A stretch of DNA of 64,000 nucleotides from Modestobacter sp. VKM Ac-2984 (GTDB lineage Bacteria; Actinomycetota; Actinomycetes; Mycobacteriales; Geodermatophilaceae): positions 1 through 64,000 of the forward strand of contig NZ_JAPVBJ010000007.1 in assembly GCF_026967985.1 (NCBI RefSeq). Direction: 5' to 3'. Below are positions 1 to 64,000 of this stretch, one piece after another. Position 1 is the stretch's first letter. The number at the start of each line of letters is the position of its first letter. Both the position numbers and the translations under genes were made by a program. The notes below the pieces were generated by a model, which saw only the letters and a program-made list of their open reading frames with translations, searched no databases and was not told the origin of the DNA.

Positions 1-63
1 GGCAACCTCAGCCCCACCGACTACGAGACCATGCACCTGACACAGAACGAGGTGTCCGCCTGA
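1..63 (+). CDS. IS3-family transposase, C-terminal end only (runs off the window)
   Basis: The first 20 codons read in frame to a TGA at 61-63. The ending GNLSPTDYE is typical of the last segment of IS3-family OrfB transposases, where a conserved 'L(S/T)P..YE' follows the catalytic core. Nothing upstream is available, so whether the element is intact cannot be judged. No clear terminal inverted repeat was found in the roughly 170 bases after the stop. It forms the left edge of a block with other transposase debris. Confidence 0.6.
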   Translation, partial: GNLSPTDYETMHLTQNEVSA

Positions 64-240
64 CGGGGGTCACTTCAGTTCCGCCAAGGGGATGTGGCCG
101 CGGATCATGCTGGCCTGCTCACGGTGGCAGGCGTGGTCGGTGCCGTCGTGGCCAAGACCGCCCTTGGTGGGCCCCGGGAGTTGTGCTGCTTGTCGACCCG
201 GTTGCGGTTCCGGCGAAAATTCACATCTCGCATGCGGCTG

Positions 241-1473
241 TCAGGACTTCGGCAAGTTTCTCGCCGCGAGCTCCAAGAGCGACGGCAGGTTGGCCGTGAT
301 GGTGCTGGATGCCCGGTCAATGTCATGCATCATGTTCGCGACGTGACTGTGGACGGACTGAGCGAAGTCAGCATCCGGCTCCACCAGGCTCTCGAGTCCT
401 AGCCTTGCGTATAGACCCCGGAGCTTGCCCTGGTAGGAGGTCGCGATGGCCGGTGTCGACACCACCGCTGCAAGGATGGCCAGGTGCATGCGGCCGGTGA
501 CGACGAACTCCGCCCGGGCGCACAAAGTTCGCACGGCTCCCGGGTTCAAAATGCCGGGCACAACGAGAACCTGCTCAGGTTGCCCGACTCGTTCGCTGAT
601 CTGCTGCGCCAGCACTCCGTCGCTCGCCATTGAGCGGGAGTCGTGCGATAGAAGCACGAAGGACACGTCTGGCTGCGACCAGCGCTCTATGACCGATGTG
701 AGTGCCGACACTTGGTCGATACGGTCCTCGAGCAGGTAGTTCGCGTTGAGCAAGATCACCCGGGAGTCGGGCCGCAACGTCAGCCACTCCTCCACCTGCG
801 GCGGGAGCGTCTCTCGTGGTCCCGGCAAGAACGCCAAGTCCGCGACGTCGACCACCTTGCGGCCTCCGTCAGCCTTCAGGCGAGCTGCCGAGTCAGGGTC
901 GCGGGCGCAGAGCGTCGCCGAGCGACACGCGCGCATGGCTGCGACAGCCCTCGGGTGGGGACTGGAGTTCCAGCTGAAACCAAGGACGCGGGAGTCCTTG
1001 CCTGCGCGCCCCAGTAGTTCGGCCAGCTGGAAGCGGCGCATGGACGAACGGACGCTGTAGACGCCATCCATCACGTCCGCCCCGATGACGGAGAAGGAGC
1101 GCGCCGCGGCGAGGTCGCCAGCAAGGGCTGCAACGGCTCGTACGTGGCGTCTCAACGGCCCGTACAGCAGGTCAGGAGCGACGACGACGCGGGTTCGATC
1201 TCGGAGGTCGTCGGGAATCCGCAGGACTGAGGTGGCATCTCGGACGATGACTAGGACCGGACCATCGACATGTCGGCAGAAGCTCTCGAGCATCGCTTGA
1301 TCACCGACGCTCCCGCCACCGGGAGCAGCGATGAGCACATGCGCACCAGGGCCTTGACCGGCTGGCCTGGCCGTCTTCGCGCGAAGAACCAAGCGATCAA
1401 CCCACTGCTCCACACTGGAGGCCATCAGCAACCGGGAGCGAGTGACAAGTCTGGACAAATCAGGGGCACGCAC
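241..1473 (-). CDS. Polysaccharide pyruvyl transferase family protein
   Basis: This 410-residue protein fits the polysaccharide pyruvyl transferase family (PF04230, CsaB/WcaK-like), which adds ketal-linked pyruvate from PEP to sugars of surface polysaccharides. Visible marks are an N-terminal glycine-rich stretch with GDQAM (about residue 57), a central strand 'SFSVIGADVMDG', and the C-terminal signature FVVTGRMHLAILAA followed by 'YQGKLRGLY'. Length is normal for the family and there is no signal peptide, so it should be cytoplasmic. The start used is a GTG; an internal ATG at residue 17 is an alternative and neither has a convincing ribosome binding site. It is transcribed divergently from the flippase at 1722. 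Confidence 0.8.
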   Translation of the reverse strand: MRAPDLSRLVTRSRLLMASSVEQWVDRLVLRAKTARPAGQGPGAHVLIAAPGGGSVGDQAMLESFCRHVDGPVLVIVRDATSVLRIPDDLRDRTRVVVAPDLLYGPLRRHVRAVAALAGDLAAARSFSVIGADVMDGVYSVRSSMRRFQLAELLGRAGKDSRVLGFSWNSSPHPRAVAAMRACRSATLCARDPDSAARLKADGGRKVVDVADLAFLPGPRETLPPQVEEWLTLRPDSRVILLNANYLLEDRIDQVSALTSVIERWSQPDVSFVLLSHDSRSMASDGVLAQQISERVGQPEQVLVVPGILNPGAVRTLCARAEFVVTGRMHLAILAAVVSTPAIATSYQGKLRGLYARLGLESLVEPDADFAQSVHSHVANMMHDIDRASSTITANLPSLLELAARNLPKS

Positions 1474-1721
1474 AGAACGCCTGCTCTCTCAGCGGCTCCA
1501 GGACGCCGTGACCCTAGCTTCCCAACACAGCACGGAGGCGTGCTGGTGCCGAGGGACACATCACGCCCGGGCGTGCTGTGCCGCGGATGGTGTAGGTGAC
1601 ATGATCGAATCCCTCACCTGAACCTGCCGCAGCATCTCGTGTCGGGTTGCCCGCAGCGACCGACGGCGGCCGCTCCGGGGGTGCTTACGGTCAGCGAGCC
1701 CCCATCGAGTCGTGAGGCCTC

Positions 1722-3239
1722 ATGCAGAACAACGACATTGGCATCACCGAGGCGCGTCCGATGCCCGCGCCAGGTGATGTCGTCCCGGCGACAGTCGAGC
1801 AGGCCCAGTCGATAGGCGGGGCAGTTCGCAAGGGCGTCTTGTGGACGTCGCTCAGTCGGGTGGTCGTACAGCTTCTCCAGGTTGGCGTCACGGTGGCATT
1901 GGCGCGCCTCCTAGCCCCAGCGGACTTCGGCGCAGTGACCATCGTGACCAGTATCACGGGATTTGCCGCTCTCTTCGTCGAGCTGGGCCTTGTCTCCGCG
2001 CTCGTGCAAAGAAATTCCGTTGATGAAACGGTCCTGTCAACGGCGTTCTGGCTCAACGCGGTACTTGGCGTCGTCCTGGCGGTGCCCGTTGTGGCACTGG
2101 CTCCGGTGGCGGCTGCGCTCTTCGACACACCGTCACTCGTGTACCTCATGCCCGTGGCCAGCCTGACCTTCGTCCTGAGCCTCAGCGTCGTTCAGTCGGC
2201 CACCCTGCGACGCGCCTTGGACTTCAAGCGGCTCGCCAGGATCGGCATCGTCAACGCCGTTGCCAACGCTGTAGTGGCGGTCGCGTGTGCAGCGGCCGGC
2301 CTGGGAGCACTGTCCATAGTCTTGGGGACGGTCGCCGCCACACTGGTCTCCACGATCCAATCGTGGTGCTACGTGCCCTGGCGCCCGAAGGTGAGGCCCA
2401 CCCGCCAGGCGCTCAGGGAGTTGTGGTCCTATACGCGAGGGCTCGTAGGGTTCGGATCGGTCAATTACTGGTCCCGCAATGCAGACAATCTGCTCATCGG
2501 GGGATTCCTCGGGACGACGGCCCTCGGCTACTACGGTCGCGCATATAACCTGATGTTGATGCCAGTCTCGCAACTGAACGCGGTGCTCAACTCGGTACTC
2601 TTCTCAACTCTCTCCCGTCTCCAGGCAGACGAGCAACGCTTTCGGCGCGCCTGGCTGTTGAGCGCGAAAGCCAGTTTCATGGCAGGGGCCCCGATCGGTA
2701 TCGGCATGTCCGTAACTGCACCCGCACTCGTCGAAACCTTCTTCGGGGCGCGCTGGCTACCTATGGCCCCCGTGCTCGCACTCCTAGCGGCATCTGTCCC
2801 CCCACAGTTGATCGGGTCCGCGACGGGGTCGGTCTTTCAGGCTAAAGCCAAGAACGATCTACAGTTCCGACTTGGCTTGATAACGAGTTGCATCACCGTG
2901 GCCGCAATCCTTGGCGCACTGCCCTTCGGCATCGTCGCCGTGGCGGCGGCCCTTCTGGTCAAAAGTTGGACAAGCGTTCTAATCCCGTTGATTCCGACAT
3001 TACGATTGGCCGGCATCAGCTTCCTTAATTTCCTGAGGGCGATCAGCTGGACGGGGATGTCGACCGTGGCCATGGGAGCTGCCGCCTGGGCGGCCGGGCA
3101 TGCCCTTCGAGCGTCTTCGCCGCCACTTGTCCTCGGAGTTCAAGTCGCAACCGGCGTGATCGTCTACGGGGCCCTCATCATTGCCCGTGAACGACCGTTT
3201 ATCCGTGAGCTGCGCGGCGCTAGGAAGCGCAAACCTTGA
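1722..3239 (+). CDS. Polysaccharide flippase (Wzx/WzxC-like, MOP superfamily)
   Basis: A 505-residue integral membrane protein with about 12-14 hydrophobic segments spread over its length, matching the usual size of Wzx-type lipid-linked oligosaccharide flippases. The N-terminal block 'VRKGVLWTSLSRVVVQL', then 'LARLLAPADFGAV' (about residues 60-72) and the mid-protein 'NADNLLIGGFLGTTALGYYGRAYNL' region (split motif, about 250-275) are characteristic of the WzxC/TuaB branch. It probably moves undecaprenyl-linked repeat units across the membrane. A second, unrelated-looking flippase lies at 15727, so the window holds two export systems or one acquired replacement. A hairpin follows at 3270-3290. 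Confidence 0.87.
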   Translation: MQNNDIGITEARPMPAPGDVVPATVEQAQSIGGAVRKGVLWTSLSRVVVQLLQVGVTVALARLLAPADFGAVTIVTSITGFAALFVELGLVSALVQRNSVDETVLSTAFWLNAVLGVVLAVPVVALAPVAAALFDTPSLVYLMPVASLTFVLSLSVVQSATLRRALDFKRLARIGIVNAVANAVVAVACAAAGLGALSIVLGTVAATLVSTIQSWCYVPWRPKVRPTRQALRELWSYTRGLVGFGSVNYWSRNADNLLIGGFLGTTALGYYGRAYNLMLMPVSQLNAVLNSVLFSTLSRLQADEQRFRRAWLLSAKASFMAGAPIGIGMSVTAPALVETFFGARWLPMAPVLALLAASVPPQLIGSATGSVFQAKAKNDLQFRLGLITSCITVAAILGALPFGIVAVAAALLVKSWTSVLIPLIPTLRLAGISFLNFLRAISWTGMSTVAMGAAAWAAGHALRASSPPLVLGVQVATGVIVYGALIIARERPFIRELRGARKRKP

Positions 3240-3269
3240 CTCCAGTCTTTGGACCGTCGCAGGTTTGAT

Positions 3270-3290
3270 GCCGCCCTTGAGCGGGGCGGC
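3270..3290 (+). terminator. Possible hairpin terminator after the flippase
   Basis: GCCGCCC (3270-3276) and GGGCGGC (3284-3290) form a 7-base GC stem with a 7-base loop, about 30 bases after the flippase stop. No T-run follows, so factor-independent termination is uncertain. Confidence 0.35.
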
Positions 3291-3437
3291 GATCATGCCG
3301 AGAAGTTGTCCCGCCCCGGGTTCAGTGGGGGCTCGGAACTGAGGCGGCGACGGTAGTCGCCGCGGTGTTGTGTCGGTAGCAGTTGTCCTCATGCTCGGCC
3401 GGTGGAATCGGGCCGATCTCGCCGCGCAGGCTCTCCG

Positions 3438-3715
3438 CGCAGGCACAGCCCAACGTCGACACCGGCATCGCCGTCTACTTCGCCGACCCGCACTCACCCT
3501 GGCAGCGCGGCACGAACGAGAACACCAACGGCCTGCTGCGCGAGTACTTACCCAAGGGCACCGACCTCTCCCGCTGGACCCCGGAAGACCTCCTCGCCGT
3601 CCAAGGCGCGGTCAACAGCAGACCCCGCAAGGTCCTAGGCTGGAAGACCCTGGCCGAGGTCCTCGACAAGCACCTGCGCTCGCTGCACCAGGCCGGTGCT
3701 GCGACGACCGATTAA
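3438..3715 (+). pseudogene. IS30-family transposase fragment (C-terminal ~90 residues)
   Basis: The reading frame ending at 3713-3715 contains YFADPHSPWQRGTNENTNGL and PKGTDLS, the hallmark C-terminal block of IS30-family transposases, including the catalytic glutamate in NENTNG. The following 'NSRPRKVLGW' and 'LDKHL' also match the family end. No helix-turn-helix or upstream DDE region is present before about 3438; the preceding 200 bases are unrelated. The copy is therefore a truncated remnant. It abuts an IS3 remnant within about two bases of its stop codon, which suggests nested insertions followed by deletion. Confidence 0.8.
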
Positions 3716-3716
3716 G

Positions 3717-3957
3717 ACCAGTCAGTACACCTTGCTGCATTCACCGAGCACCTCGCGCTGAGGAGCATCGTCCCCTCGATCGGATCGGTCGGGGACGCCT
3801 ACGACAACGCCCTCATGAAGTCGATAATCGGGCTATGCAAGGACGAGTGCATCCGCCGCGGACCCTTCCGCCAATGTCCTATAAAGACGATCTTCGAGAC
3901 ACTCCACCCTCGACCACGTACCACCGGCTGAGTTTGAAGCAGTCCACCACGCTGGCA
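3717..3957 (+). pseudogene. IS3-family transposase fragment with frameshifts and mutated catalytic Glu
   Basis: Three frames must be joined to read an IS3 OrfB core: 'SQYT' near 3726, then 'FTEHLALRSIVPSIGSVGD' and 'AYDNALMKSIIGL' from about 3739, and finally 'LDHVPPAEFEAVHHA' at about 3908-3955. At least two frameshifts are needed. In the usual core motif (DNA..ES) the third catalytic residue is Glu; here the codon is AAG (Lys), so the copy would be dead even if the frame were restored. It is a remnant of the rve integrase domain. Confidence 0.75.
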
Positions 3958-4182
3958 TTACCAGGTCCCAACCGGAGCGCAACCCATATGTGGCCGGCAG
4001 AGAAACCGTGGCGGTTCACGACCGAGACTGCGGCTTTCCGACCAGTCCGGGTCGCCGAACGAAGTGCTCGACGATGAGCGGCTCCAGTAGATCGCCGAAG
4101 TTGTTGATGGGGGCGACGCATCGGTAGCCAGCGGGACTGGGGGCCACGGGGCGGGTGGGGTTCCAGGTGAAGAACTCGACAG

Positions 4183-5316
4183 TCACTGCTGTCCTCTTGC
4201 CGTCCGCAAGCGCAAGAGGGCCGTCGAAACCTTGTTCCGGGCGGATACGCGGCGACCTGCCCGCGCTCTGTCCTTGAGGGCATTGCGGACGGCGTGCCCC
4301 AGTTTGTCCCACGTGCGGTCATCGAGCCGTGGCGCATTAGACTTCGGGGCGGTCGCGGAACGGAGGCTGGCCTCTAGGTCGCCGGTGTATAGGTGGACCC
4401 AGTCGGCACCGACTTCGGCTTGCAGTTCCCGGAACACCTCTGTGTCGGGCACGATGACGGGGCGGTGCAGCGTTAGCGCCATGAGTGCCGCACCGGAATT
4501 CGTGACGCGTTGGTAGAACAGGACGACCACCTCGCTGCGTAGGATGGTCGTCACCAGCTGCTCGTCGCTCAGTCGCTCGTCGCACCACGTGATGCGCGGT
4601 GACCCTTGCACGAGACTGTCGAGATCCTTGCTATACGAGTCCTGGCGGCCCCTGCCCGCTATCTGCAAGGTCCAGTCGGGACTGGCCTGCCTAAAAGCCC
4701 CACACAGTTCCACGTAGCCGCGGTAGGCGCGCACCTCGCCAAACGAGAGCACTCGTCGGGACTCAGCTTCAACCTCCGGCTGGTCGATCACCGGGTATGC
4801 GGGATGCTTCATGTGCCGGACAGCGATGTCAGACTTGCTCCGTTGGCGAAGCTGCAATTCGGTACTCCGCGAAAGCACCCAGAACTCGTCGACCAGTCCC
4901 TCGAAGATCCGCAACATCCATCGGCTGGCGAAATCCTTCGACGAGTCGTGTGGCTCGAGGTTGTGCACCGTCCAGAAGATCAAGGCGCCGTGAGATCTGG
5001 CTAGAGCCACTGAAGCGAGCTTGACCGAGCATCGAGCGAAGCGCCGAGGGTCACGACCGATCCGCCCGAACAGCTCGTCTGGCCAATGGACGTGGACAGC
5101 GTCGAAGTCTCCGAAGGCCGCCCTGCCTGCAGCGAAAGGCTGAACATCCACGCCGACGCCGCGTACCGCTTGGGTCCACAGTGAGGGAAAGGCGTTGGCG
5201 TTCGGTGCATTGGTCGTGGACGCGGCAAGCAGCCGAAGCACCCGTCGGTCGGGGACCGGGCCCTGCGCCCGTAAGGCCGGCATTGTCGTGGCCTCGCCGC
5301 CCAAGCTCTCAGTCAC
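4183..5316 (-). CDS. Glycosyltransferase (GT-B fold, GT4-like)
   Basis: A 377-residue cytoplasmic protein with GT-B layout. The N-terminal half has 'DAVHVHWPDELFGR' and 'GALIFWTVHNLEPHD', wording typical of glycosyltransferases that build exopolysaccharide in actinobacteria. The C-terminal half has 'RRVLSFGEVRAYRGY' and 'VVLFYQRVTNSGAALMAL', where the nucleotide-sugar site normally lies. Donor and acceptor cannot be told from sequence. The first ATG is used; a second Met at residue 12 is possible. Its codon use is less GC-rich than genes beyond 10 kb, in keeping with acquired DNA. It stands alone between transposase debris and the beta-helix gene. Confidence 0.75.
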   Translation of the reverse strand: MTESLGGEATTMPALRAQGPVPDRRVLRLLAASTTNAPNANAFPSLWTQAVRGVGVDVQPFAAGRAAFGDFDAVHVHWPDELFGRIGRDPRRFARCSVKLASVALARSHGALIFWTVHNLEPHDSSKDFASRWMLRIFEGLVDEFWVLSRSTELQLRQRSKSDIAVRHMKHPAYPVIDQPEVEAESRRVLSFGEVRAYRGYVELCGAFRQASPDWTLQIAGRGRQDSYSKDLDSLVQGSPRITWCDERLSDEQLVTTILRSEVVVLFYQRVTNSGAALMALTLHRPVIVPDTEVFRELQAEVGADWVHLYTGDLEASLRSATAPKSNAPRLDDRTWDKLGHAVRNALKDRARAGRRVSARNKVSTALLRLRTARGQQ

Positions 5317-5759
5317 GGCTCAATCGGCTCCTCAGTGTCGGCCAACCGTCACTACTCAAAGCACCTACCGCGCGACGATGTGGTGTTCCCGCTGGCAGGC
5401 TAGTCGGTGTGTCCCAATAGGGGGACGTGACCCTTGTCATGAGGCTAGGCCCGAGCTCTGCGGTCATCCGCAGCGTCCCGGACGCCCGCCTGCCCCAATG
5501 CTCGGCGTGCACGCCCGAGTCCGACCGGCCAGCTCCGCGTCAGCCGCGGCACGGCGTTGCTCGGCGTCGGCCCATGCCTCCAGCTGGAGCTCCAAGGTGC
5601 GGCAGTCGCATACGGAGACGCGACGGTCCGACGACGGATGCCTTAGAGACATGCTGACCTGACTACGGTGGCCGTGTGGCCGGGAGTGGGCGCTCCCGGG
5701 CTGTGCGATCTTCATAGTCCGGGAGGGGCATCTCGGCGTGTCCGACCGGAGCGAGCCGG
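5317..5759. other. 443-base gap with no recognisable gene
   Basis: Only short, unconvincing open frames occur here. The left part must contain the promoter of the minus-strand glycosyltransferase starting at 5316, but no clear promoter elements were recognised. The right part lies downstream of the beta-helix gene. Confidence 0.4.
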
Positions 5760-6929
5760 TCACTGGGTGAGCACTATGCTCCATGCAACTCCGTAGGTGC
5801 TGACGTTGTCCTCGAAGAGCACGGAGGCCGGCGAGAGCGCGACGCCGTACCGGGCCTCATCTAGGTAGACATTCTTTCGGAACGTGATGTCGGTCAGGAC
5901 AGCGTCACCGCGGACATTCACGCTGTAGTTGCCGCCTCCAAACCAGTTGCCCTCGAAGAGGGCACCGTCCAGGCGTTGGCTGCCAGTCTCCGTCCCGAGC
6001 ATCACAGCGGCGTTGTTGAAGTCGCCGCTCGCGGTGTTCGTCGGGTCGAGGTTGTTGCGCCGGACGGTGATGTTGCCGCCCTCGGTGCTCTGAACAGCGT
6101 CACAGTGCAGGGTGCCCTGGCGTACCAGGTCGTGAATCCAGCTGTCCTCGATGAGCACGTTGAAGCTCACCCGGGCTCCGTCGCACGTTCCGTGGATGTC
6201 CACCCGGCGCAGGGTGTAGTTCCCCCAGCCGATGCCGATGTCGGCTTGGCCCAGACCATCAATCTCGACGTCCTCGACGACGAGGCCTTTCTTGCCCTTG
6301 GCGACGTCGATGACCCGGTTGTAGGTGGGGGTGGCGCAGCGGATCCGCGAGTTGCGGATGGTGACGTTGTCTGCCAGCACGAACACGCAGCCGTCGATGT
6401 CCAGGTTGCTGACCACCGCGCCCGGCGTGGTGATCCAAATCGTCCCGCTGGGGGTCAGGACCGTCCCGTCGGGCACGCCAGTGGTGAGCGCGCCCGGGGG
6501 CACGGTCACGGGCGCCTCCTCGTCGGCGGGCTGGGCCGGTGCCGGGGCGGGCGCCTCGAGAATGATCGGCTTGCGAACGGTCCACAACTGGGTGCCCGCA
6601 CTGAACTGCGCGACGAGCGACACCGGGCCGGACCGTCCCGAGAGGTCGACGGGCACGTTCGCGCTCCAGCCTGATCGAGTCTTGACGAACGTCGTCGAGC
6701 TGCCGAGGGCTGTGGTGCCGATCGAGAGCACGACGGAGGTCATCGGGACGTCGGTGACGGCCTCGATCGTCACGGGAGCGGCCGGCAGCGTCGCGTTGTT
6801 CACCGACACACCCAGGTACTTCATGTACGACTGGGCCCCACCGGCCAGAGCGGGTGACTCCCCGCCGAGCAACATCAAGAGCAAGGTGCTCACGAGGGCC
6901 GAGCAGGTCAACACAAAGCGGCTTCTCAC
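5760..6929 (-). CDS. Secreted right-handed parallel beta-helix protein
   Basis: The protein has an N-terminal signal segment (VRSRFVLTCS.. to PALAGG), a Pro/Ala-rich hinge near residue 130, then a repetitive region of short strands such as 'NVTIRNSRIRC', 'LVVEDVEIDG', 'YTLRRVDIHG', 'NITVRRNNLD' and 'ITFRKNVYLD', the coil pattern of pectate-lyase-like beta-helices. This fold is common in polysaccharide lyases, epimerases and surface adhesins; the activity cannot be assigned. I chose the GTG at 6929 because GGTAGGGGA precedes it by about six bases; an in-frame ATG at 7028 would add 33 non-signal-like residues. Its place among glycan genes suggests action on exported polysaccharide. Confidence 0.78.
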   Translation of the reverse strand: MRSRFVLTCSALVSTLLLMLLGGESPALAGGAQSYMKYLGVSVNNATLPAAPVTIEAVTDVPMTSVVLSIGTTALGSSTTFVKTRSGWSANVPVDLSGRSGPVSLVAQFSAGTQLWTVRKPIILEAPAPAPAQPADEEAPVTVPPGALTTGVPDGTVLTPSGTIWITTPGAVVSNLDIDGCVFVLADNVTIRNSRIRCATPTYNRVIDVAKGKKGLVVEDVEIDGLGQADIGIGWGNYTLRRVDIHGTCDGARVSFNVLIEDSWIHDLVRQGTLHCDAVQSTEGGNITVRRNNLDPTNTASGDFNNAAVMLGTETGSQRLDGALFEGNWFGGGNYSVNVRGDAVLTDITFRKNVYLDEARYGVALSPASVLFEDNVSTYGVAWSIVLTQ

Positions 6930-7091
6930 GAGGTCCCCTACCGGCCGAGACGACCGACCGTCGGTTCGTCCAGATAACCATCGGCGGGATGGTCTACTGG
7001 CTGAAGGCGGAACCGCTCCACTCACCAACTTGCGGTGCGCCGACCATAGTTCGGGTCGTCACACGCCCCGTCGGAACCGAGATCGGTCGGC

Positions 7092-8030
7092 TCAGCGGAG
7101 GTGGAAGGGCGGAGGAGTCGCCTGCGTGACTACCTGCGACGCCGACAGCTCCAGGTCGGTGAACTGCAGTTCGGCCGGCCGGCGCACGACGGCCAGGCCG
7201 CGTGCCGCCAGCATGTCGGCGATCTCGTCCTGATGTCCGTCGATGTGCTCTCCGCTGTCGGCGGCGCGAGGGACGATGACCGGGAGTTTGCCGGCCTGCA
7301 GACATGAGAGCACCGAGCCGGTGCCCGCATGGCTCACCACGACGTCGGCTGCCCGGATCTCCGCGGCCATGTCGCCCGCCGTCATGGTGCTCACCACTCG
7401 GCCGGGGAGGCCGGGTACGTCCGCGTCACCCACCTGCCACAGCACGTTCGCTGACTCCGGGAGGACGCGGCGTACCGCCTCGATCATGCTCGTGAAGGGG
7501 AATGACTTGGCGCTCCCCACCGTGACGAGCACACGTTTCGGAGCAGGTCGGCCCGGCCGCTGCTCGACCCCCCAGCCGTCGAAAACGCTCCCGGCGAAGT
7601 GCCACCTGCCGTGCGCCCACCCTCGGTGCTGTGTGTACAGGTGCACGCCGGGCACGGCGGACATCAACCGCCCTGTGAAGGACGGGCCGTCCACCCGGGT
7701 GGCGCTCTCGACGTAGTGGCTCGGGATGCGAGCGACGCGTGCCGCTGCCAGGAACGGGGGTGCCAGGCTTGACCCGGTGCTCACCGCGATGTCGAACCGC
7801 CGCCTGCGCAGGAGACGAGCGGCCTCGACCGTGTGCTCGACCAGCCGGCGTGCGTCCCGCGGGGAGCTGTAGGTGGCCCAGACGACGTCGTGACCCTCCA
7901 GCAGCGTCTCCGACTGGGCGGTCGGCACGGTCACCCAAGTTGCGTTGGTTGGGTCGATACCGAACCTAGGTGCGAGCTGCACCAGTTGGGACAGATGACC
8001 GCCGGCGGTGGCGATGAGCAGCGCGCTCAT
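7092..8030 (-). CDS. EpsF/MurG-type glycosyltransferase (GT28 C-terminal domain-like)
   Basis: The 312-residue product begins MSALLIATAGGHLSQL, the N-terminal glycine-rich strand of PssD/EpsF/MurG-like enzymes. 'SGTGSS'-type acceptor elements follow ('DIAVSTGSSLAPP', about residue 90), and the C-terminal half has VLVTVGSAKSFPF and 'ADVVVSHAGTGSVLSCL' with 'PVIVPR', the GT28 nucleotide-sugar binding block. PssD and PssE homologues are usually separate; here both halves are in one chain. The ATG at 8030 has GGAG seven bases upstream; the longer open frame to 8369 is not supported. It lies 49 bases downstream of the GT4 gene and is probably co-transcribed with it. Confidence 0.82.
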   Translation of the reverse strand: MSALLIATAGGHLSQLVQLAPRFGIDPTNATWVTVPTAQSETLLEGHDVVWATYSSPRDARRLVEHTVEAARLLRRRRFDIAVSTGSSLAPPFLAAARVARIPSHYVESATRVDGPSFTGRLMSAVPGVHLYTQHRGWAHGRWHFAGSVFDGWGVEQRPGRPAPKRVLVTVGSAKSFPFTSMIEAVRRVLPESANVLWQVGDADVPGLPGRVVSTMTAGDMAAEIRAADVVVSHAGTGSVLSCLQAGKLPVIVPRAADSGEHIDGHQDEIADMLAARGLAVVRRPAELQFTDLELSASQVVTQATPPPFHLR

Positions 8031-8079
8031 CGTTGCTCCGACTTCCTGCGCGGGTGTCGCCGGGACGGCTTGCAGCTCA

Positions 8080-9192
8080 TCACGTGAGCGCCGGCTGGCG
8101 GAGTTGGCTGAACACGATGTCGCGGATCCGGGCAGTGAAGGCTTCCTGTGAGAAGGAGTCGGCGTGCTGTCGGATGACCTCTGCATCGAAGTCCGATACG
8201 AGGAACCGTCGAACGGCCGAGATGATGGAGTCGGCCGTCGGCTCGTCGATGAACTCTCCGGTGACCCCGGCGATCGTCGTCTCGACGTAGCCGCCCGCCC
8301 GCAGCGCCAGCACGGGCGTGCCCTGGGAGAAGGACTCCAGCGGCGTGAGGCCGAAGTCTTCGTAGGCACAGGCGATGAGTGCCTTGGCGTTTGCGTACAG
8401 CCAGGTCAACTGTGCGTCCGTCACGCCGGTCAGCCCTCGAAGCCGGTCGGGCCACTGCCCCTCTGGAAGCCCGCCGACGGCTATGAGGCGCTCGTCCGGC
8501 ATCCGGGTGATGGCCTCGGCGACGACAGTCGTGTTCTTGTACCCCCGAGGCCGCCCGACCGTGAGGAAGTAGCTGCCCGGTTCGATCCCCGGGACCCGGT
8601 CCATCTTGGGTCGCACGGACATCGGCGGGTGCACGACCTGAGCCGGACGCCCATAGGTGCGCTCGACGCGCCGTGCGACGACGAGCGAATTGGCCAGGTA
8701 CAGCTGTGCGGACGCGGCGGCCCTGCGGTCCCACCAGACCAGCGGGCGCCTCAGCAGCGTCGACGCCACTTTCTGCGCGCGGCCGTGCCGCTCGATGTAC
8801 TCGCTGCTCTGGTAGAGCCAGCGGGCGGGATTGTGGCAGTAGACGATCTTCGGAGCCGTTGTGCGGATGCCGTGCGCCCAACCCGACGAAGAGCAGAGAA
8901 CGACGTCGGCGTCATTGACCTGGACCGAGGCCCAGGCGGCAGCGAGAAGCGGCAGGGCACGCCGGGGATCGCGCCGGAAGGCGGGTACCGAGGAGAGCGG
9001 GGTCACCTCAATGTCGTGTCTCTCAAACTCGGGGTACGTCGATTCTGGCGCGTAGATGCTCGTGACCATCCGAGAACCTGGGAAAGCTTCGAGCAGAGCG
9101 AGTGCCACACGTTCGGCGCCCCCGCGTTGTGTCAAGTAATCATGCGCGATGACCACGCGAGGCGTCCGGGTCTCGGATCTCGTGTCGCTCAC
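8080..9192 (-). CDS. Glycosyltransferase family 4
   Basis: A 370-residue GT4 enzyme. The N-terminus shows 'RVVIAHDYLTQRGGAERV' (about residues 12-29), the typical acceptor-side start with the GGAE loop. The centre has 'APKIVYCHNPARWLY'. The donor domain has 'FLTVGRPRGYKNTTVV' and the E-x7-E motif region 'YEDFGLTPLESFSQGTPV' (about residues 280-300). It should transfer a sugar from a nucleotide donor to a lipid-linked intermediate on the cytoplasmic face. It is the first gene of a two-gene minus-strand unit with the EpsF-like gene at 7092. Confidence 0.88.
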   Translation of the reverse strand: MSDTRSETRTPRVVIAHDYLTQRGGAERVALALLEAFPGSRMVTSIYAPESTYPEFERHDIEVTPLSSVPAFRRDPRRALPLLAAAWASVQVNDADVVLCSSSGWAHGIRTTAPKIVYCHNPARWLYQSSEYIERHGRAQKVASTLLRRPLVWWDRRAAASAQLYLANSLVVARRVERTYGRPAQVVHPPMSVRPKMDRVPGIEPGSYFLTVGRPRGYKNTTVVAEAITRMPDERLIAVGGLPEGQWPDRLRGLTGVTDAQLTWLYANAKALIACAYEDFGLTPLESFSQGTPVLALRAGGYVETTIAGVTGEFIDEPTADSIISAVRRFLVSDFDAEVIRQHADSFSQEAFTARIRDIVFSQLRQPALT

Positions 9193-9748
9193 GGCCTGTT
9201 CTCCGCCTTTCAGGACGTCGGGACAGGGCGGCTCACAAGAGTTGCGCCGTTGTCATAGTCAACGGCGAGGCGACGATACCGCAATCGATGTGAGGCAGCT
9301 CACGAGCGAGTGCTGACATCCCCTTCTGACTCGTGGAACGACACTGGGCCTCGGCGTGGCTGCTTGCCCAGGTGGCTCGGCTACTACCTCGCTGAGTAGG
9401 GCGCGGCCCCCGGCCCGGGGGACGTGTGCAGCCGCGGCCATGGGGGGTCGCTCTCCACGGCCACGAGGAAGTGGTCGAACCCGGCAGCCTCGTTGGCGTG
9501 TGCGCTCCGCGCACCAGGCGTGCAACAGGGATTGCGTAGTGTCACTCGACTCGATGAGGAGTTGCGCTCCTGCTTGTGAAGCGACCGCGTAGGCGGGCGG
9601 CGGGTTCGAGTTGCGACTGGGTTCACCACGCGAGTGGGTCATGCGGTTCGGTCACTTGGGAGGTTCGTCAGAGCAGGTGAAATGCCCGTCCGTCAGTCGC
9701 GTTCCGCCGCGGGTTTGATGGAGGCTCTCAATCCACGTGGTGGTGAGA
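9193..9748. other. Gene-poor stretch between GT4 and IS3 remnant
   Basis: No open frame here has convincing codon bias or recognisable motifs. It should contain the promoter of the minus-strand GT4 gene near 9193-9300 and perhaps the lost end of the insertion sequence that follows. No inverted repeat was identified. Confidence 0.4.
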
Positions 9749-10046
9749 GTGATGGTGGTACCGGGGAAGTACCCCGACGAGCTGGGGGAGCGAGTGATCC
9801 CGGATGGCGGTCGACGCACAACGGAATCCAGCGACCTGCACCGGGGCGTTGCGGCGGGTGTGTGAGCAGCTGGGGGCATTCCGAGACGCTGCGCAACTGG
9901 GTCACCCAGACCGAGATCGAAGAAGGCGACCGGGCCGGCACCACGACAGGCGACGCCACTCGGTTGGTGGAGCTGGAACGGGAGAACCGGGAGCTGCGCC
10001 GGGCGAATGTGATGTTGAAGAGCGCGTCGGCTCGTCGAGTCGCTAA
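9749..10046 (+). pseudogene. IS3-family OrfA (helix-turn-helix) remnant with frameshifts
   Basis: Pieces of one IS3 OrfA are spread over different frames: 'VVPGKYPDELGERV' (from about 9752), 'DAQRNPATCTGALRRV' (about 9810), then 'SETLRNWVTQTEIEEGDRAG' and 'RLVELERENRELRRANVML' (to about 10020). The order matches a complete OrfA: HTH, then leucine-zipper coiled coil. At least two frameshifts separate them, and the expected end 'LKSAS..FFAAELDR' is lost after LKSAS. No OrfB follows, so this is a decayed copy missing its catalytic partner. Confidence 0.78.
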
Positions 10047-10158
10047 CGCCTTTGGGATACGAATGTCACTTGGTGATGACTGCGCGGTGGCTCACCGCGT
10101 TGCGGTCTGGGAAGACTGGCGTGCTGATCGAGCTCGCGGCCGTTCGGCAAGACCTCAT

Positions 10159-10216
10159 GGAACCCAGCCTGTCTGCACGGAACCCAGCCTGTCTGCACGG
10201 AACCCAGCCTGTCTGC
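10159..10216. repeat. Three tandem copies of a 20-base unit
   Basis: The unit GGAACCCAGCCTGTCTGCAC occurs at 10159-10178 and 10179-10198 exactly, and its first 18 bases again at 10199-10216. It lies between the IS3 remnant and the LCP gene's 3' end, outside any supported gene. Confidence 0.9.
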
Positions 10217-10246
10217 TTGATTGCTTATGGCGCTGCCAGAGACGGG

Positions 10247-11332
10247 TCAGCGGGGAGTTTCGGGCAGCGCTTCACCTGCGAACTCTTCCGCATTCTGGCC
10301 CAGTGAGTCCGCCTGGAGGTAGCCCCACATCCGCTCGCCGGTGGTCGCGTCGAGGTAGACAACGCTCGCGGCGCCCTCCGTTCCGGTGCCCAGCACCGGT
10401 GCGGTGAAGAACTCGACGTCGGCCGGGGTGAGGCCGCGTAGTGAGTAGGCCAGCGACAGCAGGTCACCGTTGCCGAGAGCTGCATCGACGGCCACTGCGT
10501 TGGTGACCGACAACAGTGTCGAGTCGAGCTTGCCGGGGGAGGTGAAGACCTCCTGGCTGAACAGCTTGGTGAACATCGCTCGCAGGTAATTCTGCTGTCG
10601 CTTCACCCGGTCGAAGTCGCCTCCGGGTAGGTCGTAGCGCTGGCCGACGTACCAGCGGGCCTGGTCGCCGTCGAGGTGGTTGAGGCCTTCGGTGAAGGTG
10701 TACGGCCCGTTGCTCGTCGTCTCCGAGACCACGACGTCGACGCCACCGAGGTCGTCGGTCACCTGGATCAGGCCGGCGAAATCGATCGCCGCGTAGTGGT
10801 CGATCCGGACCCCGGTCAGCTGTTCGATCGTCTGGATGAGCAGGCTCGGGCCGCCGAGGGCGTAGGCAGCGTTGATCTTGTTCTTGCCGTACCCGGGGAT
10901 GTCCACCCAGGAGTCGCGGGGGATGGAGATGACTTGGGCGTGCTCCCGGTCGCTTGCGAACCGCGCCAGCATGATCGCGTCGGAGCGGGCATCGGGCAGG
11001 TCACCCGGCGCGACCTCGGCACGGGTGTCCGAGCCGACCAGCAGGAACGTCACCGGATCGGCGATCGCTTCGGGCTGGTCGACTGGCGAGGCGGGGGTCG
11101 GGCGGGAGTCCTCATCGAGTTCGGCGAAGACGTTGCCGACCCGCGCGATGTTGCCGCCGTACCGGTTGCTGACGAACCACAGGCCGGTACCGATGACCAG
11201 GGCCAGCACCAGGGCCAGCGCGCCGAGGCTGATCAGCGTTCGCCGCACCCATCGAGGTCGCGAGCCGGTCTCGACCGTCTCTGCGTTTCCGCCGTCCGCA
11301 GCGGGACCGTCGTCTCGGGTTCGCTCGCTCAT
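10247..11332 (-). CDS. LytR-CpsA-Psr (LCP) family cell-wall glycopolymer ligase
   Basis: A 361-residue protein with a short cytoplasmic N-terminus, one membrane segment (about residues 32-53, 'ISLGALALVLALVIGTGLW') and an extracellular LCP domain. Family marks are 'FLLVGSDTRAEV', 'RSDAIMLARF', 'ISIPRDSWVDIPGYGKNKIN' and 'DFDRVKRQQNYLRAM', including the Arg/Asp residues that bind the polyprenyl pyrophosphate. LCP enzymes transfer finished polysaccharide or teichoic-type polymers from the lipid carrier to peptidoglycan, and that fits its place beside the exopolysaccharide locus. The ATG at 11332 gives the usual topology; the open frame to 11812 adds non-coding-like sequence. It is divergent from ugd. 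Confidence 0.9.
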   Translation of the reverse strand: MSERTRDDGPAADGGNAETVETGSRPRWVRRTLISLGALALVLALVIGTGLWFVSNRYGGNIARVGNVFAELDEDSRPTPASPVDQPEAIADPVTFLLVGSDTRAEVAPGDLPDARSDAIMLARFASDREHAQVISIPRDSWVDIPGYGKNKINAAYALGGPSLLIQTIEQLTGVRIDHYAAIDFAGLIQVTDDLGGVDVVVSETTSNGPYTFTEGLNHLDGDQARWYVGQRYDLPGGDFDRVKRQQNYLRAMFTKLFSQEVFTSPGKLDSTLLSVTNAVAVDAALGNGDLLSLAYSLRGLTPADVEFFTAPVLGTGTEGAASVVYLDATTGERMWGYLQADSLGQNAEEFAGEALPETPR

Positions 11333-11575
11333 GCCCACCGCCCTCTCGCTCGATCGGACCCTAAGCGCGGAGGGCGGCGGTGGAGCGGCTACGGGCGGCA
11401 ACCTCATCCGGGCGAGGGATGACCTCAGGCGCGAGTGTTGTCGGTGACGTTCGTCCCATCGGGCGACCAGTCCGCCGCGCTGGGTGACGACGGGTGGCGT
11501 CCGGTCACGTCCGTTGTCTACGGTTCGCGGGGGCTGGGCGCGTCGGGTGTCCGCCGGTAGGGGAGTGACACGCGC

Positions 11576-12895
11576 ATGAAGATCTCGGTCATCGGTTGCG
11601 GCTACCTGGGCGCGGTGCACGCGGCCTCGATGGCCGAGCTGGGGCACGACGTCGTCGGCATCGACGTCGACCAGCCGAAGATCGACGCGCTGCAGCGGGC
11701 CAAGGCCCCGTTCTACGAGCCCGGGTTCGAGGAACTGCTCGGCACCTCCCTGGCGTCCGGGCGGCTGCGGTTCAGCACCGACATGGCCGACGCCGCCGAC
11801 GCCGTCATCCACTTCGTCTGCGTCGGCACCCCGCAGAAGCGCGGCGAGTACGCCGCCGACCTACGCTTCGTCGAGTCGGCCGTCGAGGGTCTGCTGACGG
11901 CGCTCAAGCCGGGTGACCTCGTCGCCGGTAAGTCGACGGTGCCGGTCGGCACGGCGGCCCGGCTGGCGGAGCTGGTGGCCGACAAGGTGCCCGGGGCGAT
12001 GTTGGCGTGGAACCCAGAGTTCCTGCGGGAGGGGTTCGCGGTGCAGGACACCCTGCACCCGGACCGGCTGGTCTACGGCCTGCCCGCCGGCCCCGACGGC
12101 GAGACCGCCCGGGCGATGCTGGATGAGGTGTACGCCTCGATCGTGGCGGCCGGCACCCCGCAGGTGGTCACCGACTACGCGACGGCGGAGATGGTGAAGA
12201 CGGCGGCGAACTCGTTCCTGGCCACGAAGATCTCCTTCATCAACGCGATGGCCGAGCTGTGTGAGGCCACCGGCGCGGACGTGAAGCAGCTGGCGGATGC
12301 GATCGGGCACGACGACCGGATCGGCCGCAAGTTCCTCAACGCCGGCCTCGGCTTCGGCGGTGGGTGTCTGCCCAAGGACATCCGGGCGTTCATGGCCCGC
12401 GCCGGGGAGCTGGGTGCCGATCAGGCGCTGACGTTCCTGCGCGAGGTCGACAACATCAACATGCGCCGCCGGATCCGGATGGTCGAGCTGGCCCGCGAGG
12501 TCTGCGACGGGTCGCTGGTCGGCAAGCGGGTCGCGGTGCTGGGCGCGGCGTTCAAGCCCAACAGCGACGACATCCGCGACTCCCCGGCGCTCAACGTCGC
12601 CGCTCAGCTGCAGCTGCAGGGTGCCGCCGTACGGGTCACCGACCCGGCCGCCGGGGAGAACATCCGCCGCAGCTGGCCGCAGTTGGACGTTGTGAACACC
12701 CCGGAGGAGGCCGCAGACCGGGCCGATGCCGTCCTGATGCTGACCGAGTGGCAGCAGTACCGGGACCTGGACCCGATCGCCTTCGGAAAGGTCGTCGGGC
12801 AGAAGCGGATGCTCGACGGGCGCAACGCCCTCGACCGCGACCGCTGGGTGGCCGCCGGCTGGACCTACCGAGCCCTGGGCCGCCGCGCCGGCTGA
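11576..12895 (+). CDS. ugd: UDP-glucose 6-dehydrogenase
   Basis: A 439-residue enzyme that oxidises UDP-glucose to UDP-glucuronate with two NAD. The Rossmann motif GCGYLG is at residues 7-12, 'LAWNPEFLREG' near 145-155, and the catalytic loop GFGGGCLPKD places the nucleophilic cysteine at residue 264. 'AFKPNSDDIRDSPAL' in the third domain is also diagnostic. Length is standard for the TuaD/Ugd family. The ATG has GGGGAG about 11 bases upstream. UDP-GlcA may be used directly by the neighbouring glycosyltransferases or turned into UDP-xylose by the decarboxylase at 53620. Confidence 0.95.
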   Translation: MKISVIGCGYLGAVHAASMAELGHDVVGIDVDQPKIDALQRAKAPFYEPGFEELLGTSLASGRLRFSTDMADAADAVIHFVCVGTPQKRGEYAADLRFVESAVEGLLTALKPGDLVAGKSTVPVGTAARLAELVADKVPGAMLAWNPEFLREGFAVQDTLHPDRLVYGLPAGPDGETARAMLDEVYASIVAAGTPQVVTDYATAEMVKTAANSFLATKISFINAMAELCEATGADVKQLADAIGHDDRIGRKFLNAGLGFGGGCLPKDIRAFMARAGELGADQALTFLREVDNINMRRRIRMVELAREVCDGSLVGKRVAVLGAAFKPNSDDIRDSPALNVAAQLQLQGAAVRVTDPAAGENIRRSWPQLDVVNTPEEAADRADAVLMLTEWQQYRDLDPIAFGKVVGQKRMLDGRNALDRDRWVAAGWTYRALGRRAG

Positions 12896-12904
12896 GCTCG
12901 GCGT

Positions 12905-14047
12905 CTACCGGCGGGCGGTGGCCCGGTCCCGCGACGGGGTCGCCGCCCGTTGCCGGTGCGCGCCCACGCGGCGGACGGGAGCCGGGGCACTGGGTCCGCT
13001 GGGCCGCGGTCCCAGAGCCGGCGGCAGGTCGAACAGCCAGTTCGCCCACGGCCGGTCGGCCGTGAACGTCGCGACGGCGAACGGGATGCCGACGCCGGCC
13101 AGGACCGCCAGCGTGGCGATGACGTACGGCTGGTCGACCCCGAGCCGCAGGAGCACGACGCGCACCCCGGCGACGACCAGCACGTGGGCCAGGTAGATCG
13201 GCAGGGTGCGGCGGCCGATCGCGGCCAGCAGGTCGCGCAGCGGCGGCACCCGGGTCAGCAGCACCGAGACGGCGAGCAGCACGATAGTGCCGGCGACCGC
13301 AGCGCCCAGGCTCAGTGCCCGCTCGGCCAGGCCGACCTCGGCCGGCAGCGTCGACGGGACGACGTCGGCCTGCAGCAGAACCCCGAGCGAGCCGGCGCCG
13401 AGCAGCCCGGCCGCCGTCCAGACCCAGGGCGGGCCCTGCATCCACGCGCCCAGCCGGGCCAGCCCGACGACGGACCCGGCCGCCGCGAACGCCAGCAGCG
13501 AGAGCCCGGTCAGCCCGAACAGGCTCGGGTTCCAGCCCCAGGTGAACAGGCACACCAGCAGCAGCGCACCCCCGCCCAGCAGCCGGCGGGCCGGGTCCTG
13601 CCACGGCCGCAGCACCGCCAGCACCACCGCCGTCACGATCAGGAACGGCAGGAACCACAGGTGGGCGAACGGCTCCCACACCCGCCAGGTCGCCCCGGGC
13701 TCCCGCGGCACGTTCTTGACCTGGTTCGTCGCCAGCTCGGCCATGCTCTGCACCAGGTACCAGAGCAGGTAGAGCCAGAGCATCAGCGTGGCCCGCTCGC
13801 GGACGTAGCCGGCCGCCCCCCGCTTGACCACCGCCCGGGGCACGAACAGCCCGAGCAGGAACGCCAGGGCCGGCATCCGGAACAGGTAGAGCGCGGAGTT
13901 GACCACCTCGAGCGGGTGGTCGGTGGGGATCAGGCCGGCGTTGAGAATGCCGTCGATCGAGTGGTTGGCCGCGACCCCGATGATCGCCACGGCCCGCGCG
14001 ACGTCGATCGCCGCCACCCGCTGCGGGCGGGCGGGGGCCTCGGTCAC
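12905..14047 (-). CDS. Membrane acyltransferase (acyltransferase family 3-like)
   Basis: A 380-residue protein with about ten membrane segments. It starts 'RVAAIDVARAVAIIGVAANH', the usual first helix of acyltransferase family 3 proteins (DUF1624/OafA-like), with the conserved Arg and the histidine of 'ANHS' near residue 30. Further helices include 'FRMPALAFLLGLFVPR' and 'LPIYLAHVLVVAGVRVVLL'. Such enzymes acetylate or succinylate polysaccharide sugars at the membrane, and that suits its position between ugd and the Wzz-like gene. The GTG at 14047 is preferred because it starts directly before the first helix; the ATG at 14146 would add a hydrophilic leader. Confidence 0.8.
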   Translation of the reverse strand: MTEAPARPQRVAAIDVARAVAIIGVAANHSIDGILNAGLIPTDHPLEVVNSALYLFRMPALAFLLGLFVPRAVVKRGAAGYVRERATLMLWLYLLWYLVQSMAELATNQVKNVPREPGATWRVWEPFAHLWFLPFLIVTAVVLAVLRPWQDPARRLLGGGALLLVCLFTWGWNPSLFGLTGLSLLAFAAAGSVVGLARLGAWMQGPPWVWTAAGLLGAGSLGVLLQADVVPSTLPAEVGLAERALSLGAAVAGTIVLLAVSVLLTRVPPLRDLLAAIGRRTLPIYLAHVLVVAGVRVVLLRLGVDQPYVIATLAVLAGVGIPFAVATFTADRPWANWLFDLPPALGPRPSGPSAPAPVRRVGAHRQRAATPSRDRATARR

Positions 14048-14245
14048 GCGGCAGAGCCTAGGTGTGGATCTTCCCCTGTCCACCCGGGGTGTGCAGACGT
14101 ATCCGCAGGTCAGCGGCCCGTCTCCTGTTGTCCACCTGGCGTTCACCCGGAGGGATGACGCGTTCCGGCGTGATCAGCCGGGCCCTATCATCTGGACGCT
14201 GTTGCGGTCCGACTCCGCCGATGGCACGAGGGAGGACGCACGCGC

Positions 14246-15724
14246 ATGAGCAGCTCGACAGGCCGGCCGGCCGGCACTGACCCAGGCGACGCAGGCACCC
14301 GGGCCGACACGTGGCCCGGGCCGGCGGCACCGCTGGCCTGGCTGTCCCGGCTCGCGCTCGTCGGCGCCCTCCTCGGTGGGCTGCTCGGCCTCCTGGTCGG
14401 GGTCTCCGCCGAGGAGCAGGTCACGGCCTCGGCCACCGTCGAGGTCGTCCCCGACGCCCAGGTGCTCAGCGGCCCGCTGCCGACCACCACGCAGACCGGC
14501 GCCGACGACTCCCTGGTCGCCGGCCAGCTCGAGGTGCTCGACGCGCTCCGGCTGAGCCAGGAGCCGCAGCCGGACGACGCGGTCACCGTCTCCGTCGCCC
14601 AGGTCGGCACCTCCGACGTCCTGCGGATCAGCGCCACCGCCCCCACCGCCGAGGAGGCCCGGCAGGCCGTGACGGCGCTGCTCGACGGCTACGTCGTCGC
14701 CCGCCAGGAGGCCGCCGGGACGGCGGTCACCGCCGCGCTGGCCGCGGTGCAGCAGCGGCTGGACGCCCTCGGCGAGCCGGGCGCGGTCAACAGCCCCGTC
14801 GCCCAGGAGGTCGAGCGGCTGCTCGCCGAGCAGAGCCAGCTCCAGGGCGCCGCCACCCGGGTCCCCGACCTGGTGCCGGTGCTGCGCGCCCCGACCCTGG
14901 ACGAGGAGACCGGCGCACCGGCCGCGCTGCTGTCCACCGTGCTGGGCACCGTGCTCGGTGCCGTGCTGCTGCTGGCCGGCGGTGCCGTGTGGCGGGCCAC
15001 CTCCGACCGGCTGTTCGACGCCCGGCTGCTGGTGGCGGCCGGGGTGCCCGTGCTGCTGCCGCGGCTGCCCGCCGGGCGGGTGCGCCACCGCAGCGCGCAG
15101 GTCCCGGCACAGCTGCCCCGGGCCGGCGCGCTCGCGGCCGCCCGGCTGCTCGCCCCGCAGGTGCTCGACGCTGGCATCCGCAGCCTCGTCGTCGTCGGTG
15201 CCGACGAGCGCGCCGGGGCCGCCGAGGTCGCCTGGGAGCTGGCCTGGGCGATCTCCTCCACCGGCGCCCCCGTCGTGCTGGTGACCACCGCGGCGCACGC
15301 GCACAGCAGCCGCCCGACCGCGTCGGCGGAGTTCCCCGGCGAGCAGGTGCACACCCCGCTGCTGACCGTCGTCGCCCTCCCGCCGCACGACGGCGACGCG
15401 GTGCTCGCCGCGACCGTCGCCCGGCACACCGCCGCCGGCCGGCACGTGCTGCTGCACGCCCCGGCGCTCACCTCCGTCGCCCGGTTCGACGAGACCGCCC
15501 GGCACGCCGAGCGGGCCGTCGTGGTCGTGGGGGAGGGGGTCTCCTCGCTGGAGGACGCGCTGGCCGCGGTCCGGGACGTGGCGTCGTCCGGCCCGGCGCT
15601 GCAGGGCGTCGTCGTCACCACCACCGGGCGGCACCTGGGGCGCGAGCGGCCCCAGCCGTCGTCCCCGCGGGCTGCGGAGGAGACGACGTCCCCTCGGCAG
15701 GAGCCCGTCGCCAGCGAGGCCTGA
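14246..15724 (+). CDS. Wzz/Wzc-like chain-length protein with degenerate kinase domain
   Basis: A 492-residue protein. Residues about 30-55 form a first membrane segment, an extracytoplasmic region of about 180 residues follows, a second membrane segment lies near 230-250 ('LSTVLGTVLGAVLLLAGGAVW'), and the rest is a cytoplasmic Rossmann-like domain. This is the layout of Gram-positive and Wzc-type polysaccharide co-polymerases. At the expected P-loop the sequence is 'VVVGADERAGAAEVAWELA' with no GK(S/T), and the C-terminal tail has no tyrosine cluster, so ATP binding and autophosphorylation are unlikely. It is the first gene of a five-gene operon; the next gene begins two bases after its stop. 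Confidence 0.72.
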   Translation: MSSSTGRPAGTDPGDAGTRADTWPGPAAPLAWLSRLALVGALLGGLLGLLVGVSAEEQVTASATVEVVPDAQVLSGPLPTTTQTGADDSLVAGQLEVLDALRLSQEPQPDDAVTVSVAQVGTSDVLRISATAPTAEEARQAVTALLDGYVVARQEAAGTAVTAALAAVQQRLDALGEPGAVNSPVAQEVERLLAEQSQLQGAATRVPDLVPVLRAPTLDEETGAPAALLSTVLGTVLGAVLLLAGGAVWRATSDRLFDARLLVAAGVPVLLPRLPAGRVRHRSAQVPAQLPRAGALAAARLLAPQVLDAGIRSLVVVGADERAGAAEVAWELAWAISSTGAPVVLVTTAAHAHSSRPTASAEFPGEQVHTPLLTVVALPPHDGDAVLAATVARHTAAGRHVLLHAPALTSVARFDETARHAERAVVVVGEGVSSLEDALAAVRDVASSGPALQGVVVTTTGRHLGRERPQPSSPRAAEETTSPRQEPVASEA

Positions 15725-15726
15725 CG

Positions 15727-17064
15727 GTGGCGGTCCAGGCGGGGGAGCAGACCCAGGAGGTCCGCCGGAGCTTCGGCCTGCGCATGGTCGTGGCCGTGCT
15801 CGGGCTGGTCGCCACCTTCCTGACGTCGGTGCTGGCCGTCCGCACCCTCGACGCCCGGGCGGCCACCGGCTTCCTGGCCGTGCTCGGCGCACTGATGCTC
15901 GGGCCGATGGTCGGCCGGCTGGGCCTGGGCCAGCACGCCATCCGGGCGATCGCCGCGGCCTCGACACCGGCCGAGGTGGCCGCCCAGGTGCTCGCCCACC
16001 TGCGGGCGGTCGCGCTGCTGAGCGTGGTCACCGCGCCCGCGGTCGCCTGGGTGGCCACCGCCGTCGTCCGGGACGACCGGGCGCTGGTCGTCGCGCTGGT
16101 CGCCGCGCTCATCGTGCTGGAGACGCTGCGGCTCACCATCAGCGACGTGTACGCCGCGGTCGGCCGGATCCGCTGGTCGGTCGCGGCCACCCACCACAGC
16201 CGCTCGGTGCTCGCCCTGCTCGCCATGGTCGTCGTCGTCCTGGTCCAGGGCGGCCGGACGACGCTGGTGGCGCTGCTGACCGTCTACGCCGCGACCTCCC
16301 TGGTGCTGCTGGCGGTGATGCTGCTCCGGCTGCCGCTGCGGGCCCGGGTGCGCGGCGCCCGCTGGTGGTCGCCGATGGCCGCCGCCGTCGCGGGCGGGGC
16401 CTGGCTGTTCACCGTCGAGCTCGGCGCCTTCCTGGTCGGCCGCGGCGACGTCTGGCTCGCCGGCTGGGCCTTCCCCGGCGACCAGGCGCTGCTCTACTCG
16501 ACCGCCAGCGTGCTCGCCATGCAGGTGACCGTGCTCGAGGGGCTGGCCAACATCGCGATCACCCCGGTCGCCGCCCGGCTGGAGGCCCAGGGGCGGCGGG
16601 ACCGGGTGCTGGCCCTACTGTCGGCGGCGGCCACCGTGTCCAGCGCGGTCACCGTGGTGCTGGTCGCCGCGGCCTGGCTGCTCGCCCCGCAGGTGCTCAC
16701 GCTCTACGGCCCCGGCCTGGACGACGCCGCCCCCTACCTGTCCGTGCTCGCCACCGGCGGTCTCGGCATGGCCGTCTTCGGCTCCTGCGCGGTGCTGCTC
16801 GTGGTCACCGGCCACGGCCGCACCGCCGCCCGCGCCGTCGGCGTCGCGCTGCTGGTGGTCGTGCCCGCGGCCGTGCTCGCCGCCCAGCTGGGCGGCCCGC
16901 TGGCGCTGGCGCTGGTCAGCGCCACGGCGACCGTCGTGCTGTTCGGCTCCTACGCGGTCGTCTGCCGCCGGACCTTCGGGACGGCGCCGCTGCCCGGGCT
17001 GCAGCTGCGCCACAGCCTGCGGGTGCTGGCCGGCCGCGAGCCCGACGGCGTGGTCGCCCGATGA
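15727..17064 (+). CDS. Polysaccharide flippase-like multi-pass membrane protein
   Basis: A 445-residue protein, hydrophobic almost throughout, with about 12 membrane segments. 'TFLTSVLAVRTLDARAATGFLAVLGAL' (segments about 25-50) and 'LGLGQHAIRAIAAAS' resemble the start of Wzx/oligosaccharide flippases, and 'FLVGRGDVWLAGWAFPGDQALLYSTASVLA' (split, about 240-270) is the mid-protein signature. I start it at GTG 15727, two bases after the preceding stop; the much longer open frame running from 14311 belongs to the wrong phase of the upstream gene. The start codon of the next gene overlaps its stop by four bases, so translation is probably coupled. Confidence 0.8.
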   Translation: MAVQAGEQTQEVRRSFGLRMVVAVLGLVATFLTSVLAVRTLDARAATGFLAVLGALMLGPMVGRLGLGQHAIRAIAAASTPAEVAAQVLAHLRAVALLSVVTAPAVAWVATAVVRDDRALVVALVAALIVLETLRLTISDVYAAVGRIRWSVAATHHSRSVLALLAMVVVVLVQGGRTTLVALLTVYAATSLVLLAVMLLRLPLRARVRGARWWSPMAAAVAGGAWLFTVELGAFLVGRGDVWLAGWAFPGDQALLYSTASVLAMQVTVLEGLANIAITPVAARLEAQGRRDRVLALLSAAATVSSAVTVVLVAAAWLLAPQVLTLYGPGLDDAAPYLSVLATGGLGMAVFGSCAVLLVVTGHGRTAARAVGVALLVVVPAAVLAAQLGGPLALALVSATATVVLFGSYAVVCRRTFGTAPLPGLQLRHSLRVLAGREPDGVVAR

Positions 17065-18383
17065 GCACCCGGATCACCGCCGTCCGGCCCCGGACGGCGG
17101 ACCTCGGTGGCCGGCCCGGGGGCGTGTGGTGGCTCTCCCCGATCGCGCTCATCGGCCTGGTCGCGCTGCCCGCCACCTGGTTGAGCCTGGCCATCGCCGA
17201 CGAGCGGTACCGCGCGCTGTGGGGCACCCCGAAGGCCGTCAACCTGGAGTGGACGCTGTGGTTCACCGCCGGCCTGCTGCTGTTCCTGGGCGGTGCCCTG
17301 CTGCCGGTGTTCCGCGGCGTCCGCCGGGTGCCGGGCTGGCCGGCGCTGTCGGCCGGTGACGTGGGCGTCCTCCGGCGCGCGGCGACGGTGCTGTTCTGGC
17401 TGACCATGGTCGGCTACGTCGCCTACGGCATCAACGCCGTCCGGGTGGGCCTGGACCCGGTCGTGCTGGTGACCGCACTGATCGACCAGGAGCTCTACGG
17501 CCTGGGCATCCGCGAGCAGCTGGGCACCGTGCCCGGGCTGACCACGATGACCCAGTTCGGCGTCGCCTTCGTCGTCCTGACCGGGGTGCTGGTGCTCGCC
17601 GAGGGGCGCCGGCCGCAGCACCTGCGCCGGCTGGCGGTGGTCGCCTTCCTGGCGCTGCTGCGCGCCTTCTTCGTCACCGAGCGCCTCGCCCTGCTCGAGC
17701 TGCTCGTGCCGCTGCTGGTGCTGGTGGTCGCCGGGATGTCGCGGACCAGCCGGGGCACCCGGCGGGCCGCGTTCCTGCCGGCGGTGCTGGCGCCGGTGGT
17801 GGTCGTGGTCTTCGCCGCCTTCGAGTACTCGCGCAGCTGGGTGTTCTACGCCGCGCAGGGCGGCCAGTCCTTCCCCGTCTTCGTGGTCGAGCGCTTCGCC
17901 GGCTACTACGTCACCGCCTACAACAACGGCGTGATCCGGCTGCTGCACCAGGAGCCGGCCGGGCTGCCCTACGACCTGTGGTCGGCGTTCTGGACGGCGC
18001 CGGGCATCGGCAGCCTGAACCTGTTCCGGTCGCTCACCGGCGTCGACCCCGAGCCGGCGTACACCCTCGCCCTCACCCAGTTCGGCAATCCCGAGTTCAA
18101 CAACTACGGCGCCGTGGCCAGCCCCTTCGTCGACCTGGGCATCGCCGGCGGGCTGCTGTTCTTCCTCGGCGCCGGGCTGCTCACCGGCACCCTGCACCGC
18201 GCCCTGCGGGAGGGCCGGATCTGGGGCCTGCTGCTCTATCCGCTGTTCGTGCTCACCATGCTTGAGCTGCCGCGCTACTTCTACCTCGGCCAGGGCCGGG
18301 CCACCCCGGGGCTGGTCGCCCTGGTGGTGGTGGCGCTGCTGGTCAACCGCGGCCGACGCCGCCGCGCCGGAGCCGTGCGCTGA
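17061..18383 (+). CDS. Wzy-like polysaccharide polymerase / O-antigen polymerase family
   Basis: A 440-residue membrane protein with about ten membrane segments and one long extracytoplasmic loop (about residues 260-345) containing 'ERFAGYYVTAYNNG', 'LWSAFWTAPG' and 'FGNPEFNNYG'. Loop placement, length and the position directly after a flippase gene all fit a Wzy-type polymerase that joins repeat units outside the membrane. Sequence similarity within this family is low, so the call rests on topology, loop character and context. ATG 17061 overlaps the preceding stop (ATGA). Confidence 0.7.
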   Translation: MSTRITAVRPRTADLGGRPGGVWWLSPIALIGLVALPATWLSLAIADERYRALWGTPKAVNLEWTLWFTAGLLLFLGGALLPVFRGVRRVPGWPALSAGDVGVLRRAATVLFWLTMVGYVAYGINAVRVGLDPVVLVTALIDQELYGLGIREQLGTVPGLTTMTQFGVAFVVLTGVLVLAEGRRPQHLRRLAVVAFLALLRAFFVTERLALLELLVPLLVLVVAGMSRTSRGTRRAAFLPAVLAPVVVVVFAAFEYSRSWVFYAAQGGQSFPVFVVERFAGYYVTAYNNGVIRLLHQEPAGLPYDLWSAFWTAPGIGSLNLFRSLTGVDPEPAYTLALTQFGNPEFNNYGAVASPFVDLGIAGGLLFFLGAGLLTGTLHRALREGRIWGLLLYPLFVLTMLELPRYFYLGQGRATPGLVALVVVALLVNRGRRRRAGAVR

Positions 18384-19468
18384 TGGCCCGCCCGCTGCGC
18401 TACCTGCTGATCGGCACGCACGTCCCGCCGTCGGGCGAGGGCGGGGGGATGGTCCGCTACGTCGTGCAGCTGGCCCGCGCGCTGGCCGCCCGGGACGACG
18501 TGGAGCTGCACGTGCTGGCCGGCGCCGGCGCGCAGGGGGCCTTCACGCACCTGGTCGACCGCGACCGGGTGCACACCCCGCCCGGCCGCGGCCCGCTGGT
18601 CTCCGCCGTGGAGCGGCTGGCCGGCGCGCGGGTCGGCGGCCGGATGGACGTCGTGCACGGCACCAAGCACCTGCTGCCCCGCGGGGTGGCCGGCGTCGGG
18701 GTGCTCACCGTGCACGACATGCTGGCGCTGGACCGCCCGCACGACTTCGGCCGGGCCAAGCGATTGCTGGTCCGCCCGCCGTACCTGGCCTCGCTGCGGG
18801 CCGCCGACGCGCTGGTCTGCGTGAGCGCCGCCACCCGGGAGCGGCTGGTCAGCTACCTGCCGTCCACCGCCCCGCGCGCCTCCGTGGTGCACCACCCCGA
18901 CGGCTCCTCGCTCACCGACGTCGCCGCCGAGGCCGTGCCCGAGCTGGCCGGCCGGCCGTTCGCGCTGGTCGTCGGTGATCCCTCCCCGCGGAAGAACGTC
19001 GGCCTGGTCGTCGACGCCTGGGCGCAGGTGCGCGCCGCCGTCCCCGATGCGGTGCTCGTGGTGGTCGGCCCGGACAGCTGGGGGCCCACCGACCGCGGCC
19101 GGGCCTTCGCCGAGCTGGCCGCCGACGGGGCGGTCGTCGCCCTCGGCCACGTCCCCGACGCCCGGCTGCGGTGGCTCTACGAGCGCGCCCGGGTCGTGCT
19201 GTGCCCCAGCCTCGCCGAGGGCTTCGGGCTGCCCGCAGCGGAGGCGCTCGGGCTGGGGGCGCCGGTGCTGACGTCGGAGGACCCGGCGCTCGCCGAGGCC
19301 TCCCCGGCCGGTGCCCAGCGGCTGCCCGGACGCCGTCCCGAGGTGTGGGCCGCCGCGATGGTGGAGCACCTGGGCCGGCCCCGGCCGCCGGTGCTGCTCC
19401 GGCCGGCCCGCCGCGGCTGGGACGACGTCGTCGAGGAGACCCTGGCGGCGGTGCGCCGTGTCCGCTGA
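18383..19468 (+). CDS. Glycosyltransferase family 4
   Basis: A 361-residue GT4 enzyme. The N-terminal domain has 'YLLIGTHVPPSGEGGGMVRYV' split around residue 15 (acceptor loop), 'MDVVHGTKHLLPR' and 'VGVLTVHDML'. The donor domain has 'FALVVGDPSPRKNV' and the E-x7-E region 'PSLAEGFGLPAAEALGLGAPV' near residue 275. Its start codon shares one base with the stop of the polymerase gene. It probably adds one sugar of the repeat unit. Confidence 0.87.
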   Translation: MARPLRYLLIGTHVPPSGEGGGMVRYVVQLARALAARDDVELHVLAGAGAQGAFTHLVDRDRVHTPPGRGPLVSAVERLAGARVGGRMDVVHGTKHLLPRGVAGVGVLTVHDMLALDRPHDFGRAKRLLVRPPYLASLRAADALVCVSAATRERLVSYLPSTAPRASVVHHPDGSSLTDVAAEAVPELAGRPFALVVGDPSPRKNVGLVVDAWAQVRAAVPDAVLVVVGPDSWGPTDRGRAFAELAADGAVVALGHVPDARLRWLYERARVVLCPSLAEGFGLPAAEALGLGAPVLTSEDPALAEASPAGAQRLPGRRPEVWAAAMVEHLGRPRPPVLLRPARRGWDDVVEETLAAVRRVR

Positions 19469-19964
19469 CGTGCGCGCCATCCTCTCCACCCCGGTGTACG
19501 GCGAGCCGCTCGGCGTGCTGCACGTCGCCGGCCCCGCCGAGCTGGTGACGGCCCGGGCGGTCGCGGGAGTGCAGACCGCGGCCGGCTGGCGCACCGGCGT
19601 GCTGGCGCCCGACGCGCTGCCGGAGGCGGTGCTGGACGACGTCGACGTGGTCGTGCTCTGGGGCCGGCGCGCCGCCGCCGGGCGGGACGTCGTCGCCGGC
19701 CGCCGGGCGACCGTCGTCGTCCTCGACGCCCGAGACGTGCGGGCGGTGCTGACCTCGCCGCTGCGCTGGGCCCGCGAGCTGCGCCGGACGGCGCGCACCA
19801 ACCTGCTGCTGGTGCCCGCCGGCCTGGCCGAGCGCTACACCCGCTGGGGGCCGCCGGTGCCGCTGGCGCACCGCCCCGAGGGGCTGCCGGAGCAGGCCGC
19901 GGTCACCGTGCTGTCGGCGTGGACGGCGCGGGCGCACGCGTTCGGGGCGCGGCCCGCCGGCTGA
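19458..19964 (+). CDS. Conserved-looking protein of unknown function, last gene of the EPS operon
   Basis: A 168-residue product beginning at GTG 19458, overlapping the GT4 gene by 11 bases. It has strong GC3 coding bias and an alternating strand/helix pattern ('VDVVVLWGRR', 'ATVVVLDARDVRAVL', 'TNLLLVPAGLAERY') that resembles one Rossmann half of a GT-B glycosyltransferase, but no donor-site motif is present. It could be a shortened glycosyltransferase partner subunit or a separate regulator. I do not recognise a family. Its stop codon sits inside a 21-base palindrome (19953-19973). Confidence 0.65.
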   Translation: MSADVRAILSTPVYGEPLGVLHVAGPAELVTARAVAGVQTAAGWRTGVLAPDALPEAVLDDVDVVVLWGRRAAAGRDVVAGRRATVVVLDARDVRAVLTSPLRWARELRRTARTNLLLVPAGLAERYTRWGPPVPLAHRPEGLPEQAAVTVLSAWTARAHAFGARPAG

Positions 19965-19973
19965 GCCGGCGGG
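19953..19973. terminator. Bidirectional terminator-like palindrome at convergent gene ends
   Basis: CCCGCCGGC (19953-19961) and GCCGGCGGG (19965-19973) are perfect inverted arms around TGA, which is the stop codon of the plus-strand gene. The stop codon of the minus-strand beta-helix gene begins at the next base. A GC-rich hairpin placed exactly between convergent genes suggests termination in both directions, though no T-run is present. Confidence 0.6.
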
Positions 19974-21413
19974 TCACCAGCCGCGGTGCTCGGGGACGGG
20001 GGAGCCGTCGTCGGAGACGTCGAACAGCCGCACCGCGGGGGACGCGTTCGTGTGGAACGGCCGCGCCGGGCCGCCGGTGAGCGAGATCCCGGAGAAGGTG
20101 ACCCGCTGGACGCCCGCGCCCGGATCGGCGAGCACCCCGAGCTCCCAGCTGGCACCGGCCCGGGTGTCGGTGATCGCGAGGTCGCGGATCGTCACGTCGG
20201 CGGTCGTGGTGCCGCTGTTGCCGGCGTAGACCAGCACCGCGCCGTGGTCCTTGGCCGGGTTGGTGTTGGCGCCGGTCACCGTGCCGCGCGTGATCCGCAC
20301 CCGGCGCGAGGGGAACGTGTAGTACGGGTCGCCCTCGCTACCGACGTAGACCGCGGCGGCGTCGGTGTCCCGGATCGCCACGTCGGTGTAGGTGATGTCG
20401 TCCCCGCCGACGACGGAGATGCCCCGGCCCCACGTCGTCCCGTCCACCTGCGGGGAGGAGATCTCCACCCGCGCGCACGGCACCCCGTCGGCCCGGTAGG
20501 AGACCACGGCGACCCCGTCGTCCCCGGTGTCGGTGGTCACCGGGGAGACGACCCGGCCGTCGTGCGCGCCGCCGGTCACGTGCACGCCGTCGGCGCGGCT
20601 GCCGACGACCGTCACCCGGTCCAGCAGGAAGTGCCCGGAGCCGTTGCCGACGTAGAAGCCGGCGGCCGCCGCACCCCGGACGTGCACGTCGCGCAGCACC
20701 ACCCCGTCGGCGGAGACGCGGACCTTCATCTGCTCGTAGGCGTGGAAGCGCTCGGTCGAGGTGGCGAGTGCGAACGTCACCCCCTCGACGACCACGCGGT
20801 CGGCGTCGACGTGGAACGCCGAGCGGGTCTCCTGGGTGGCGGTGACGGTCGCGCCCCGGCCGAGGACGGTGAGACCGGGGGTGCGCACCCGGAGGACGTC
20901 GGAGTGCAGGTAGGTCGCGCCCGCGCGCAGCCGCAGGATGCTCCCGGTGGGCACGGTGTCCAGCGCCTGCTGCAGCGCGGCGGTGTCGTCGGTGACGCCG
21001 TCGCCGACCGCACCGAACCGCTCGACCGGGATGTCGCCGCGGGCGCCGGCGACCACCACGGCGTCCCTGGCACCGGCCGCCGCGGTGCCGGCCGCTGCGG
21101 TAGCGGACGCGCTCGAGCCGGAGGACGGGGCGGCGGTGGCCGGACCGGCAGCGGCAGGCGGCGGCGGAGGTGCGGACCCGGCGGCCGGTGCGGTGTCTGT
21201 TCCGGGCGCCGGCGGGGCCGCGCTCGGGTCCGTGGCGGTGGCCCCGCCGGCCGGGGGGACGGCGGTGGGCACGGCACTGGCCGGGCCTCCGGTGCGGGCG
21301 CTGGGCCGTGGCTCGGCCACCCCTGTGGACCCGACCAGGCACAGCGCCAGGAGCGCGCTCGCCACCAGCGCCCGGGACACCGTCCGCGGCCGGCGCACCC
21401 GCGAGGGGCTCAT
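19974..21413 (-). CDS. Secreted pectate-lyase-superfamily beta-helix protein
   Basis: A 479-residue protein with an N-terminal signal segment ('RALVASALLALCLVGSTGVAE'), a long Ala/Pro/Gly/Ser linker (about residues 35-120) and a catalytic-type domain. The domain opens with 'VERFGAVGDGVTDDTAALQQAL', the classic N-terminal motif of the pectate lyase/glycosyl hydrolase 28-like superfamily (Pectate_lyase_3). Beta-helix coils follow ('VVVEGVTFAL', 'VVLRDVHVRG', 'FLLDRVTVVG', 'ITYTDVAIRD'). It may cut or bind the polymer made by this locus. The start codon overlaps the stop of the upstream GT4 gene (ATGA), so the two are translationally coupled. Confidence 0.83.
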   Translation of the reverse strand: MSPSRVRRPRTVSRALVASALLALCLVGSTGVAEPRPSARTGGPASAVPTAVPPAGGATATDPSAAPPAPGTDTAPAAGSAPPPPPAAAGPATAAPSSGSSASATAAAGTAAAGARDAVVVAGARGDIPVERFGAVGDGVTDDTAALQQALDTVPTGSILRLRAGATYLHSDVLRVRTPGLTVLGRGATVTATQETRSAFHVDADRVVVEGVTFALATSTERFHAYEQMKVRVSADGVVLRDVHVRGAAAAGFYVGNGSGHFLLDRVTVVGSRADGVHVTGGAHDGRVVSPVTTDTGDDGVAVVSYRADGVPCARVEISSPQVDGTTWGRGISVVGGDDITYTDVAIRDTDAAAVYVGSEGDPYYTFPSRRVRITRGTVTGANTNPAKDHGAVLVYAGNSGTTTADVTIRDLAITDTRAGASWELGVLADPGAGVQRVTFSGISLTGGPARPFHTNASPAVRLFDVSDDGSPVPEHRGW

Positions 21414-22519
21414 CGGGACCCCGCCAGGCACAGCAGGTGCTCGGCCACGGCGGTCTGGGAGGTGGCTGCGGCGAACCGGGTGGTCGCCACCGACCGGCCC
21501 GTCTCGGCCTCGCGGGCCGCGGTAGCCGGGTCGAGCAGCCGGGCGGTCAGCGCGTCGGTGAGCGCCTCGATCTCGAACGCCGGGACGGCGGCACCCGCAC
21601 CACCGAGGGACGCAGCGATGCCGGCGACGTCGAAGGCGACCACGCTGCGCTGACCGGCCATCGCCTCCATCGCCACCAGCGGCAGCCCGGCCTCCCAGCG
21701 GGAGGGGACCGCGACGACGTCGGCGGCGGCGTACCACTCGGCCAGCCGCTCCCCGGGGGCGAAGCGGACCGAGCCGTCGGCCCGGGCGCGCAGCGCCGCC
21801 TCGTCCGGGCCGGCGCCGACGAGCACCAGCTGGGCGTCCGGCACGGCCCGTCGCACCCCGGGCCAGGCGGAGAGCAGCATGTCCTGGCCCTTCTGCCGGG
21901 CCAGCCGGCCGACGCACACCACGGTGGGCGCCGCGGGGAGCCCGAGTGCGGCGCGGGCGGCCGCCCGGTCCTGCGGGGCCCACAGCTCGGGCTCGACGCC
22001 GTTGGGCACCACCACCGACCGCCCGGTCAGGCCGGCGGCCCGCCCGGTCGCCAGCTCGGCCTCGCTCACGCAGAGGGTCAGGTCGGTCCAGCGCTGGGCG
22101 AACCGCTCCCAGCTGCGGGAGGCCGTCTGCACCGGCCCGGTGACCGCCTCGAACGACCAGGCGTGCGGCTGGAAGACCGTCGGACGCCGGCCCCGCACCG
22201 CCAGCCGCCCGGCCAGCCCGGCCTTGGCGCTGTGCAGGTGCACCACCTGGGGGTCCGTGGTCGCCACGACCCGGCGGAGCGCCGCCGCCTCGCCGGGCAC
22301 CGACGGGCCGGGGGAGCGGCTCGCCCGCCACGGCACCAGCTCGGCCCCGGCGGCACGGACGGTGTCGGCGAGCCAACCCTCGCCCGGGCAGGCCACCAGC
22401 ACCTCCCAGCCGCGGCGACGCTGGTCGGCGACCAGTCCGGCGACCACGCGGGCCACCCCCGCCTCGACCGGCTGGCTGACGTGCAGGACGCGCAGCGTCG
22501 GGTTCTCGGATCCGCCCAC
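21410..22519 (-). CDS. Glycosyltransferase family 4
   Basis: A 369-residue GT4 protein. 'LRVLHVSQPVEAGVARVV' (about residues 9-26) is the acceptor loop, 'PQVVHLHSAKAGLAGRLA' and 'VFQPHAWSFE' follow, and the donor domain has 'VVCVGRLARQKGQDMLLSA' and 'VVAVPSRWEAGLPLVAMEAM' with the paired glutamates near residue 275-283. The GTG at 22519 is the best start; the frame stays open much further upstream but that sequence is not GT-like. It forms a two-gene unit with the beta-helix gene and diverges from the sugar transferase gene. Confidence 0.85.
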   Translation of the reverse strand: MGGSENPTLRVLHVSQPVEAGVARVVAGLVADQRRRGWEVLVACPGEGWLADTVRAAGAELVPWRASRSPGPSVPGEAAALRRVVATTDPQVVHLHSAKAGLAGRLAVRGRRPTVFQPHAWSFEAVTGPVQTASRSWERFAQRWTDLTLCVSEAELATGRAAGLTGRSVVVPNGVEPELWAPQDRAAARAALGLPAAPTVVCVGRLARQKGQDMLLSAWPGVRRAVPDAQLVLVGAGPDEAALRARADGSVRFAPGERLAEWYAAADVVAVPSRWEAGLPLVAMEAMAGQRSVVAFDVAGIAASLGGAGAAVPAFEIEALTDALTARLLDPATAAREAETGRSVATTRFAAATSQTAVAEHLLCLAGSR

Positions 22520-22870
22520 GGGTCGAGCATGGAGCCCTTGGCAACAGGCTGGCCGGACGACACCACGGACGTCCAGAAGGTGACCGAACTCACGAGGCTG
22601 ACGGCAGGTGTACGGCAGGAAACGGCGGTATGGAGCCTCCTGCGCGTCGTCACTCTGCGCGAGTGCGGACCGGGTGATCGGTTCGATCGGGTGTGGTGCG
22701 CGCCACGGCGGCCGTTCCACCGGTGTCCCGGGCTCCGCTTCGGGGCTGGTCGACCCGAGCAGGCGGACCGTACGTTCCCCCGGGTCGGTCGGCGGGGTCT
22801 CCTCCCGACGGGCCGGCGGCGACCAGCTGCCGCGCTGACCAGGGAACCAACGACGTACGGGAGCCGGACC
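22520..22870. other. 351-base divergent intergenic region
   Basis: This region separates the minus-strand GT4 gene from the plus-strand sugar transferase gene and should carry both promoters. No recognisable -35/-10 pair, riboswitch or strong palindrome was found. Open frames that cross it lack good codon bias. GGGAG (22859-22863) is the likely ribosome binding site of the TTG start at 22871. Confidence 0.4.
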
Positions 22871-24373
22871 TTGTTGCTGCTGGAAGCGCCCGACGAGTTC
22901 GTCGAGCCCCGGACGGAGGTCGTCGCCCGCCGGCGTTTCTGGTCCGTGGCGCGCCTCCGGGGTGAGGGCACCGCCGCCCGCCGGGCCTGGCGGAAGACCT
23001 ACGTGCGCCGGATCCTGCTGGGTGACGCCCTGGTCGCCGTGCTGGCCGCCCTGGTCGGTCGGCTGCTGCCCGAGCAGGGGCCGCTCGCCGCGCACGGCGC
23101 GCCCTGGCCGGTCGTCGTCCTGCCGCTGGTCTGGGTGGCCGCGATGGCGGTCGGGCGCAGCTACGAGGAGCGCTTCCTCTGGGTCGGCCCGGAGGAGTTC
23201 CGCCGGGTCTTCTTCTCCGCCGTCCTGCTGCTGGCGTCGGTGGGCACGGTCTCCTGGGCGTTCAAGCTCGAGGTCGCCCGCAGCTTCGTCGTGGTCGCGC
23301 TGCCCCTGGCCACGGTGCTCGGCCTGCTGCAGCGCTACGCGCAGCGCGCCTGGCTGCACCACCAGCGCATGCACGGCCGGTTCCAGCAGACCGCGATCCT
23401 GGTCGGCCACCGCACCGGCACGGCCGAGCTGCACGCCCAGCTGGTCCGCCAGGCCCAGCACGGCCTCCGGGTGATCGGCGTCTGCCTGCCGTCGGCCCCG
23501 CCCGCCGGGACCGTCTTCGACGGGCTGCCGGTGCTGGGCGGCTTCAGCGACATCGCCGACGTCGTCCGCCGGTACGAGGTGGACACCGTCGCCGTGCTGC
23601 CCTCACCGGAGCTGGACGGCGCCGCCCTGCGCCGCCTCGGGTGGGATCTGGAGACCACCGAGGCCGAGCTGCTGCTCGCCCCGGCGGTGACCGAGTTCGC
23701 CGGCCCGCGGGTGGGCATCCGGCCGGTCAACGGGCTGCCGCTGATGCACCTGGAGCGGCCGGAGTTCCGCGGGCTGCGCCGCGTCACCAAGGACGTCTTC
23801 GACCGGTCGGTCGCCCTGGCCGCCGTCGTGGTGCTGCTGCCGGTGCTGCTGGTGCTGGCCGTGGCGGTCGCGACCACCAGCCGGGGCCCGGTGTTCTTCC
23901 GGCACGAGCGGATCGGCCGCGCCGGCCAGCCCTTCCACGTGCTGAAGTTCCGCAGCATGGTGCCCGACGCCGACCAGCGGATGGCGGAGCTGATGGCGCA
24001 GAACGAGGGCAACGCCGTCCAGTTCAAGATGAAGCGCGACCCGCGGGTCACCCGGGTGGGGGCGGTCATGCGGCGGTGGTCGCTCGACGAGCTGCCGCAG
24101 CTGTTCAACGTCGTCGGCGGCACCATGTCGCTGGTCGGCCCGCGGCCGCACGTGACCCGCGAGGTCGAGCAGTACGGCTTGGACATGCGGCGCCGCCTGC
24201 TCGTCAAGCCCGGGATCACCGGCCTGTGGCAGGTCAGCGGCCGGTCGGACCTGTCCTGGGACGACTCGGTGCGGATCGACGTCCGGTACGTGGAGAACTG
24301 GTCGCTCGCCCTGGACCTGATGATCCTGGGCAAGACCCTCGGTGCGGTCGTCCGCGGCTCCGGGGCCTACTGA
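22871..24373 (+). CDS. Undecaprenyl-phosphate sugar phosphotransferase (WbaP/CpsE type)
   Basis: A 500-residue initiating enzyme that puts the first sugar phosphate on undecaprenyl phosphate. Four or five N-terminal membrane segments (about residues 50-160) precede a Rossmann-like domain ('TAILVGHRTGTAEL', 'DTVAVLPSPELDG') and a fifth helix. The catalytic PF02397 domain (about 303-500) shows KDVFDRSVAL, 'FFRHERIGRAGQPFHVLKFR', 'SLDELPQLFNVVGG', 'MSLVGPRPH' and 'KPGITGLWQVSGRSDLSW'. A TTG start with GGGAG seven bases upstream is chosen because no better start is seen. It is the probable first step of the repeat-unit assembly encoded in this locus. Confidence 0.9.
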   Translation: MLLLEAPDEFVEPRTEVVARRRFWSVARLRGEGTAARRAWRKTYVRRILLGDALVAVLAALVGRLLPEQGPLAAHGAPWPVVVLPLVWVAAMAVGRSYEERFLWVGPEEFRRVFFSAVLLLASVGTVSWAFKLEVARSFVVVALPLATVLGLLQRYAQRAWLHHQRMHGRFQQTAILVGHRTGTAELHAQLVRQAQHGLRVIGVCLPSAPPAGTVFDGLPVLGGFSDIADVVRRYEVDTVAVLPSPELDGAALRRLGWDLETTEAELLLAPAVTEFAGPRVGIRPVNGLPLMHLERPEFRGLRRVTKDVFDRSVALAAVVVLLPVLLVLAVAVATTSRGPVFFRHERIGRAGQPFHVLKFRSMVPDADQRMAELMAQNEGNAVQFKMKRDPRVTRVGAVMRRWSLDELPQLFNVVGGTMSLVGPRPHVTREVEQYGLDMRRRLLVKPGITGLWQVSGRSDLSWDDSVRIDVRYVENWSLALDLMILGKTLGAVVRGSGAY

Positions 24374-24449
24374 CGCCGACCCGCCGCGGCGGCGCGGGAG
24401 CGGGGGGCCGGAGGATGGGCCCCCACCCCCGCCCGGACGGAGACCGACG

Positions 24450-25199
24450 TTGACCGGCACCGATCACGACCTCGCCCGCACGCTGGCCACCCAGGCCGGC
24501 GAGCTGCTGCTCACCGTGCGCGGGCGGGACTTCGCCGACGCCGCGGCGCGCAAGGCCGCCGGCGACGGGGAGTCCCACCGCTGGCTGGCCGAGCAGCTCG
24601 CTGCGCTGCGCCCCGGGGACGCAGTCCTGTCCGAGGAGGGCGCCGACGACGCCCGCCGGCTCACCGCCGACCGGGTCTGGATCGTCGACCCCCTCGACGG
24701 CACCCGGGAGTTCTCCGAACTGGAGCGCAGTGACTGGGCGGTGCACGTCGCGCTCTGGGAGCGGGGCGACCTGGTCGCCGGGGCCGTCGCCCTGCCGGCC
24801 GAGGGCACCACCCTGAGCACGTCCGCCGTCGACCCGCCGCCGGCCCGCCCGGAGGGCCCGCTGCGCCTGGCGGTGAGCCGCAGCCGCCCGCCGGCCCTGG
24901 TCGCCGACCTCGTCGCACAGCTCGCGGCCGAGCCGGTGGCCATGGGGTCGGCCGGGGTCAAGGCGATGTCCGTCGTCCGCGGGGCCACCGACGCCTACGT
25001 GCACGGCGGCGGCCAGTACGAGTGGGACTCCGCCGCACCGGTCGCGGTGGCCCGGGCCGCCGGGCTGCACGCCAGCCGGCTCGATGGCTCCCCGCTGCGC
25101 TACAACCGGCCCGACCCCTACCTGCCCGACCTGCTCATCTGCCGACCGGAGTTCGCCGACCAGCTGCTGGCCGCCCTGGCGGCGGACGCCCGGGGCTGA
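24450..25199 (+). CDS. cysQ: 3'(2'),5'-bisphosphate nucleotidase (CysQ family)
   Basis: A 249-residue member of the inositol monophosphatase-like superfamily. The metal-binding motif WIVDPLDGTREF (about residues 72-83), the preceding 'VLSEEGADD' and the C-terminal 'GGQYEWDSAAPVAVARAAG' (WD-S-A-P motif) are all present. CysQ hydrolyses 3'-phosphoadenosine 5'-phosphate, the by-product of PAPS use. The TTG start has GGAG seven bases upstream. With the APS kinase at 26155 it suggests local PAPS production and recycling, and that could serve sulfate assimilation or sulfation. Confidence 0.87.
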   Translation: MTGTDHDLARTLATQAGELLLTVRGRDFADAAARKAAGDGESHRWLAEQLAALRPGDAVLSEEGADDARRLTADRVWIVDPLDGTREFSELERSDWAVHVALWERGDLVAGAVALPAEGTTLSTSAVDPPPARPEGPLRLAVSRSRPPALVADLVAQLAAEPVAMGSAGVKAMSVVRGATDAYVHGGGQYEWDSAAPVAVARAAGLHASRLDGSPLRYNRPDPYLPDLLICRPEFADQLLAALAADARG

Positions 25200-25263
25200 A
25201 CCTCTCGGAATCGGCAGCCCCGACCCGGTCAAGCACCGGTGCGGAGCTGCCGATCACGAGGAC

Positions 25264-26151
25264 ATGCCGTGGTGGGGGTGGGTGCTCGTCGGGTGGACGA
25301 CGCTCGCGATCGTCGTCGCCGTGCCCCTGGGCATGGCCCTGCGGATCGCCGAGCTGCGTTCGCGGGGGCAGACCGGCCCGCTGCTGACCGGCCTCCGCTC
25401 CGCCCGGACCCGCCCGCGGCGACGCCGGCTCCCCGTGCCGCCGCTGTCCGCCGCGCTCATCGGCGTCGGGCTCAGCCTGCAGGCCGTCGGCCTCGGGCTG
25501 CGGATCGCCGGCAACGACCGGGGCGCCGCCCGCTACCTGTCCATGGACGCCCCGCTGTCGATCCCGCGGATGTGGGTCACCGCCCTGCTCGCCACGGCCG
25601 CCGTGGCCGCCTTCGTCGGCGCCGCCCGCGCCACCGAGCGCCGGCCGTGGTGGCTGGGCGTCGGTGTCGTCGCGGCCCTGGTCGCCCAGGTCAAGGGCGG
25701 CGGGACCGTGCACGTCGAGGCGCTGCGGACCGCCGGTCTGGCCGGCCGGCCGGTGCTGGCCACCGCCGTCAGCGCCGGCATCGCCGCCGTGACCCTCGCG
25801 GTGCTCTGGTGGCTCAGCCGCACCGAGCGGCGCGACCGCCGGCGGGTGATGACCGCCTTCGGCATCTACGCCGGGGCCGCCGTCGTCCTGTCCGGCGTCT
25901 CCTCCGTCGTCGGGTCGGCGTCCGGTGGGTTCCCGTGGGCCGCCGTCGCGACGTTCGTCGAGGAGAGCGGCGAGGTCGTCGGCGCGGTGGCCGTGCTCAC
26001 CGCCGTCCTCGTCGGGGTCGCACCCCGGCTCGTACTCCCGGCCGACTGGGCGCTGCGCCGCCGCGCCGACGCCGAGACGGTCGACGCCCCCGGTCAGCTG
26101 CCGGCCTGGCGCACCGGCCCCGAGCGACTGCCCGGCTGGCCCGGCTCCTGA
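25264..26151 (+). CDS. Multi-pass membrane protein of unknown function (paralogue of 29918-30589)
   Basis: A 295-residue protein with about seven membrane segments. Distinct marks are 'MDAPLSIPRMW' after the second segment, a lysine in 'QVKGGGT' after the fourth, and 'TFVEESGEVVGA' before the last. The same three marks in the same order and spacing occur in the protein at 29918, so the two are paralogues. I do not recognise the family or a function. It lies 64 bases downstream of cysQ and is convergent with cysC, whose stop codon lies three bases beyond its own. The ATG opens directly on the first helix. Confidence 0.72.
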   Translation: MPWWGWVLVGWTTLAIVVAVPLGMALRIAELRSRGQTGPLLTGLRSARTRPRRRRLPVPPLSAALIGVGLSLQAVGLGLRIAGNDRGAARYLSMDAPLSIPRMWVTALLATAAVAAFVGAARATERRPWWLGVGVVAALVAQVKGGGTVHVEALRTAGLAGRPVLATAVSAGIAAVTLAVLWWLSRTERRDRRRVMTAFGIYAGAAVVLSGVSSVVGSASGGFPWAAVATFVEESGEVVGAVAVLTAVLVGVAPRLVLPADWALRRRADAETVDAPGQLPAWRTGPERLPGWPGS

Positions 26152-26154
26152 CCG

Positions 26155-27183
<1,029 letters not shown>

Positions 27184-27239
27184 GGCAGGGAGTCTGGCAA
27201 GCGCCGGGTCACCGGGCCTGACCCGGCCGGGTGCGGACG

Positions 27240-27419
27240 TCACATGCCGGGACGGACGACCCCGCAGCGGCAGGCGTAGAGGGAGGCGCCGCTGAACGGG
27301 TCGTCCCCGGCGCGGCGGTAGTGGTGCAGGTGCGCCGACGACGGCCGCGTGCGGGCCGGGCGGAGCACCGAACGCAGCCCAACGGCAGAGGTGGGCGGCG
27401 GCGATGCGAGGAAGCGCAC
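27240..27419 (-). CDS. Small Cys-containing protein, unknown function
   Basis: A 59-codon frame from GTG 27419 to TGA at 27240-27242. Nearly every third codon position is G or C, the pattern of real genes here, and the end '[14 protein letters not shown]' with its C-x-C pair looks conserved rather than random. No ribosome binding site is obvious. Other frames across this stretch lack both features. Confidence 0.5.
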
Positions 27420-27595
27420 GGGCCGAGTGTGGAGCCCGTCGGCCCGCCGCGGAAGAGCCCGGGCACCAACAGCAGATGAACTGCATCACCCGGACGAGGT
27501 GGCCCGGACGGGTGGTCGACGGGCGGGTGGTCACCGAGCGTGGTCGGCGCCCACCGCCGCTGCGCCCGGTCGGCCGGACGCAGCGGCGGTCGAGG

Positions 27596-27739
27596 TCAGC
27601 GGGGCGCAGGCTCGACCGGGTCGCGCGGGGTGCGCTCATCGGCAGCCCGCCGAGCGGCGAAGTCCGACTGCAGGGCGTCGGCGAGCGCGAGGGCGGAGTC
27701 GGCGGGACCAGCGACCGGAGCGTGTGCAGTACGCGTCAT
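27596..27739 (-). CDS. Small hypothetical protein
   Basis: A 47-residue frame starting at ATG 27739 ([12 protein letters not shown].., helical centre '[17 protein letters not shown]', charged tail). Codon third positions are mostly G/C. The ribosome binding site is weak. It could be a small regulatory or structural peptide; I do not recognise it. Confidence 0.42.
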
Positions 27740-27840
27740 GGCAGAAAGCTAGGACGCGGCTGTGGTGCGGGGACGGCGACACACGGTCGGCGTCCGTTGC
27801 GAGTTCGTGACGGCGTGCCCGCCCTGTCACACCGGAACGC

Positions 27841-28893
27841 TCAGCCCCGGTGCGTGCGCGCGAGCAGCTCCTCCGCTGAGCCGGTGTTGATCACCCGGTC
27901 GGCCGGTACGCCGCACTCGACCGCCCGGGCGCAACCGGCGTCCTGCCAGTCCAGCTGGCCGGGGGCATGGGCGTCGGTGTCGATGGCGAAGTCGCAGCCC
28001 AGCTCCACGGCCTGGCTGAGCAGCCGCCGGGGCGGGTCGAGGCGCTCGGGGCGGGAGTTGATCTCCACCGCCGTCCCGTGCTCGACGCAGGCGCGGAAGA
28101 CGGCGTCGGCGTCGAACTCGCTCTCCGGCCGGGGGCGCTGGGTGCCGTTGCGCTGCTTGCGGCCGATGACCAGCCGCCCGGTGACGTGCCCGAGGACGTC
28201 GGTGTGCGGGTTGGCGACCGCGGCCAGCATCCGCTCGGTCATCTGGGCGCGGGGCGCACGCAGCTCGGAGTGCACGCTGGCGACGACGACGTCCAGCCGG
28301 CCCAGCAGTTCGTCGGTCTGGTCCAGGGAGCCGTCGGCGAGGATGTCGCACTCGATGCCGGTGAGGATGCGGAAGGGTGCCAGCTCCTCGTTGAGCGCGG
28401 CGACCACGTCCAGCTGCTGCTCCAGCCGTTCGGGGGTGAGCCCGTTGGCGACGGTGAGCCGCGGGGAGTGGTCGGTGAGGGCGAGGTACTCGTGGCCGAT
28501 GCCGATCGCGGCCTCGGCCATGTCCCGGATGGGGCTGCCGCCGTCGGACCAGTCGGAGTGGGCGTGCAGGTCGCCCTTGAGCGCGGCCCGCAGCGCGGCG
28601 GCGTCGTCGGCCAGCGGGGTCAGCTCGGCGTGTGCCTCCTCGAGCTTGGCCAGGTAGGCCGGCAGCTCGCCCCGGTGCGCCTCGACGACGACCGCCGCGG
28701 TCTTGTCGCCGATGCCCTTGAGGTCGGTGAGCGTCTTCGTCGCGATCCGGCGGTCGAGTTCCGCGTCGTCCAGGGCGGCGACGACGGTGGCCGCCGTCCG
28801 GAAGGCCTGCACCCGGTAGGACGGCTCGCGGGCGCGTTCCAGGAGGAAGGCGATCCTCCGGAGCGCGCCCGCGGGTGTCAGTGCCGTGCTCAT
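27841..28893 (-). CDS. PHP-domain phosphoesterase with helix-hairpin-helix (PolX C-terminal-like)
   Basis: A 350-residue protein. Residues 1-100 contain a DNA-polymerase-X-type helical region with a helix-hairpin-helix ('TLTDLKGIGDKTAAVVVEAH', about 55-73). The PHP domain begins 'GDLHAHSDWSDGG' (about 108) and continues with 'ALTDHSPRL', 'GIECDIL', 'VVVASVHSEL' and 'FAIDTDAHAP', together giving the metal-binding His/Asp set. This matches the C-terminal half of bacterial PolX without the polymerase palm, a common actinobacterial protein annotated as PHP-domain phosphoesterase. Role probably in DNA repair or as a phosphoesterase. The DoxX-like gene lies nine bases away on the same strand. Confidence 0.88.
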   Translation of the reverse strand: MSTALTPAGALRRIAFLLERAREPSYRVQAFRTAATVVAALDDAELDRRIATKTLTDLKGIGDKTAAVVVEAHRGELPAYLAKLEEAHAELTPLADDAAALRAALKGDLHAHSDWSDGGSPIRDMAEAAIGIGHEYLALTDHSPRLTVANGLTPERLEQQLDVVAALNEELAPFRILTGIECDILADGSLDQTDELLGRLDVVVASVHSELRAPRAQMTERMLAAVANPHTDVLGHVTGRLVIGRKQRNGTQRPRPESEFDADAVFRACVEHGTAVEINSRPERLDPPRRLLSQAVELGCDFAIDTDAHAPGQLDWQDAGCARAVECGVPADRVINTGSAEELLARTHRG

Positions 28894-28902
28894 GCGGTCA
28901 GC

Positions 28903-29451
28903 TCAGTGCGTGAGCTTCTTCGCCTGCTTGGTGGCCCGCTTCTGCGCCTTGGCGGCCCGCTTGGAGGCCTTCGTGTAGCTGGCCTCGGCCGCCGCGGCGG
29001 CGACACCGGCGGTGCGCTTGGCGCGCCAGCCCACCGACGGCTTGCCCTCGGTGTCGACGGCGGCGATGAGCAGGCCGCCCATGATGCCGACGTTCTTGAT
29101 GAAGTTGCTGGTCTGCCCGAAGCGCTCCTTGGGGTCCTCGTGCTCCCAGAAGCGGTGGCCGGCCAGCGTGGTGGGCACCAGCGAGGTGGCCAGCGCGAGG
29201 GCGGAGAAGCGCGGGAACCGGCCGAGGGCCAGCAGCGAGCCGGCGCCCACGTGCACGCCGGCGTTGATCTTGACCCACTGCTCGACGTCGCGAGGGACCT
29301 CGACGGGGAGCTGCTTGTCAGCGATCTCGGTGATCTGTTCGACGATCGGTGCTGCACCGGGCACGCGCGACTGCGGGTTCCGGAGGGTGTTGATCCCCCC
29401 GTAGATGAACGTGGCGGCGAGCATCGGCCGGGCGATCCGGCGGACCAACAT
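28903..29451 (-). CDS. DoxX-like membrane protein
   Basis: A 182-residue protein. 'RIARPMLAATFIYGGINTL' near the start, 'GAGSLLALGRFPRFSALALATSL' (split, about 70-95) and 'EHEDPKERFGQTSNFIKNVGIMGGLL' (split) are the usual blocks of DoxX/DUF417-type proteins with four membrane helices. The lysine-rich tail (about 155-182) is probably cytoplasmic. DoxX proteins are linked to redox stress in actinobacteria, but the exact role is not set. GAGG seven bases upstream supports ATG 29451 over the longer frame to 29520. Confidence 0.82.
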   Translation of the reverse strand: MLVRRIARPMLAATFIYGGINTLRNPQSRVPGAAPIVEQITEIADKQLPVEVPRDVEQWVKINAGVHVGAGSLLALGRFPRFSALALATSLVPTTLAGHRFWEHEDPKERFGQTSNFIKNVGIMGGLLIAAVDTEGKPSVGWRAKRTAGVAAAAAEASYTKASKRAAKAQKRATKQAKKLTH

Positions 29452-29586
29452 CTGTGACCTCTTCCCATCGGTGACGTCAGCGGTGCGGTGCCCTGGTCGA
29501 GACCTGGGCAACCGCTGCATCGGAACCGTAGTGAGAAGTGGCGATCACCGCCGGGCGAGCGACCCCCTGCGGGAGGGGGTCGGAGG

Positions 29587-29769
29587 TCAGCGGCTGGGCA
29601 GCGGGCTGCGCGCGCCCAGGACGTCGGCGACCGTCAGGTCGGCGGGCAGGCCCACCAGGTGGTCGGTGAACGGGGCACGCTCATCGGCCATGCGGACGCA
29701 CCCGCCGATGACGAGTGCGACGACTCCGGACACGGCGGCCCACGACAGGGCGACGACAGCGACGATCAC
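29587..29769 (-). CDS. Small single-pass membrane protein
   Basis: A 60-residue frame from GTG 29769. One hydrophobic segment ('VIVAVVALSWAAVSGVVAL..') is followed by a polar tail ('MADERAPFTDHLVGLPADLT'). Codon bias is good. The ribosome binding site is poor, so the start is uncertain. Unknown function. Confidence 0.42.
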   Translation of the reverse strand: MIVAVVALSWAAVSGVVALVIGGCVRMADERAPFTDHLVGLPADLTVADVLGARSPLPSR

Positions 29770-29917
29770 AGGTACTTCGTACTGCGCACAGGCCGTGGTC
29801 AGGCCGGTGTCCGCAGGGCAGAACCTGACCAAGCTGGGTGATCGTCGTTGGGGGATCGCGCACGGGCGGTGCCTGTCGGTCGCCCGGACGGGACGGGTGG
29901 GTCGGGAGGATGACGCT

Positions 29918-30589
29918 GTGACGGGTGAGGTGTCGGGAGCGCAGCCGGCACCGTCGGCCGCACTCCCTCGCTCGGCCCGCTGGGTGCTGGCGCCGGCGGG
30001 GATCGGCGTGCTGCTGTTCGCCGTCGGGCTGCTGGTCGAGGTGCGCTGTGCGGTCGACCGGTGCCTGGACGGCGGGTGGTCCCGGTTCTTCGCGTTGGAC
30101 GCTCCGGGCGCGCTGCCCCGGCTGTTCACGGCCGCGGTGTTCCTCGCGGTCGGCGTGACCGCCGCGCCCGCCGTCGCCAGGTCGGCGGGGCGGGCGCGGT
30201 GGTGGTGGGCGGTGGTCCTGGGCGTCGGCGTCGTGCTCGGGACGGCGAAGGGGGCCAGCGCCTCCTCGGCGGCGGAGCAGAGCGGCGGCAGGTACACCAC
30301 GTTGGTCGTGGGCGTGCTGCTGTCGGCGGTCGGCCTGCCGCTGCTGTGGCGGGCCGGACAGCGCTGGGCGGTGCGCGGGGCGACCCCGGTGACTCTGGCG
30401 TTGACCGGTTGCGCGGTCGCGGTGCTGGGGCTGGACCAGGTGACGGCGCTGGTCAGGTGGGTGTCGGGCTCACCGGTGGCCCTGGCGGTGGCGACCTGCC
30501 TGGAGGAGGGCGGGGAGGCGGTGGCCGCACTGCTGCTCCTGGCTGCGACGTGGGCCTGGCGACCCGACGTCAGTCGTAGGGGTTGGTGA
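29918..30589 (+). CDS. Multi-pass membrane protein of unknown function (paralogue of 25264-26151)
   Basis: A 223-residue protein with about six membrane segments. It shares with the protein at 25264 'LDAPGALPRLF', a lysine after the WWW-starting helix ('GTAKGAS') and 'CLEEGGEAVAA' before the last helix, at equivalent places; it lacks that protein's first segment. GTG 29918 is preceded by GGGAGG at eight bases. The 3' end overlaps the convergent PKD-like gene by 20 bases. No family recognised. Confidence 0.7.
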   Translation: MTGEVSGAQPAPSAALPRSARWVLAPAGIGVLLFAVGLLVEVRCAVDRCLDGGWSRFFALDAPGALPRLFTAAVFLAVGVTAAPAVARSAGRARWWWAVVLGVGVVLGTAKGASASSAAEQSGGRYTTLVVGVLLSAVGLPLLWRAGQRWAVRGATPVTLALTGCAVAVLGLDQVTALVRWVSGSPVALAVATCLEEGGEAVAALLLLAATWAWRPDVSRRGW

Positions 30590-31469
30590 GCACCGAGCGG
30601 GCCTGCCGGACGGTGAAGGTGGTCGGTGCGCCGTCGGTGGTCGTGGTCCCGGGGACGTCGGCGCTGACCCCACCGTCGACCGAGTAGGTCGCGCCCCAGG
30701 TGGTGGTGAGAGAGGCCGTGTAGGTGCCCGAGGAGTACTCGTGGGTGATGGTCTGGTCGGGGTACGCGGCGCCCGGATCGGTGGTGGTCAGGGTGGTCCC
30801 GTCGCCGGTGCGCCAGGTGTAGCTGATCGCGTTGGCGGTGATCAGGACGTCGAACCCGCGGATGTCGACCGTGAACGTCTGGGTCGTCGGGCTGTCGGTG
30901 AAGAAGATGACCGGCAGGCCGACCAGGGCCTCGCCCGGTGGCTGCTGGCGGGTGGTCAGCTGGGGGAGCGGGAGGGTCTGGAAGTAGCGGAAGACCTCCG
31001 CCGCCGACGGCGGCGGATTCAGGTCCGTGACATCGACACACCCAGCGAACTGAGTGGCCCACTGGCCGTATGGGTTGCCGGGCGAAACTCCTTCCGGAGG
31101 CGGCACCCCATCGACTGGCTGTCCGTCTGACCTAACGAGGCGCTGTGACTGAACGACGTAAAAGTCCACAACCCTATCTGGCGACTGTTCGCACGTCTGA
31201 GCGCTGGGCTGGCAGGCGCCCAGCTCCACGTCAGTCACTTGGCATTCTGTTCGAAGGCGCCATCGTTTCTCCGGGGCCTCAGAAAGAGCATTGCTTGCGT
31301 AGGCGGTAGTGTCGCGAACTTCGAAGAAGGATGCAGTGAGTGCTCCTTCGCCGACTCCGACAGCCGGTTCGTCTCCACAGGACAGTCGGCAGGACGGTGC
31401 GGCCGCTGTAGGTGTAAAGATAGCCAAGGCTGCCATACCCAGTACCGCGACAAGGCTGATGCGTCGCAT
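30570..31469 (-). CDS. Secreted protein with PKD-like domain
   Basis: A 299-residue protein with a signal peptide (MRRISLVAVLGMAALAIFTPTAAA split, cut near residue 24). Cysteines are concentrated in the first half (such as 'SCRLSCGDE' and 'TCEQSPDR'). The C-terminal part has 'YTWRTGDGTTLTT', 'YPDQTITHEYSSGTYTASL' and a following strand, the PKD-type Ig-like fold pattern (W..GDG and H.Y...G.Y). It probably sits on the cell surface. The start lies one base from the stop of the lipoprotein gene upstream, so the two form an operon. Its 3' end overlaps the membrane-protein gene at 29918 tail to tail. GC is lower than in the flanks. Confidence 0.72.
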   Translation of the reverse strand: MRRISLVAVLGMAALAIFTPTAAAPSCRLSCGDEPAVGVGEGALTASFFEVRDTTAYASNALSEAPEKRWRLRTECQVTDVELGACQPSAQTCEQSPDRVVDFYVVQSQRLVRSDGQPVDGVPPPEGVSPGNPYGQWATQFAGCVDVTDLNPPPSAAEVFRYFQTLPLPQLTTRQQPPGEALVGLPVIFFTDSPTTQTFTVDIRGFDVLITANAISYTWRTGDGTTLTTTDPGAAYPDQTITHEYSSGTYTASLTTTWGATYSVDGGVSADVPGTTTTDGAPTTFTVRQARSVLTNPYD

Positions 31470-31470
31470 G

Positions 31471-32040
31471 TCAGCCGAACGAGATCGACGACACGACCCA
31501 GTGGTCGGCGTCCCAAACGGTCGATAGACCGGCAGGTAGGGAACTCAACTGCGGTGATTCCAAATCTTCGATCGGCCGACCATCGCTATCTAGGACTGAG
31601 AGAGGCGCCTGGTCGACTACGAACGCCACCTCTCCGCCCTCGGGCGTCAGCACCGCGGGGCCAATCGAAGTGATACTGAGTGCGCCTCCCCGGTAGGCGC
31701 GGCCTGCGGCACGGTCCTTATCGGCGTCGGCGGCTATGCGGTCGCACGTCCCGCAGTTTCGGCTGAGTTCTCTGAGGTGTGCTGCATCGAGATCGTTGCC
31801 AAGGTGGTTGATTAGGGAGATGTAGTAGGCAGCAAACTCCTCGACTCCCCTAGGTGTCTGTTCGCGGGCTTCCTCGGGCATGGGGAGATCAGGTGGGCCG
31901 AGGGGTGGGAGCGCCTCACTGGTCTCGCTCGACGACGGGGCCGCCTCGGGCAGGGTCTCGTTCGCCGTCTCCCCGCGGGAGCAGCCGCCGAGCACGGCGA
32001 TCGCCACGGCCGCTGCCACAGCTGCCCGAACCGGCCGCAT
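31471..32040 (-). CDS. DUF6318-type lipoprotein
   Basis: A 189-residue lipoprotein: signal helix 'AAVAAAVAIAVLGGCSRGE' with lipobox LGGC (Cys near residue 20), an acidic Ser/Pro linker, then 'LPMPEEAREQTPRGVEEFAAYYISLIN' (split) and 'LSRNCGTCDRIAADAD' (C-x-x-C). These match the DUF6318 pattern as I remember it from Geodermatophilaceae and relatives. Function is unknown. GGAGGA six bases upstream fixes ATG 32040. First gene of a pair with the PKD-like protein. Confidence 0.75.
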   Translation of the reverse strand: MRPVRAAVAAAVAIAVLGGCSRGETANETLPEAAPSSSETSEALPPLGPPDLPMPEEAREQTPRGVEEFAAYYISLINHLGNDLDAAHLRELSRNCGTCDRIAADADKDRAAGRAYRGGALSITSIGPAVLTPEGGEVAFVVDQAPLSVLDSDGRPIEDLESPQLSSLPAGLSTVWDADHWVVSSISFG

Positions 32041-32397
32041 GCGTCGTCCTCCTGCTCCACCCGACTGAGGTCGTGAGGAGAGTACGCAGGTCAGCGGCTC
32101 GCCGCGTCGCCCGAAAGGTCGAACTGTGGACGCTCGTGCTCTGGTGCAGCAGTGCAGCCAGAGCACTAGCACCGCCAGGTGCAGTACGCGGTCCGTCGGT
32201 CGGCGCGCCGTAGGGGGCCTCGGCCCCGGACTCTCGGTCGCGCCACCCTGGCCACCTGTCCCGGTTCCGGTGGTGACCTGATCCGCCCCTCCATGGCGTG
32301 GGGCGCCCCCCGCGCTCGGGGCGGCGCGCGTGGACGGTGGACGTCGAGTACCCGGTCTCGCTGGTGGAGGCAGCCGGGCCGCGGCCGTGGGCGCCGG
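32041..32397. other. 357-base gap, no gene seen
   Basis: It lies upstream of the minus-strand lipoprotein gene and downstream of the minus-strand PAP2 gene, so it should hold the lipoprotein promoter. No open frame has good coding signs and no strong hairpin was found. Confidence 0.4.
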
Positions 32398-32943
32398 CTA
32401 CGTGCTGGCCGGCTCCTCCCGGCGCACGCGCCTCCAGCGCTGACCGGCCAGTGCGACCCCCCAGCCGAACGCCATCCCGGCGACCACGTCCCCCGGGTAG
32501 TGCACGCCGACGTGCACCCGGGACCACCCCACTCCGAGCGCCAGCGGCGCGATCAACGCTCCGGTCACCGGGCTCTCCAGCGCGACCCCCGTCGTGAAGG
32601 CCGCCGCGGACGCCGAGTGCCCGCTCGGGAAGGACGACGAGTGCGGTGCCCGCCGCAGGGCCCGTTCGACCTGCACGGTCGCCGGCTCCGGCCGGACCCG
32701 GCGGAACACCCGCTTGACGACGGCGTTCACCAGCACGCTCGACACGGCCGTCGACCCCAGCCCGCGCAACGCGGCCCGGCGCAGCTGGCCAGGCTGCAGT
32801 GCGAGGACGACGCCAATCAACGCCCAGAGCTTGCCGTGGTCCGCTGTGACCGTCAGCCGGCGCAGCCACCGGTCGGCCGGCGTCGTCGGCAGTCGGCCGA
32901 TGCGCTCGAACAGCGTCGCGTCCCAGTGGCGGGGATGGAGCAC
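32398..32943 (-). CDS. PAP2-family membrane phosphatase
   Basis: A 181-residue protein with three to five membrane helices. The phosphatase signature is split in the usual three parts: 'KRVFRRVRPEP' (about 78-88), 'SSSFPSGHSASAAAF' (about 102-116) and 'SRVHVGVHYPGDVVAG' (about 140-155). Family members dephosphorylate lipid pyrophosphates such as undecaprenyl pyrophosphate or phosphatidic acid. Carrier-lipid recycling for the glycan pathways here is possible but not shown. Confidence 0.88.
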   Translation of the reverse strand: MLHPRHWDATLFERIGRLPTTPADRWLRRLTVTADHGKLWALIGVVLALQPGQLRRAALRGLGSTAVSSVLVNAVVKRVFRRVRPEPATVQVERALRRAPHSSSFPSGHSASAAAFTTGVALESPVTGALIAPLALGVGWSRVHVGVHYPGDVVAGMAFGWGVALAGQRWRRVRREEPAST

Positions 32944-32956
32944 CCGGCGTCGTCCC

Positions 32957-33487
32957 TCAGGTGCGCTGGCGGGCGCGGTACGCGGCGACCGTGGAGCGGC
33001 TCGCGCACGTGTTCGAGCAGTACCGCCGGCTGGCGTTGCGGGAGGTGTCGACGTAGACGTGCCCGCAGCCCTCGGCCGAGCAGACGCCCAGGCGCTGCCA
33101 GCCGTGTTGCACGACGACCTGGGACAGGCCCATCGCCACGGTCGTGGTCAGCTGCTCGACCACGCCGGCGTCGGGGCGGGCGTAGTGCAGGTGCAGCTCG
33201 CCGTCGTGGTCGGTGGCGTACGGCTTCGGCGAGGCCAGCGCCAGCAGGCCGTTCAGCCGCGCCATCACCTCCGGTTCGCTGTCGGCCTCGGCGACGTCGC
33301 GCACCAGCGACGACGTCTGCCCGACCGCGGTGGCCTCAGTGGGCCCCAGCTCCAGCGCCGTCCCGGTGGTGAACCACTCCTGGTGGGCGACGAGGAACAC
33401 CTGCACCCAGTCCGGGGCGTCGCGGTCGGCGTTGGCCAGGTCGATGGCCAGTTCGACGGCGTTCGACCCGTAGGTGTCGTAGTCCAT
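32957..33487 (-). CDS. CGNR zinc-finger (ABATE domain) regulator
   Basis: A 176-residue protein. The N-terminal ABATE-type region begins 'AVELAIDLAN', and the C-terminus holds the CGNR-type zinc finger: 'CSAEGCGHVYVDTSRNASRRYCSNTCASR' read in parts, with four cysteines (C-x4-C..C-x3-C). These proteins are likely transcription regulators. AGGGAG five bases upstream fixes ATG 33487. It is divergent from the MFS exporter at 33593, a common arrangement for a regulator and its transporter. Confidence 0.85.
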   Translation of the reverse strand: MDYDTYGSNAVELAIDLANADRDAPDWVQVFLVAHQEWFTTGTALELGPTEATAVGQTSSLVRDVAEADSEPEVMARLNGLLALASPKPYATDHDGELHLHYARPDAGVVEQLTTTVAMGLSQVVVQHGWQRLGVCSAEGCGHVYVDTSRNASRRYCSNTCASRSTVAAYRARQRT

Positions 33488-33592
33488 TTGACTCCCTACT
33501 CGTTGGTCCATAGCCTTCGGCGCCTGTAGGGGTTCAACAGCTTCTGACCACCTACAGATTCCCTTCTCGCACGTCTCGAAGTGAGCTCAGTC

Positions 33593-34801
33593 ATGCGTTC
33601 GTACCTCGCCGTGTGGCGGCTGCCGTCCGCCCCGGTGCTCCTGTTCGCCGGGTTCGCCGGACGACTGCCCTCCTCCATGGTGCCGCTCGCGCTGCTGCTC
33701 ATGGTGCAGGAGCAGACCGGCTCCTATGCGATCGCCGGCAGCGTCGCGGCCACGTACGGCGTCGCCATCGCGGTGATGGCCCCGGTGCTGGGCAGGCTGG
33801 CCGACCGGCGCAGTCCTCGCCAGGTGCTCCTCGTCCAGTCGGCGGCCTACCCGCTGCTGCTGGCGCTCATGGGCGCCGCTGTCCTGGGTGGCGCATCGCT
33901 GCCCTGGGTCTTCGCGGCCGCGGCCGCCGTCGGGGCCAGCACCCCGCTCGTCTCCGGCACGGTCCGGGCGCTCTGGTCGCGGGTCGATGCCCGCGTCCGC
34001 CCCACGGCCTACGCGCTGGACGCGACCGCCACCGAACTGGTGTTCGTCGCCGGCCCCACGCTGGTCGCGGCGCTGACGTTCCTGACCCGGCCGGCGGTGG
34101 CCCTCGGCGTGGCCGGTGTGCTGGGCGTCCTCGGCGCGCTGGGGGTCGCCACGAGCGCACCGATGCGCGCCTGGCGTCCGGTGGTGCCGGAGCGCCGCCC
34201 ATTGCTGTCGACCGTGACCGCGCCGGGCATGCCGCGCATCCTGCTGAGCGGCACCGCACTGATGTTCGGCGTCGGCGGGCTCGAGGTGGCGGTGCCGGCG
34301 TTCGCCGACGACGCCGGCTCGCCCGGCATGTCCGGCCTGCTGCTCGCCGTCTGGGCGCTGGGCTCGGCCGGGGGTGGCCTCTGGTTCGGCGCCCGCGTGG
34401 TCAGCGCCTCGCTGCCCCGCCAGTACCGCTGGTGCCTGCTGGGCGTGACGATCGGCCTCGCGCCGCTGGCGGCCATCTCCGACCCGTGGGTGCTGGGCGC
34501 CCTGCTCTTCCTGGGCGGGACGGCGATCGCGCCGACCCTCACCGTGCAGAGCTCGCTCGTCGGGTCGATCGCACCGGCGTCGGCGGTCACCGAGGCGTTC
34601 ACCTGGCTGTCGACCGTGACCTTCGGGGCGTCGGCGATCGGCGCGGCGGTCGGCGGTGCGCTGATCGAGACCTCGGCCGGCGTGGCCGGCGCGCTGGTGA
34701 TGGCCACCGGTGCCGCGGCGCTGGCCGTGGCGGTCACCCTCGTGCCCGGGCGGCGTCCTGACCTGCCGGTCGTCCCTCAGCGGGACGTCGTCCCGGCCTG
34801 A
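33593..34801 (+). CDS. MFS transporter
   Basis: A 402-residue, 12-helix major facilitator. 'FAGFAGRLPSSMVPLALLLMVQE' (split, helix 1) and the inter-helix loop 'GRLADRRSPRQVLL' (motif A, about residues 65-78) are visible, and the second half repeats the layout. It probably exports a small molecule or drug. ATG 33593 is used; GTG 33581 is an in-frame alternative. It is followed at once by a strong terminator and sits divergent from the CGNR regulator. Confidence 0.87.
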   Translation: MRSYLAVWRLPSAPVLLFAGFAGRLPSSMVPLALLLMVQEQTGSYAIAGSVAATYGVAIAVMAPVLGRLADRRSPRQVLLVQSAAYPLLLALMGAAVLGGASLPWVFAAAAAVGASTPLVSGTVRALWSRVDARVRPTAYALDATATELVFVAGPTLVAALTFLTRPAVALGVAGVLGVLGALGVATSAPMRAWRPVVPERRPLLSTVTAPGMPRILLSGTALMFGVGGLEVAVPAFADDAGSPGMSGLLLAVWALGSAGGGLWFGARVVSASLPRQYRWCLLGVTIGLAPLAAISDPWVLGALLFLGGTAIAPTLTVQSSLVGSIAPASAVTEAFTWLSTVTFGASAIGAAVGGALIETSAGVAGALVMATGAAALAVAVTLVPGRRPDLPVVPQRDVVPA

Positions 34802-34806
34802 GCGAC

Positions 34807-34836
34807 GGCGGCTCCCGACCCCGGTTGGGAGCCGCC
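34807..34836 (+). terminator. Hairpin terminator after the MFS gene
   Basis: GGCGGCTCCC (34807-34816) and GGGAGCCGCC (34827-34836) are a perfect 10-base stem with a 10-base loop, five bases after the stop codon. No long T-run, as is usual in this GC range. Confidence 0.72.
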
Positions 34837-34889
34837 CACACGCGCTGGTAACCTTTCCCCTCGGTGGTTCCGGGGCAACCCGGTCCCCG

Positions 34890-34978
34890 GGAGGCTTCGC
34901 CTAGTCCGGTCTATGGCGCCGCACTGCTAATGCGGTTTGGGTTCATCCCCATCCCGGGTTCAAATCCCGGAGCCTCCG
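34890..34978 (+). tRNA. tRNA-Ser (GCU)
   Basis: The acceptor stem GGAGGCT (34890-34896) pairs with AGCCTCC (34971-34977), G at 34978 is the discriminator, and CCA is not encoded. The anticodon loop CTGCTAA gives GCU. A long variable arm with its own stem ('TTTGGGTTCATCCCCA' region) and the T-arm CCGGGTTCAAATCCCGG confirm a class II serine tRNA. Confidence 0.93.
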
Positions 34979-35001
34979 CGCGACAACTGAACACGCACCA
35001 C

Positions 35002-35074
35002 GCGCCCGTAGCTCAACGGATAGAGCATCTGACTACGGATCAGAAGGTTAGGGGTTCGAGTCCCTTCGGGCGCA
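35002..35074 (+). tRNA. tRNA-Arg (ACG)
   Basis: The acceptor GCGCCCG (35002-35008) pairs with CGGGCGC (35067-35073), discriminator A at 35074. The anticodon stem TCTGA/TCAGA encloses CTACGGA, anticodon ACG, which would be read as ICG after deamination by a TadA-type enzyme. The T-arm is GGGGTTCGAGTCCC. It follows tRNA-Ser by 23 bases, and the two are probably co-transcribed. Confidence 0.94.
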
Positions 35075-35095
35075 CGTCTGGTTGAGACAGCACCA

Positions 35096-35126
35096 CGGCC
35101 CCGCACTCCTGGCGAGTGCGGGGCCG
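35096..35126 (+). terminator. Strong hairpin terminator after the tRNA pair
   Basis: A perfect 13-base stem, CGGCCCCGCACTC (35096-35108) with GAGTGCGGGGCCG (35114-35126), and a 5-base loop, 21 bases after tRNA-Arg. It may also end the minus-strand heme oxygenase transcript coming from the other side. Confidence 0.85.
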
Positions 35127-35145
35127 CAGTGTGTTCTGGGGTGTT

Positions 35146-35814
35146 TCAGGCCGGGGTGGCTCCGCCGTGCCGCGCGCCCAGGTCGGCGAAGACGTCGGCG
35201 TTGAGCCGGAAGGCCAGCGACACCTCGGCGATCACCCGCTCCTGCTCCGCCGCACTCCACGGTGCGGCGTCGAGCGCGGCCCGGTAGTCGTCCTTGAACG
35301 GCTTGGGCTTGGGGATCTGGTCGAACACGTAGAACTGCAGCCCGTCCTGCTCCAGGTCGAAGGTGCGGCCGACCAGCCGGCGGATGATCTGCCCGCCGGA
35401 CAGGTCGCCGAGGTAGCGCAGGTAGTGGTGGGCCACCAGCCCGGCCGGCCAGTCGAAGGCCACCTCCCGCAACCGGGCCACGTACCGCTCGGTGGCCGGC
35501 AGGATCGCCAGCTCGCGCCGCCACTGCGGCCCCAGCAGGAAGGCGAGGTCCGCCTCCAGCGCGGGCAGCCGGACCAGCCCCGGGTGCAGGAACGGGCGCA
35601 CCTCCGGGGAGTCGGCCTGGGCCTCGGCCGCCTCCTCCAGCACGGCGTAGACCGCGTGGCTCTGGCCGAGGAGGTCGGCGTAGGCGGTGCGGGGCAGCTC
35701 ACCGGCGAGCAGTGCGGTGACGAACCCCGAGCCCTCCGCCGCGGTGTGGTCGGCCTGGGTCGCCTCCTTGAGCCGGGCGGCGAACCCGGGGGTGGCGGCG
35801 AGCGTGCGGGTCAT
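35146..35814 (-). CDS. Heme oxygenase (biliverdin-producing)
   Basis: A 222-residue heme oxygenase. The proximal heme ligand lies in '[15 protein letters not shown]' (His23), and the distal helix has '[17 protein letters not shown]' (about residues 125-141), with '[21 protein letters not shown]' (split) after it. Length is typical of the HmuO/HO-1 family. It opens heme to biliverdin, CO and iron and probably serves iron release or heme turnover. No other heme gene is adjacent. Confidence 0.93.
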
Positions 35815-35975
35815 CGGTGGGTCCCTCTGGTCGTCATCACGGGCGTGGAGCCGGCGGGGGAGTGATGGGGGCCTGGTCGGTGCGCGTCCGTCGGCGTCGA
35901 CGTGGCCTCCACCATGCCGCGCCGACCGCCAGGAACACCAGCACGGACGTCGTCCGGCTGGCCGTGCGGCCCGGT

Positions 35976-36395
35976 TCAGCGGGGGCGCAGCACCGTCTTG
36001 GTCACCTGGCCGGCGGCGACCAGCACCCCGTCGACGCTCGCATCGGCACGCAGGAACGCCACCGACCGGCCCAGCCGCAGCAGCGTGCCGGTCAGCCGTA
36101 CCTCTGCGCCCGGCTGCACCGCGCGCAGCAGCGAGCTCGTCGCGTCGTGCGTCACCGCGTTCTCACCCGGGCCGAGGTGGGGGAGCAGGTGCACGTAGGC
36201 GGCGACGTCCAGCAGGGCGGCCACCAGCCCGCCGTGCAGGACCCCGCCGTTGTTCAGGGCGGGGGGTCCGACCGGCAGCACCAGGCCGGCCGCGGGGTCG
36301 GCCGGGTCGGCCAGTCGCAGGCCGAGCCAGGCGTGCAGCGGGACGTCGAGCACGCCCTGGACCCGTTCGGTCAGCAGCTCCTGCGCAGCGGTCAC
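35976..36395 (-). CDS. PaaI-type hotdog thioesterase
   Basis: A 139-residue single hotdog domain. '[23 protein letters not shown]' (split) carries the HGG and the downstream Asp of the PaaI/4HBT active site, and '[20 protein letters not shown]' the typical central strands. It should hydrolyse an acyl-CoA. GTG 36395 is chosen for size and fit; the ATG at 36449 would add 18 residues. A second PaaI-like gene is at 62609. Confidence 0.82.
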
Positions 36396-36674
36396 CCGAG
36401 CGACCGTACGGCCCGGTTCCGGCGCTCCGCTCCGTGTGGGCGGCGGCATGACGAAGATGACGATCGCATTGAGATGTGCTCAGGGCGTGCATGGACCGGG
36501 GATCCGGGAGCACGGTGGAGAGCAACCCACCGTGGCCGGCGGGCAGGAGCCGGCTGCGCACGTCAGGAAGAGGTGCAGGTCATCGCCGGAGCAGGACGGC
36601 CCCCCGGTGGCCAGCCCTGGCTGTTGCCCGCTGCGGAACCGGTCTCCACCCGGTCGCGCGGCCGCACTGTCCTC

Positions 36675-39374
36675 ATGCTCCGCCTGGTGGTCGCCCTCGT
36701 GCTCGCCGGCGGGCTGGTCGCCGGGGTCGTCGCGCCCTGGATCGGCGGGGCCAGCGCGCTGGCCCAGCGGGGAGCCGACCTCGTCCGTCCCCTCGAGACC
36801 GCCGCCGTCGACACCCGGCTGCCCGGCAACACGCGCGTCCTCGCCGCGGACGGCTCGCTGATCACCGAGTTCTACACGCACAACCGGCGCCCCCTCACCG
36901 GCGAGCAGATCGCCCCGGTGATGAAGGACGCGCTGATCGCCATCGAGGACGCCCGGTTCCGTGACCACCCGGGCGTGGACTCCCGTGGGCTGCTGCGTGC
37001 CCTGGCGCGCAACATCGCCGCCGGCGAGGTCGCCGAGGGCGGCTCGACGATCACCCAGCAGCTGGTCAAGCAGTTGCGGCTGCAGACCGCCGAGGACGCC
37101 GACGGGCGGGCCGCCGCCACGGCCGACACGGTCGGGCGCAAGCTGCGGGAGGCGCAGATCGCCCTGGCGGTGGAGGAGCAGTACTCCAAGGAGGAGATCC
37201 TCACCCGCTACCTGAACACCGTCTACTTCGGGAACGGCGCCTACGGGGTCGCCGCCGCCGCGCAGCGCTACTTCGCCACCACCGCCGACCAGCTGACCCC
37301 CGCCCAGGCCGCGATGCTGGCCGGGCTGGTCCGCAGCCCGGCCTACTACGACCCGGTGACCGCGCCGGAGCCGACGAAGCAGCGCCGGGACCTCGTGCTG
37401 CGCCGGATGGCCGAGGTCGGCCTGCTCGACCAGGCCGCCGCGGACGCCGCCCGGGCCGAGCCGCTCGGCGTCGTCGACGGGGGCAGCGCCCCCAACGGGT
37501 GCACCGAGGCGACCATCGGCGGCTTCTTCTGCGGCCACCTGCTGAAGGTGCTCGCCGAGCAGTACGGCCTGACCACCGAGCAGCTGCAGGCCGGTGGGCT
37601 GACCGTGCAGACCACGCTGGACCCGGCGCTGCAGCGAGCCGGGGACGCCGCCGTGGTGCAGACCCTGGCACCGGAGGACCCGCGCGCCGCCGTCTACGTG
37701 AACGTCGAGCCCGGCACCGGCCGGGTGCTGGCCATGTCGGTCAACCGCCGGTACGGGCTCGACCCGGCCGACCCCGCGCAGACCACGTTCGACCTCCCGG
37801 CCGCCGCCGGTCAGGGCGCCGGCTCGACGTACAAGGTGTTCACCGCCGCGGCCGCGCTGGAGCAGGGCTTCGGGCTGGACTTCGAGCTGTCGACGCCGGA
37901 CCCCTACGTCTCCAGCGTCTACCGCGACGGGGACGGTCCCTACGACGTCGAGAACGCCGGCAACTACCCGCGCCGGCTGGACATGGAGCAGGCCCTCTAC
38001 CGCTCCTCCAACACCTACTTCCTCGCCCTCGAGGACGCCCTGGGCAGCGTCGAGGCGCCGGTCCGGGTCGCCCAGCGGCTGGGGTTGTCCAGCCTCGACC
38101 CGATCGCCGACCAGATCGTCGCGGAGAACCGTGGCTCGTTCACCTTCGGCGCCGAGCCGACCAGCCCGCTGGCCCTGGCCAACGCCTACGCCACCCTCGC
38201 CGCCCGGGGCACGCACTGCGAGCCGCGGCTGGTCGAGGCCGTTCTCGACCGGTCCGGCGAGCCGCTGACCGGGCCGGACGGCCAGCCGCTGGTCGGTGCG
38301 CCGCAGTGCACCCCGGAGGTCATCGCGCCGGGGATCGCCGACACGCTCAACCACGCGCTGCGCAAGGACGTCGAGCCGGGCCACCCGGGGCAGACCGGTC
38401 GCCGGGCCTTCGTCCCCGGCCACCAGATCGCCGGCAAGACGGGGACCAGCCAGGGCAACTACTCGGTCACCTTCGTCGGCTACACCCCGCAGTTCGCGGC
38501 GAGCGTGATGGTCTACGACCCGGTCCGCAACCAGGACGTCGGCGGGTTCGGTGGCGGCAAGGCGGCCACCATCTGGCACGACGCGCTGGCGCCGGTGCTC
38601 ACCGGCCGGCCGGTCGCGGCCTTCCCGCCGCCGGACCCGCAGTACGTGCGCAGCGAGCGCGCCACCGTGCCGGGCGGGTGCGTGGGCGCCTGGGCGGACG
38701 GGTGCAGCGGGCTGCTGGCCGAGCGCGGCCTGGAGGTCGTCCGGGTGGTCGTGGACGGCGCCCGGCCCGCCGGCCGGGTGGTGGGGCTGACCCCGTCGGG
38801 CGGCCGGTCCGTCCCGCCGGGTGGCCAGGTCAGGATGTTCGTCAGCAACGGGGCCGACTACGCGCCGCCCCCGCCGCCGCCACCGGTGCGCACGCCCGCA
38901 CCCCGCCCCGAGCCGACGCCGGAGCCGGCTCCCGCACCCGTGCCCAGCCCGGCACCGGAGCCGAGCCCTGAGCCCGCCCCGGAGCCGGTTCCCGCGCCGG
39001 AGCCGACGCCTGTGCCGGAGCCGACCCCGGTGCCGGAGCCGACCCCCGTGCCGGAGCCGACCCCCGGGCCCGAGCCCACCCCGGTGCCGGAGCCGACCCC
39101 CGGGCCCGAGCCAACTCCTGGACCGGACCAGACCCCTGCGCCGGAGCCTGTTCCCGAGCCGACCCCGGACCCTGCTCCGGTGCCTGAGCCGGAACCCGCT
39201 CCCGAGCCGGCACCTCAGCCGGAGCCCGCACCGGCCCCTCAGCCGGAGCCCGCACCGGAGCCGGCACCTCAGCCGGAACCCGCACCTCAGCCGGAGCCCG
39301 CTCCGGAGCCCGCCCCCCAGTCGGAGCCGGCACCTCAGCCGGAGCCCGCACCGGAACCGGCGCCTCAGCCCTGA
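36675..39374 (+). CDS. Class A penicillin-binding protein with PASTA domain and Pro/Glu-rich tail
   Basis: An 899-residue bifunctional peptidoglycan synthase. One N-terminal membrane helix is followed by the GT51 glycosyltransferase domain ('[10 protein letters not shown]' near 89, '[12 protein letters not shown]' near 122, '[15 protein letters not shown]'). The transpeptidase domain has STYK with the active serine at about 384, 'SSN' near 450 and KTGTS near 588. A single PASTA domain follows (about 680-725), then about 170 residues of PEPTP/PEPAP repeats to the stop. The tail is far longer than in most homologues and may span or bind the wall. The frame is open far upstream to 35817, but ATG 36675 gives normal topology. 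Confidence 0.93.
38866..39368 (+). repeat. Coding repeat: PEPTPVPEP / PEPAPQPEP tract in the PBP tail
   Basis: Imperfect 12-30 base units rich in CCGGAGCC encode alternating Pro-Glu-Pro with Thr, Ala, Val or Gln. The units change from PEPTPVP/GP type to PEPAPQ type at about 39180. Such tracts often vary in copy number between strains. Confidence 0.85.
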
Positions 39375-39482
39375 CCTGCGCACCAGTCGGAGCCGGGCCG
39401 GCCGGCTGACGGCGGAGCGACGTGTGGTGGGCGGGAGGCCGGTCCTGACGGTCTGGCCGCGTTGGTCGGTCTCTCCAGCAGT

Positions 39483-39508
39483 GGAGAGCCAGTAGTAGCC
39501 GGCTCTCC
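39483..39508. terminator. Hairpin between convergent PBP and USP genes
   Basis: GGAGAGCC (39483-39490) and GGCTCTCC (39501-39508) are a perfect 8-base stem with a 10-base loop, about 110 bases after the PBP stop and about 40 bases before the end of the minus-strand USP gene. It could serve both. Confidence 0.5.
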
Positions 39509-39545
39509 CGCCCGCACCAACTGTGACCCACGGCACAATCGGACG

Positions 39546-40457
39546 TCAAGAGGCTGGCGGTGAGCCCCCGTCGCCACGCGGCACCACCAGCACCGGCACG
39601 GTGGCGGCGCGCAGGATCTTCGTCGCCGTCGAGCCGAGGAACACCCGCCCCGCCGGCCCGAGCCGCGAGGACCCGATGACCAGCACGTCGCCGGGGGCCC
39701 AGGTCACGGCGGCCACCGCCCCCGCCCAGCCGGCGCCGTGGCCCTGCACGGTCTCCGGGGTGGCGTCGGGCCCGGGCCAGTCCGCGACGACGTCGTCCAG
39801 CGAGCCCTGCACCCGACCGGCCCACTCCTCGCTGACCACCTGCTCCAGCGGGAGGCCGGTCTCCGAGGGCAGCAGGGCGGCGCGTTCGGGCACGAAGGTC
39901 GCCAGCCGGACCGGCACGCCCCAACGGCCGGCGAGGACGCGGGTGGCCGCGAGCGCGTCGGTGGAGCGGGCGGCGTCGGCCCACGTGCAGGTGAGCCGGG
40001 TGGGCTCCGCCGGCGCCGACCACGCCCGCGGGGCCAGCGCCAGGGGCACCGGCGAGCTGTGCAGCAGCGGTTCGGCGACCGAGCCGGCCGCGAACCGACC
40101 TTCCGGCGCCTCGGTCGCGGCGCCGAGCACCAGGACCCGTGCCTTGTACCGGTGGGCCGCCTCCACCAGCCCGGCGGGCACCGAGGACGCCGGGACGACG
40201 GCGGTGCGGACGTCCTCGACGCCCGCGGCACGCAGCGCGGTGAGCGCCTCCGCGTGCCGGGTGGCGGTCAGGGCGGCCCGCCACTGCCGGTACTCGTGGT
40301 CCAGTCGGGAGATGGTCCCGTCCGGCGGGTCGAGCGGCACGACCGTCGTCACGACGACCGGGGAGCCCTCCGCACCGGCCAGCCCAGCGGCCAGCCGGAG
40401 TGCGGCGTCGTCCCCGCCGCTGTGCTCGGCGGCCTCCCAGCCCAGCAGGACGGTCAT
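39546..40457 (-). CDS. Universal stress protein, tandem USP domains
   Basis: A 303-residue protein with two USP folds (about 1-145 and 155-300). The first ends 'VLVLGAATEAPEGRFAAGSVAEPLLHSS' (split) and the second 'DVLVIGSSRLGPAGRVFLGSTATKILR' (split) then 'PVLVVPR'; the G-x2-G-x9-G(S/T) ATP-binding element is recognisable in the second domain. Such proteins are induced by stress and dormancy in actinobacteria. ATG 40457 is preferred to the longer frame to 40523. Confidence 0.87.
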   Translation of the reverse strand: MTVLLGWEAAEHSGGDDAALRLAAGLAGAEGSPVVVTTVVPLDPPDGTISRLDHEYRQWRAALTATRHAEALTALRAAGVEDVRTAVVPASSVPAGLVEAAHRYKARVLVLGAATEAPEGRFAAGSVAEPLLHSSPVPLALAPRAWSAPAEPTRLTCTWADAARSTDALAATRVLAGRWGVPVRLATFVPERAALLPSETGLPLEQVVSEEWAGRVQGSLDDVVADWPGPDATPETVQGHGAGWAGAVAAVTWAPGDVLVIGSSRLGPAGRVFLGSTATKILRAATVPVLVVPRGDGGSPPAS

Positions 40458-40552
40458 CGGACGCCGGGCTGCGGGGAAGCGGTCACGATCCGCACTGTCC
40501 CCCGTGTGCGCCGCCCTGACCACCCCGGACGGTCATCTCGTCCCGGCGGGCG

Positions 40553-41839
40553 TCAGGGGCGGCGGCGCAGGACCTCCCGGGAGAGCTGGTCGACGGCGGT
40601 GTGCCCGGTGAGCCCCAGCGTCAGGTCGAACTCGCCGAGCACGTCCTCGACCACCTGCCGGACGCCGTCCTCGCCGGCCACCCCCAGGCCCCACGCGTAG
40701 GGCCGCCCCAGCAGCACCGCCCGCGCGCCCAGGGCGACGGCCACCAGCACGTCGGCGCCGCTGCGCACCCCGCTGTCGAACAGCACCGGCACCCGGTCGG
40801 CGACGGCGTCCACGACGTCGGGCAGCGCGTCCAGGGCGGCGATCGAGCGGTCGACCTGCCGCCCGCCGTGGGTGCTGACCACCACCCCGTCGACGCCCTC
40901 CTCGACCGCCCGCCGGGCGTCGTCCGGGTGCAGGACGCCCTTGAGCACGATCGGCAGCCGGGTGCGCTCGCGCAGCCAGGCCAGGTCGGCCCAGGTGATC
41001 GACGGGCGGGAGTAGATGGACAGGAAGGTCTCGACGGCGGCCCGGGGGAGCGGGGACCGCAGGTTCTCCACCAGCGGGCCGGGCCAGGCGCGGGCCATCC
41101 CGACCAGCGCCCGGACCGCGGCGAGATTCGGTCGCGGCTGGGGGTCCCGCGGTGCGCCGGCCGCCGCGGCCCGCTCCTCGACCAGCCGGCGGAACACCGG
41201 GTCGGAGGTGTACTGCGCGATGCCCTTGCCCAGCGCGAACGGCAGGTGGCCGAGGTCCAGGTCGCGCGGGCGCCAGCCGAGCATCGTGGTGTCCAGCGTG
41301 ACCACGACGGCGTCGCAGCCGGTGGCCTCGGCCCGACCCAGCAGGCTCTCCACCAGCTCGTCGGAGGTGGACCAGTACAGCTGCATCCACCGCGGGCTGT
41401 CGCCCATCGCCGCTGCGGTGGTCTCCATCGGCACCGAGGCCTGGTTGGAGAAGACCATCGGCACCCCGACCGCCGCCGCGGCCCGGGCGACGGCGAGGTC
41501 GCCCTCCGGGTGCACCAGCTCGAGCGCACCCACCGGCCCGAGCAGCACGGGAGCGGGGATCCGGCGTCCGAACAGCTCGACCGAGGTGTCGCGGCGGCTG
41601 ACGTCGCGCAGCACCCGGGGCACCACGGACCAGTGGTCGAACGCCGTCCGGTCGGCCCGTTGGGTGGCCTCGTCGCCGGCGCCGCCCGCGACGTAGCCGT
41701 AGGCCCGGGCGTCCAGCCGGCGCTTCGCCTCCCGGGCCAGCGCCCGGTACACGGTGGGCACCCGGGGGTGCCTGCCGTAGACGCCCGCCCGGTAGACCAC
41801 GTCCTGCCGCCGCCGCCCGGTCCCTGCCGCTGAGGTCAT
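40553..41839 (-). CDS. FMN-dependent alpha-hydroxy-acid dehydrogenase / lactate 2-monooxygenase type
   Basis: A 428-residue TIM-barrel flavoenzyme. 'YGYVAGGAGDEATQRAD' (about 46-62), 'PVLLGPVG', 'FSNQASVPMET', 'QLYWSTSDE', 'VVVTLDT', 'IVLKGVLHPDDARRA' and 'GVVVSTHGGRQVD' (the His-Gly-Gly-Arg-Q active-site motif) show the family clearly. 'HGGRQ' and the length suit lactate 2-monooxygenase or a related oxidase; the exact substrate is not set. ATG 41839 is used; a frame to 41944 adds unlikely sequence. Confidence 0.9.
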   Translation of the reverse strand: MTSAAGTGRRRQDVVYRAGVYGRHPRVPTVYRALAREAKRRLDARAYGYVAGGAGDEATQRADRTAFDHWSVVPRVLRDVSRRDTSVELFGRRIPAPVLLGPVGALELVHPEGDLAVARAAAAVGVPMVFSNQASVPMETTAAAMGDSPRWMQLYWSTSDELVESLLGRAEATGCDAVVVTLDTTMLGWRPRDLDLGHLPFALGKGIAQYTSDPVFRRLVEERAAAAGAPRDPQPRPNLAAVRALVGMARAWPGPLVENLRSPLPRAAVETFLSIYSRPSITWADLAWLRERTRLPIVLKGVLHPDDARRAVEEGVDGVVVSTHGGRQVDRSIAALDALPDVVDAVADRVPVLFDSGVRSGADVLVAVALGARAVLLGRPYAWGLGVAGEDGVRQVVEDVLGEFDLTLGLTGHTAVDQLSREVLRRRP

Positions 41840-42097
41840 CAGCTCACCGTAGTGACCGAGGTCTCCCCGCCGGCCCCGGCACCGCCACCGGCGGGACCAG
41901 GCGCTGGTGGCGGCCGCGCGCGGGTCGACCCGCCCGGTCGACACGCCCGTGGCGACACGCCAGTGGGACGGGAGTGACGGGTGTGGCGGACTCGCAGCTG
42001 GTCAGCGCCGCGGGGCATGGTGGAGGCAGTTGCTGGGCAGGACGACTGCACGTCGCAGAGCAGTCGTCCACCGGGCGCTGGAGAACGGGGGACCGCC

Positions 42098-43315
42098 GTG
42101 CCGCTGACGCGCCCGGTCGCCCGCCCGGCGCTGACCGCCGGCCTCGCGCTCGGCGCGATCCTGGTGGCCGGGGTCGCCGCGGCCGGTCCAGCCGCTGCGC
42201 TGGAGGACCCGCGGCGCCCGACCGCGTCGGTCACCCACGGCCCCAGCTGCGGCCCGGCCGTCGTCCGGGTCCAGGTCACCAACGGCACCGAGCCGCACCG
42301 GGTCGCCCTGGTCTTCGACGGGGTCGAGCAGCAGGACGTCGCCGACCTCGACCCCGGCGAGCAGGTGGAGCTGACCAGCGAGGACGTCGACTGGGGCGTC
42401 ACCGTCGAGGTGTCGGTGACGGTCGCGGACCCGGACGGGACGGTGGAGCAGCCGCTGCACTTCCAGACCTACACGCGGCCGAGCGAGGAGGACTGCGCGG
42501 CGGTCATGCCGCCGCCCACCCCGGTGACGCCGACCCCGACGTCGGATCCGTCGACGCCGACCGCCACCCCGGGGCCGTCGACGCCACCTCCGTCGAGCCC
42601 CCCTCCCTCGACCCCCGAGCCCTCGACCCCTGAGCCCTCGACCCCCGAGCCCTCCACTCCTGAGCCCTCGACGGCCGAGCCGTCGACCCCTGCGCCGTCC
42701 AGCACGACGCCCCCTCCCGTGCCGGCCAGCCCGACGCCGGCCCCCGTGTCGTCCAGCACGACGCAGTGGCCCAGGACCCCGTCCCTGCCCGCGACGCCGC
42801 TGCCCACCGCAGCGGACCGCACCACGTCGGCACCCACGGCCTCCAGCGGTGCGCCGTCGAGCACGTCCTCGACGGAGGCCGACGCCGGGTCCGGTGGCCC
42901 GTCCCGTTCCAGCGGTGACGCGAGCTGGTCCCCGGTGGCGTCGGTGTCGCCGGGCGGGGTGGTGACCGTGCGGGCCAGCGGCTTCCTGCCGGGTGAGCCG
43001 GTCGAGGTCCGCCTGGCCGGCGACGGGGAGCTGCTCAGCACCGTCACCGCGGCGGCCGACGGCAGCGTCGAGGCGGTCGTCCAGATCCCGCGCGGTGTCG
43101 CGCTGGGTGAGGCCACGCTGGAGTTCGTCGGCGGCGAGTCCGCGGCGACCGCCGAGGTCGACCTGGAGGTGGCCGCCCGCGCCGCGCCGGTGACCGAGCA
43201 GACCGGCCAACCGGTGGTGCTCGCCGCCGGGCTGGCCCTGCTCACCGCGGCCGGCGCGATCGGGCTGGTGGGTGTGCGCCGGTCGGGGAGCGGGCACCCC
43301 GGGGGGCGACGGTGA
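42098..43315 (+). CDS. Mucin-like surface protein with C-terminal membrane anchor
   Basis: A 405-residue secreted protein. It has a signal peptide (about residues 1-36, 'AGLALGAILVAGVAAAGPAAA'), a small N-terminal beta domain with two cysteines ('GPSCGPAVVRVQV' and 'EEDCAAV'), a Ser/Thr/Pro stalk of about 150 residues with PSTPE repeats, a second beta domain ('SPGGVVTVRASGFLPGEPVEVRL', Ig-like) and one C-terminal membrane helix followed by arginines and glycines. There is no LPXTG. GGGGGA seven to ten bases upstream supports GTG 42098. The stalk is a likely O-glycosylation site. The next gene's start overlaps its stop (GTGA). Confidence 0.8.
   Translation: MPLTRPVARPALTAGLALGAILVAGVAAAGPAAALEDPRRPTASVTHGPSCGPAVVRVQVTNGTEPHRVALVFDGVEQQDVADLDPGEQVELTSEDVDWGVTVEVSVTVADPDGTVEQPLHFQTYTRPSEEDCAAVMPPPTPVTPTPTSDPSTPTATPGPSTPPPSSPPPSTPEPSTPEPSTPEPSTPEPSTAEPSTPAPSSTTPPPVPASPTPAPVSSSTTQWPRTPSLPATPLPTAADRTTSAPTASSGAPSSTSSTEADAGSGGPSRSSGDASWSPVASVSPGGVVTVRASGFLPGEPVEVRLAGDGELLSTVTAAADGSVEAVVQIPRGVALGEATLEFVGGESAATAEVDLEVAARAAPVTEQTGQPVVLAAGLALLTAAGAIGLVGVRRSGSGHPGGRR
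42598..42681 (+). repeat. PSTPE-coding tandem repeat
   Basis: A 15-base unit (approximately CCCTCGACCCCTGAG) recurs about five times and encodes PSTPE. It lies in the stalk of the surface protein. Confidence 0.75.
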
Positions 43316-43890
43316 GCGGGCAGTCCGGTGGACGGCACCGGGACGAGCGCTGCGAAGGAGACGTGGACCCACCGATGGACCAGCCTGCGGACCGGCTGCA
43401 CGACGGCGCACCACCGCGGGGGGTGCCCCGGGACGTGCGGGGCCTGGCCGCCGCCGGACCGAGCGCGCCGGAGACCTGGCTGCGGATCGTCCAGGTGCAC
43501 GACCGGATCACCCGGCGGGTCGACTCGGCGCTGCACCGCCAGCACGGGTTGTCGCTCACCGGATTCGAGGTGCTGCGCCGTGTGGCCGAGTCCCCGGCGG
43601 AGCACGCCTCGATGGGCGACCTGGCCGAGGCGGTCGGCCTCTCCCGGCCGGGGATCACCAGCACCGTCAACCGCCTCGTCGAGGACGGGCTGGTCACCCG
43701 CGAGCGACTGGACGGCGACCGGCGGCTGCTGCACGCCCGGCTGACCGACACCGGCCGGGACCGCGTCCGCGCGGCCATGTCCACCCACGACGACCTGGTC
43801 GCCCACCTGCTGACGATGCTCGGCGACGACGCCGCCGTGGTCACCGATGCGCTCGCCCGGGTGTCCTCCGCGACCCGTCGCCCGCGCTGA
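43312..43890 (+). CDS. MarR-family transcriptional regulator
   Basis: A 192-residue winged-helix protein. 'WLRIVQVHDRITRRVDSALHRQHGLSL' (split) begins the dimer helices, 'MGDLAEAVGLSRPGITSTVNRLVEDGLVTRERLDGDRRL' (split, about 100-140) is the DNA-binding helix pair and wing with the conserved D-x-R. GTG 43312 overlaps the preceding stop; an ATG at 43375 (residue 22) is an alternative with AAGGAG about 14 bases upstream. It may regulate the coupled surface-protein gene, though no ligand can be guessed. Confidence 0.86.
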   Translation: MSGQSGGRHRDERCEGDVDPPMDQPADRLHDGAPPRGVPRDVRGLAAAGPSAPETWLRIVQVHDRITRRVDSALHRQHGLSLTGFEVLRRVAESPAEHASMGDLAEAVGLSRPGITSTVNRLVEDGLVTRERLDGDRRLLHARLTDTGRDRVRAAMSTHDDLVAHLLTMLGDDAAVVTDALARVSSATRRPR

Positions 43891-44032
43891 ACGAGGGCCC
43901 CGCCGCCCACCCCGGCCGCCGCCCGTCGTCCCTGCTGCTCACCCTGACCGGGTCCGCCACGTCCGGGTGGACGGCCGGACAACTTAAAGCCCGTAGTGTT
44001 TCGGAGACGATCTTCGGGGCACGATTCCGGAC

Positions 44033-45532
44033 ATGTCCGGTGCCCTCTGCAACTGCACGGTCGTCGTACCGACGATCGGACGGCCGTCGCTGGGCGTTCT
44101 CCTCGACGCCCTGGCCGACGCCACCGGCCCGCGTCCGGCCGAGATCGTGCTGGTCGACGACCGGCCCAGCGGCGAACCGCTGCGCCCGGAACGCCCGGGC
44201 CTGCCCCCGGTCCGGGTGGTGCGCACCGGCGGTGGCGGGCCGGCGGTGGCCCGCAACCTGGGCTGGCGCACCGCGCGCACCGAGTGGATCGCCTTCCTGG
44301 ACGACGACGTCGTCCCCGACCACGACTGGTTCGCCCGGCTCGCCGATGACCTCGCCGCCCTGCCCGCCGACGCGGCCGGCACCCAGGGCCGGGTGCGGGT
44401 CCCGCTGCCGGACGACCGCCGCCCCACCGACTGGGAGCGCGGCACCGCGGGGCTGGCCACCAGCAGCTGGATCACCGCAGACCTGGCCTACCGCCGGTCC
44501 GCACTGGCCGCGGTCGGCGGGTTCGACGAGCGCTTCCCCCGGGCCTTCCGGGAGGACTCCGACCTGGCGCTGCGGATCATGGACACCGGGTCGGCGCTGA
44601 CCCGTGGCGAGCGGTGGATCACCCACCCGGTCCGACCGACCGACCGCTGGGTGTCCGCCCGGGTGCAGGCCGGCAACGCCGACGACGTCCTCATGCGCCG
44701 GCTGCACGGGCCGACCTGGCGGGCGCGCGCCGACGCCGCCGTCGGCCGCCGTCCCCGCCACCTGGCCGTCACGGCGGCGGCGGTGGCCGCCCTCGGGCTG
44801 GCCGCCGCGGGGCGGCCGCGCGCCGCGGCGCTCGCGGCCCTGGGCTGGGCCGCCGGCACCGCCGAGTTCGCCTGGGCGCGGATCGCCCCCGGGCCACGGG
44901 ACCGCGCCGAGGTCACCACCATGCTCGCCAGCAGCGCGCTGATCCCGCCGCTGGCCAGCTGGCACTTCCTGCGCGGCGCCCTGCAGCACCGCACCGTGAT
45001 CCCGTGGCGCGGCCTGCCCGACCTGGTCCTCTTCGACCGCGACGGCACGCTGGTGCACGACGTGCCCTACAACGGCGACCCGGCCCAGGTGCGCCCGGTC
45101 GACGGCGCCCGCGAGGTGCTGGACGCCCTCCGCGCGCGCGGCGTGCGGATCGGCCTGGTCACCAACCAGTCCGGCGTGGGCCGGGGGCTGATCACCCGGG
45201 CGCAGGCCGATGCGGTCAACGCCCGCGTCGCCGAGCTGCTCGGCCCCTTCGACACCGTCCAGGTGTGCGCGCACGCGCCCGAGGACGGCTGCGACTGCCG
45301 CAAGCCGGCTCCCGGCATGGTCAAGGCCGCCTGCGCCGAGCTCGACGTCGACCCGTCCCGCGTCGTCGTCATCGGTGACATCGGTGCCGACGTCGAGGCC
45401 GCCACCGCGGCCGGTGCCGCCTCGGTCCTGGTGCCGACGACGGTCACCCGCCCCGCCGAGGTCACCGCCGCGGCACACCGGGCGCCCACCCTGGTCGACG
45501 CGGTCGAGGACGTGCTGGCAGGCGCCTGGTGA
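44033..45532 (+). CDS. Fusion: GT2 glycosyltransferase + GmhB-like heptose-bisphosphate phosphatase
   Basis: A 499-residue two-part protein. Residues about 1-240 form a GT2 (GT-A) domain: 'CTVVVPTIGRPSLGVLL', 'EIVLVDDRP', the metal-binding 'FLDDDVVPDHDWF' near residue 90 and 'GFDERFPRAFREDSDLALR' near 165. A hydrophobic helical stretch (about 245-310) links to a HAD domain (about 325-499): 'LVLFDRDGTLVHDVPYNGDP', 'LVTNQSGVGRG', 'CDCRKPAPGM' (the Cys/His zinc loop typical of GmhB) and 'VVVIGDIGADVEAA'. GmhB removes the C7 phosphate of heptose 1,7-bisphosphate. It is the first gene of the seven-gene heptose operon. Confidence 0.86.
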   Translation: MSGALCNCTVVVPTIGRPSLGVLLDALADATGPRPAEIVLVDDRPSGEPLRPERPGLPPVRVVRTGGGGPAVARNLGWRTARTEWIAFLDDDVVPDHDWFARLADDLAALPADAAGTQGRVRVPLPDDRRPTDWERGTAGLATSSWITADLAYRRSALAAVGGFDERFPRAFREDSDLALRIMDTGSALTRGERWITHPVRPTDRWVSARVQAGNADDVLMRRLHGPTWRARADAAVGRRPRHLAVTAAAVAALGLAAAGRPRAAALAALGWAAGTAEFAWARIAPGPRDRAEVTTMLASSALIPPLASWHFLRGALQHRTVIPWRGLPDLVLFDRDGTLVHDVPYNGDPAQVRPVDGAREVLDALRARGVRIGLVTNQSGVGRGLITRAQADAVNARVAELLGPFDTVQVCAHAPEDGCDCRKPAPGMVKAACAELDVDPSRVVVIGDIGADVEAATAAGAASVLVPTTVTRPAEVTAAAHRAPTLVDAVEDVLAGAW

Positions 45533-46530
45533 CGCGCACCGTCCTGGTCGCCCGGCTGGACAACGCCGGCGACGTGCTGCTGCAGGGCCCGCTGGTGCGC
45601 GCCGTGGCCGCCGGCGCCGACCGGGTGGTCTTCCTGGCCAGCCCGCAGGGCACGGCGGCGGCCGAGCTGCTGCCCGGCATCGACGACGTGCTGACCTGGC
45701 ACTGCCCGTGGATCGACGGCTCGCCGCAGCCGGTGGACGCCGAGGACATCGCCGCGCTCGCCGACCGGGTCCGCGCCCTCGGCGTCGAGGAGGCGGTGGT
45801 GAGCACCAGCTTCCACCAGTCGCCGCTGCCGCTGGCCCTGGTGCTGCGCACCGCGGGCGTGCGGCGGATCTCCGCGATCAGCGTCGACTACCCCGGCTCG
45901 CTGCTCGACGTCCGGCACCGGGTGGAGGACGACCTGCCGGAGCCGGAACGGGCGCTCTCACTGGCCCGCGCCGCCGGCTTCGAGCTGCCGGCCGGGGACG
46001 ACGGGAAGCTCGCCGTGCGCCGTCCGCTGCCGGCCACCGGCCAGGAGCCGGGCTACGTCGTCCTGCACCCCGGTGCCTCGGTGCCCGCGCGGGCCTGGCC
46101 GGTCGAGCGCTGTGCCGAGGCGGTCGAGGCGCTCACCGACGCCGGCCGGCGGGTGCTGGTCACCGGCGGGCCGGGGGAGCGGGCGCTGACCGCGGCCGTC
46201 GCCGGCCGGCGCGGCACCGACCTCGGCGGGGCCACCACGCTGGCCGAGATGGCCGCGCTGCTCGACGGTGCGGCCGCCGTCGTCGTCGGCAACACCGGCC
46301 CGGCGCACCTGGCCGCCGCCGTCGGCACGCCCGTCGTCTCCCTCTTCTCCCCGGTCGTCCCGGCCGTGCGGTGGGCGCCCTACGGTGTGCCCACCGTGCT
46401 GCTCGGCGACCAGTCCGCCCCGTGCCGCGACACCCGGGCCCGCGAGTGCCCGGTGCCCGGTCATCCCTGTCTGACGTCGGTGAGCCCAGCCGACGTCGTC
46501 GCCGCCGTCGACAAGGTGGTCGCACCATGA
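45529..46530 (+). CDS. Glycosyltransferase family 9 (heptosyltransferase-like)
   Basis: A 333-residue GT9 protein like WaaC/WaaF. 'VLVARLDNAGDVLLQGPLVRAV' (split, N-terminus), 'VVLHPGASVPARAWPVERC' (about 178-196) and 'VVVGNTGPAHLAAAVGTPVVSLFSP' (split, about 245-268) are the family signatures, the last binding the ADP-heptose. It should transfer a heptose from the activated donor made by this operon. GTG/ATG overlap (4 bases) couples it to the fusion gene before it and to the next gene. Confidence 0.88.
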   Translation: MTRTVLVARLDNAGDVLLQGPLVRAVAAGADRVVFLASPQGTAAAELLPGIDDVLTWHCPWIDGSPQPVDAEDIAALADRVRALGVEEAVVSTSFHQSPLPLALVLRTAGVRRISAISVDYPGSLLDVRHRVEDDLPEPERALSLARAAGFELPAGDDGKLAVRRPLPATGQEPGYVVLHPGASVPARAWPVERCAEAVEALTDAGRRVLVTGGPGERALTAAVAGRRGTDLGGATTLAEMAALLDGAAAVVVGNTGPAHLAAAVGTPVVSLFSPVVPAVRWAPYGVPTVLLGDQSAPCRDTRARECPVPGHPCLTSVSPADVVAAVDKVVAP

Positions 46531-47492
46531 ACGTCCTGCTCTGGCACGTGCACGGCTCCTGGACGACGTCGTTCGTCCAGGGCACCCACGACTACCTGCT
46601 CCCGGTGACCCCGGATCGCGGCCCCGACGGCCTGGGCCGCGCCCGCACCTGGGAGTGGCCCGCGTCGGCCCGCGAGGTCACCCCCGACCAGCTGCGCGAC
46701 GAGGACGTCGACGTCGTCGTGCTGCAGCGCACCCGCGACCTCGAGCTGGTCCGCGAGTGGCTCGGCCGCGAGCCCGGCCGCGACCTCCCGGCCGTCTTCC
46801 TGGAGCACAACGCCCCCGACGGGGCGGTGCCGAACACCCGGCACCCGCTGGCCGACCAGCGCGAGATCCCGATCGCCCACGTCACCTTCTTCAACCAGCT
46901 CTTCTACGACAACGGCAGCGCCCCGACGACGGTCATCGAGCACGGCATCGTCGACCCGGGCGAGCGGTACACCGGCGAGCTGGCCCGCGCCGGCGTGGTG
47001 GTCAACGAGCCGGTCCGCCGGGGCCGGTACACCGGCGGCGACCTGCTGCCGCTGCTGTCCGCGGCCGCGCCGCTGGACGTGTTCGGGATGGGCCTGGCCG
47101 GGCTGCACGAGCGCTACGGGCTGGACCCGGACCGGGTGGGCCTGTACGACGACCCGCCGCAGGCCGCCATGCACGACGAGCTCGCCCGCCGCCGGGTCTA
47201 CGTGCACCCGGTGCGCTGGACCTCCCTGGGACTGTCGCTGCTGGAGGCGATGCACCTGGGCATGCCGGTCGTCGGGCTGGCCACGACCGAGGCCGTCGAG
47301 GCGGTGCCGGCCGAGGCCGGGGTGCTCTCCACCCGGCCCGAGCGGCTGGCCGAGGCGGTCCGGCACTTCGTCGCCGAGCCGGACGCCGCCCGGCTGGCCG
47401 GCAAGGCCGCCCGCGCCGCGGCGCTGGAGCGGTACGGGCTGGACCGCTTCCTGGCCGACTGGGACACGCTGCTGAGCGAGGTGACCCGATGA
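46527..47492 (+). CDS. Glycosyltransferase (GT4-like)
   Basis: A 321-residue protein with 'LLWHVHGSWTTSFVQG' at the start, 'RDLPAVFLEHNAPDGAVPN', 'HVTFFNQLFYDNG' and 'TTVIEHGIVDPG' in the acceptor half, and 'VYVHPVRWTSLGLSLLEAMHLGMPVVGLA' (split) as the donor-site region. It is shorter than most GT4 enzymes. The start overlaps the GT9 gene (ATGA). It appears in the heptose operon in place of a classic heptosyltransferase III. Confidence 0.8.
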   Translation: MNVLLWHVHGSWTTSFVQGTHDYLLPVTPDRGPDGLGRARTWEWPASAREVTPDQLRDEDVDVVVLQRTRDLELVREWLGREPGRDLPAVFLEHNAPDGAVPNTRHPLADQREIPIAHVTFFNQLFYDNGSAPTTVIEHGIVDPGERYTGELARAGVVVNEPVRRGRYTGGDLLPLLSAAAPLDVFGMGLAGLHERYGLDPDRVGLYDDPPQAAMHDELARRRVYVHPVRWTSLGLSLLEAMHLGMPVVGLATTEAVEAVPAEAGVLSTRPERLAEAVRHFVAEPDAARLAGKAARAAALERYGLDRFLADWDTLLSEVTR

Positions 47493-48697
47493 GGATCGAC
47501 CTGGTGAGCGAGCACGCCTCGCCGCTGGCCGCGATCGGCGGCGTCGACGCCGGCGGGCAGAACGTGCACGTGGCGGCGCTCGCCGCCGGCCTGGCCCAGC
47601 GTGGGCACCAGGTCACCGTGCACACCCGCCGGGACGACGCCGCGCTGCCCGACCGGGTGACCACGGCGGACGGCTACGACGTCGCGCACGTCGCCGCCGG
47701 GCCCGCCCGGGTCGTGCCCAAGGACGAGCTGCTCCAGCACATGGCGACCTTCGCCGACGTGCTGCGCGCCGAGTGGTCGACGACCCGGCCCGACGTCGTG
47801 CACGCGCACTTCTGGATGAGCGGCCTGGCCTCGGTGCAGGCCGCGTCCGGCCTCGGCATCCCGGTGCTGCAGACCTTCCACGCGCTCGGCTCGGTCAAGC
47901 GCCGGCACCAGGGCGACGCCGACACCTCGCCCGAGCAGCGGATCGACCTGGAACGCGGGCTGTGCGCCGACGTCGACCACGTGGTCGCCACCTGCAGCGA
48001 CGAGGTGTTCGAGCTGCGCCGGCTCGGGCTGCCCAGCGACCGGGTGTCGATCGTGCCGTGCGGCGTGGACACCGACGAGTTCACGCCGGACGGGCCGGTC
48101 GCGCCGCGCTCCGGCCGTCCCCGGCTGCTGGTGCTGGGCCGGCTGGTCGAGCGGAAGGGCCAGGAGGACGCCGTCCGGGCGCTGGCCGCCGTCCCCGACG
48201 CCGAGCTGGTCGTCGTGGGCGGCCCGCCGACCGACGAGCTGGACACCGACCCGGAGGTCTGCCGGCTGCGGGCCGTCGCCGCGGAGCTGGGGGTCGCCGA
48301 CCGGCTGGTCTTCACCGGCGCGGTGTCCCGGGCCGACGTGCCGGGCTGGATCCGCTCGGCCGACGTCGTCCTGGCGGTGCCCTGGTACGAGCCCTTCGGC
48401 ATCACCCCGCTGGAGGCGATGGCCTGCGGCCGGCCGGTCGTGGCCACCGCCGTCGGCGGGCTGGTCGACACCGTCGCCGACGGCGTGACCGGCGACCTCG
48501 TCCCAGCACGTGACCCCGACGCCCTCGGGCAGGCGCTGGCCGCCCTGCTCGCCGACGACGAGCGGCGGGTCGCCTACGGCGCCGCCGGCGTCACCCGGGC
48601 CCGGACCCGCTACCGCTGGTCCCGGGTCGTCGCCGACACCGACGCCGTGTACCGGCAGGTGGTTTCCGCCCGGACCCCGGTGGAGGCCGCCCGATGA
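47489..48697 (+). CDS. Glycosyltransferase family 4
   Basis: A 402-residue GT4 enzyme. 'IDLVSEHASPLAAIGGVDAGGQNVHV' (split, N-terminus) with the GGQ loop resembles sucrose-phosphate-synthase/MshA-like GT4 proteins. 'VVHAHFWMSGL', 'VLQTFHALG', 'VSIVPCGVDTDEFTP', 'LLVLGRLVERKGQEDAV' and 'VPWYEPFGITPLEAMACGRPVV' (split, E-x7-E) follow in order. The start overlaps the preceding stop (ATGA). Confidence 0.9.
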   Translation: MRIDLVSEHASPLAAIGGVDAGGQNVHVAALAAGLAQRGHQVTVHTRRDDAALPDRVTTADGYDVAHVAAGPARVVPKDELLQHMATFADVLRAEWSTTRPDVVHAHFWMSGLASVQAASGLGIPVLQTFHALGSVKRRHQGDADTSPEQRIDLERGLCADVDHVVATCSDEVFELRRLGLPSDRVSIVPCGVDTDEFTPDGPVAPRSGRPRLLVLGRLVERKGQEDAVRALAAVPDAELVVVGGPPTDELDTDPEVCRLRAVAAELGVADRLVFTGAVSRADVPGWIRSADVVLAVPWYEPFGITPLEAMACGRPVVATAVGGLVDTVADGVTGDLVPARDPDALGQALAALLADDERRVAYGAAGVTRARTRYRWSRVVADTDAVYRQVVSARTPVEAAR

Positions 48698-48720
48698 ACC
48701 CCCTCGCTGGAAGGACCGTC

Positions 48721-49389
48721 ATGAGCACCGCACCCTCCTCCGACCTCGAGGTCGTCTCGCCCGACACCTGCACGCACCTCACCGGGCACGACCACGTCGC
48801 CTCGCTGCGCACCGCGCTGCGCGGCCTCGACGAGCAGGTCGAGACGCTGGACCGCTGGGGCCGGCTGCTCGCCGACGTGCTGACCGGGCCGTCCCGCGGC
48901 CGGCTGCTGGCCGCCGGGAACGGCGGCAGCGCGGCGCAGGCGCAGCACCTCACCGCCGAGCTGGTCGGCCGCTACCGCGCCGACCGCCCGCCGTTCTCCG
49001 CGATCTGCCTGACCGCCGAGACCTCGTCGCTGACGGCGATCGCCAACGACTACCCGGCCGACGAGCTGTTCGCCCGGCAGGTCGAGGCACACGGCCGGGA
49101 CGGCGACGTGCTGGTGCTGCTGTCGACCAGCGGCCGCAGCCCCAACGCGGTCGCCGCGGCCCGCCGGGCCCGCGAGTGCGGGATCACCGTGCTGGCGATG
49201 ACCGGCCCGGCGCCCAACCCGCTGGCCGCCGTCGCCGACGAGACGGTCGCCGTCGACTCGCCGTGGACCGCGACGGTGCAGGAGTGCCACCTCGTCGCGC
49301 TGCACCTGCTGTGCGCCGCCTTCGACGCCGCCGTGCTCGCCGACTCGCCCCGGATCTCCACCCGCAGCCACGTCGAGGTGGTCTCGTGA
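48721..49389 (+). CDS. gmhA: Sedoheptulose-7-phosphate isomerase, SIS domain (GmhA)
   Basis: A 222-residue SIS-domain protein. 'LLAAGNGGSAAQAQHLTAEL' (about 60-79), 'LTAIANDY' and 'VLVLLSTSGRSPNAVAAARRA' (split) are characteristic of GmhA, which turns sedoheptulose 7-phosphate into D-glycero-D-manno-heptose 7-phosphate. ATG 48721 has GGAAGGA six bases upstream and is preferred; an ATG at 48694 overlaps the preceding stop and would add nine residues. It supplies HldE, the next gene. Confidence 0.88.
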   Translation: MSTAPSSDLEVVSPDTCTHLTGHDHVASLRTALRGLDEQVETLDRWGRLLADVLTGPSRGRLLAAGNGGSAAQAQHLTAELVGRYRADRPPFSAICLTAETSSLTAIANDYPADELFARQVEAHGRDGDVLVLLSTSGRSPNAVAAARRARECGITVLAMTGPAPNPLAAVADETVAVDSPWTATVQECHLVALHLLCAAFDAAVLADSPRISTRSHVEVVS

Positions 49390-50783
49390 CCCGCGGGGTC
49401 TCCCGGCCGATCGTCGTGGTCGGTGACGCCCTGCTGGACGTCGACCTCGTCGGGACGGCGTCCCGGTTGACCCCCGACGCCCCGGTGCCGGTGGTCGAGG
49501 ACGTCGAGACCCGCGAACGCCCGGGCGGGGCCGCACTGGCCGCCGTGCTCGCCGCACGGTCCGCCGGCGGCCGGGAGGTCGTGCTGGTCACCCCGCTCGC
49601 CGACGACGAGGGCGCCGCCCGGCTGCGCGCCCTGCTCGACGGCCGGGTCCGGCTGATCGAGATCCCGGCCAGCAGCACCACCCCGGTCAAGCAGCGGATC
49701 CGGGTCGGTGACCACTCCGTCGCCCGGCTGGACAGCGGGGGAGCGGTCGCCACCTTCGGCGCGCTCCCGGCCGCCGCCGCGACGGCGATCGGGGACGCCG
49801 CCGCCGTGCTGGTCGCCGACTACGGCCGCGGCACGACGTCGGCCCCCGACGTGCGGGCCGCGCTCTCCGCCGCCTCGGGCCCGGTGGTCTGGGACCCGCA
49901 CCCCCGCGGCGCGGAGCCGGTGCCCTCGACCCGCCTGGTCACCCCCAACGGTGCCGAGGCGACCCGGGCAGCCGGCCTGGACGTGACCGGCGAGGGGCTC
50001 GCCGCGGTCGGCGCCCGGGCGGAGGCGCTCATCGCGCACTGGGGGGTCGGCGCCGTCGCGATCACCCTCGGTGCCCGCGGCGCCCTGCTCTCCTACGGCG
50101 AGGGCGCGCCGATGGTCGTCCCCGCCACCCCGGTCACCGGCGGTGACCCGTGCGGCGCCGGTGACGCCTTCGCCGCCGCGGTCACCGTGGCCCTGGCCGG
50201 TGGCGCGGTCACCGGCGAGGCGGTCACCGCCGCGGTCGCCGCGGCCGGGGCGTTCGTCGCCCGCGGCGGGGCCACCGCCTGGGACGCGGAGCCGGCCGTC
50301 GCGGACCCCGACACCGACGCGCCCCGCCCGGCGCCCCGGCTGGCCGCGGTGCTGGACCGGGTGCGCGCGGCCGGGGGCACCGTCGTGGCCACCGGCGGCT
50401 GCTTCGACCTGCTGCACGCCGGGCACGTCGCCACCCTGCAGGCCGCCCGCGGGCTCGGCGACTGCCTGGTGGTCTGCATCAACTCCGACGACTCGGTGCG
50501 CCGGCTCAAGGGCCCGACCCGCCCGCTGGTCACCGCTCCCGACCGGGCGCGGGTGCTGGAGGCGCTGGAGTTCGTGGACGCCGTCGTCGTCTTCGACGAG
50601 GACACCCCGGCGCAGGTGCTCGAGCAGGTGCGCCCGGACGTGTGGGCCAAGGGCGGTGACTACGCCGGCGCGGACCTCCCGGAGGCCGCGGTGCTGCAGA
50701 CGTGGGGCGGGCAGGCCGTCGTCCTGCCCTACCTGGACGGCCACTCGACCACCGCCCTGGTCGAGCGCTCCCGCGTCTGGTGA
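49386..50783 (+). CDS. hldE: Bifunctional heptose 7-phosphate kinase / heptose 1-phosphate adenylyltransferase
   Basis: A 465-residue two-domain enzyme. The N-terminal PfkB-type kinase (about 1-305) has 'VVVGDALLDVDLVG', 'VADYGRGT' and the catalytic 'GDPCGAGDAFAAAVTVAL'. The C-terminal nucleotidyltransferase (about 333-465) has 'GGCFDLLHAGHVATLQAAR' with the HxGH motif and 'VRPDVWAKGGDY'. Together these give heptose 1,7-bisphosphate and then, after GmhB, ADP-heptose. Length matches E. coli HldE. The start overlaps gmhA's stop (GTGA). Confidence 0.93.
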   Translation: MTRGVSRPIVVVGDALLDVDLVGTASRLTPDAPVPVVEDVETRERPGGAALAAVLAARSAGGREVVLVTPLADDEGAARLRALLDGRVRLIEIPASSTTPVKQRIRVGDHSVARLDSGGAVATFGALPAAAATAIGDAAAVLVADYGRGTTSAPDVRAALSAASGPVVWDPHPRGAEPVPSTRLVTPNGAEATRAAGLDVTGEGLAAVGARAEALIAHWGVGAVAITLGARGALLSYGEGAPMVVPATPVTGGDPCGAGDAFAAAVTVALAGGAVTGEAVTAAVAAAGAFVARGGATAWDAEPAVADPDTDAPRPAPRLAAVLDRVRAAGGTVVATGGCFDLLHAGHVATLQAARGLGDCLVVCINSDDSVRRLKGPTRPLVTAPDRARVLEALEFVDAVVVFDEDTPAQVLEQVRPDVWAKGGDYAGADLPEAAVLQTWGGQAVVLPYLDGHSTTALVERSRVW

Positions 50784-51748
50784 CCGACCCCACGCCGACA
50801 GAGATGGCCATTCCTGTCGACGGGCAGCCGGTGGCGGTGGTGTTGCGGCCGCTGGGGTTGGGGGACCTGCTCACCGGGGTGCCGGCGATCCGCGGCATCC
50901 GGGCCGCGGTGCCCGACCACCGGCTGGTGCTGGCCACCACCCGGGCGCTGGAGCCGCTGGCCGCGCTGATCGACGCCGTCGACGAGGTGCTGCCCGCCGT
51001 CGAGCTCGAGCCGCTGGACTGGGCCGGCCCGCCGCCGGAGCTCGCCGTCGACCTGCACGGCAAGGGCCCCGCCTCGCACGTCGTGGTGGCCGGCCTGCGC
51101 CCGCAGCGGCTGCTCACCTTCGACAGCCCCGGCTACCCCGGGCCGACCTGGTACGCCGACGAGCACGAGGTGCGCCGCTGGTGCCGGCTGGTCTCCGAGG
51201 GGCTGGGCGTCGACTGCGATCCGGACGCCCTGGACCTCACCGTCCCGGACGTCGAGCCGCCGGTGCGGGACGTCGCGGTCGTGCACCCGGGGGCGGCGTT
51301 CCCGGGCCGGCGCTGGCCGGCGGAGCGGTTCGCCGCCGTGGCCCGGCACCTGGCCGCCCAGGGGCTGCAGGTCGCGATCACGGGCGGCCCGGCCGAGCGG
51401 GAGCTCGCCCTGGCCGTGGCCGCGCAGGCCGGGCTGGGGGACGGCGCCGTGCTGGCCGGCCGGACGACGTCCCTCGAACTGGCCGCCGTGGTCGCCGCCG
51501 CCCGGGTGGTGGTCTGCGGGGACACCGGGGTGGCCCACCTGGCGACCGCCTACCGCCGTCCGTCCGTGGTGCTCTTCGGCCCGGTGTCACCGGCGCTGTG
51601 GGGGCCGCCGCCCCGCGCCCAGCACGTCGTCTGCTGGTACGGCGACGGCACCGGTGACCCCTGGGGGACGACGCTGGACCCCGCCCTGGCCACGGTCACC
51701 GTCGACGAGGTCACCACAGCCCTCGACGCCCTCCTCGCCCGCACCTGA
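50780..51748 (+). CDS. Glycosyltransferase family 9 (second heptosyltransferase-like)
   Basis: A 322-residue GT9 protein. 'VVLRPLGLGDLLTGVPAIRGIR' (split), 'LAVDLHGKGPASH' and 'VAVVHPGAAFPGRRWPAERFA' (split, about 173-192), then 'VVCGDTGVAHLATAYRRPSVVLFGP' (split, about 242-266). It differs clearly from the GT9 at 45529, so the two probably add different residues. Last gene of the operon; its start overlaps hldE's stop (GTGA) and a terminator follows six bases after its stop. Confidence 0.88.
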   Translation: MTDPTPTEMAIPVDGQPVAVVLRPLGLGDLLTGVPAIRGIRAAVPDHRLVLATTRALEPLAALIDAVDEVLPAVELEPLDWAGPPPELAVDLHGKGPASHVVVAGLRPQRLLTFDSPGYPGPTWYADEHEVRRWCRLVSEGLGVDCDPDALDLTVPDVEPPVRDVAVVHPGAAFPGRRWPAERFAAVARHLAAQGLQVAITGGPAERELALAVAAQAGLGDGAVLAGRTTSLELAAVVAAARVVVCGDTGVAHLATAYRRPSVVLFGPVSPALWGPPPRAQHVVCWYGDGTGDPWGTTLDPALATVTVDEVTTALDALLART

Positions 51749-51753
51749 TCCGG

Positions 51754-51787
51754 CCCCTCTGCAGGGTGGGGGCAGAGGGGTCCTTCT
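51754..51787 (+). terminator. Rho-independent terminator after the heptose operon
   Basis: CCCCTCTGC (51754-51762) and GCAGAGGGG (51772-51780) form a perfect 9-base stem with a 9-base loop, followed by TCCTTCTT. The minus-strand VWA gene ends just beyond at 51788, so it may work in both directions. Confidence 0.85.
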
Positions 51788-53449
51788 TCAGCCGCGGCGG
51801 CGGATGGCGTCGAACAGCACGCCCTGCAGGTCCTCGGGGTCCAGTGCCTGGTAGGCCGCACCGCCGGTCGCCTCGCCGATCTGCTCCAGCGCGGCGAGGT
51901 CGGCGTCGGGGCCCAGCGCGATCCCGATGACCTTCACCGGGCGCTCCGGGTCGGCCTCGGCGCGCAGGGTGTCCAGCAGGGCGGGCAACTCGATGGCCGC
52001 CGCGTCGTCGTCGTCGGTCCCGTCGGTGATGAGGACGACGCTGTTCACCGCGTTCGGGTCGTAGGCCTCCCGCGCGGTGCGGACGGCGGCGAGGGTCGTG
52101 TCGTACAGCCCGGTGCCGCCGGGGGCGAGCAGGTTGGGCAGGGTGTCGAGCTGCTCGTCGACCAGCTCCCGCTGCGTCCGGCCACCGGCGTCGGCCCCGA
52201 GGGCGCGCAGCGGGGCCAGCTCGACCCAGTCGCGCTCGCCGTCGAGCTGGTAGGCGAAGCCCCAGACGCCGCCGGAGTAGGAGTCCGGCAGCAGGGTGAG
52301 TGCGCTCTTGGTGGCGTCGCGAGCCAGGGTGGCGCGGGTGCCGTCGCCGGCCGGGGCGTTCATCGAGGTGGAGACGTCGATGACGGTGAGCAGCCGGGAC
52401 GGGGTGGCCAGGCTGGACAGCCGGCCGAGCAGGGCCTGCACCGCGGCGGCGTCCAGCTCCAGCGCCTCCGGCGCCTCTGCCTGCACACCGGTGCCGGGGC
52501 CGGCGCCCTCGGGCGCGGTGCCGGCGGCGTCGCGGAAGCCGGCGGCCCGGGCCTGCTCGCCGGCCGAGGCGGCGGTCAGCGCGTCGACCACGGCGTCCAC
52601 GGCCGCGGAGTCCTCCTCGGCTGAGGGCAGCCGCAGCACCGGGTAGTCCAGGGACGGAGAGCCCTCGCTCGGGTAGATCGCGACGAGGGAGTCGGAGCCG
52701 GCGGCGCGGTTGGCGGCCAGCACCTCCTGCTCGCTGACCGGCACCAGCGGTGCGTCGGCCCCGTTCTCGGTGCCGGTGGCCAGCGCGTCGGCGACGGTCG
52801 GCACGTCGCCCCGCCCGGCGGCCAGCACGGCCTCGACGACGGCGTTGTCGGCGTCCTCCCCACCGCCGAGCGACTGCCGGACGGCGGCCAGCACGGACAG
52901 CCCCTCGGCGCTGGCGGCCAGGTCGGGCACGGCCAGCGGTCGGCCGGTGGTCAGGGCCTCGCCCCAGCTGGGCGCATCGTCGGTCCAGCCCAGCTCGTCG
53001 GCGGCGGCGCGGCTGGTGGCGAGCACCAGCGGTGAGGTGGCCAGCGACCCGGCCACCTCGAGGTCGGCGCTGCTGGCGCGGGCGGCCCACAGCGAGGAGT
53101 CGGGCACCCACACCTGAGGGAGTGCGTCGGCGCCGAGGGAGCCCAGGGCGGCCAGCGTCTGCAGCGGCTCGGTGGCCTCGACGTCGGCCACGGCGCACGC
53201 GTCGCCGCCCAGCGGCAGCGGCTCGGCCAGCAGCTCCCGGACCAGCGTGTCGAGCTCGGGGGCCACGGTCACCCGGACGGTCTCGGGCTCGTCGCAACCG
53301 GCGGCCTCCGCCGTCCCGGTGTCCGGGCCGGTGGCCCACCAGGCGACGCCGGCGATCAGGGCCAGGGCGACCACGACCGCGAGCCCGGTGAGCAGGGCCG
53401 GTCGGCTGGCCGTCCCGGAACGGGCGGGAGTACGGGCGTGCCGCCCCAT
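51788..53449 (-). CDS. Membrane-anchored solute-binding-like + VWA-domain protein
   Basis: A 553-residue protein. One N-terminal membrane helix (about residues 18-40) is followed by a periplasmic-binding-protein-like domain (about 55-330, 'VRVTVAPELDTLVREL', 'PQVWVPDSS', 'VAIYPSEGSPSLDYPV') and a C-terminal von Willebrand A domain (about 365-553). The MIDAS metal site is intact: 'TVIDVSTSMN' (D-x-S-x-S), the later Thr in 'PGGTGLYDTT' and 'VLITDGTDDDD'. Proteins of this design are common on actinobacterial surfaces. Function is unknown. GGAG seven bases upstream supports ATG 53449. Confidence 0.83.
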   Translation of the reverse strand: MGRHARTPARSGTASRPALLTGLAVVVALALIAGVAWWATGPDTGTAEAAGCDEPETVRVTVAPELDTLVRELLAEPLPLGGDACAVADVEATEPLQTLAALGSLGADALPQVWVPDSSLWAARASSADLEVAGSLATSPLVLATSRAAADELGWTDDAPSWGEALTTGRPLAVPDLAASAEGLSVLAAVRQSLGGGEDADNAVVEAVLAAGRGDVPTVADALATGTENGADAPLVPVSEQEVLAANRAAGSDSLVAIYPSEGSPSLDYPVLRLPSAEEDSAAVDAVVDALTAASAGEQARAAGFRDAAGTAPEGAGPGTGVQAEAPEALELDAAAVQALLGRLSSLATPSRLLTVIDVSTSMNAPAGDGTRATLARDATKSALTLLPDSYSGGVWGFAYQLDGERDWVELAPLRALGADAGGRTQRELVDEQLDTLPNLLAPGGTGLYDTTLAAVRTAREAYDPNAVNSVVLITDGTDDDDAAAIELPALLDTLRAEADPERPVKVIGIALGPDADLAALEQIGEATGGAAYQALDPEDLQGVLFDAIRRRG

Positions 53450-53619
53450 CTGGGTTCTCCGTCGTGTCTGGTTCCGTGCAGGCGCCCTGCGGTGACCGCG
53501 GGGCCGACGCGGGCATCGCGTCGTCTCGGCACTCTACCCAGTTCTGGGGGACAGACGGTCGGCGTTCAAGCCCACAGCGTTCGGCCGATCACGCTCCGTC
53601 GCCGGTGCGGCAGACCAGG

Positions 53620-54609
53620 TCAGCCGGCCCGGGCCGCGTCACCGCGCTGGGCGGCGAACCACTCCACCGTGCGCCGGAGCCCCTCCTCGGAGGGCACGCT
53701 GGGCTGCCAGCCGAGCACCTCGGTGGCCAGGGTGGTGTCCGGCCGGCGCACCTTGGGGTCGTCGACGGGGAGGTCGACGAAGCCGACCTCGGACGCCGAC
53801 CCGGTGAGCCGGACGATCCAGCGGGCCAGCTCCAGCATCGACAGCTCGTCGGGGTTCCCGATGTTCATCGGGCCGGTCGCGGAGCTGAAGGCCAGCGCCA
53901 GGATGCCGCGCACCGTGTCGTCGACGTAGCAGATGGACCGCGTCTGGGAGCCGTCACCGGCGACGGTCAGCGGCCGCCCGGACAGCGCTTGGCCGACGAA
54001 CGCGGGGATGGCCCGGCCGTCGTCGGCGCGCATCCGGGGGCCGTAGGTGTTGAAGATCCGCACGATCGCGGTGTCGATGCCCTGGGAGGTGCGGTAGGCG
54101 GTGGTGAGCGCCTCGCTGAAGCGCTTCGCCTCGTCGTAGACCCCGCGCGGACCCACCGGGTTGACGTTGCCCCAGTAGTCCTCGCGCTGGGGGTGCTGGA
54201 GCGGGTCGCCGTAGACCTCCGATGTGGAGGCCAGCAGGTACCGGGCGCCCTTTTCCTTGGCCAGGCCCAGCGTGTGCAGGGTGCCCAGGCTGCCGACCTT
54301 GAGGGTCTCGATCGGCATCTTCAGGTAGTCCAGCGGGCTGGCCGGGGAGGCGAAGTGCAGCACCAGGTCGACCGGTCCCGGCACGTGCACGTAGTCGGTG
54401 ACGTCGCAGCGGACCAGCCGGAAGCCGGGGCGCTCCATCAGGTGCAGCACGTTCTGCGGGGAGCCGGTCAGGAAGTTGTCCAGGCAGACCACCTCGACGC
54501 CCCGGTCGAGCAGCTGCTCGCACAGGTGCGAGCCCAGGAACCCGGCACCCCCGGTCACCACTGCCCGGCGGATCTCCCGCGTGCTCCGCACTGCTCCCTG
54601 CACCGCCAT
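53620..54609 (-). CDS. uxs: UDP-glucuronate decarboxylase (UDP-xylose synthase)
   Basis: A 329-residue short-chain dehydrogenase-type enzyme. The NAD motif [12 protein letters not shown] is at residues 18-29, '[11 protein letters not shown]' and '[21 protein letters not shown]' (split) identify UXS over related epimerases, '[14 protein letters not shown]' carries the catalytic Ser/Glu, and '[14 protein letters not shown]' the Tyr and Lys. It makes UDP-xylose from the UDP-GlcA of Ugd (11576). ATG 54609 has GGGAG six to seven bases upstream; an ATG at 54636 is less likely. An imperfect 20-base palindrome lies about 80 bases upstream. Confidence 0.92.
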
Positions 54610-54684
54610 CTGCCGCTCCCGTTCTGCCGAGCCCACGCCGTGCCCGGCGGGTCCCCGCGGCCCTACCCGGAGATCAACTCGCCG

Positions 54685-54704
54685 ACACTTCGATGTCGAA
54701 GCGT
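54685..54704. promoter_or_regulatory. 20-base palindrome upstream of the UDP-xylose synthase gene
   Basis: ACACTTCGATGTCGAAGCGT has perfect CTTCGA/TCGAAG cores separated by TG and a single mismatch in the flanks. It lies 76-95 bases upstream of ATG 54609, where an operator would be expected. The binding protein is not known. Confidence 0.4.
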
Positions 54705-54719
54705 CCTGGTGCCGGACGG

Positions 54720-54764
54720 CCGACGGGCCGCCGGCCTCCCGTGGGGAGACCGACGGCCCGTCGG
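54720..54764 (-). terminator. Hairpin downstream of the ABC substrate-binding gene
   Basis: Arms at 54720-54734 and 54750-54764 (CCGACGGGCCGCCGG and CCGACGGCCCGTCGG) pair over 15 positions with one mismatch, with a 15-base loop. The hairpin lies just past the 3' end of the minus-strand gene ending at 54795 and probably ends the importer operon. Confidence 0.7.
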
Positions 54765-54794
54765 TGGGACCCGTCCGCTGGACGAGGTCCGGGA

Positions 54795-56156
54795 TCAGTC
54801 CATCACCGACTCCTCGTTCGGGATGCCGTTCTCCGGCACCTCGGCCGGCTCACCGTCGAAGTCCTCGATCGGTGCGTCGCCGATGTCGGTCAGCTGCACC
54901 GGCTCGACCTGCTCGGTGGTGTCACCGGTGATCCGGCTGATCGACATGCCGGCGGTGCCCATGTGGCTCTCCTCGGAGTAGCGGAACGGTGCGAGCACCG
55001 GCCCCTCCCAGTCGCCGCCGGCGATCTCGATGGCCTCGATCAGGTCGTCGCGCGTCGGGTTCTGGCCGGCCGCCTGCAGGGCCTGCACGGTGGTGTAGGC
55101 CTGCGCCATGCCGTAGATCCGGTAGTTGGTCAGCTCACCGTCGCCGCCGCACTCGTCCCAGATCCGCTGGAACTCCTGCACCCACGGGTTGTCCGGCTCG
55201 TCGACCGTCGGCAGGTAGTCGGTGGTCAGCGCGCCGTCGAGCAGGCTGGCGTCGCTCACCGTGCCCTGCGAGAAGTTGTTCAGCAGGTTGCCGACCAGCG
55301 TCGGGTCAGAGCCCACGTTCGAGTAGAACCACTGCGGGTCGTAGCCCAGCTGCAGCGCGGTCAGCTGCGACAGGGCGGTGTAGCTGGGCACGTTGAAGCC
55401 GACGACGAAGTCGGCCCCGGCGGCCTGCAGGGCGGCGATCTGCGGGCCGACGTTGGTGTTGCCCGGGGTGTAGCGCTCGGCGGCCACGATCTGGTCGTCG
55501 ATGTACTGGCGGATGCCGGCCTCGCCGTCCTCGCCGAAGTCGTCGTCCTGGAGGAAGAGCCCGACCTTCGCGTCCGGGAAGTTCTCGGCGATGTACTCAC
55601 CGATGATCTTCCCCTCGCTCTCGTAGTCGGTCTGCCAGCCGAAGGTGTAGGGGTTGGTCTCCGGGTCCGCGCCCCACAGCAGGGAGCCGGAGGAGACGAA
55701 CAGGTCGGGCACGCCCTCGCTGTTCAGGAAGTCCAGGACGGCGCTGTGCGTCGGGGTGCCGAGGCCGCCGACGATGGCGAAGACCTCGTCCTCCAGAACC
55801 AGCTGGTTGACCACCTGGCTGGTGGTCGTGGGGTTGTAGGCGTCGTCGCGGTAGATGTAGTCGATCGTCCGGCCGTTCACCCCGCCCGCCTCGTTGAGGC
55901 AGTCGAAGTACGCATCGGCCCCGGTCGGGATCTCGCTGTAGCCGGGTGCGGCCACCCCGGTGAGCGGGAAGTGGGCGCCGAGCTTGATCGAGTCCTCGGT
56001 GATGCCGATGTCGGAGGCCTCGTTGGCGCTGGCGTCGCCGCCACCGCCACCGCCGCCGTCCCCGCCGCCGTCATCGCTCCCGCCACAGGCGGCGAGGGTG
56101 GAGGCGGCGGTGGCTGCGGCGATGGCGGTCATGAGACGTCGAGAGGATCTGGACAA
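54795..56156 (-). CDS. livJ: ABC transporter substrate-binding lipoprotein (branched-chain amino acid type)
   Basis: A 453-residue type I periplasmic-binding-fold lipoprotein. The signal helix ends in the lipobox LAAC with Cys near residue 24, then a Gly/Asp linker. '[17 protein letters not shown]', '[15 protein letters not shown]', '[16 protein letters not shown]' and '[17 protein letters not shown]' match the leucine/isoleucine/valine-binding family. The TTG start at 56156 is preceded by AGAGGAGAACCG, a very good ribosome binding site; the longer frame to 57461 is in the phase of the neighbour. Real ligand unknown. It is the last gene of the five-gene operon. Confidence 0.88.
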
Positions 56157-56245
56157 CGGTTCTCCTCTGGTGCTGTCCGGGCATCGTTGCCCGGGGGTGT
56201 GTGGGGGGTCGTGGGGCCGGGAGCGGCGGTTCGGTCTGGTCGTCC

Positions 56246-57427
56246 TCACCCCCTGCTCGACTGGGCGGCCGACCGCTTCGCCTGGCGGGTGAGCCAGCGC
56301 ATGCGGAGGGTGCCGACGACGCCGGCGGGGGCGAAGATCATCGCGACGATGAGCACCACGCCGTAGACGAACGGCGCCAGCTGGGCGGCCTCGGTGTTGT
56401 CCAGGCCCCAGCCGGCACCCAGGTCGGTGACGAACGGCGGCAGGAAGACCAGCAGCGCCGAGCCGAGCAGTGCGCCGAGCAGGCTGCCCAGCCCGCCGAT
56501 CACGATCGCCGTGAGCAGGGCCAGGGAGAGGACCAGAGTGAAGCCGCTGGGGGCGGCCAGTCGGACGACGAGGGCCAGCACGCCGCCGGCCAGCCCGGCA
56601 GCCGCCGCGCTCACCACGAAGGCGAGCACCCGCCACGCGCCGAGGTTGATCCCGGCGAGCTCGGCGGCGACCTCCTGGTCGCGCACCGCGCGCCAGGTGC
56701 GGCCGATCCGGCTGCGGATCAGGTTGGCCAGCAGGAAGTAGGTGATCAGCAGGCAGATGGCGCCGAGGTAGGCCAGCCACTTCGTGTTGGTCGCCGAGTT
56801 GCCGGAGACGGCGCTGATGAAGGACTCGAACGCCTCCGGGGCCCGGGGGGCCCGCACCCGCATGCCCTGCTCGCCGCCGAGGACGTCGTGGAAGTAGATC
56901 GCCAGGCCGGGCAGGCCGACGGCGAGGGCGAGGGTGGCGCCGGCCAGGTAGGGGCCGTGCAGCCGGGCGGCCGCCACCCCGACCAGGGCGCCGACGGCGG
57001 TGGCCGTCACGATCGCGGCCAGCAGGATCAGCGGCAGCGGCAGCGGCTCGTCGGCGGAGAGGAACAGCGCGGTGGTGTACGCGCCCACCGCCATCAGGGC
57101 GCCGTGGCCCAGCGAGATCTGGCCGTTCATCCCGGTCAGCACGGTCAGCCCGCCGGCCGCGATGGCGTAGTAGGTCAGCGTGGCCAGCTGGGAGTTGGTG
57201 AACGGGTCGGTGATCTCCAGCAGCACCACCGCGCCGACGGCCGCGAGCAGCAGCACCAGCAGGTGCCGCAGCAGCGTCGACTGGGGGAGCAGGCTGCGCC
57301 GCCGGCTGGCCGTGGGCTGGTCGGCTCCGGCGGTCGCCTCGGTGGGGGCCTCCTCGGCGGTCTTGCTGCCGGTCGTCCTGCCCTCGGCGGTCGTGTTCGC
57401 GGGGCTCTGCAGGTCGCTCATCGTCAT
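56246..57427 (-). CDS. livM: ABC transporter permease, LivM type
   Basis: A 393-residue permease. A cytoplasmic N-terminal extension of about 40 residues rich in Thr/Glu/Ala precedes eight to ten membrane segments. 'LTGMNGQISLGHGALMAVGAY' (split) is the LivM signature, with 'LIRSRIGRTWRAVRDQEVAAELAGINLGAW' (split) as the EAA-type contact loop for the ATPases. The start overlaps livH's stop (ATGA). Confidence 0.9.
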   Translation of the reverse strand: MTMSDLQSPANTTAEGRTTGSKTAEEAPTEATAGADQPTASRRRSLLPQSTLLRHLLVLLLAAVGAVVLLEITDPFTNSQLATLTYYAIAAGGLTVLTGMNGQISLGHGALMAVGAYTTALFLSADEPLPLPLILLAAIVTATAVGALVGVAAARLHGPYLAGATLALAVGLPGLAIYFHDVLGGEQGMRVRAPRAPEAFESFISAVSGNSATNTKWLAYLGAICLLITYFLLANLIRSRIGRTWRAVRDQEVAAELAGINLGAWRVLAFVVSAAAAGLAGGVLALVVRLAAPSGFTLVLSLALLTAIVIGGLGSLLGALLGSALLVFLPPFVTDLGAGWGLDNTEAAQLAPFVYGVVLIVAMIFAPAGVVGTLRMRWLTRQAKRSAAQSSRG

Positions 57428-58308
57428 GCCCTCCGGGCCGTGCTGCTGGCGAAGAGGCCACCGGGCCGCACGAGCAGCACGACCATCAGGATGACCAGGG
57501 CGGCGACGTTGACCAGGGCGCTGCCCCGCTCGACGTAGCCGCTGACGTAGCTGAGGGCCAGGCCCAGGATCAGCCCGCCGACGATGGCGCCGATGGGGGA
57601 GTCCAGCCCACCGAGCACGGCGGCGACGAAGCCGAAGACGATCAGGCTGTCCATGTAGGCGGGGTAGACGAACTCCCCGCCGGCGATGAGCAGCCCGGCC
57701 AGCGAGCCGACGACGGCGGCGAGCGCCCAGCCCAGGGTGAGCATCCGGCCGACCCGCACGCCGAGCAGCCGGGCGACCTCCTGGCCGAACGCCGAGGCGC
57801 GCATGGCCAGGCCGATCCGGGTGAACCGGAAGAGCACCACCAGCAGCGCCATGGTGACCAGCACCGCGGCGATCACCCAGACGCTGTTCGGGGTGAGGGC
57901 GATCCGGTTGTCGCCGACCTGGAAGCCCTCCAGGCCGAACGGGGTCGGGAAGGACTGGAACGCCGAGCCGAAGACGATCGCGATCGCGGCCTGGATGGCG
58001 ACGAAGAGGCCCAGGGTCACGATGACCGCGTTGAGCTCCGGCCCGCCCTCGACGGGCCGGATGACGACCCGTTCGATGATGGCGCCCAGCAGCAGCCCGG
58101 AGAGCAGGGCGACGATCAGCGCGACCCAGTAGGACTGCCCGGCCTGGATCAGCGCGAGCGCGATGAACGTCGTCGCCGCCGCCATCGAGCCCTGCGCGAA
58201 GTTGACGATCCGGGTGGACCGCCAGATCAGCACCAGGGCGAGGGCGAAGGCCGAGTAGACCATTCCCTCGGTCAGCCCGGTGAGGGTGACGTTCACGAAG
58301 TACTGCAC
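57424..58308 (-). CDS. livH: ABC transporter permease, LivH type
   Basis: A 294-residue permease with about eight membrane segments. 'VNVTLTGLTEGMVYSAFALALVLIWRSTRIVNFAQGSMAAA' (in parts) is the classic LivH N-terminus, and 'TRIGLAMRASAFGQEVARLLGVRVGRM' (split) the cytoplasmic loop that meets the ATPases. A GTG start is used. It couples to livM by a 4-base overlap. Confidence 0.92.
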   Translation of the reverse strand: MQYFVNVTLTGLTEGMVYSAFALALVLIWRSTRIVNFAQGSMAAATTFIALALIQAGQSYWVALIVALLSGLLLGAIIERVVIRPVEGGPELNAVIVTLGLFVAIQAAIAIVFGSAFQSFPTPFGLEGFQVGDNRIALTPNSVWVIAAVLVTMALLVVLFRFTRIGLAMRASAFGQEVARLLGVRVGRMLTLGWALAAVVGSLAGLLIAGGEFVYPAYMDSLIVFGFVAAVLGGLDSPIGAIVGGLILGLALSYVSGYVERGSALVNVAALVILMVVLLVRPGGLFASSTARRA

Positions 58309-58357
58309 GGAGGAGGTGCCTTCCTGGCGGTGCGGAGCGGACTCGGGGAGAGGTGGG

Positions 58358-59128
58358 TCAGAAGCCCAGGTACGCGTGCCGGAGGTCCTCGTCGGCCATC
58401 AGCGTGCGGGCGGAGTCGGTCACGACCACCCGGCCGAGGTTGAGGACGACGCCGACGTCGGCCACCGACAGGGCGCTCCGGGCGTTCTGCTCGACCAGCA
58501 GGACCGACAGCCCCTCGCTGTCGACGAGCCGGCGGAGCAGGCCGAAGATTTGCGCCACGATCCGCGGGGCCAGGCCCAGCGAGGGCTCGTCGAGCAGCAG
58601 GATCCGCGGCTGGGCCAGCAGTGCCCGCCCGATCACGAGCATCTGCCGCTCACCCCCGGAGAGCACGTGCGCCGGCTGGTCGCGGCGCTCGGCGATCCGC
58701 GGGAACAGGTCGTAGATGCGGTCGTACTCGCTCTTCTCGACCTTGCCGCGGAACAGCGCCCCGACCCGCAGGTTCTCGTGCACCGTGAGCTCGGAGATGA
58801 CGCCGCGCCCCTCGGGCACGTGGGCCATGCCCCGGCCGACCATCGACTCGACGGAGGCGGTGGTGATGTCCTCCCCGGCGAGGGTGACCCGGCCCGAGGA
58901 GGCCCGGACCAGCCCGCTGACGGTGCGCAGCAGGGTGGTCTTGCCGGCGCCGTTGGCACCCAGGACGGCGGTGATCCGGCCGGCGTCGGCGGTCAGCGAG
59001 ACCCCGTCGAGTGCCCGGACCGCCCCGTAGGAGGAGGTGAGGTCCTCGATCTGCAGCAGGGCGGGAGCGGTGGCGGTGTCCCCGCCGGTCGCGACCGCGG
59101 TGCTGCCGTGTGCCCGGGTGTCAGCCAT
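58358..59128 (-). CDS. livF: ABC transporter ATP-binding protein, LivF type
   Basis: A 256-residue ATPase. Walker A GANGAGKTT, signature LSGGERQ, Walker B 'ILLLDEPSLGL' and the LivF-type 'VLLVEQNARSAL' are present in order. GGAGGG seven bases upstream fixes ATG 59128, which overlaps livG by eight bases. Powers the importer with LivG. Confidence 0.93.
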   Translation of the reverse strand: MADTRAHGSTAVATGGDTATAPALLQIEDLTSSYGAVRALDGVSLTADAGRITAVLGANGAGKTTLLRTVSGLVRASSGRVTLAGEDITTASVESMVGRGMAHVPEGRGVISELTVHENLRVGALFRGKVEKSEYDRIYDLFPRIAERRDQPAHVLSGGERQMLVIGRALLAQPRILLLDEPSLGLAPRIVAQIFGLLRRLVDSEGLSVLLVEQNARSALSVADVGVVLNLGRVVVTDSARTLMADEDLRHAYLGF

Positions 59129-60056
59129 GGTGGCGCCCTCCGTCGGTGGGGGTCGTGCCGGCCGCGTCCTCCTCGGCGGTCACCTCGTCACCGAGGTAGG
59201 CCTCGGTGACGGCGGGGTCGGCCTGCACCTCGGCCGGGGTGCCGGCGGCGATCTGCCGGCCGGAGTCCAGGACGGTGATCCGGTCGCAGACCCGCATGAC
59301 CAGGTCCATGTGGTGCTCCACCAGGAGCACGCTCATCCGGCCGGAGAGCGTGCGGATGAGCTCGCCGAGGTCGTGCATCTCGTCCTCGGCGAGACCGCTG
59401 GCGGGCTCGTCGAGCAGCAGCAGGTCCGGTGCGGAGACCAGAGCGCGGGCCAGCGCGACCCGTTTCTGCACCGGGTAGGGGAGCCCACCGGGGTAGCGGC
59501 CGGCGTGCTGCTGGGCGCCCAGGTCGCTCAGCGCGGTCATGGCCCGGGCGCGCAGCTCCCGCTCGTCACGGTCGGAGCGCGGCAGGGCGAACAGCGCGGA
59601 GCCGAAGCCGGCGCGGGCGTGCCGGTGGGCGCCGATCATGACGTTCTCCAGCACGGTCATGCCGGGGAAGAGGCCCACGCCCTGCAGGGTGCGCGCGATG
59701 CCCAGGCCGGCCAGCTGGTGCGGCTTCAGCCGGCGGAGGGGCTGACCGCGCCAGGTCATCTCACCCGCCGTGGGGCGCACGATCCCGCAGGCGACGTTGA
59801 ACAGCGTCGTCTTGCCTGCGCCGTTCGGGCCGATGAGCCCGTGCACCTGGCCCGGCTCGACCACCAGCGAGACCTCGGAGAGTGCGATCACGCCGCCGAA
59901 GGCGACGGTGATCCCGGTCATCTCCAGGCTGGCGGAAGGGGCGCGGTCGGTGTCCGGGGCAGCGGTGCGGTCGATCGCAGTGCTGCCTGCAGTCGGGGTC
60001 GGCTGCGCCAACGGGCCCACGGCTCCTTTGCCTCGGGTGCCCCGTCCGCCGGGCAT
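59121..60056 (-). CDS. livG: ABC transporter ATP-binding protein, LivG type
   Basis: A 311-residue ATPase with a longer, low-complexity N-terminus (about 45 residues) before 'LEMTGITVAFGGVIALSEVSL'. Walker A is GPNGAGKTT, the signature region 'GGLPYPVQKRVALARAL' is the diverged LivG version of LSGGQ, and Walker B is 'LLLLDEPASGL', followed by 'VLLVEHHMD'. First gene of the operon; the true start may lie a little inside the frame. Confidence 0.9.
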   Translation of the reverse strand: MPGGRGTRGKGAVGPLAQPTPTAGSTAIDRTAAPDTDRAPSASLEMTGITVAFGGVIALSEVSLVVEPGQVHGLIGPNGAGKTTLFNVACGIVRPTAGEMTWRGQPLRRLKPHQLAGLGIARTLQGVGLFPGMTVLENVMIGAHRHARAGFGSALFALPRSDRDERELRARAMTALSDLGAQQHAGRYPGGLPYPVQKRVALARALVSAPDLLLLDEPASGLAEDEMHDLGELIRTLSGRMSVLLVEHHMDLVMRVCDRITVLDSGRQIAAGTPAEVQADPAVTEAYLGDEVTAEEDAAGTTPTDGGRHHG

Positions 60057-60191
60057 GGCGCGGCGAACAGGTGCCGGATGATCCGACCACCCGAGCGTGC
60101 GGTGCGGTGAGTGCGGTCACAATGGGCGCGGAGCACAGCGATCACTCCGATTGCTTGTGCAGTGTGCCGTGTGTCACAGAAGGGGGGCGGG

Positions 60192-61397
60192 GTGCAACCG
60201 TTCCGACCTGAGGTCTCCGCGCGGCTGGCCCAGCTCGCCCCGCCGCTGCTCGGGCAGCTCGACGAGATGACCTCCCGGATGATCAGCATCCTGGAGCGCA
60301 CCGAGGGTGCGTACACCGAGCAGGGGCCCGTCGTCCGGGCCGAGCTGTTCGAGTCCGGCCGGGCGAACCTCGAGCGGGCGGTGCGCACCCTGATGGGCGA
60401 CGCCGACGACGGCGGCCGCGGTGCGCTGGCCGCGGCCCGTGAGGTCGGGCGGCGCCGGGCGATCCAGGGCGTGCCGCTGGAGACGGTGCTGCGCGCCTAC
60501 CGGCTGGGCGGGCAGGTCACCTGGGAGGCGTTGCGGGCGACGGCCCGGGCCGCCGAGGCGCCCGGCGACAGCGACGTCCTGCTCGAGGTGGCGGGGTCGG
60601 TCTGGCACGTCAACGACGTGCAGTGTGCGGCGCTGGCCGAGGCCTACCGGACCGAGGAACGCCGGCTGGCCGGCATCGACGACCAGGCCCGGCAGCAGGT
60701 GCTGGACGGGCTGCTGGGTGGCCGCGGGGGTGACCCGGTGTTCGTCCGGACGGCCTCGGAGCTGCTGGCCCTGCCGCTGGACGGCCGGCTGGTGTGTGCC
60801 GTCGCGCCCCCGGACGAGTCGGGGGGGCCCAACCTCACCGACCCCGGCGCCCGGCTGCTGAAGCGGGGTGTGCGGTCGGTGTGGGGCTGGCGCTCCGGTG
60901 CCCAGGTCGGGGTCGTCGCGCTGGGCACCCGTCAGGTCGGCGACGTGGTGACCTGGCTGGCGGAGCTGGCCGCCGGCCCGGTGGGCATCTCCGCCGTGGT
61001 GGACGGCGCCGCGGCGGTCGCCTCCGCCTGGCGGCTGGCCGACACCGCGGCCCGCACGCTGCCCCCGGGCCAGCCGCGGGTGGTCACGATCGACGACCGG
61101 TTGCCCGAGGCGCTGCTGAGCAGCTCACCGGAGATCGCCCGCCGGCTCGTGGAGCAGTCGCTGGGCCGGCTGCTCGACCTGCCCGCCGACGAACGCGACG
61201 TGCTGCTGGACACGCTGACCGCGGTGCTGGCCTCGGACGGATCACCGACCCGGGCCGCCGACCAGCTGTACTGCCACCGCAACACGGTCATGCACCGGCT
61301 GCGCCGGATCGAGCAGGTCACCGGCCGGTCGGTGGCCGACCCCCGGTCCCGGCTGCTCTGGCAGCTGGCCCTGCTGGGGGCCGACCACCACCGCTGA
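60192..61397 (+). CDS. PucR-like transcriptional regulator with C-terminal HTH
   Basis: A 401-residue protein. The N-terminal helical region ('RLAQLAPPLLGQLDEMTSRM') resembles the RsbRD-N-type sensor of PucR-family regulators, the middle holds a GGDEF-like degenerate fold, and the C-terminus has 'AADQLYCHRNTVMHRLRRIEQVTGR' (split, about 350-375), the HTH_30 motif. GTG 60192 is preceded by AGGGGG. It is divergent from the importer operon with a 135-base gap, so regulation of that operon is likely but unproven. Confidence 0.86.
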   Translation: MQPFRPEVSARLAQLAPPLLGQLDEMTSRMISILERTEGAYTEQGPVVRAELFESGRANLERAVRTLMGDADDGGRGALAAAREVGRRRAIQGVPLETVLRAYRLGGQVTWEALRATARAAEAPGDSDVLLEVAGSVWHVNDVQCAALAEAYRTEERRLAGIDDQARQQVLDGLLGGRGGDPVFVRTASELLALPLDGRLVCAVAPPDESGGPNLTDPGARLLKRGVRSVWGWRSGAQVGVVALGTRQVGDVVTWLAELAAGPVGISAVVDGAAAVASAWRLADTAARTLPPGQPRVVTIDDRLPEALLSSSPEIARRLVEQSLGRLLDLPADERDVLLDTLTAVLASDGSPTRAADQLYCHRNTVMHRLRRIEQVTGRSVADPRSRLLWQLALLGADHHR

Positions 61398-61414
61398 CGG
61401 GCCGGGGGTCGCCG

Positions 61415-61648
61415 CTACTGGAGGTAGTTCTCGACCTGGGGTTCCGGGCGCGGCTGGGCCTCGTCGGGGTCCTCGCCGTACTGCCGCTTGGCGTCCCGCT
61501 GGCGGATCAGGTCCCACAGCTGGTCGCGCTCCTCCTCGATCTGCCGGAGCCGGGCGCGTTGCTCGTCGGTGTGCTCGCTGGCGTCGCGGAGCGCGTGCTC
61601 CTCCTCGACCAGCGCCTCGATCTTGCTGCGGATCTCCTTGTCGTCCAT
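61415..61648 (-). CDS. DUF2630 family protein
   Basis: A 77-residue acidic protein, 'MDDKEIRSKIEALVEEEHAL' at the start and 'RLRQIEEERDQLWDLIRQRDAKR' (split) in the middle, predicted coiled coil. It matches the DUF2630 pattern, common in actinobacteria and of unknown function. AAGGTG six bases upstream of ATG 61648 favours it over an ATG three codons earlier. Confidence 0.88.
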   Translation of the reverse strand: MDDKEIRSKIEALVEEEHALRDASEHTDEQRARLRQIEEERDQLWDLIRQRDAKRQYGEDPDEAQPRPEPQVENYLQ

Positions 61649-61691
61649 GGCGGTCACCTTGCCCGGTCCGGGCGTCTCCCACGCGTGCGGA

Positions 61692-62612
61692 TCACGCCCG
61701 ATCCGGCACCCAGCCCTCGACGAACGCCGCCAGCCGCCGGGTGACCGCCCCGCCGGCCCGGCCCAGCGCGAGCAGCGCGGCCCGGTCCAGCGGGACCCGG
61801 ACCGTCCGGCGGCCGGCGTCGGCGACCCGCACCGCGTGCCCGTCCTCGACCAGCTCGGGCCAGGGGCGGTCCAGCTGGGCCCGGACCCGGTCCAGCGCCG
61901 CAGCCGCCGGCCCGGCGTTGCCGGTCACCAGCGCGGTCACGAACGCCGGGTCGCTGCCGATCACCCGGGTGGCGTCGCGGAAGCTGCCGGCCGCCAGGGA
62001 GAGGGCGAGCGGACCGGCCTGCCCGGCGGCGGCGGCCACCGCCGCGGCCAGCAGGTGCGGGACGGCGCTGATCGCCGCGACCGCGTCGTCGTGCTCGGCG
62101 GCGGTCACCGGGACCACCTCGGCGCCGACGGCCAGCGCGATCTCGGCGACCCGCAGCCAGCGCCGCAGATCGGTGTCCGCCTCCAGGCACAGCGCCCACC
62201 GGGCGCCGGTGAAGAGCGTGGGGTCGACGGCGGCGTGCCCGGAGCGCTCGGTGCCGCACATCGGGTGCCCGCCGACGTACCGGTCCCCGTGGACGGCGCC
62301 CAGCTCGGCCAGCACCGGCGCCTTCACCGAACCGAGGTCGGTGACCGTCGCCCCGGGGTCGATCCGCAGCCCGGTCAGCGCCGTGCCCATCGCCGGGAGC
62401 GGGACGGCGAGCACGACGACGCCGGTCAGCTCCTGGCGGATCTCGACCCCGGTGTCCTCCGCCGCCTGCCGGGCGGCCGGGTCGACGTCCCAGCCGGAGA
62501 CCGGCCGGCCGGCCGCGACCAGTGCCGCGGCCAGCGAACCGCCCAGCTGCCCGAGGCCGACCACCGAGACCGGCGGCGCCGGCATCGTCGGGACCGGGAA
62601 GGAGCCGGTCAC
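61692..62612 (-). CDS. tyrA: Prephenate dehydrogenase
   Basis: A 306-residue enzyme with an N-terminal Rossmann domain ('VSVVGLGQLGGSLAAAL', about residues 15-31) and 'VVVLAVPLPAMG', 'VTDLGSVKAPV' and 'YVGGHPMCGTERSG', the active-site block of TyrA proteins. The C-terminal helical dimer domain has 'VTAAEHDDAVAAISAVPHLLA'. It makes 4-hydroxyphenylpyruvate for tyrosine. No ACT domain. GTG 62612 overlaps the stop of the thioesterase gene upstream (GTGA). Confidence 0.9.
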   Translation of the reverse strand: MTGSFPVPTMPAPPVSVVGLGQLGGSLAAALVAAGRPVSGWDVDPAARQAAEDTGVEIRQELTGVVVLAVPLPAMGTALTGLRIDPGATVTDLGSVKAPVLAELGAVHGDRYVGGHPMCGTERSGHAAVDPTLFTGARWALCLEADTDLRRWLRVAEIALAVGAEVVPVTAAEHDDAVAAISAVPHLLAAAVAAAAGQAGPLALSLAAGSFRDATRVIGSDPAFVTALVTGNAGPAAAALDRVRAQLDRPWPELVEDGHAVRVADAGRRTVRVPLDRAALLALGRAGGAVTRRLAAFVEGWVPDRA

Positions 62613-63091
62613 GGTGCCTGCTCGCCGTCGGTCGCCGGGCCGGTCTCCCACGGGGTGCCCAGCCGGAACACCCGGGCCAGGGCGGTGGCGACCGGCCGAC
62701 CGTCCGCGGTGGCCGCGTCGATCCGGTAGACGGCGGTGCGGCCGGTCCGGTGCAGCTCGACCCCCTCGGCGACCACGTGGTCGCCGGACCGGCCGGCGGA
62801 GAGGAACTCGGTGTGCACGTCCTGGGCGACGGCGATCGTGCCGTGGCTGTTGCTCACCGCGGCGTGCACCACGTCCAGCAGCGCCATCGTCGCGCCGCCG
62901 TGGGCGGTGCCGACCGCGTTGAGCAGGCTCGGGCCCACGGTCATCGACGCGCGGGCGTAGCCGGGCCGGACCTCCTCCAACTCGATGCCCAGGTGCGCGG
63001 CGAGCGGATCGGCGGCGAGGGCGGCGAACAGCGCCGGGGCGACGGCGGGGACCTCGACCGGCGCGCTGTCGTCGGGGAGGGCGTCGGCCAT
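62609..63091 (-). CDS. PaaI-type hotdog thioesterase
   Basis: A 160-residue hotdog protein. 'LLNAVGTAHGGATMALLDVVH' (split) carries the HGG and Asp of the active site. 'VHTEFLSAGRSGDHVVAEG' follows. It should hydrolyse an aromatic or other acyl-CoA. The stop overlaps the start of tyrA, so the two are co-translated; a second PaaI-like gene is at 35976. It diverges from the gene at 63104 with only 12 bases between, so the promoters overlap. Confidence 0.86.
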   Translation of the reverse strand: MADALPDDSAPVEVPAVAPALFAALAADPLAAHLGIELEEVRPGYARASMTVGPSLLNAVGTAHGGATMALLDVVHAAVSNSHGTIAVAQDVHTEFLSAGRSGDHVVAEGVELHRTGRTAVYRIDAATADGRPVATALARVFRLGTPWETGPATDGEQAP

Positions 63092-63103
63092 GATCTACAG
63101 GCT

Positions 63104-63628
63104 ATGGCCCCTCCCTCCGACTCCGGCACCTCGCTGCAGGAGAGCTTCACCGTCCGGGTCAGCTCGGCCGCCGGCCGCTGGCAGTGCGAACTCCTCGCCG
63201 CCGATGCCGACGACGAGTTGCCGGCCCTGGAGCGGGCTCTCGGCGACCCGGGCGCCGCCGGCTGGCCGGGCCCGTTCGTCCTCGTCGTCGACAGTCGGCT
63301 CTACTTCGTCGTGCTGCGACACGGACCGGGCGGCATGGTCCGCGCGCTGATCTCCGACGCGACCTTCCAGGAGCACCTGCTCGCGGCCGAGGTGGTGGAG
63401 CGCTACGGCATCCCGGTCGAGACCGGCACCACGATCGACGACGCCTTCGACGCCGACAGCCAAGGCCGGCCCGGCGGTGACCTCGACGTCCTGGCCGACG
63501 CCGGGCTCCCGGCCGAGGAGCTCAGCCGGCTGCTGGACTCCGAGGAGCTGTGGGCCGACGAGGTGGTGCTGGCGATCGCCGAACGGCTGGGCTTCGCCGA
63601 CGAGCTCACGGCGGTGGCGGCGCCGTGA
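63104..63628 (+). CDS. tRNA adenosine deaminase-associated protein
   Basis: A 174-residue protein, 'SFTVRVSSAAGRWQCELLAADADDELPALERAL' (in parts) at the start, 'FVLVVDSRLYFVVLRHGPGG' in the middle and an acidic C-terminus ('AEELSRLLDSEELWADEVVL'). It matches my recollection of a protein that lies beside the TadA tRNA deaminase in many actinobacteria; its job is not known. The start overlaps no gene upstream but its stop overlaps the next start (GTGA). The tRNA-Arg(ACG) at 35002 would be a TadA substrate. Confidence 0.8.
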   Translation: MAPPSDSGTSLQESFTVRVSSAAGRWQCELLAADADDELPALERALGDPGAAGWPGPFVLVVDSRLYFVVLRHGPGGMVRALISDATFQEHLLAAEVVERYGIPVETGTTIDDAFDADSQGRPGGDLDVLADAGLPAEELSRLLDSEELWADEVVLAIAERLGFADELTAVAAP

Positions 63629-64000
63629 ACGCGCGTGCCGGCAGCCACGTCCGTGCCGTCGTCTTCGACCTGGGTGGCGTGCTCACCGAGAGCCCGCTGA
63701 CCGCCTTCGCCGCCTACGAGCAGGAGGCGGCGCTGCCCGCCGGGTTCATCGTCGGCCTCAACAGCACCGACCCGGACACCAACGCCTGGGCCCGCTACGA
63801 GCGCCGGGAGCTCGACGAGCCGGGGTTCCGGCGGGCCTTCGAGGCCGAGGCCGCCGCCGCCGGGCACCCGCTGGACGCCGGCCGGGTGCTCGCCGCCCTG
63901 GCGGGGGAGCTGCGCCCGGCGATGGTGACGGCGGTGCGGCGGCTGCGGACGGCGGGACTCCCGCTGGCGCTGCTGTCGAACAACGTCGCGCCGATGCAGC
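63625..64000 (+). CDS. HAD-superfamily hydrolase (partial, runs off the window)
   Basis: The first 125 residues of a HAD phosphatase. Motif I is 'RAVVFDLGGVLTESPL' with DxGG in place of the usual DxDG, found in the epoxide-hydrolase-N/HAD-IA group, and motif II 'LALLSNNVAP' comes near the edge. Substrate unknown. GTG 63625 overlaps the preceding stop. The tadA gene normally seen in this neighbourhood may lie just beyond. Confidence 0.85.
   Translation, partial: MNARAGSHVRAVVFDLGGVLTESPLTAFAAYEQEAALPAGFIVGLNSTDPDTNAWARYERRELDEPGFRRAFEAEAAAAGHPLDAGRVLAALAGELRPAMVTAVRRLRTAGLPLALLSNNVAPMQ

Follow-up and report, generated by a model that had tools for sequence, protein, structure and literature searches.

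What does a Gram-positive actinobacterium make with a set of genes for heptose synthesis and transfer? The question is raised by an operon in Modestobacter sp. VKM Ac-2984 (Geodermatophilaceae), found in a window of 64,000 nucleotides, by which we mean the whole stretch of DNA analysed. A sequence-only reading had placed seven genes with 4-base overlaps or near overlaps between positions 44,033 and 51,748 of the plus strand; the window letters bear out these coordinates exactly, and all six junctions (6/6) are 4-base ATGA or GTGA overlaps. Its list of GmhA, HldE, two GT9 enzymes and other glycosyltransferases also stands, with the amendment that the GmhB "domain" is no separate gene but forms the C-terminal portion of a fused protein, giving eight modules in seven genes: a GT2+GmhB fusion, GT9, GT4-like, GT4, GmhA, HldE and GT9 (Table 1). 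Judged from its letters, the operon is real and intact, and the recurrence of its modules in the same order across the phylum argues against a chance arrangement.

Table 1. Features of the heptose operon and its surroundings in the window
Feature	Position	Strand	Description
g1	44033..45532	+	GT2 with hydrophobic C-terminal part, fused to HAD-IIIA/GmhB heptose-bisphosphate phosphatase; cwgC+cwgD equivalent
g2	45529..46530	+	GT9 heptosyltransferase-family; cwgE equivalent
g3	46527..47492	+	Compact GT-B glycosyltransferase, WHVHGSWTT motif; presumed cwgF position; diagnostic gene
g4	47489..48697	+	GT4 glycosyltransferase; cwgG equivalent
g5	48694..49389	+	GmhA sedoheptulose-7-phosphate isomerase; cwgH equivalent
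g6	49386..50783	+	HldE bifunctional heptose-7-P kinase / heptose-1-P adenylyltransferase; cwgI equivalent
g7	50780..51748	+	GT9 heptosyltransferase-family; cwgJ equivalent
Upstream element	43983..44001	+	Near-invariant CTTMAAGCCCGTAGTGTTT; 19 bp, from alignment of upstreams
-10-like box	44017..44022	+	GGGCAC; 15 bases 3′ of GTTT; start codon 10 bases on
Hairpin	about 51752..51782	+	GC-rich, possible bidirectional terminator without T-run, between convergent genes
UXS	53620..54636	-	UDP-glucuronate decarboxylase (UDP-xylose synthase); presumed cwgA equivalent; separate transcription unit

The ADP-heptose enzymes were assessed with domain models, structural relatives and motif alignments from which sequences with stops or below 85% coverage had been dropped, the residues of the GmhA, HldE, GmhB and GT9 motifs being given the roles that we take them to have. 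The g5 protein is SIS/GmhA by Pfam and NCBIfam, scoring under the cut-offs of PRK13936 (160 bits, cut-off 276) and TIGR00441 (151.7 bits, cut-off 209.45), with the solved GmhAs 5i01, 2xbl and 2x3y as relatives and H85, E89, Q196 and H204 kept in 49/49 aligned sequences. The GmhB part of g1 reaches 118.6 bits with PRK08942, under the cut-off of 178, and keeps DxDxT and the Cys/His/Cys/Cys set in 102/102. PfkB kinase and adenylyltransferase domains (Pfam, NCBIfam) make up g6, whose relatives among solved structures are 5x9q and 4e84; GAGD and HxGH are kept in all 107 aligned HldE sequences, and the adenylyltransferase model TIGR02199 is the sole ADP-heptose pathway model passed (187.4 bits, cut-off 181.5), PRK11316 giving 272 bits under a cut-off of 521. 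With GmhA, both HldE domains and GmhB present and their catalytic motifs intact, the route proposed by the sequence-only reading is complete in the operon. Loss of catalytic residues had been named there as grounds for abandoning the proposal; the motifs are kept, with the caution that 107/107 HldE sequences have Leu at the position that Asn occupies in the GGAAN of an HldA structure. Because of this replacement, and because the kinase model TIGR02198 scores 130.5 bits, far under its cut-off of 345, the substrate of HldE could differ, and the nucleotide sugar might be other than ADP-D,D-heptose, with the kinase acting on another seven-carbon or on a hexose phosphate. We hold this to be very improbable, given the adenylyltransferase score above cut-off and the active-site motifs kept in GmhA, GmhB and the adenylyltransferase.

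ADP-D,D-heptose is the predicted donor because HldD passes its cut-off in none of 296 phylum genomes, at up to seven candidates scored per genome (2/14 controls passed); the best match in the Modestobacter genome reaches 116.3 bits against a cut-off of 274.6, and an L,D-heptose branch is unsupported at cut-off. A role in LPS or an outer membrane was judged unlikely, since LpxC, the one Lpx/Lpt gene searched for, is without a match in this genome (four of 14 control genomes, E. coli included, were positive).

Both g2 and g7 carry the GT9 family motifs GD and (D/N)TGxxH and match PF01075 (86.5 and 101.7 bits), with 3tov and 1psw, and for g2 also 2gt1, as structural relatives. Asp15 and His260 of g2 are kept in 112/112 sequences and the Gly of NTG in 105/112; Asp29 of g7 is kept in 95/96, with one gap, and DTG and His253 in 96/96. 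The two enzymes score below every LPS heptosyltransferase cut-off in NCBIfam. The best NCBIfam model for g4 is MshA, at 229.5 bits under a cut-off of 462.5. For g3, Pfam returns a weak match to a GT4-type C-terminal domain, and the best PDB fold matches of its AlphaFold2 model (pLDDT 93), among the 50 listed, are GT-B/GT4 enzymes at 12-18% identity; relatives are encoded in at least 575 stretches at E≤1e-3, the best 80 of which were kept. The operon resembles the Gram-negative LPS core systems in its GmhA, HldE, GmhB and GT9 families and their active-site motifs, but differs in the absence of an HldD above cut-off and of an LpxC match, in GT9 enzymes under the LPS equivalog cut-offs, and in the company of a UDP-xylose synthase (UXS) and an O-carbamoyltransferase.

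How far these genes stay together across actinobacteria, a point raised by the sequence-only reading, was determined by counting a module as present when matched anywhere in a locus above a per-module identity threshold of our choosing. All eight modules occur together in 19/20 own-family and 13/20 phylum loci, and in 59 of 80 named loci (50/56 of those of at least 18 kb); some genomes appear in both L062-L081 and L102-L129, which makes the counts interdependent. The 27 named Geodermatophilaceae loci (L102-L127 and L129) were grouped by likeness and title, short contigs included, and contain one titled "Bacillus sp. AZ43" (L117, organism unverified). With thresholds for a strong match placed at gaps in the score lists (460 bits for g3, 175 bits for HldE), strong g3 occurs in 28/296 phylum genomes, every one of which (28/28) has strong HldE, whereas strong HldE is found in 11 of the 268 genomes without strong g3 (Fisher 1e-30, shared ancestry ignored). 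As a point against the proposed reading, strong g3 is thus missing from 11 of the 39 strong-HldE genomes. Left out of the count were a genome holding a 101-bit g3 fragment and five others whose g3 scored 262-302 bits; strong HldE was present in four of these five. A plasmid search with g3 matched 14 of 72,556 records, and one of three contexts inspected, a Streptomyces plasmid, carries the whole cluster; a recent mobile origin of the window copy is unsupported, because its neighbours recur in the family.

The expectation that this was an undescribed system did not survive comparison, for the module order is that of the cwg operon of Streptomyces coelicolor (SCO6179-6190). The accessible text of PMC6767563 presents cwg as an operon for a cell wall glycan and as a target of sigma-E, named as such from 2002 on (with reference to Hong et al.), describes its response to vancomycin through sigma-E, and offers a cell wall glycan as a prediction only, in Streptomyces; the gene list in PMC5839063 gives cwgH as "phosphoheptose isomerase" and cwgI as "bifunctional synthase/transferase". 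Within the accessible portions of the literature searched we found no product for cwg and no report assigning heptose to it, which does not prove that none exists. By gene content and order, the window operon is the counterpart of cwg in a local Geodermatophilaceae version, sharing the contiguous cwgC-J order GT2-GmhB-GT9-GTx-GT4-GmhA-HldE-GT9. The order was compared through the annotation of a Streptomyces locus (L190) and through S. coelicoflavus L171, standing in for S. coelicolor A3(2); the S. coelicolor cwg promoter is found in L171 with 3 mismatches (0/100 shuffles), and we infer from position the identities of SCO6179 and SCO6184, for which the gene list gives no description. Unlike cwg, the window operon has GT2 and GmhB fused and lacks the two extra end glycosyltransferases of L190, and the counterparts of the first two cwg genes stand outside the operon in core Geodermatophilaceae.

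Those two functions are nonetheless encoded in the Modestobacter genome. The UXS matches the UXS structure 2b69 at 349 bits. In Streptomyces loci such a gene opens the cluster, whereas here it lies 1.9 kb downstream on the opposite strand; it is near the operon in 22/22 named Geodermatophilaceae-group loci of at least 18 kb. The carbamoyltransferase gene is on another contig (C12) instead of in the operon, yet its distribution coincides with that of g3: of 96 family genomes, 83 have both and 13 have neither. Its product matches the 7xb6, GdmN and TobZ structures, but the substrates of TobZ, GdmN and the novobiocin enzyme are antibiotics, whereas this enzyme tracks a glycan operon. Both genes, although outside 44,033-51,748, appear to belong to the pathway. 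No clear orthologue of a second SDR (SDR10) emerged locally, the best of 30 matches in the genome having 37% identity. A Burkholderia multivorans plasmid/chromid cluster (L192) carries consecutively an SDR, HAD-IIIA, GT9, carbamoyltransferase, glycosyltransferase, GT9 and a g3 homologue (37.9%), with an annotated UDP-glucuronate decarboxylase about 7 kb further; it differs in having adjoining sigma-54 regulators and no gmhA or hldE annotated within 31 kb, functions presumably supplied there by LPS genes.

A Pfam search of the seven operon proteins found no flippase, polymerase, ligase or lipid-carrier gene, so that for an envelope location we depend on what has been predicted for cwg in print. 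The missing envelope assembly genes would also suit a secreted heptose-containing small molecule, a secondary metabolite such as the ADP-heptose-derived antibiotics septacidin and hygromycin B of some Streptomyces, and some actinobacterial HldE loci are indeed separate: L092 holds HldE and GmhA but no other part of the system, and L076, L082 and L098 carry divergent HldE. We consider this unlikely, since the g3 system is present through most of the family with recurring neighbours, where a metabolite cluster would be patchy, the conserved neighbours identified are sugar genes (PKS/NRPS and resistance genes lay outside the search), and the Streptomyces counterpart has the vancomycin response noted above. 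It seems improbable, too, that the glycan is attached to a surface protein and not to a wall polymer or lipid. The candidate acceptor, a Pro/Ser/Thr-rich secreted protein encoded upstream (41,981-43,315), has proteins of its type in that position in 9/41 loci by a crude neighbour clustering whose gene caller overlooked the frame in the window, with likeness to it judged by eye, and the fold neighbours of g3 include, among many others, the protein O-GlcNAc transferases SdgB and GtfA; but all nine loci belong to the family, the protein cluster (C16) being absent outside it among the 41 loci clustered, and the seven operon proteins include no oligosaccharyltransferase or PMT.

The upstream sequence sets the Geodermatophilaceae operon apart from cwg. 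No sigma-E-type site (AAC-N15-18-(CGTC/TCTT/GTCT)) was found in the window from -220 to +30 around the g1 start, and a sigma-E promoter for the operon was rejected; the pattern matches 3/38 upstreams (L073, L127 and L111, the first two identical in sequence) and is present in only 3/28 Streptomyces-type loci. In its place stands the family-specific 19-bp element with GTTT-N15/16-GGG boxes, the last four bases of the element (43,998-44,001) resembling a -35 GTTT box. Taken as the 20-mer CTTMAAGCCCGTAGTGTTTC, it occurs with at most 2 mismatches in 38/47 Geodermatophilaceae-group loci, some genomes being counted twice, and in 0/76 other loci at up to 4. GTTT with GGG[ACT]A 15 or 16 bases further on is found in 22 of 26 distinct relative upstreams with spacings of 12-18 allowed, and the position of these boxes suggests that the transcript may be nearly leaderless. 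In a best-19-mer control, g1 upstreams average 16.91/19 matches (31/35 distinct upstreams at 17 or more), the SDR, MarR and VWA control genes giving 14.89, 14.69 and 13.81; the upstream of gene 54693 scored higher than g1 (17.39, 18 upstreams) and was not counted as an intergenic control because it lies within the divergent SDR coding region. The element was also rejected as the mark of a regulon: the 19-mer has a single copy in the whole genome with 3 mismatches allowed and none in L182 around the carbamoyltransferase, and GTTT-N14-17-GGGNA is absent from the 150 bases 5′ of the carbamoyltransferase gene in 20/20 genomes (Modestobacter and 19 relatives). At the other end of the operon, the "perfect hairpin terminator" of the sequence-only reading is real as a hairpin, folding at -24.4 kcal/mol, but it lacks a T-run, a terminator scan of the region found no site, and 43/200 shuffles fold equally well or better.

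Gene content, gene order, intact motifs, conservation and co-occurrence are what was observed; taken together, they make it probable that this is the Geodermatophilaceae version of a cwg-type operon, serving to make a short, stress-regulated, carbamoylated envelope glycan containing D,D-heptose. In the pathway that we propose, GmhA would convert sedoheptulose-7-P to heptose-7-P, the HldE kinase domain would form the 1,7-bisphosphate, the GmhB part of g1 would remove the 7-phosphate, and the HldE adenylyltransferase would yield ADP-D-glycero-D-manno-heptose, presumably used directly in the D,D form, with no HldD above cut-off. Heptose, as one or two residues, would be transferred by the GT9 enzymes g2 and g7; GT2, g3 and g4 would contribute further sugars, among them probably xylose, for which the neighbouring UXS would provide the donor; and the carbamoyltransferase would decorate the product, most likely a short stress-regulated cell-envelope glycan. 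Sugar identities, transfer order, carbamoylation site, stress control and envelope location are all predicted in this scheme.

To the published accounts of cwg, the comparison adds recurrence across Actinomycetota, the g3-HldE pairing, the predicted D,D donor, the co-occurring carbamoyltransferase and the UXS neighbour, a gene set co-inherited even with one gene elsewhere in the genome. More tentatively, perhaps hundreds of actinobacteria, and most Geodermatophilaceae, may turn ADP-D-glycero-D-manno-heptose into a stress-induced, carbamoylated, probably xylose-containing envelope oligosaccharide. A carbamoyl-heptose inner core exists in some LPS, and such a glycan would be its Gram-positive counterpart. 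Heptose and ADP-heptose would then no longer serve as Gram-negative markers, and actinobacteria with the operon would be possible sources of ADP-heptose, a known innate-immune signal (PMC10948575) usually linked to Gram-negatives. The comparative evidence leads to testable chemistry (D,D-heptose, O-carbamoyl and probably xylose), and, if the reading is right, an envelope glycan of actinobacteria widespread in soil and on stone would gain a structure to seek.

The sequence-only reading had described a seven-gene ADP-heptose operon in the Modestobacter window, and this stands: the seven reading frames (g1 to g7) are real and exactly placed, with a 4-base ATGA/GTGA overlap at all six junctions. 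Family scans identify them, in order, as a GT2+GmhB fusion, a GT9, a GT4-type enzyme, a GT4, GmhA, HldE and a second GT9, giving eight modules when g1 is counted as two. Solved-structure relatives accord with this naming for the GmhB part of g1 (4pnh, 3l8h, 2gmw), the GT9s g2 and g7 (3tov, 1psw, 2gt1), GmhA (5i01, 2xbl, 2x3y) and the HldE domains (5x9q and the heptose-7-P kinase 4e84).

Coordinates of the features discussed
Source	Feature	Positions	Strand	Remarks
Window	Pro/Ser/Thr-rich protein	41981-43315	+	apparently secreted; C-terminal segment hydrophobic
Window	19-bp element	43983-44001		near-invariant
Window	element, then GTTT-N15/16-GGG boxes	43983-44022		core Geodermatophilaceae, upstream of operon
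Window	operon g1-g7	44033-51748		
Window	HldE (g6)	49386-50783		
Window	553 aa protein	51788-53449	-	convergent with operon; VWA-like by eye
Window	UDP-glucuronate decarboxylase (SDR)	53620-54636		349 bits to structure 2b69
L087	two HldE genes	6334-13047		
L092	HldE and GmhA	8006-10030		
L192	Burkholderia multivorans cluster	8611-15936		

Loss of catalytic residues, which that reading had named as grounds for abandoning the assignment, is not what the alignments reveal. GmhA residues H85, E89, Q196 and H204 are retained in 49/49 sequences aligned with relatives, HldE GAGD and HxGH in 107/107, the GmhB DxDxT and Cys-His-Cys-Cys set in 102/102, the GT9 aspartate of GD in 112/112 (g2) and 95/96 (g7, with one gap), and the GT9 (D/N)TGxxH histidine in all aligned g2 and g7 sequences; these motifs are the catalytic ones. 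The exception is HldE residue 51, a leucine in 107/107 aligned sequences where the HldA structure 4e84 has the asparagine of GGAAN. Curated equivalog cut-offs are mostly missed (whole HldE, kinase domain, GmhA, GmhB, GT9s), that of the HldE adenylyltransferase model TIGR02199 being reached and the kinase domain scoring 130.5 bits against TIGR02198, far below its cut-off of 345. Judged by this low score and the invariant leucine, the actinobacterial HldE kinase is a distinct branch, whose substrate may differ. The best 50 PDB matches of the high-confidence g3 model (pLDDT 93), a predicted GT-B enzyme, are GT4-type folds at only 12-18% identity, and the donor of g3 therefore cannot be read from its fold. 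A rival reading has the operon enzymes acting on a different sugar.

As to which heptose, HldD exceeds the cut-off in none of 296 phylum genomes, with 2 of 14 controls passing, nor does it in the Modestobacter genome itself (4.56 Mb, 21 contigs), where LpxC also has no match. Given the HldD result, the donor is predicted to be ADP-D-glycero-D-manno-heptose.

The same reading had put the operon forward as its best candidate for an undescribed system, which does not hold: it is a variant of the described cwg operon of Streptomyces coelicolor (SCO6179-6190), with the same module order, and is chemically uncharacterised as far as the literature found extends. S. coelicoflavus (L171) and other Streptomyces loci stood in for cwg in the comparison, L171 sharing its module order. 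According to a table in PMC5839063, SCO6180-6183 and SCO6185-6188 are cwgB-E and cwgG-J, with transferases among the products, and cwgD, cwgH and cwgI are labelled 'dehydratase', 'phosphoheptose isomerase' and 'bifunctional synthase/transferase'; we infer that the cwgD 'dehydratase' is the HAD protein. PMC6767563, with reference to Hong et al. 2002, presents cwg as a 12-gene sigma-E target, induced by vancomycin in part sigma-E-dependently, whose predicted product is a cell wall glycan, and two further sources name cwgA as a SigE target (PMC3902916) and report its activation by salt (PMC13011467). The published 29-base cwg promoter recurs with three mismatches in L171 and as a close copy in another Streptomyces locus (L162), but the sigma-E promoter pattern matches only 3 of 28 Streptomyces-type loci, a rarity that, together with the missed GmhA and GmhB cut-offs, slightly lowers confidence in the overall reading.

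The window operon differs from cwg in its promoter region and in its first genes, the first two cwg genes lying inside the cwg operon but outside the Modestobacter one. GT2 and GmhB share one open frame in 19/20 family (Geodermatophilaceae), 25/27 named Geodermatophilaceae-group and 12/20 phylum loci. Of the 53 other named loci, however, just 8 share this arrangement, and the remaining 45 have the two separate (25) or on opposite strands (6), or lack one of them (14). Upstream of g1, the 20-mer CTTMAAGCCCGTAGTGTTTC occurs with at most two mismatches in 38/47 Geodermatophilaceae-group loci, the nine others being truncated upstream (L062, L110, L117, L129), divergent members (L067, L068, L072, L074) or, in one case, an unrelated HldE locus (L076). 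Among 76 other loci it is absent at up to four mismatches and found at five in six, never before a module. The 19-bp element, single-copy in its own genome, lies 50 to 32 bases ahead of the start codon, and alignment places it there in relatives too; GGG[ACT]A follows 15 or 16 bases on in 22 of 26 distinct cases. We take these GTTT/GGG boxes to resemble sigma-B/sigma-F class promoters, a lead towards sigma-B/sigma-F-like control. Behind g7, the reported perfect hairpin is present, but its role as a terminator is only partly borne out: it lacks a T-run, and 43 of 200 shuffles fold equally well or better. Perfect stems of at least nine pairs occur within 80 bases downstream in only 9/34 distinct family regions. 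In most core Geodermatophilaceae loci the gene for the VWA-like protein comes next, and L075 has two copies of it.

HldE exceeds the cut-off in 76/96 family genomes, seven more falling just under (175.7-180.6 bits), and in all 17 same-genus genomes of that sample. All eight modules are present in 19/20 own-family, 13/20 phylum and 59/80 named loci, the last figure being 50/56 for named loci of at least 18 kb. At E<=1e-3, g3 has relatives in at least 575 stretches, the best 80 including named holders from Streptomyces, Micromonospora, Planobispora, Saccharopolyspora and a Nocardioides MAG; the nearest named locus among the matches listed is Modestobacter sp. VKM Ac-2982 (97%). A g3 of at least 460 bits occurs in 28/296 phylum genomes, and g3 predicts HldE, because HldE of at least 175 bits is found in 28/28 of these against 11/268 others (Fisher 1e-30, ancestry ignored); HldE is also found without g3. 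L087 carries a pair of HldE genes from a single genome, separated by about 4 kb (48%, nearer the operon type, and 39%, divergent). L092 has HldE and GmhA but not the other genes of the set; its heptose pathway is a different one, perhaps with a metabolite product; for the window operon itself, a secreted metabolite is a rival product. The Streptomyces plasmid p65_CHABEC (L190) carries the whole set, annotated; it is linear and typed mobilizable, and each end of the 21-kb stretch has transposase genes.

A NodU/TobZ/GdmN-type carbamoyltransferase lies within 38/53 named loci outside the Geodermatophilaceae group versus 0/27 inside it; the Modestobacter genome encodes one, on another contig (C12). 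At E<=1e-60 for both, this gene and g3 occur in an identical 83 of 96 family genomes and are absent from an identical 13, some of them incomplete (ancestry uncorrected), and at >=90% completeness and <=5% contamination each is found in 77/85. A single contig carries both, no more than about 5 kb apart, in 8/83 (G298, G303, G313, G326, G330, G335, G345, G363); in the remainder they are, by their listed places, on different contigs or distant. No other new finding speaks as strongly as this co-occurrence for carbamoylation being a step of the pathway. UDP-glucuronate decarboxylase (UXS) is present in 22/22 named Geodermatophilaceae-group loci of at least 18 kb and is the first gene of the cluster in Streptomyces loci; UDP-glucose dehydrogenase, found in L084-L086 and L149 of 120 loci, would complete the UDP-xylose route there. 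A second SDR (SDR10) occurs in 13/20 phylum and 19/80 named loci, in many between hldE and g7, with no clear orthologue found in the Modestobacter genome.

A Burkholderia multivorans plasmid or chromid (L192) encodes in a row an SDR, HAD-IIIA, GT9, carbamoyltransferase, glycosyltransferase, GT9 and a g3 homologue (37.9% identity), with UDP-glucuronate decarboxylase about 7 kb further on and neither gmhA nor hldE annotated in the 31 kb shown. A lineage drawing ADP-heptose from its own LPS route would be expected to dispense with both genes, which agrees with heptose as the shared substrate. The cluster adjoins sigma-54 regulators, with BON, DUF2795 and DUF4142 genes near.

The gene set is intact and co-inherited, comprising ADP-heptose synthesis, two GT9s, three other glycosyltransferases and the associated carbamoyltransferase and UXS. 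The apparently secreted Pro/Ser/Thr-rich protein upstream, by eye of the same type as a neighbour-gene cluster (C16) upstream in nine family loci, is a possible glycosylation target, and a glycoprotein is a rival product. The product we propose is a short envelope glycan, which would contain D,D-heptose and xylose, be carbamoylated and, in view of the sigma-B/sigma-F likeness and the Streptomyces data, may be under stress control in Geodermatophilaceae.
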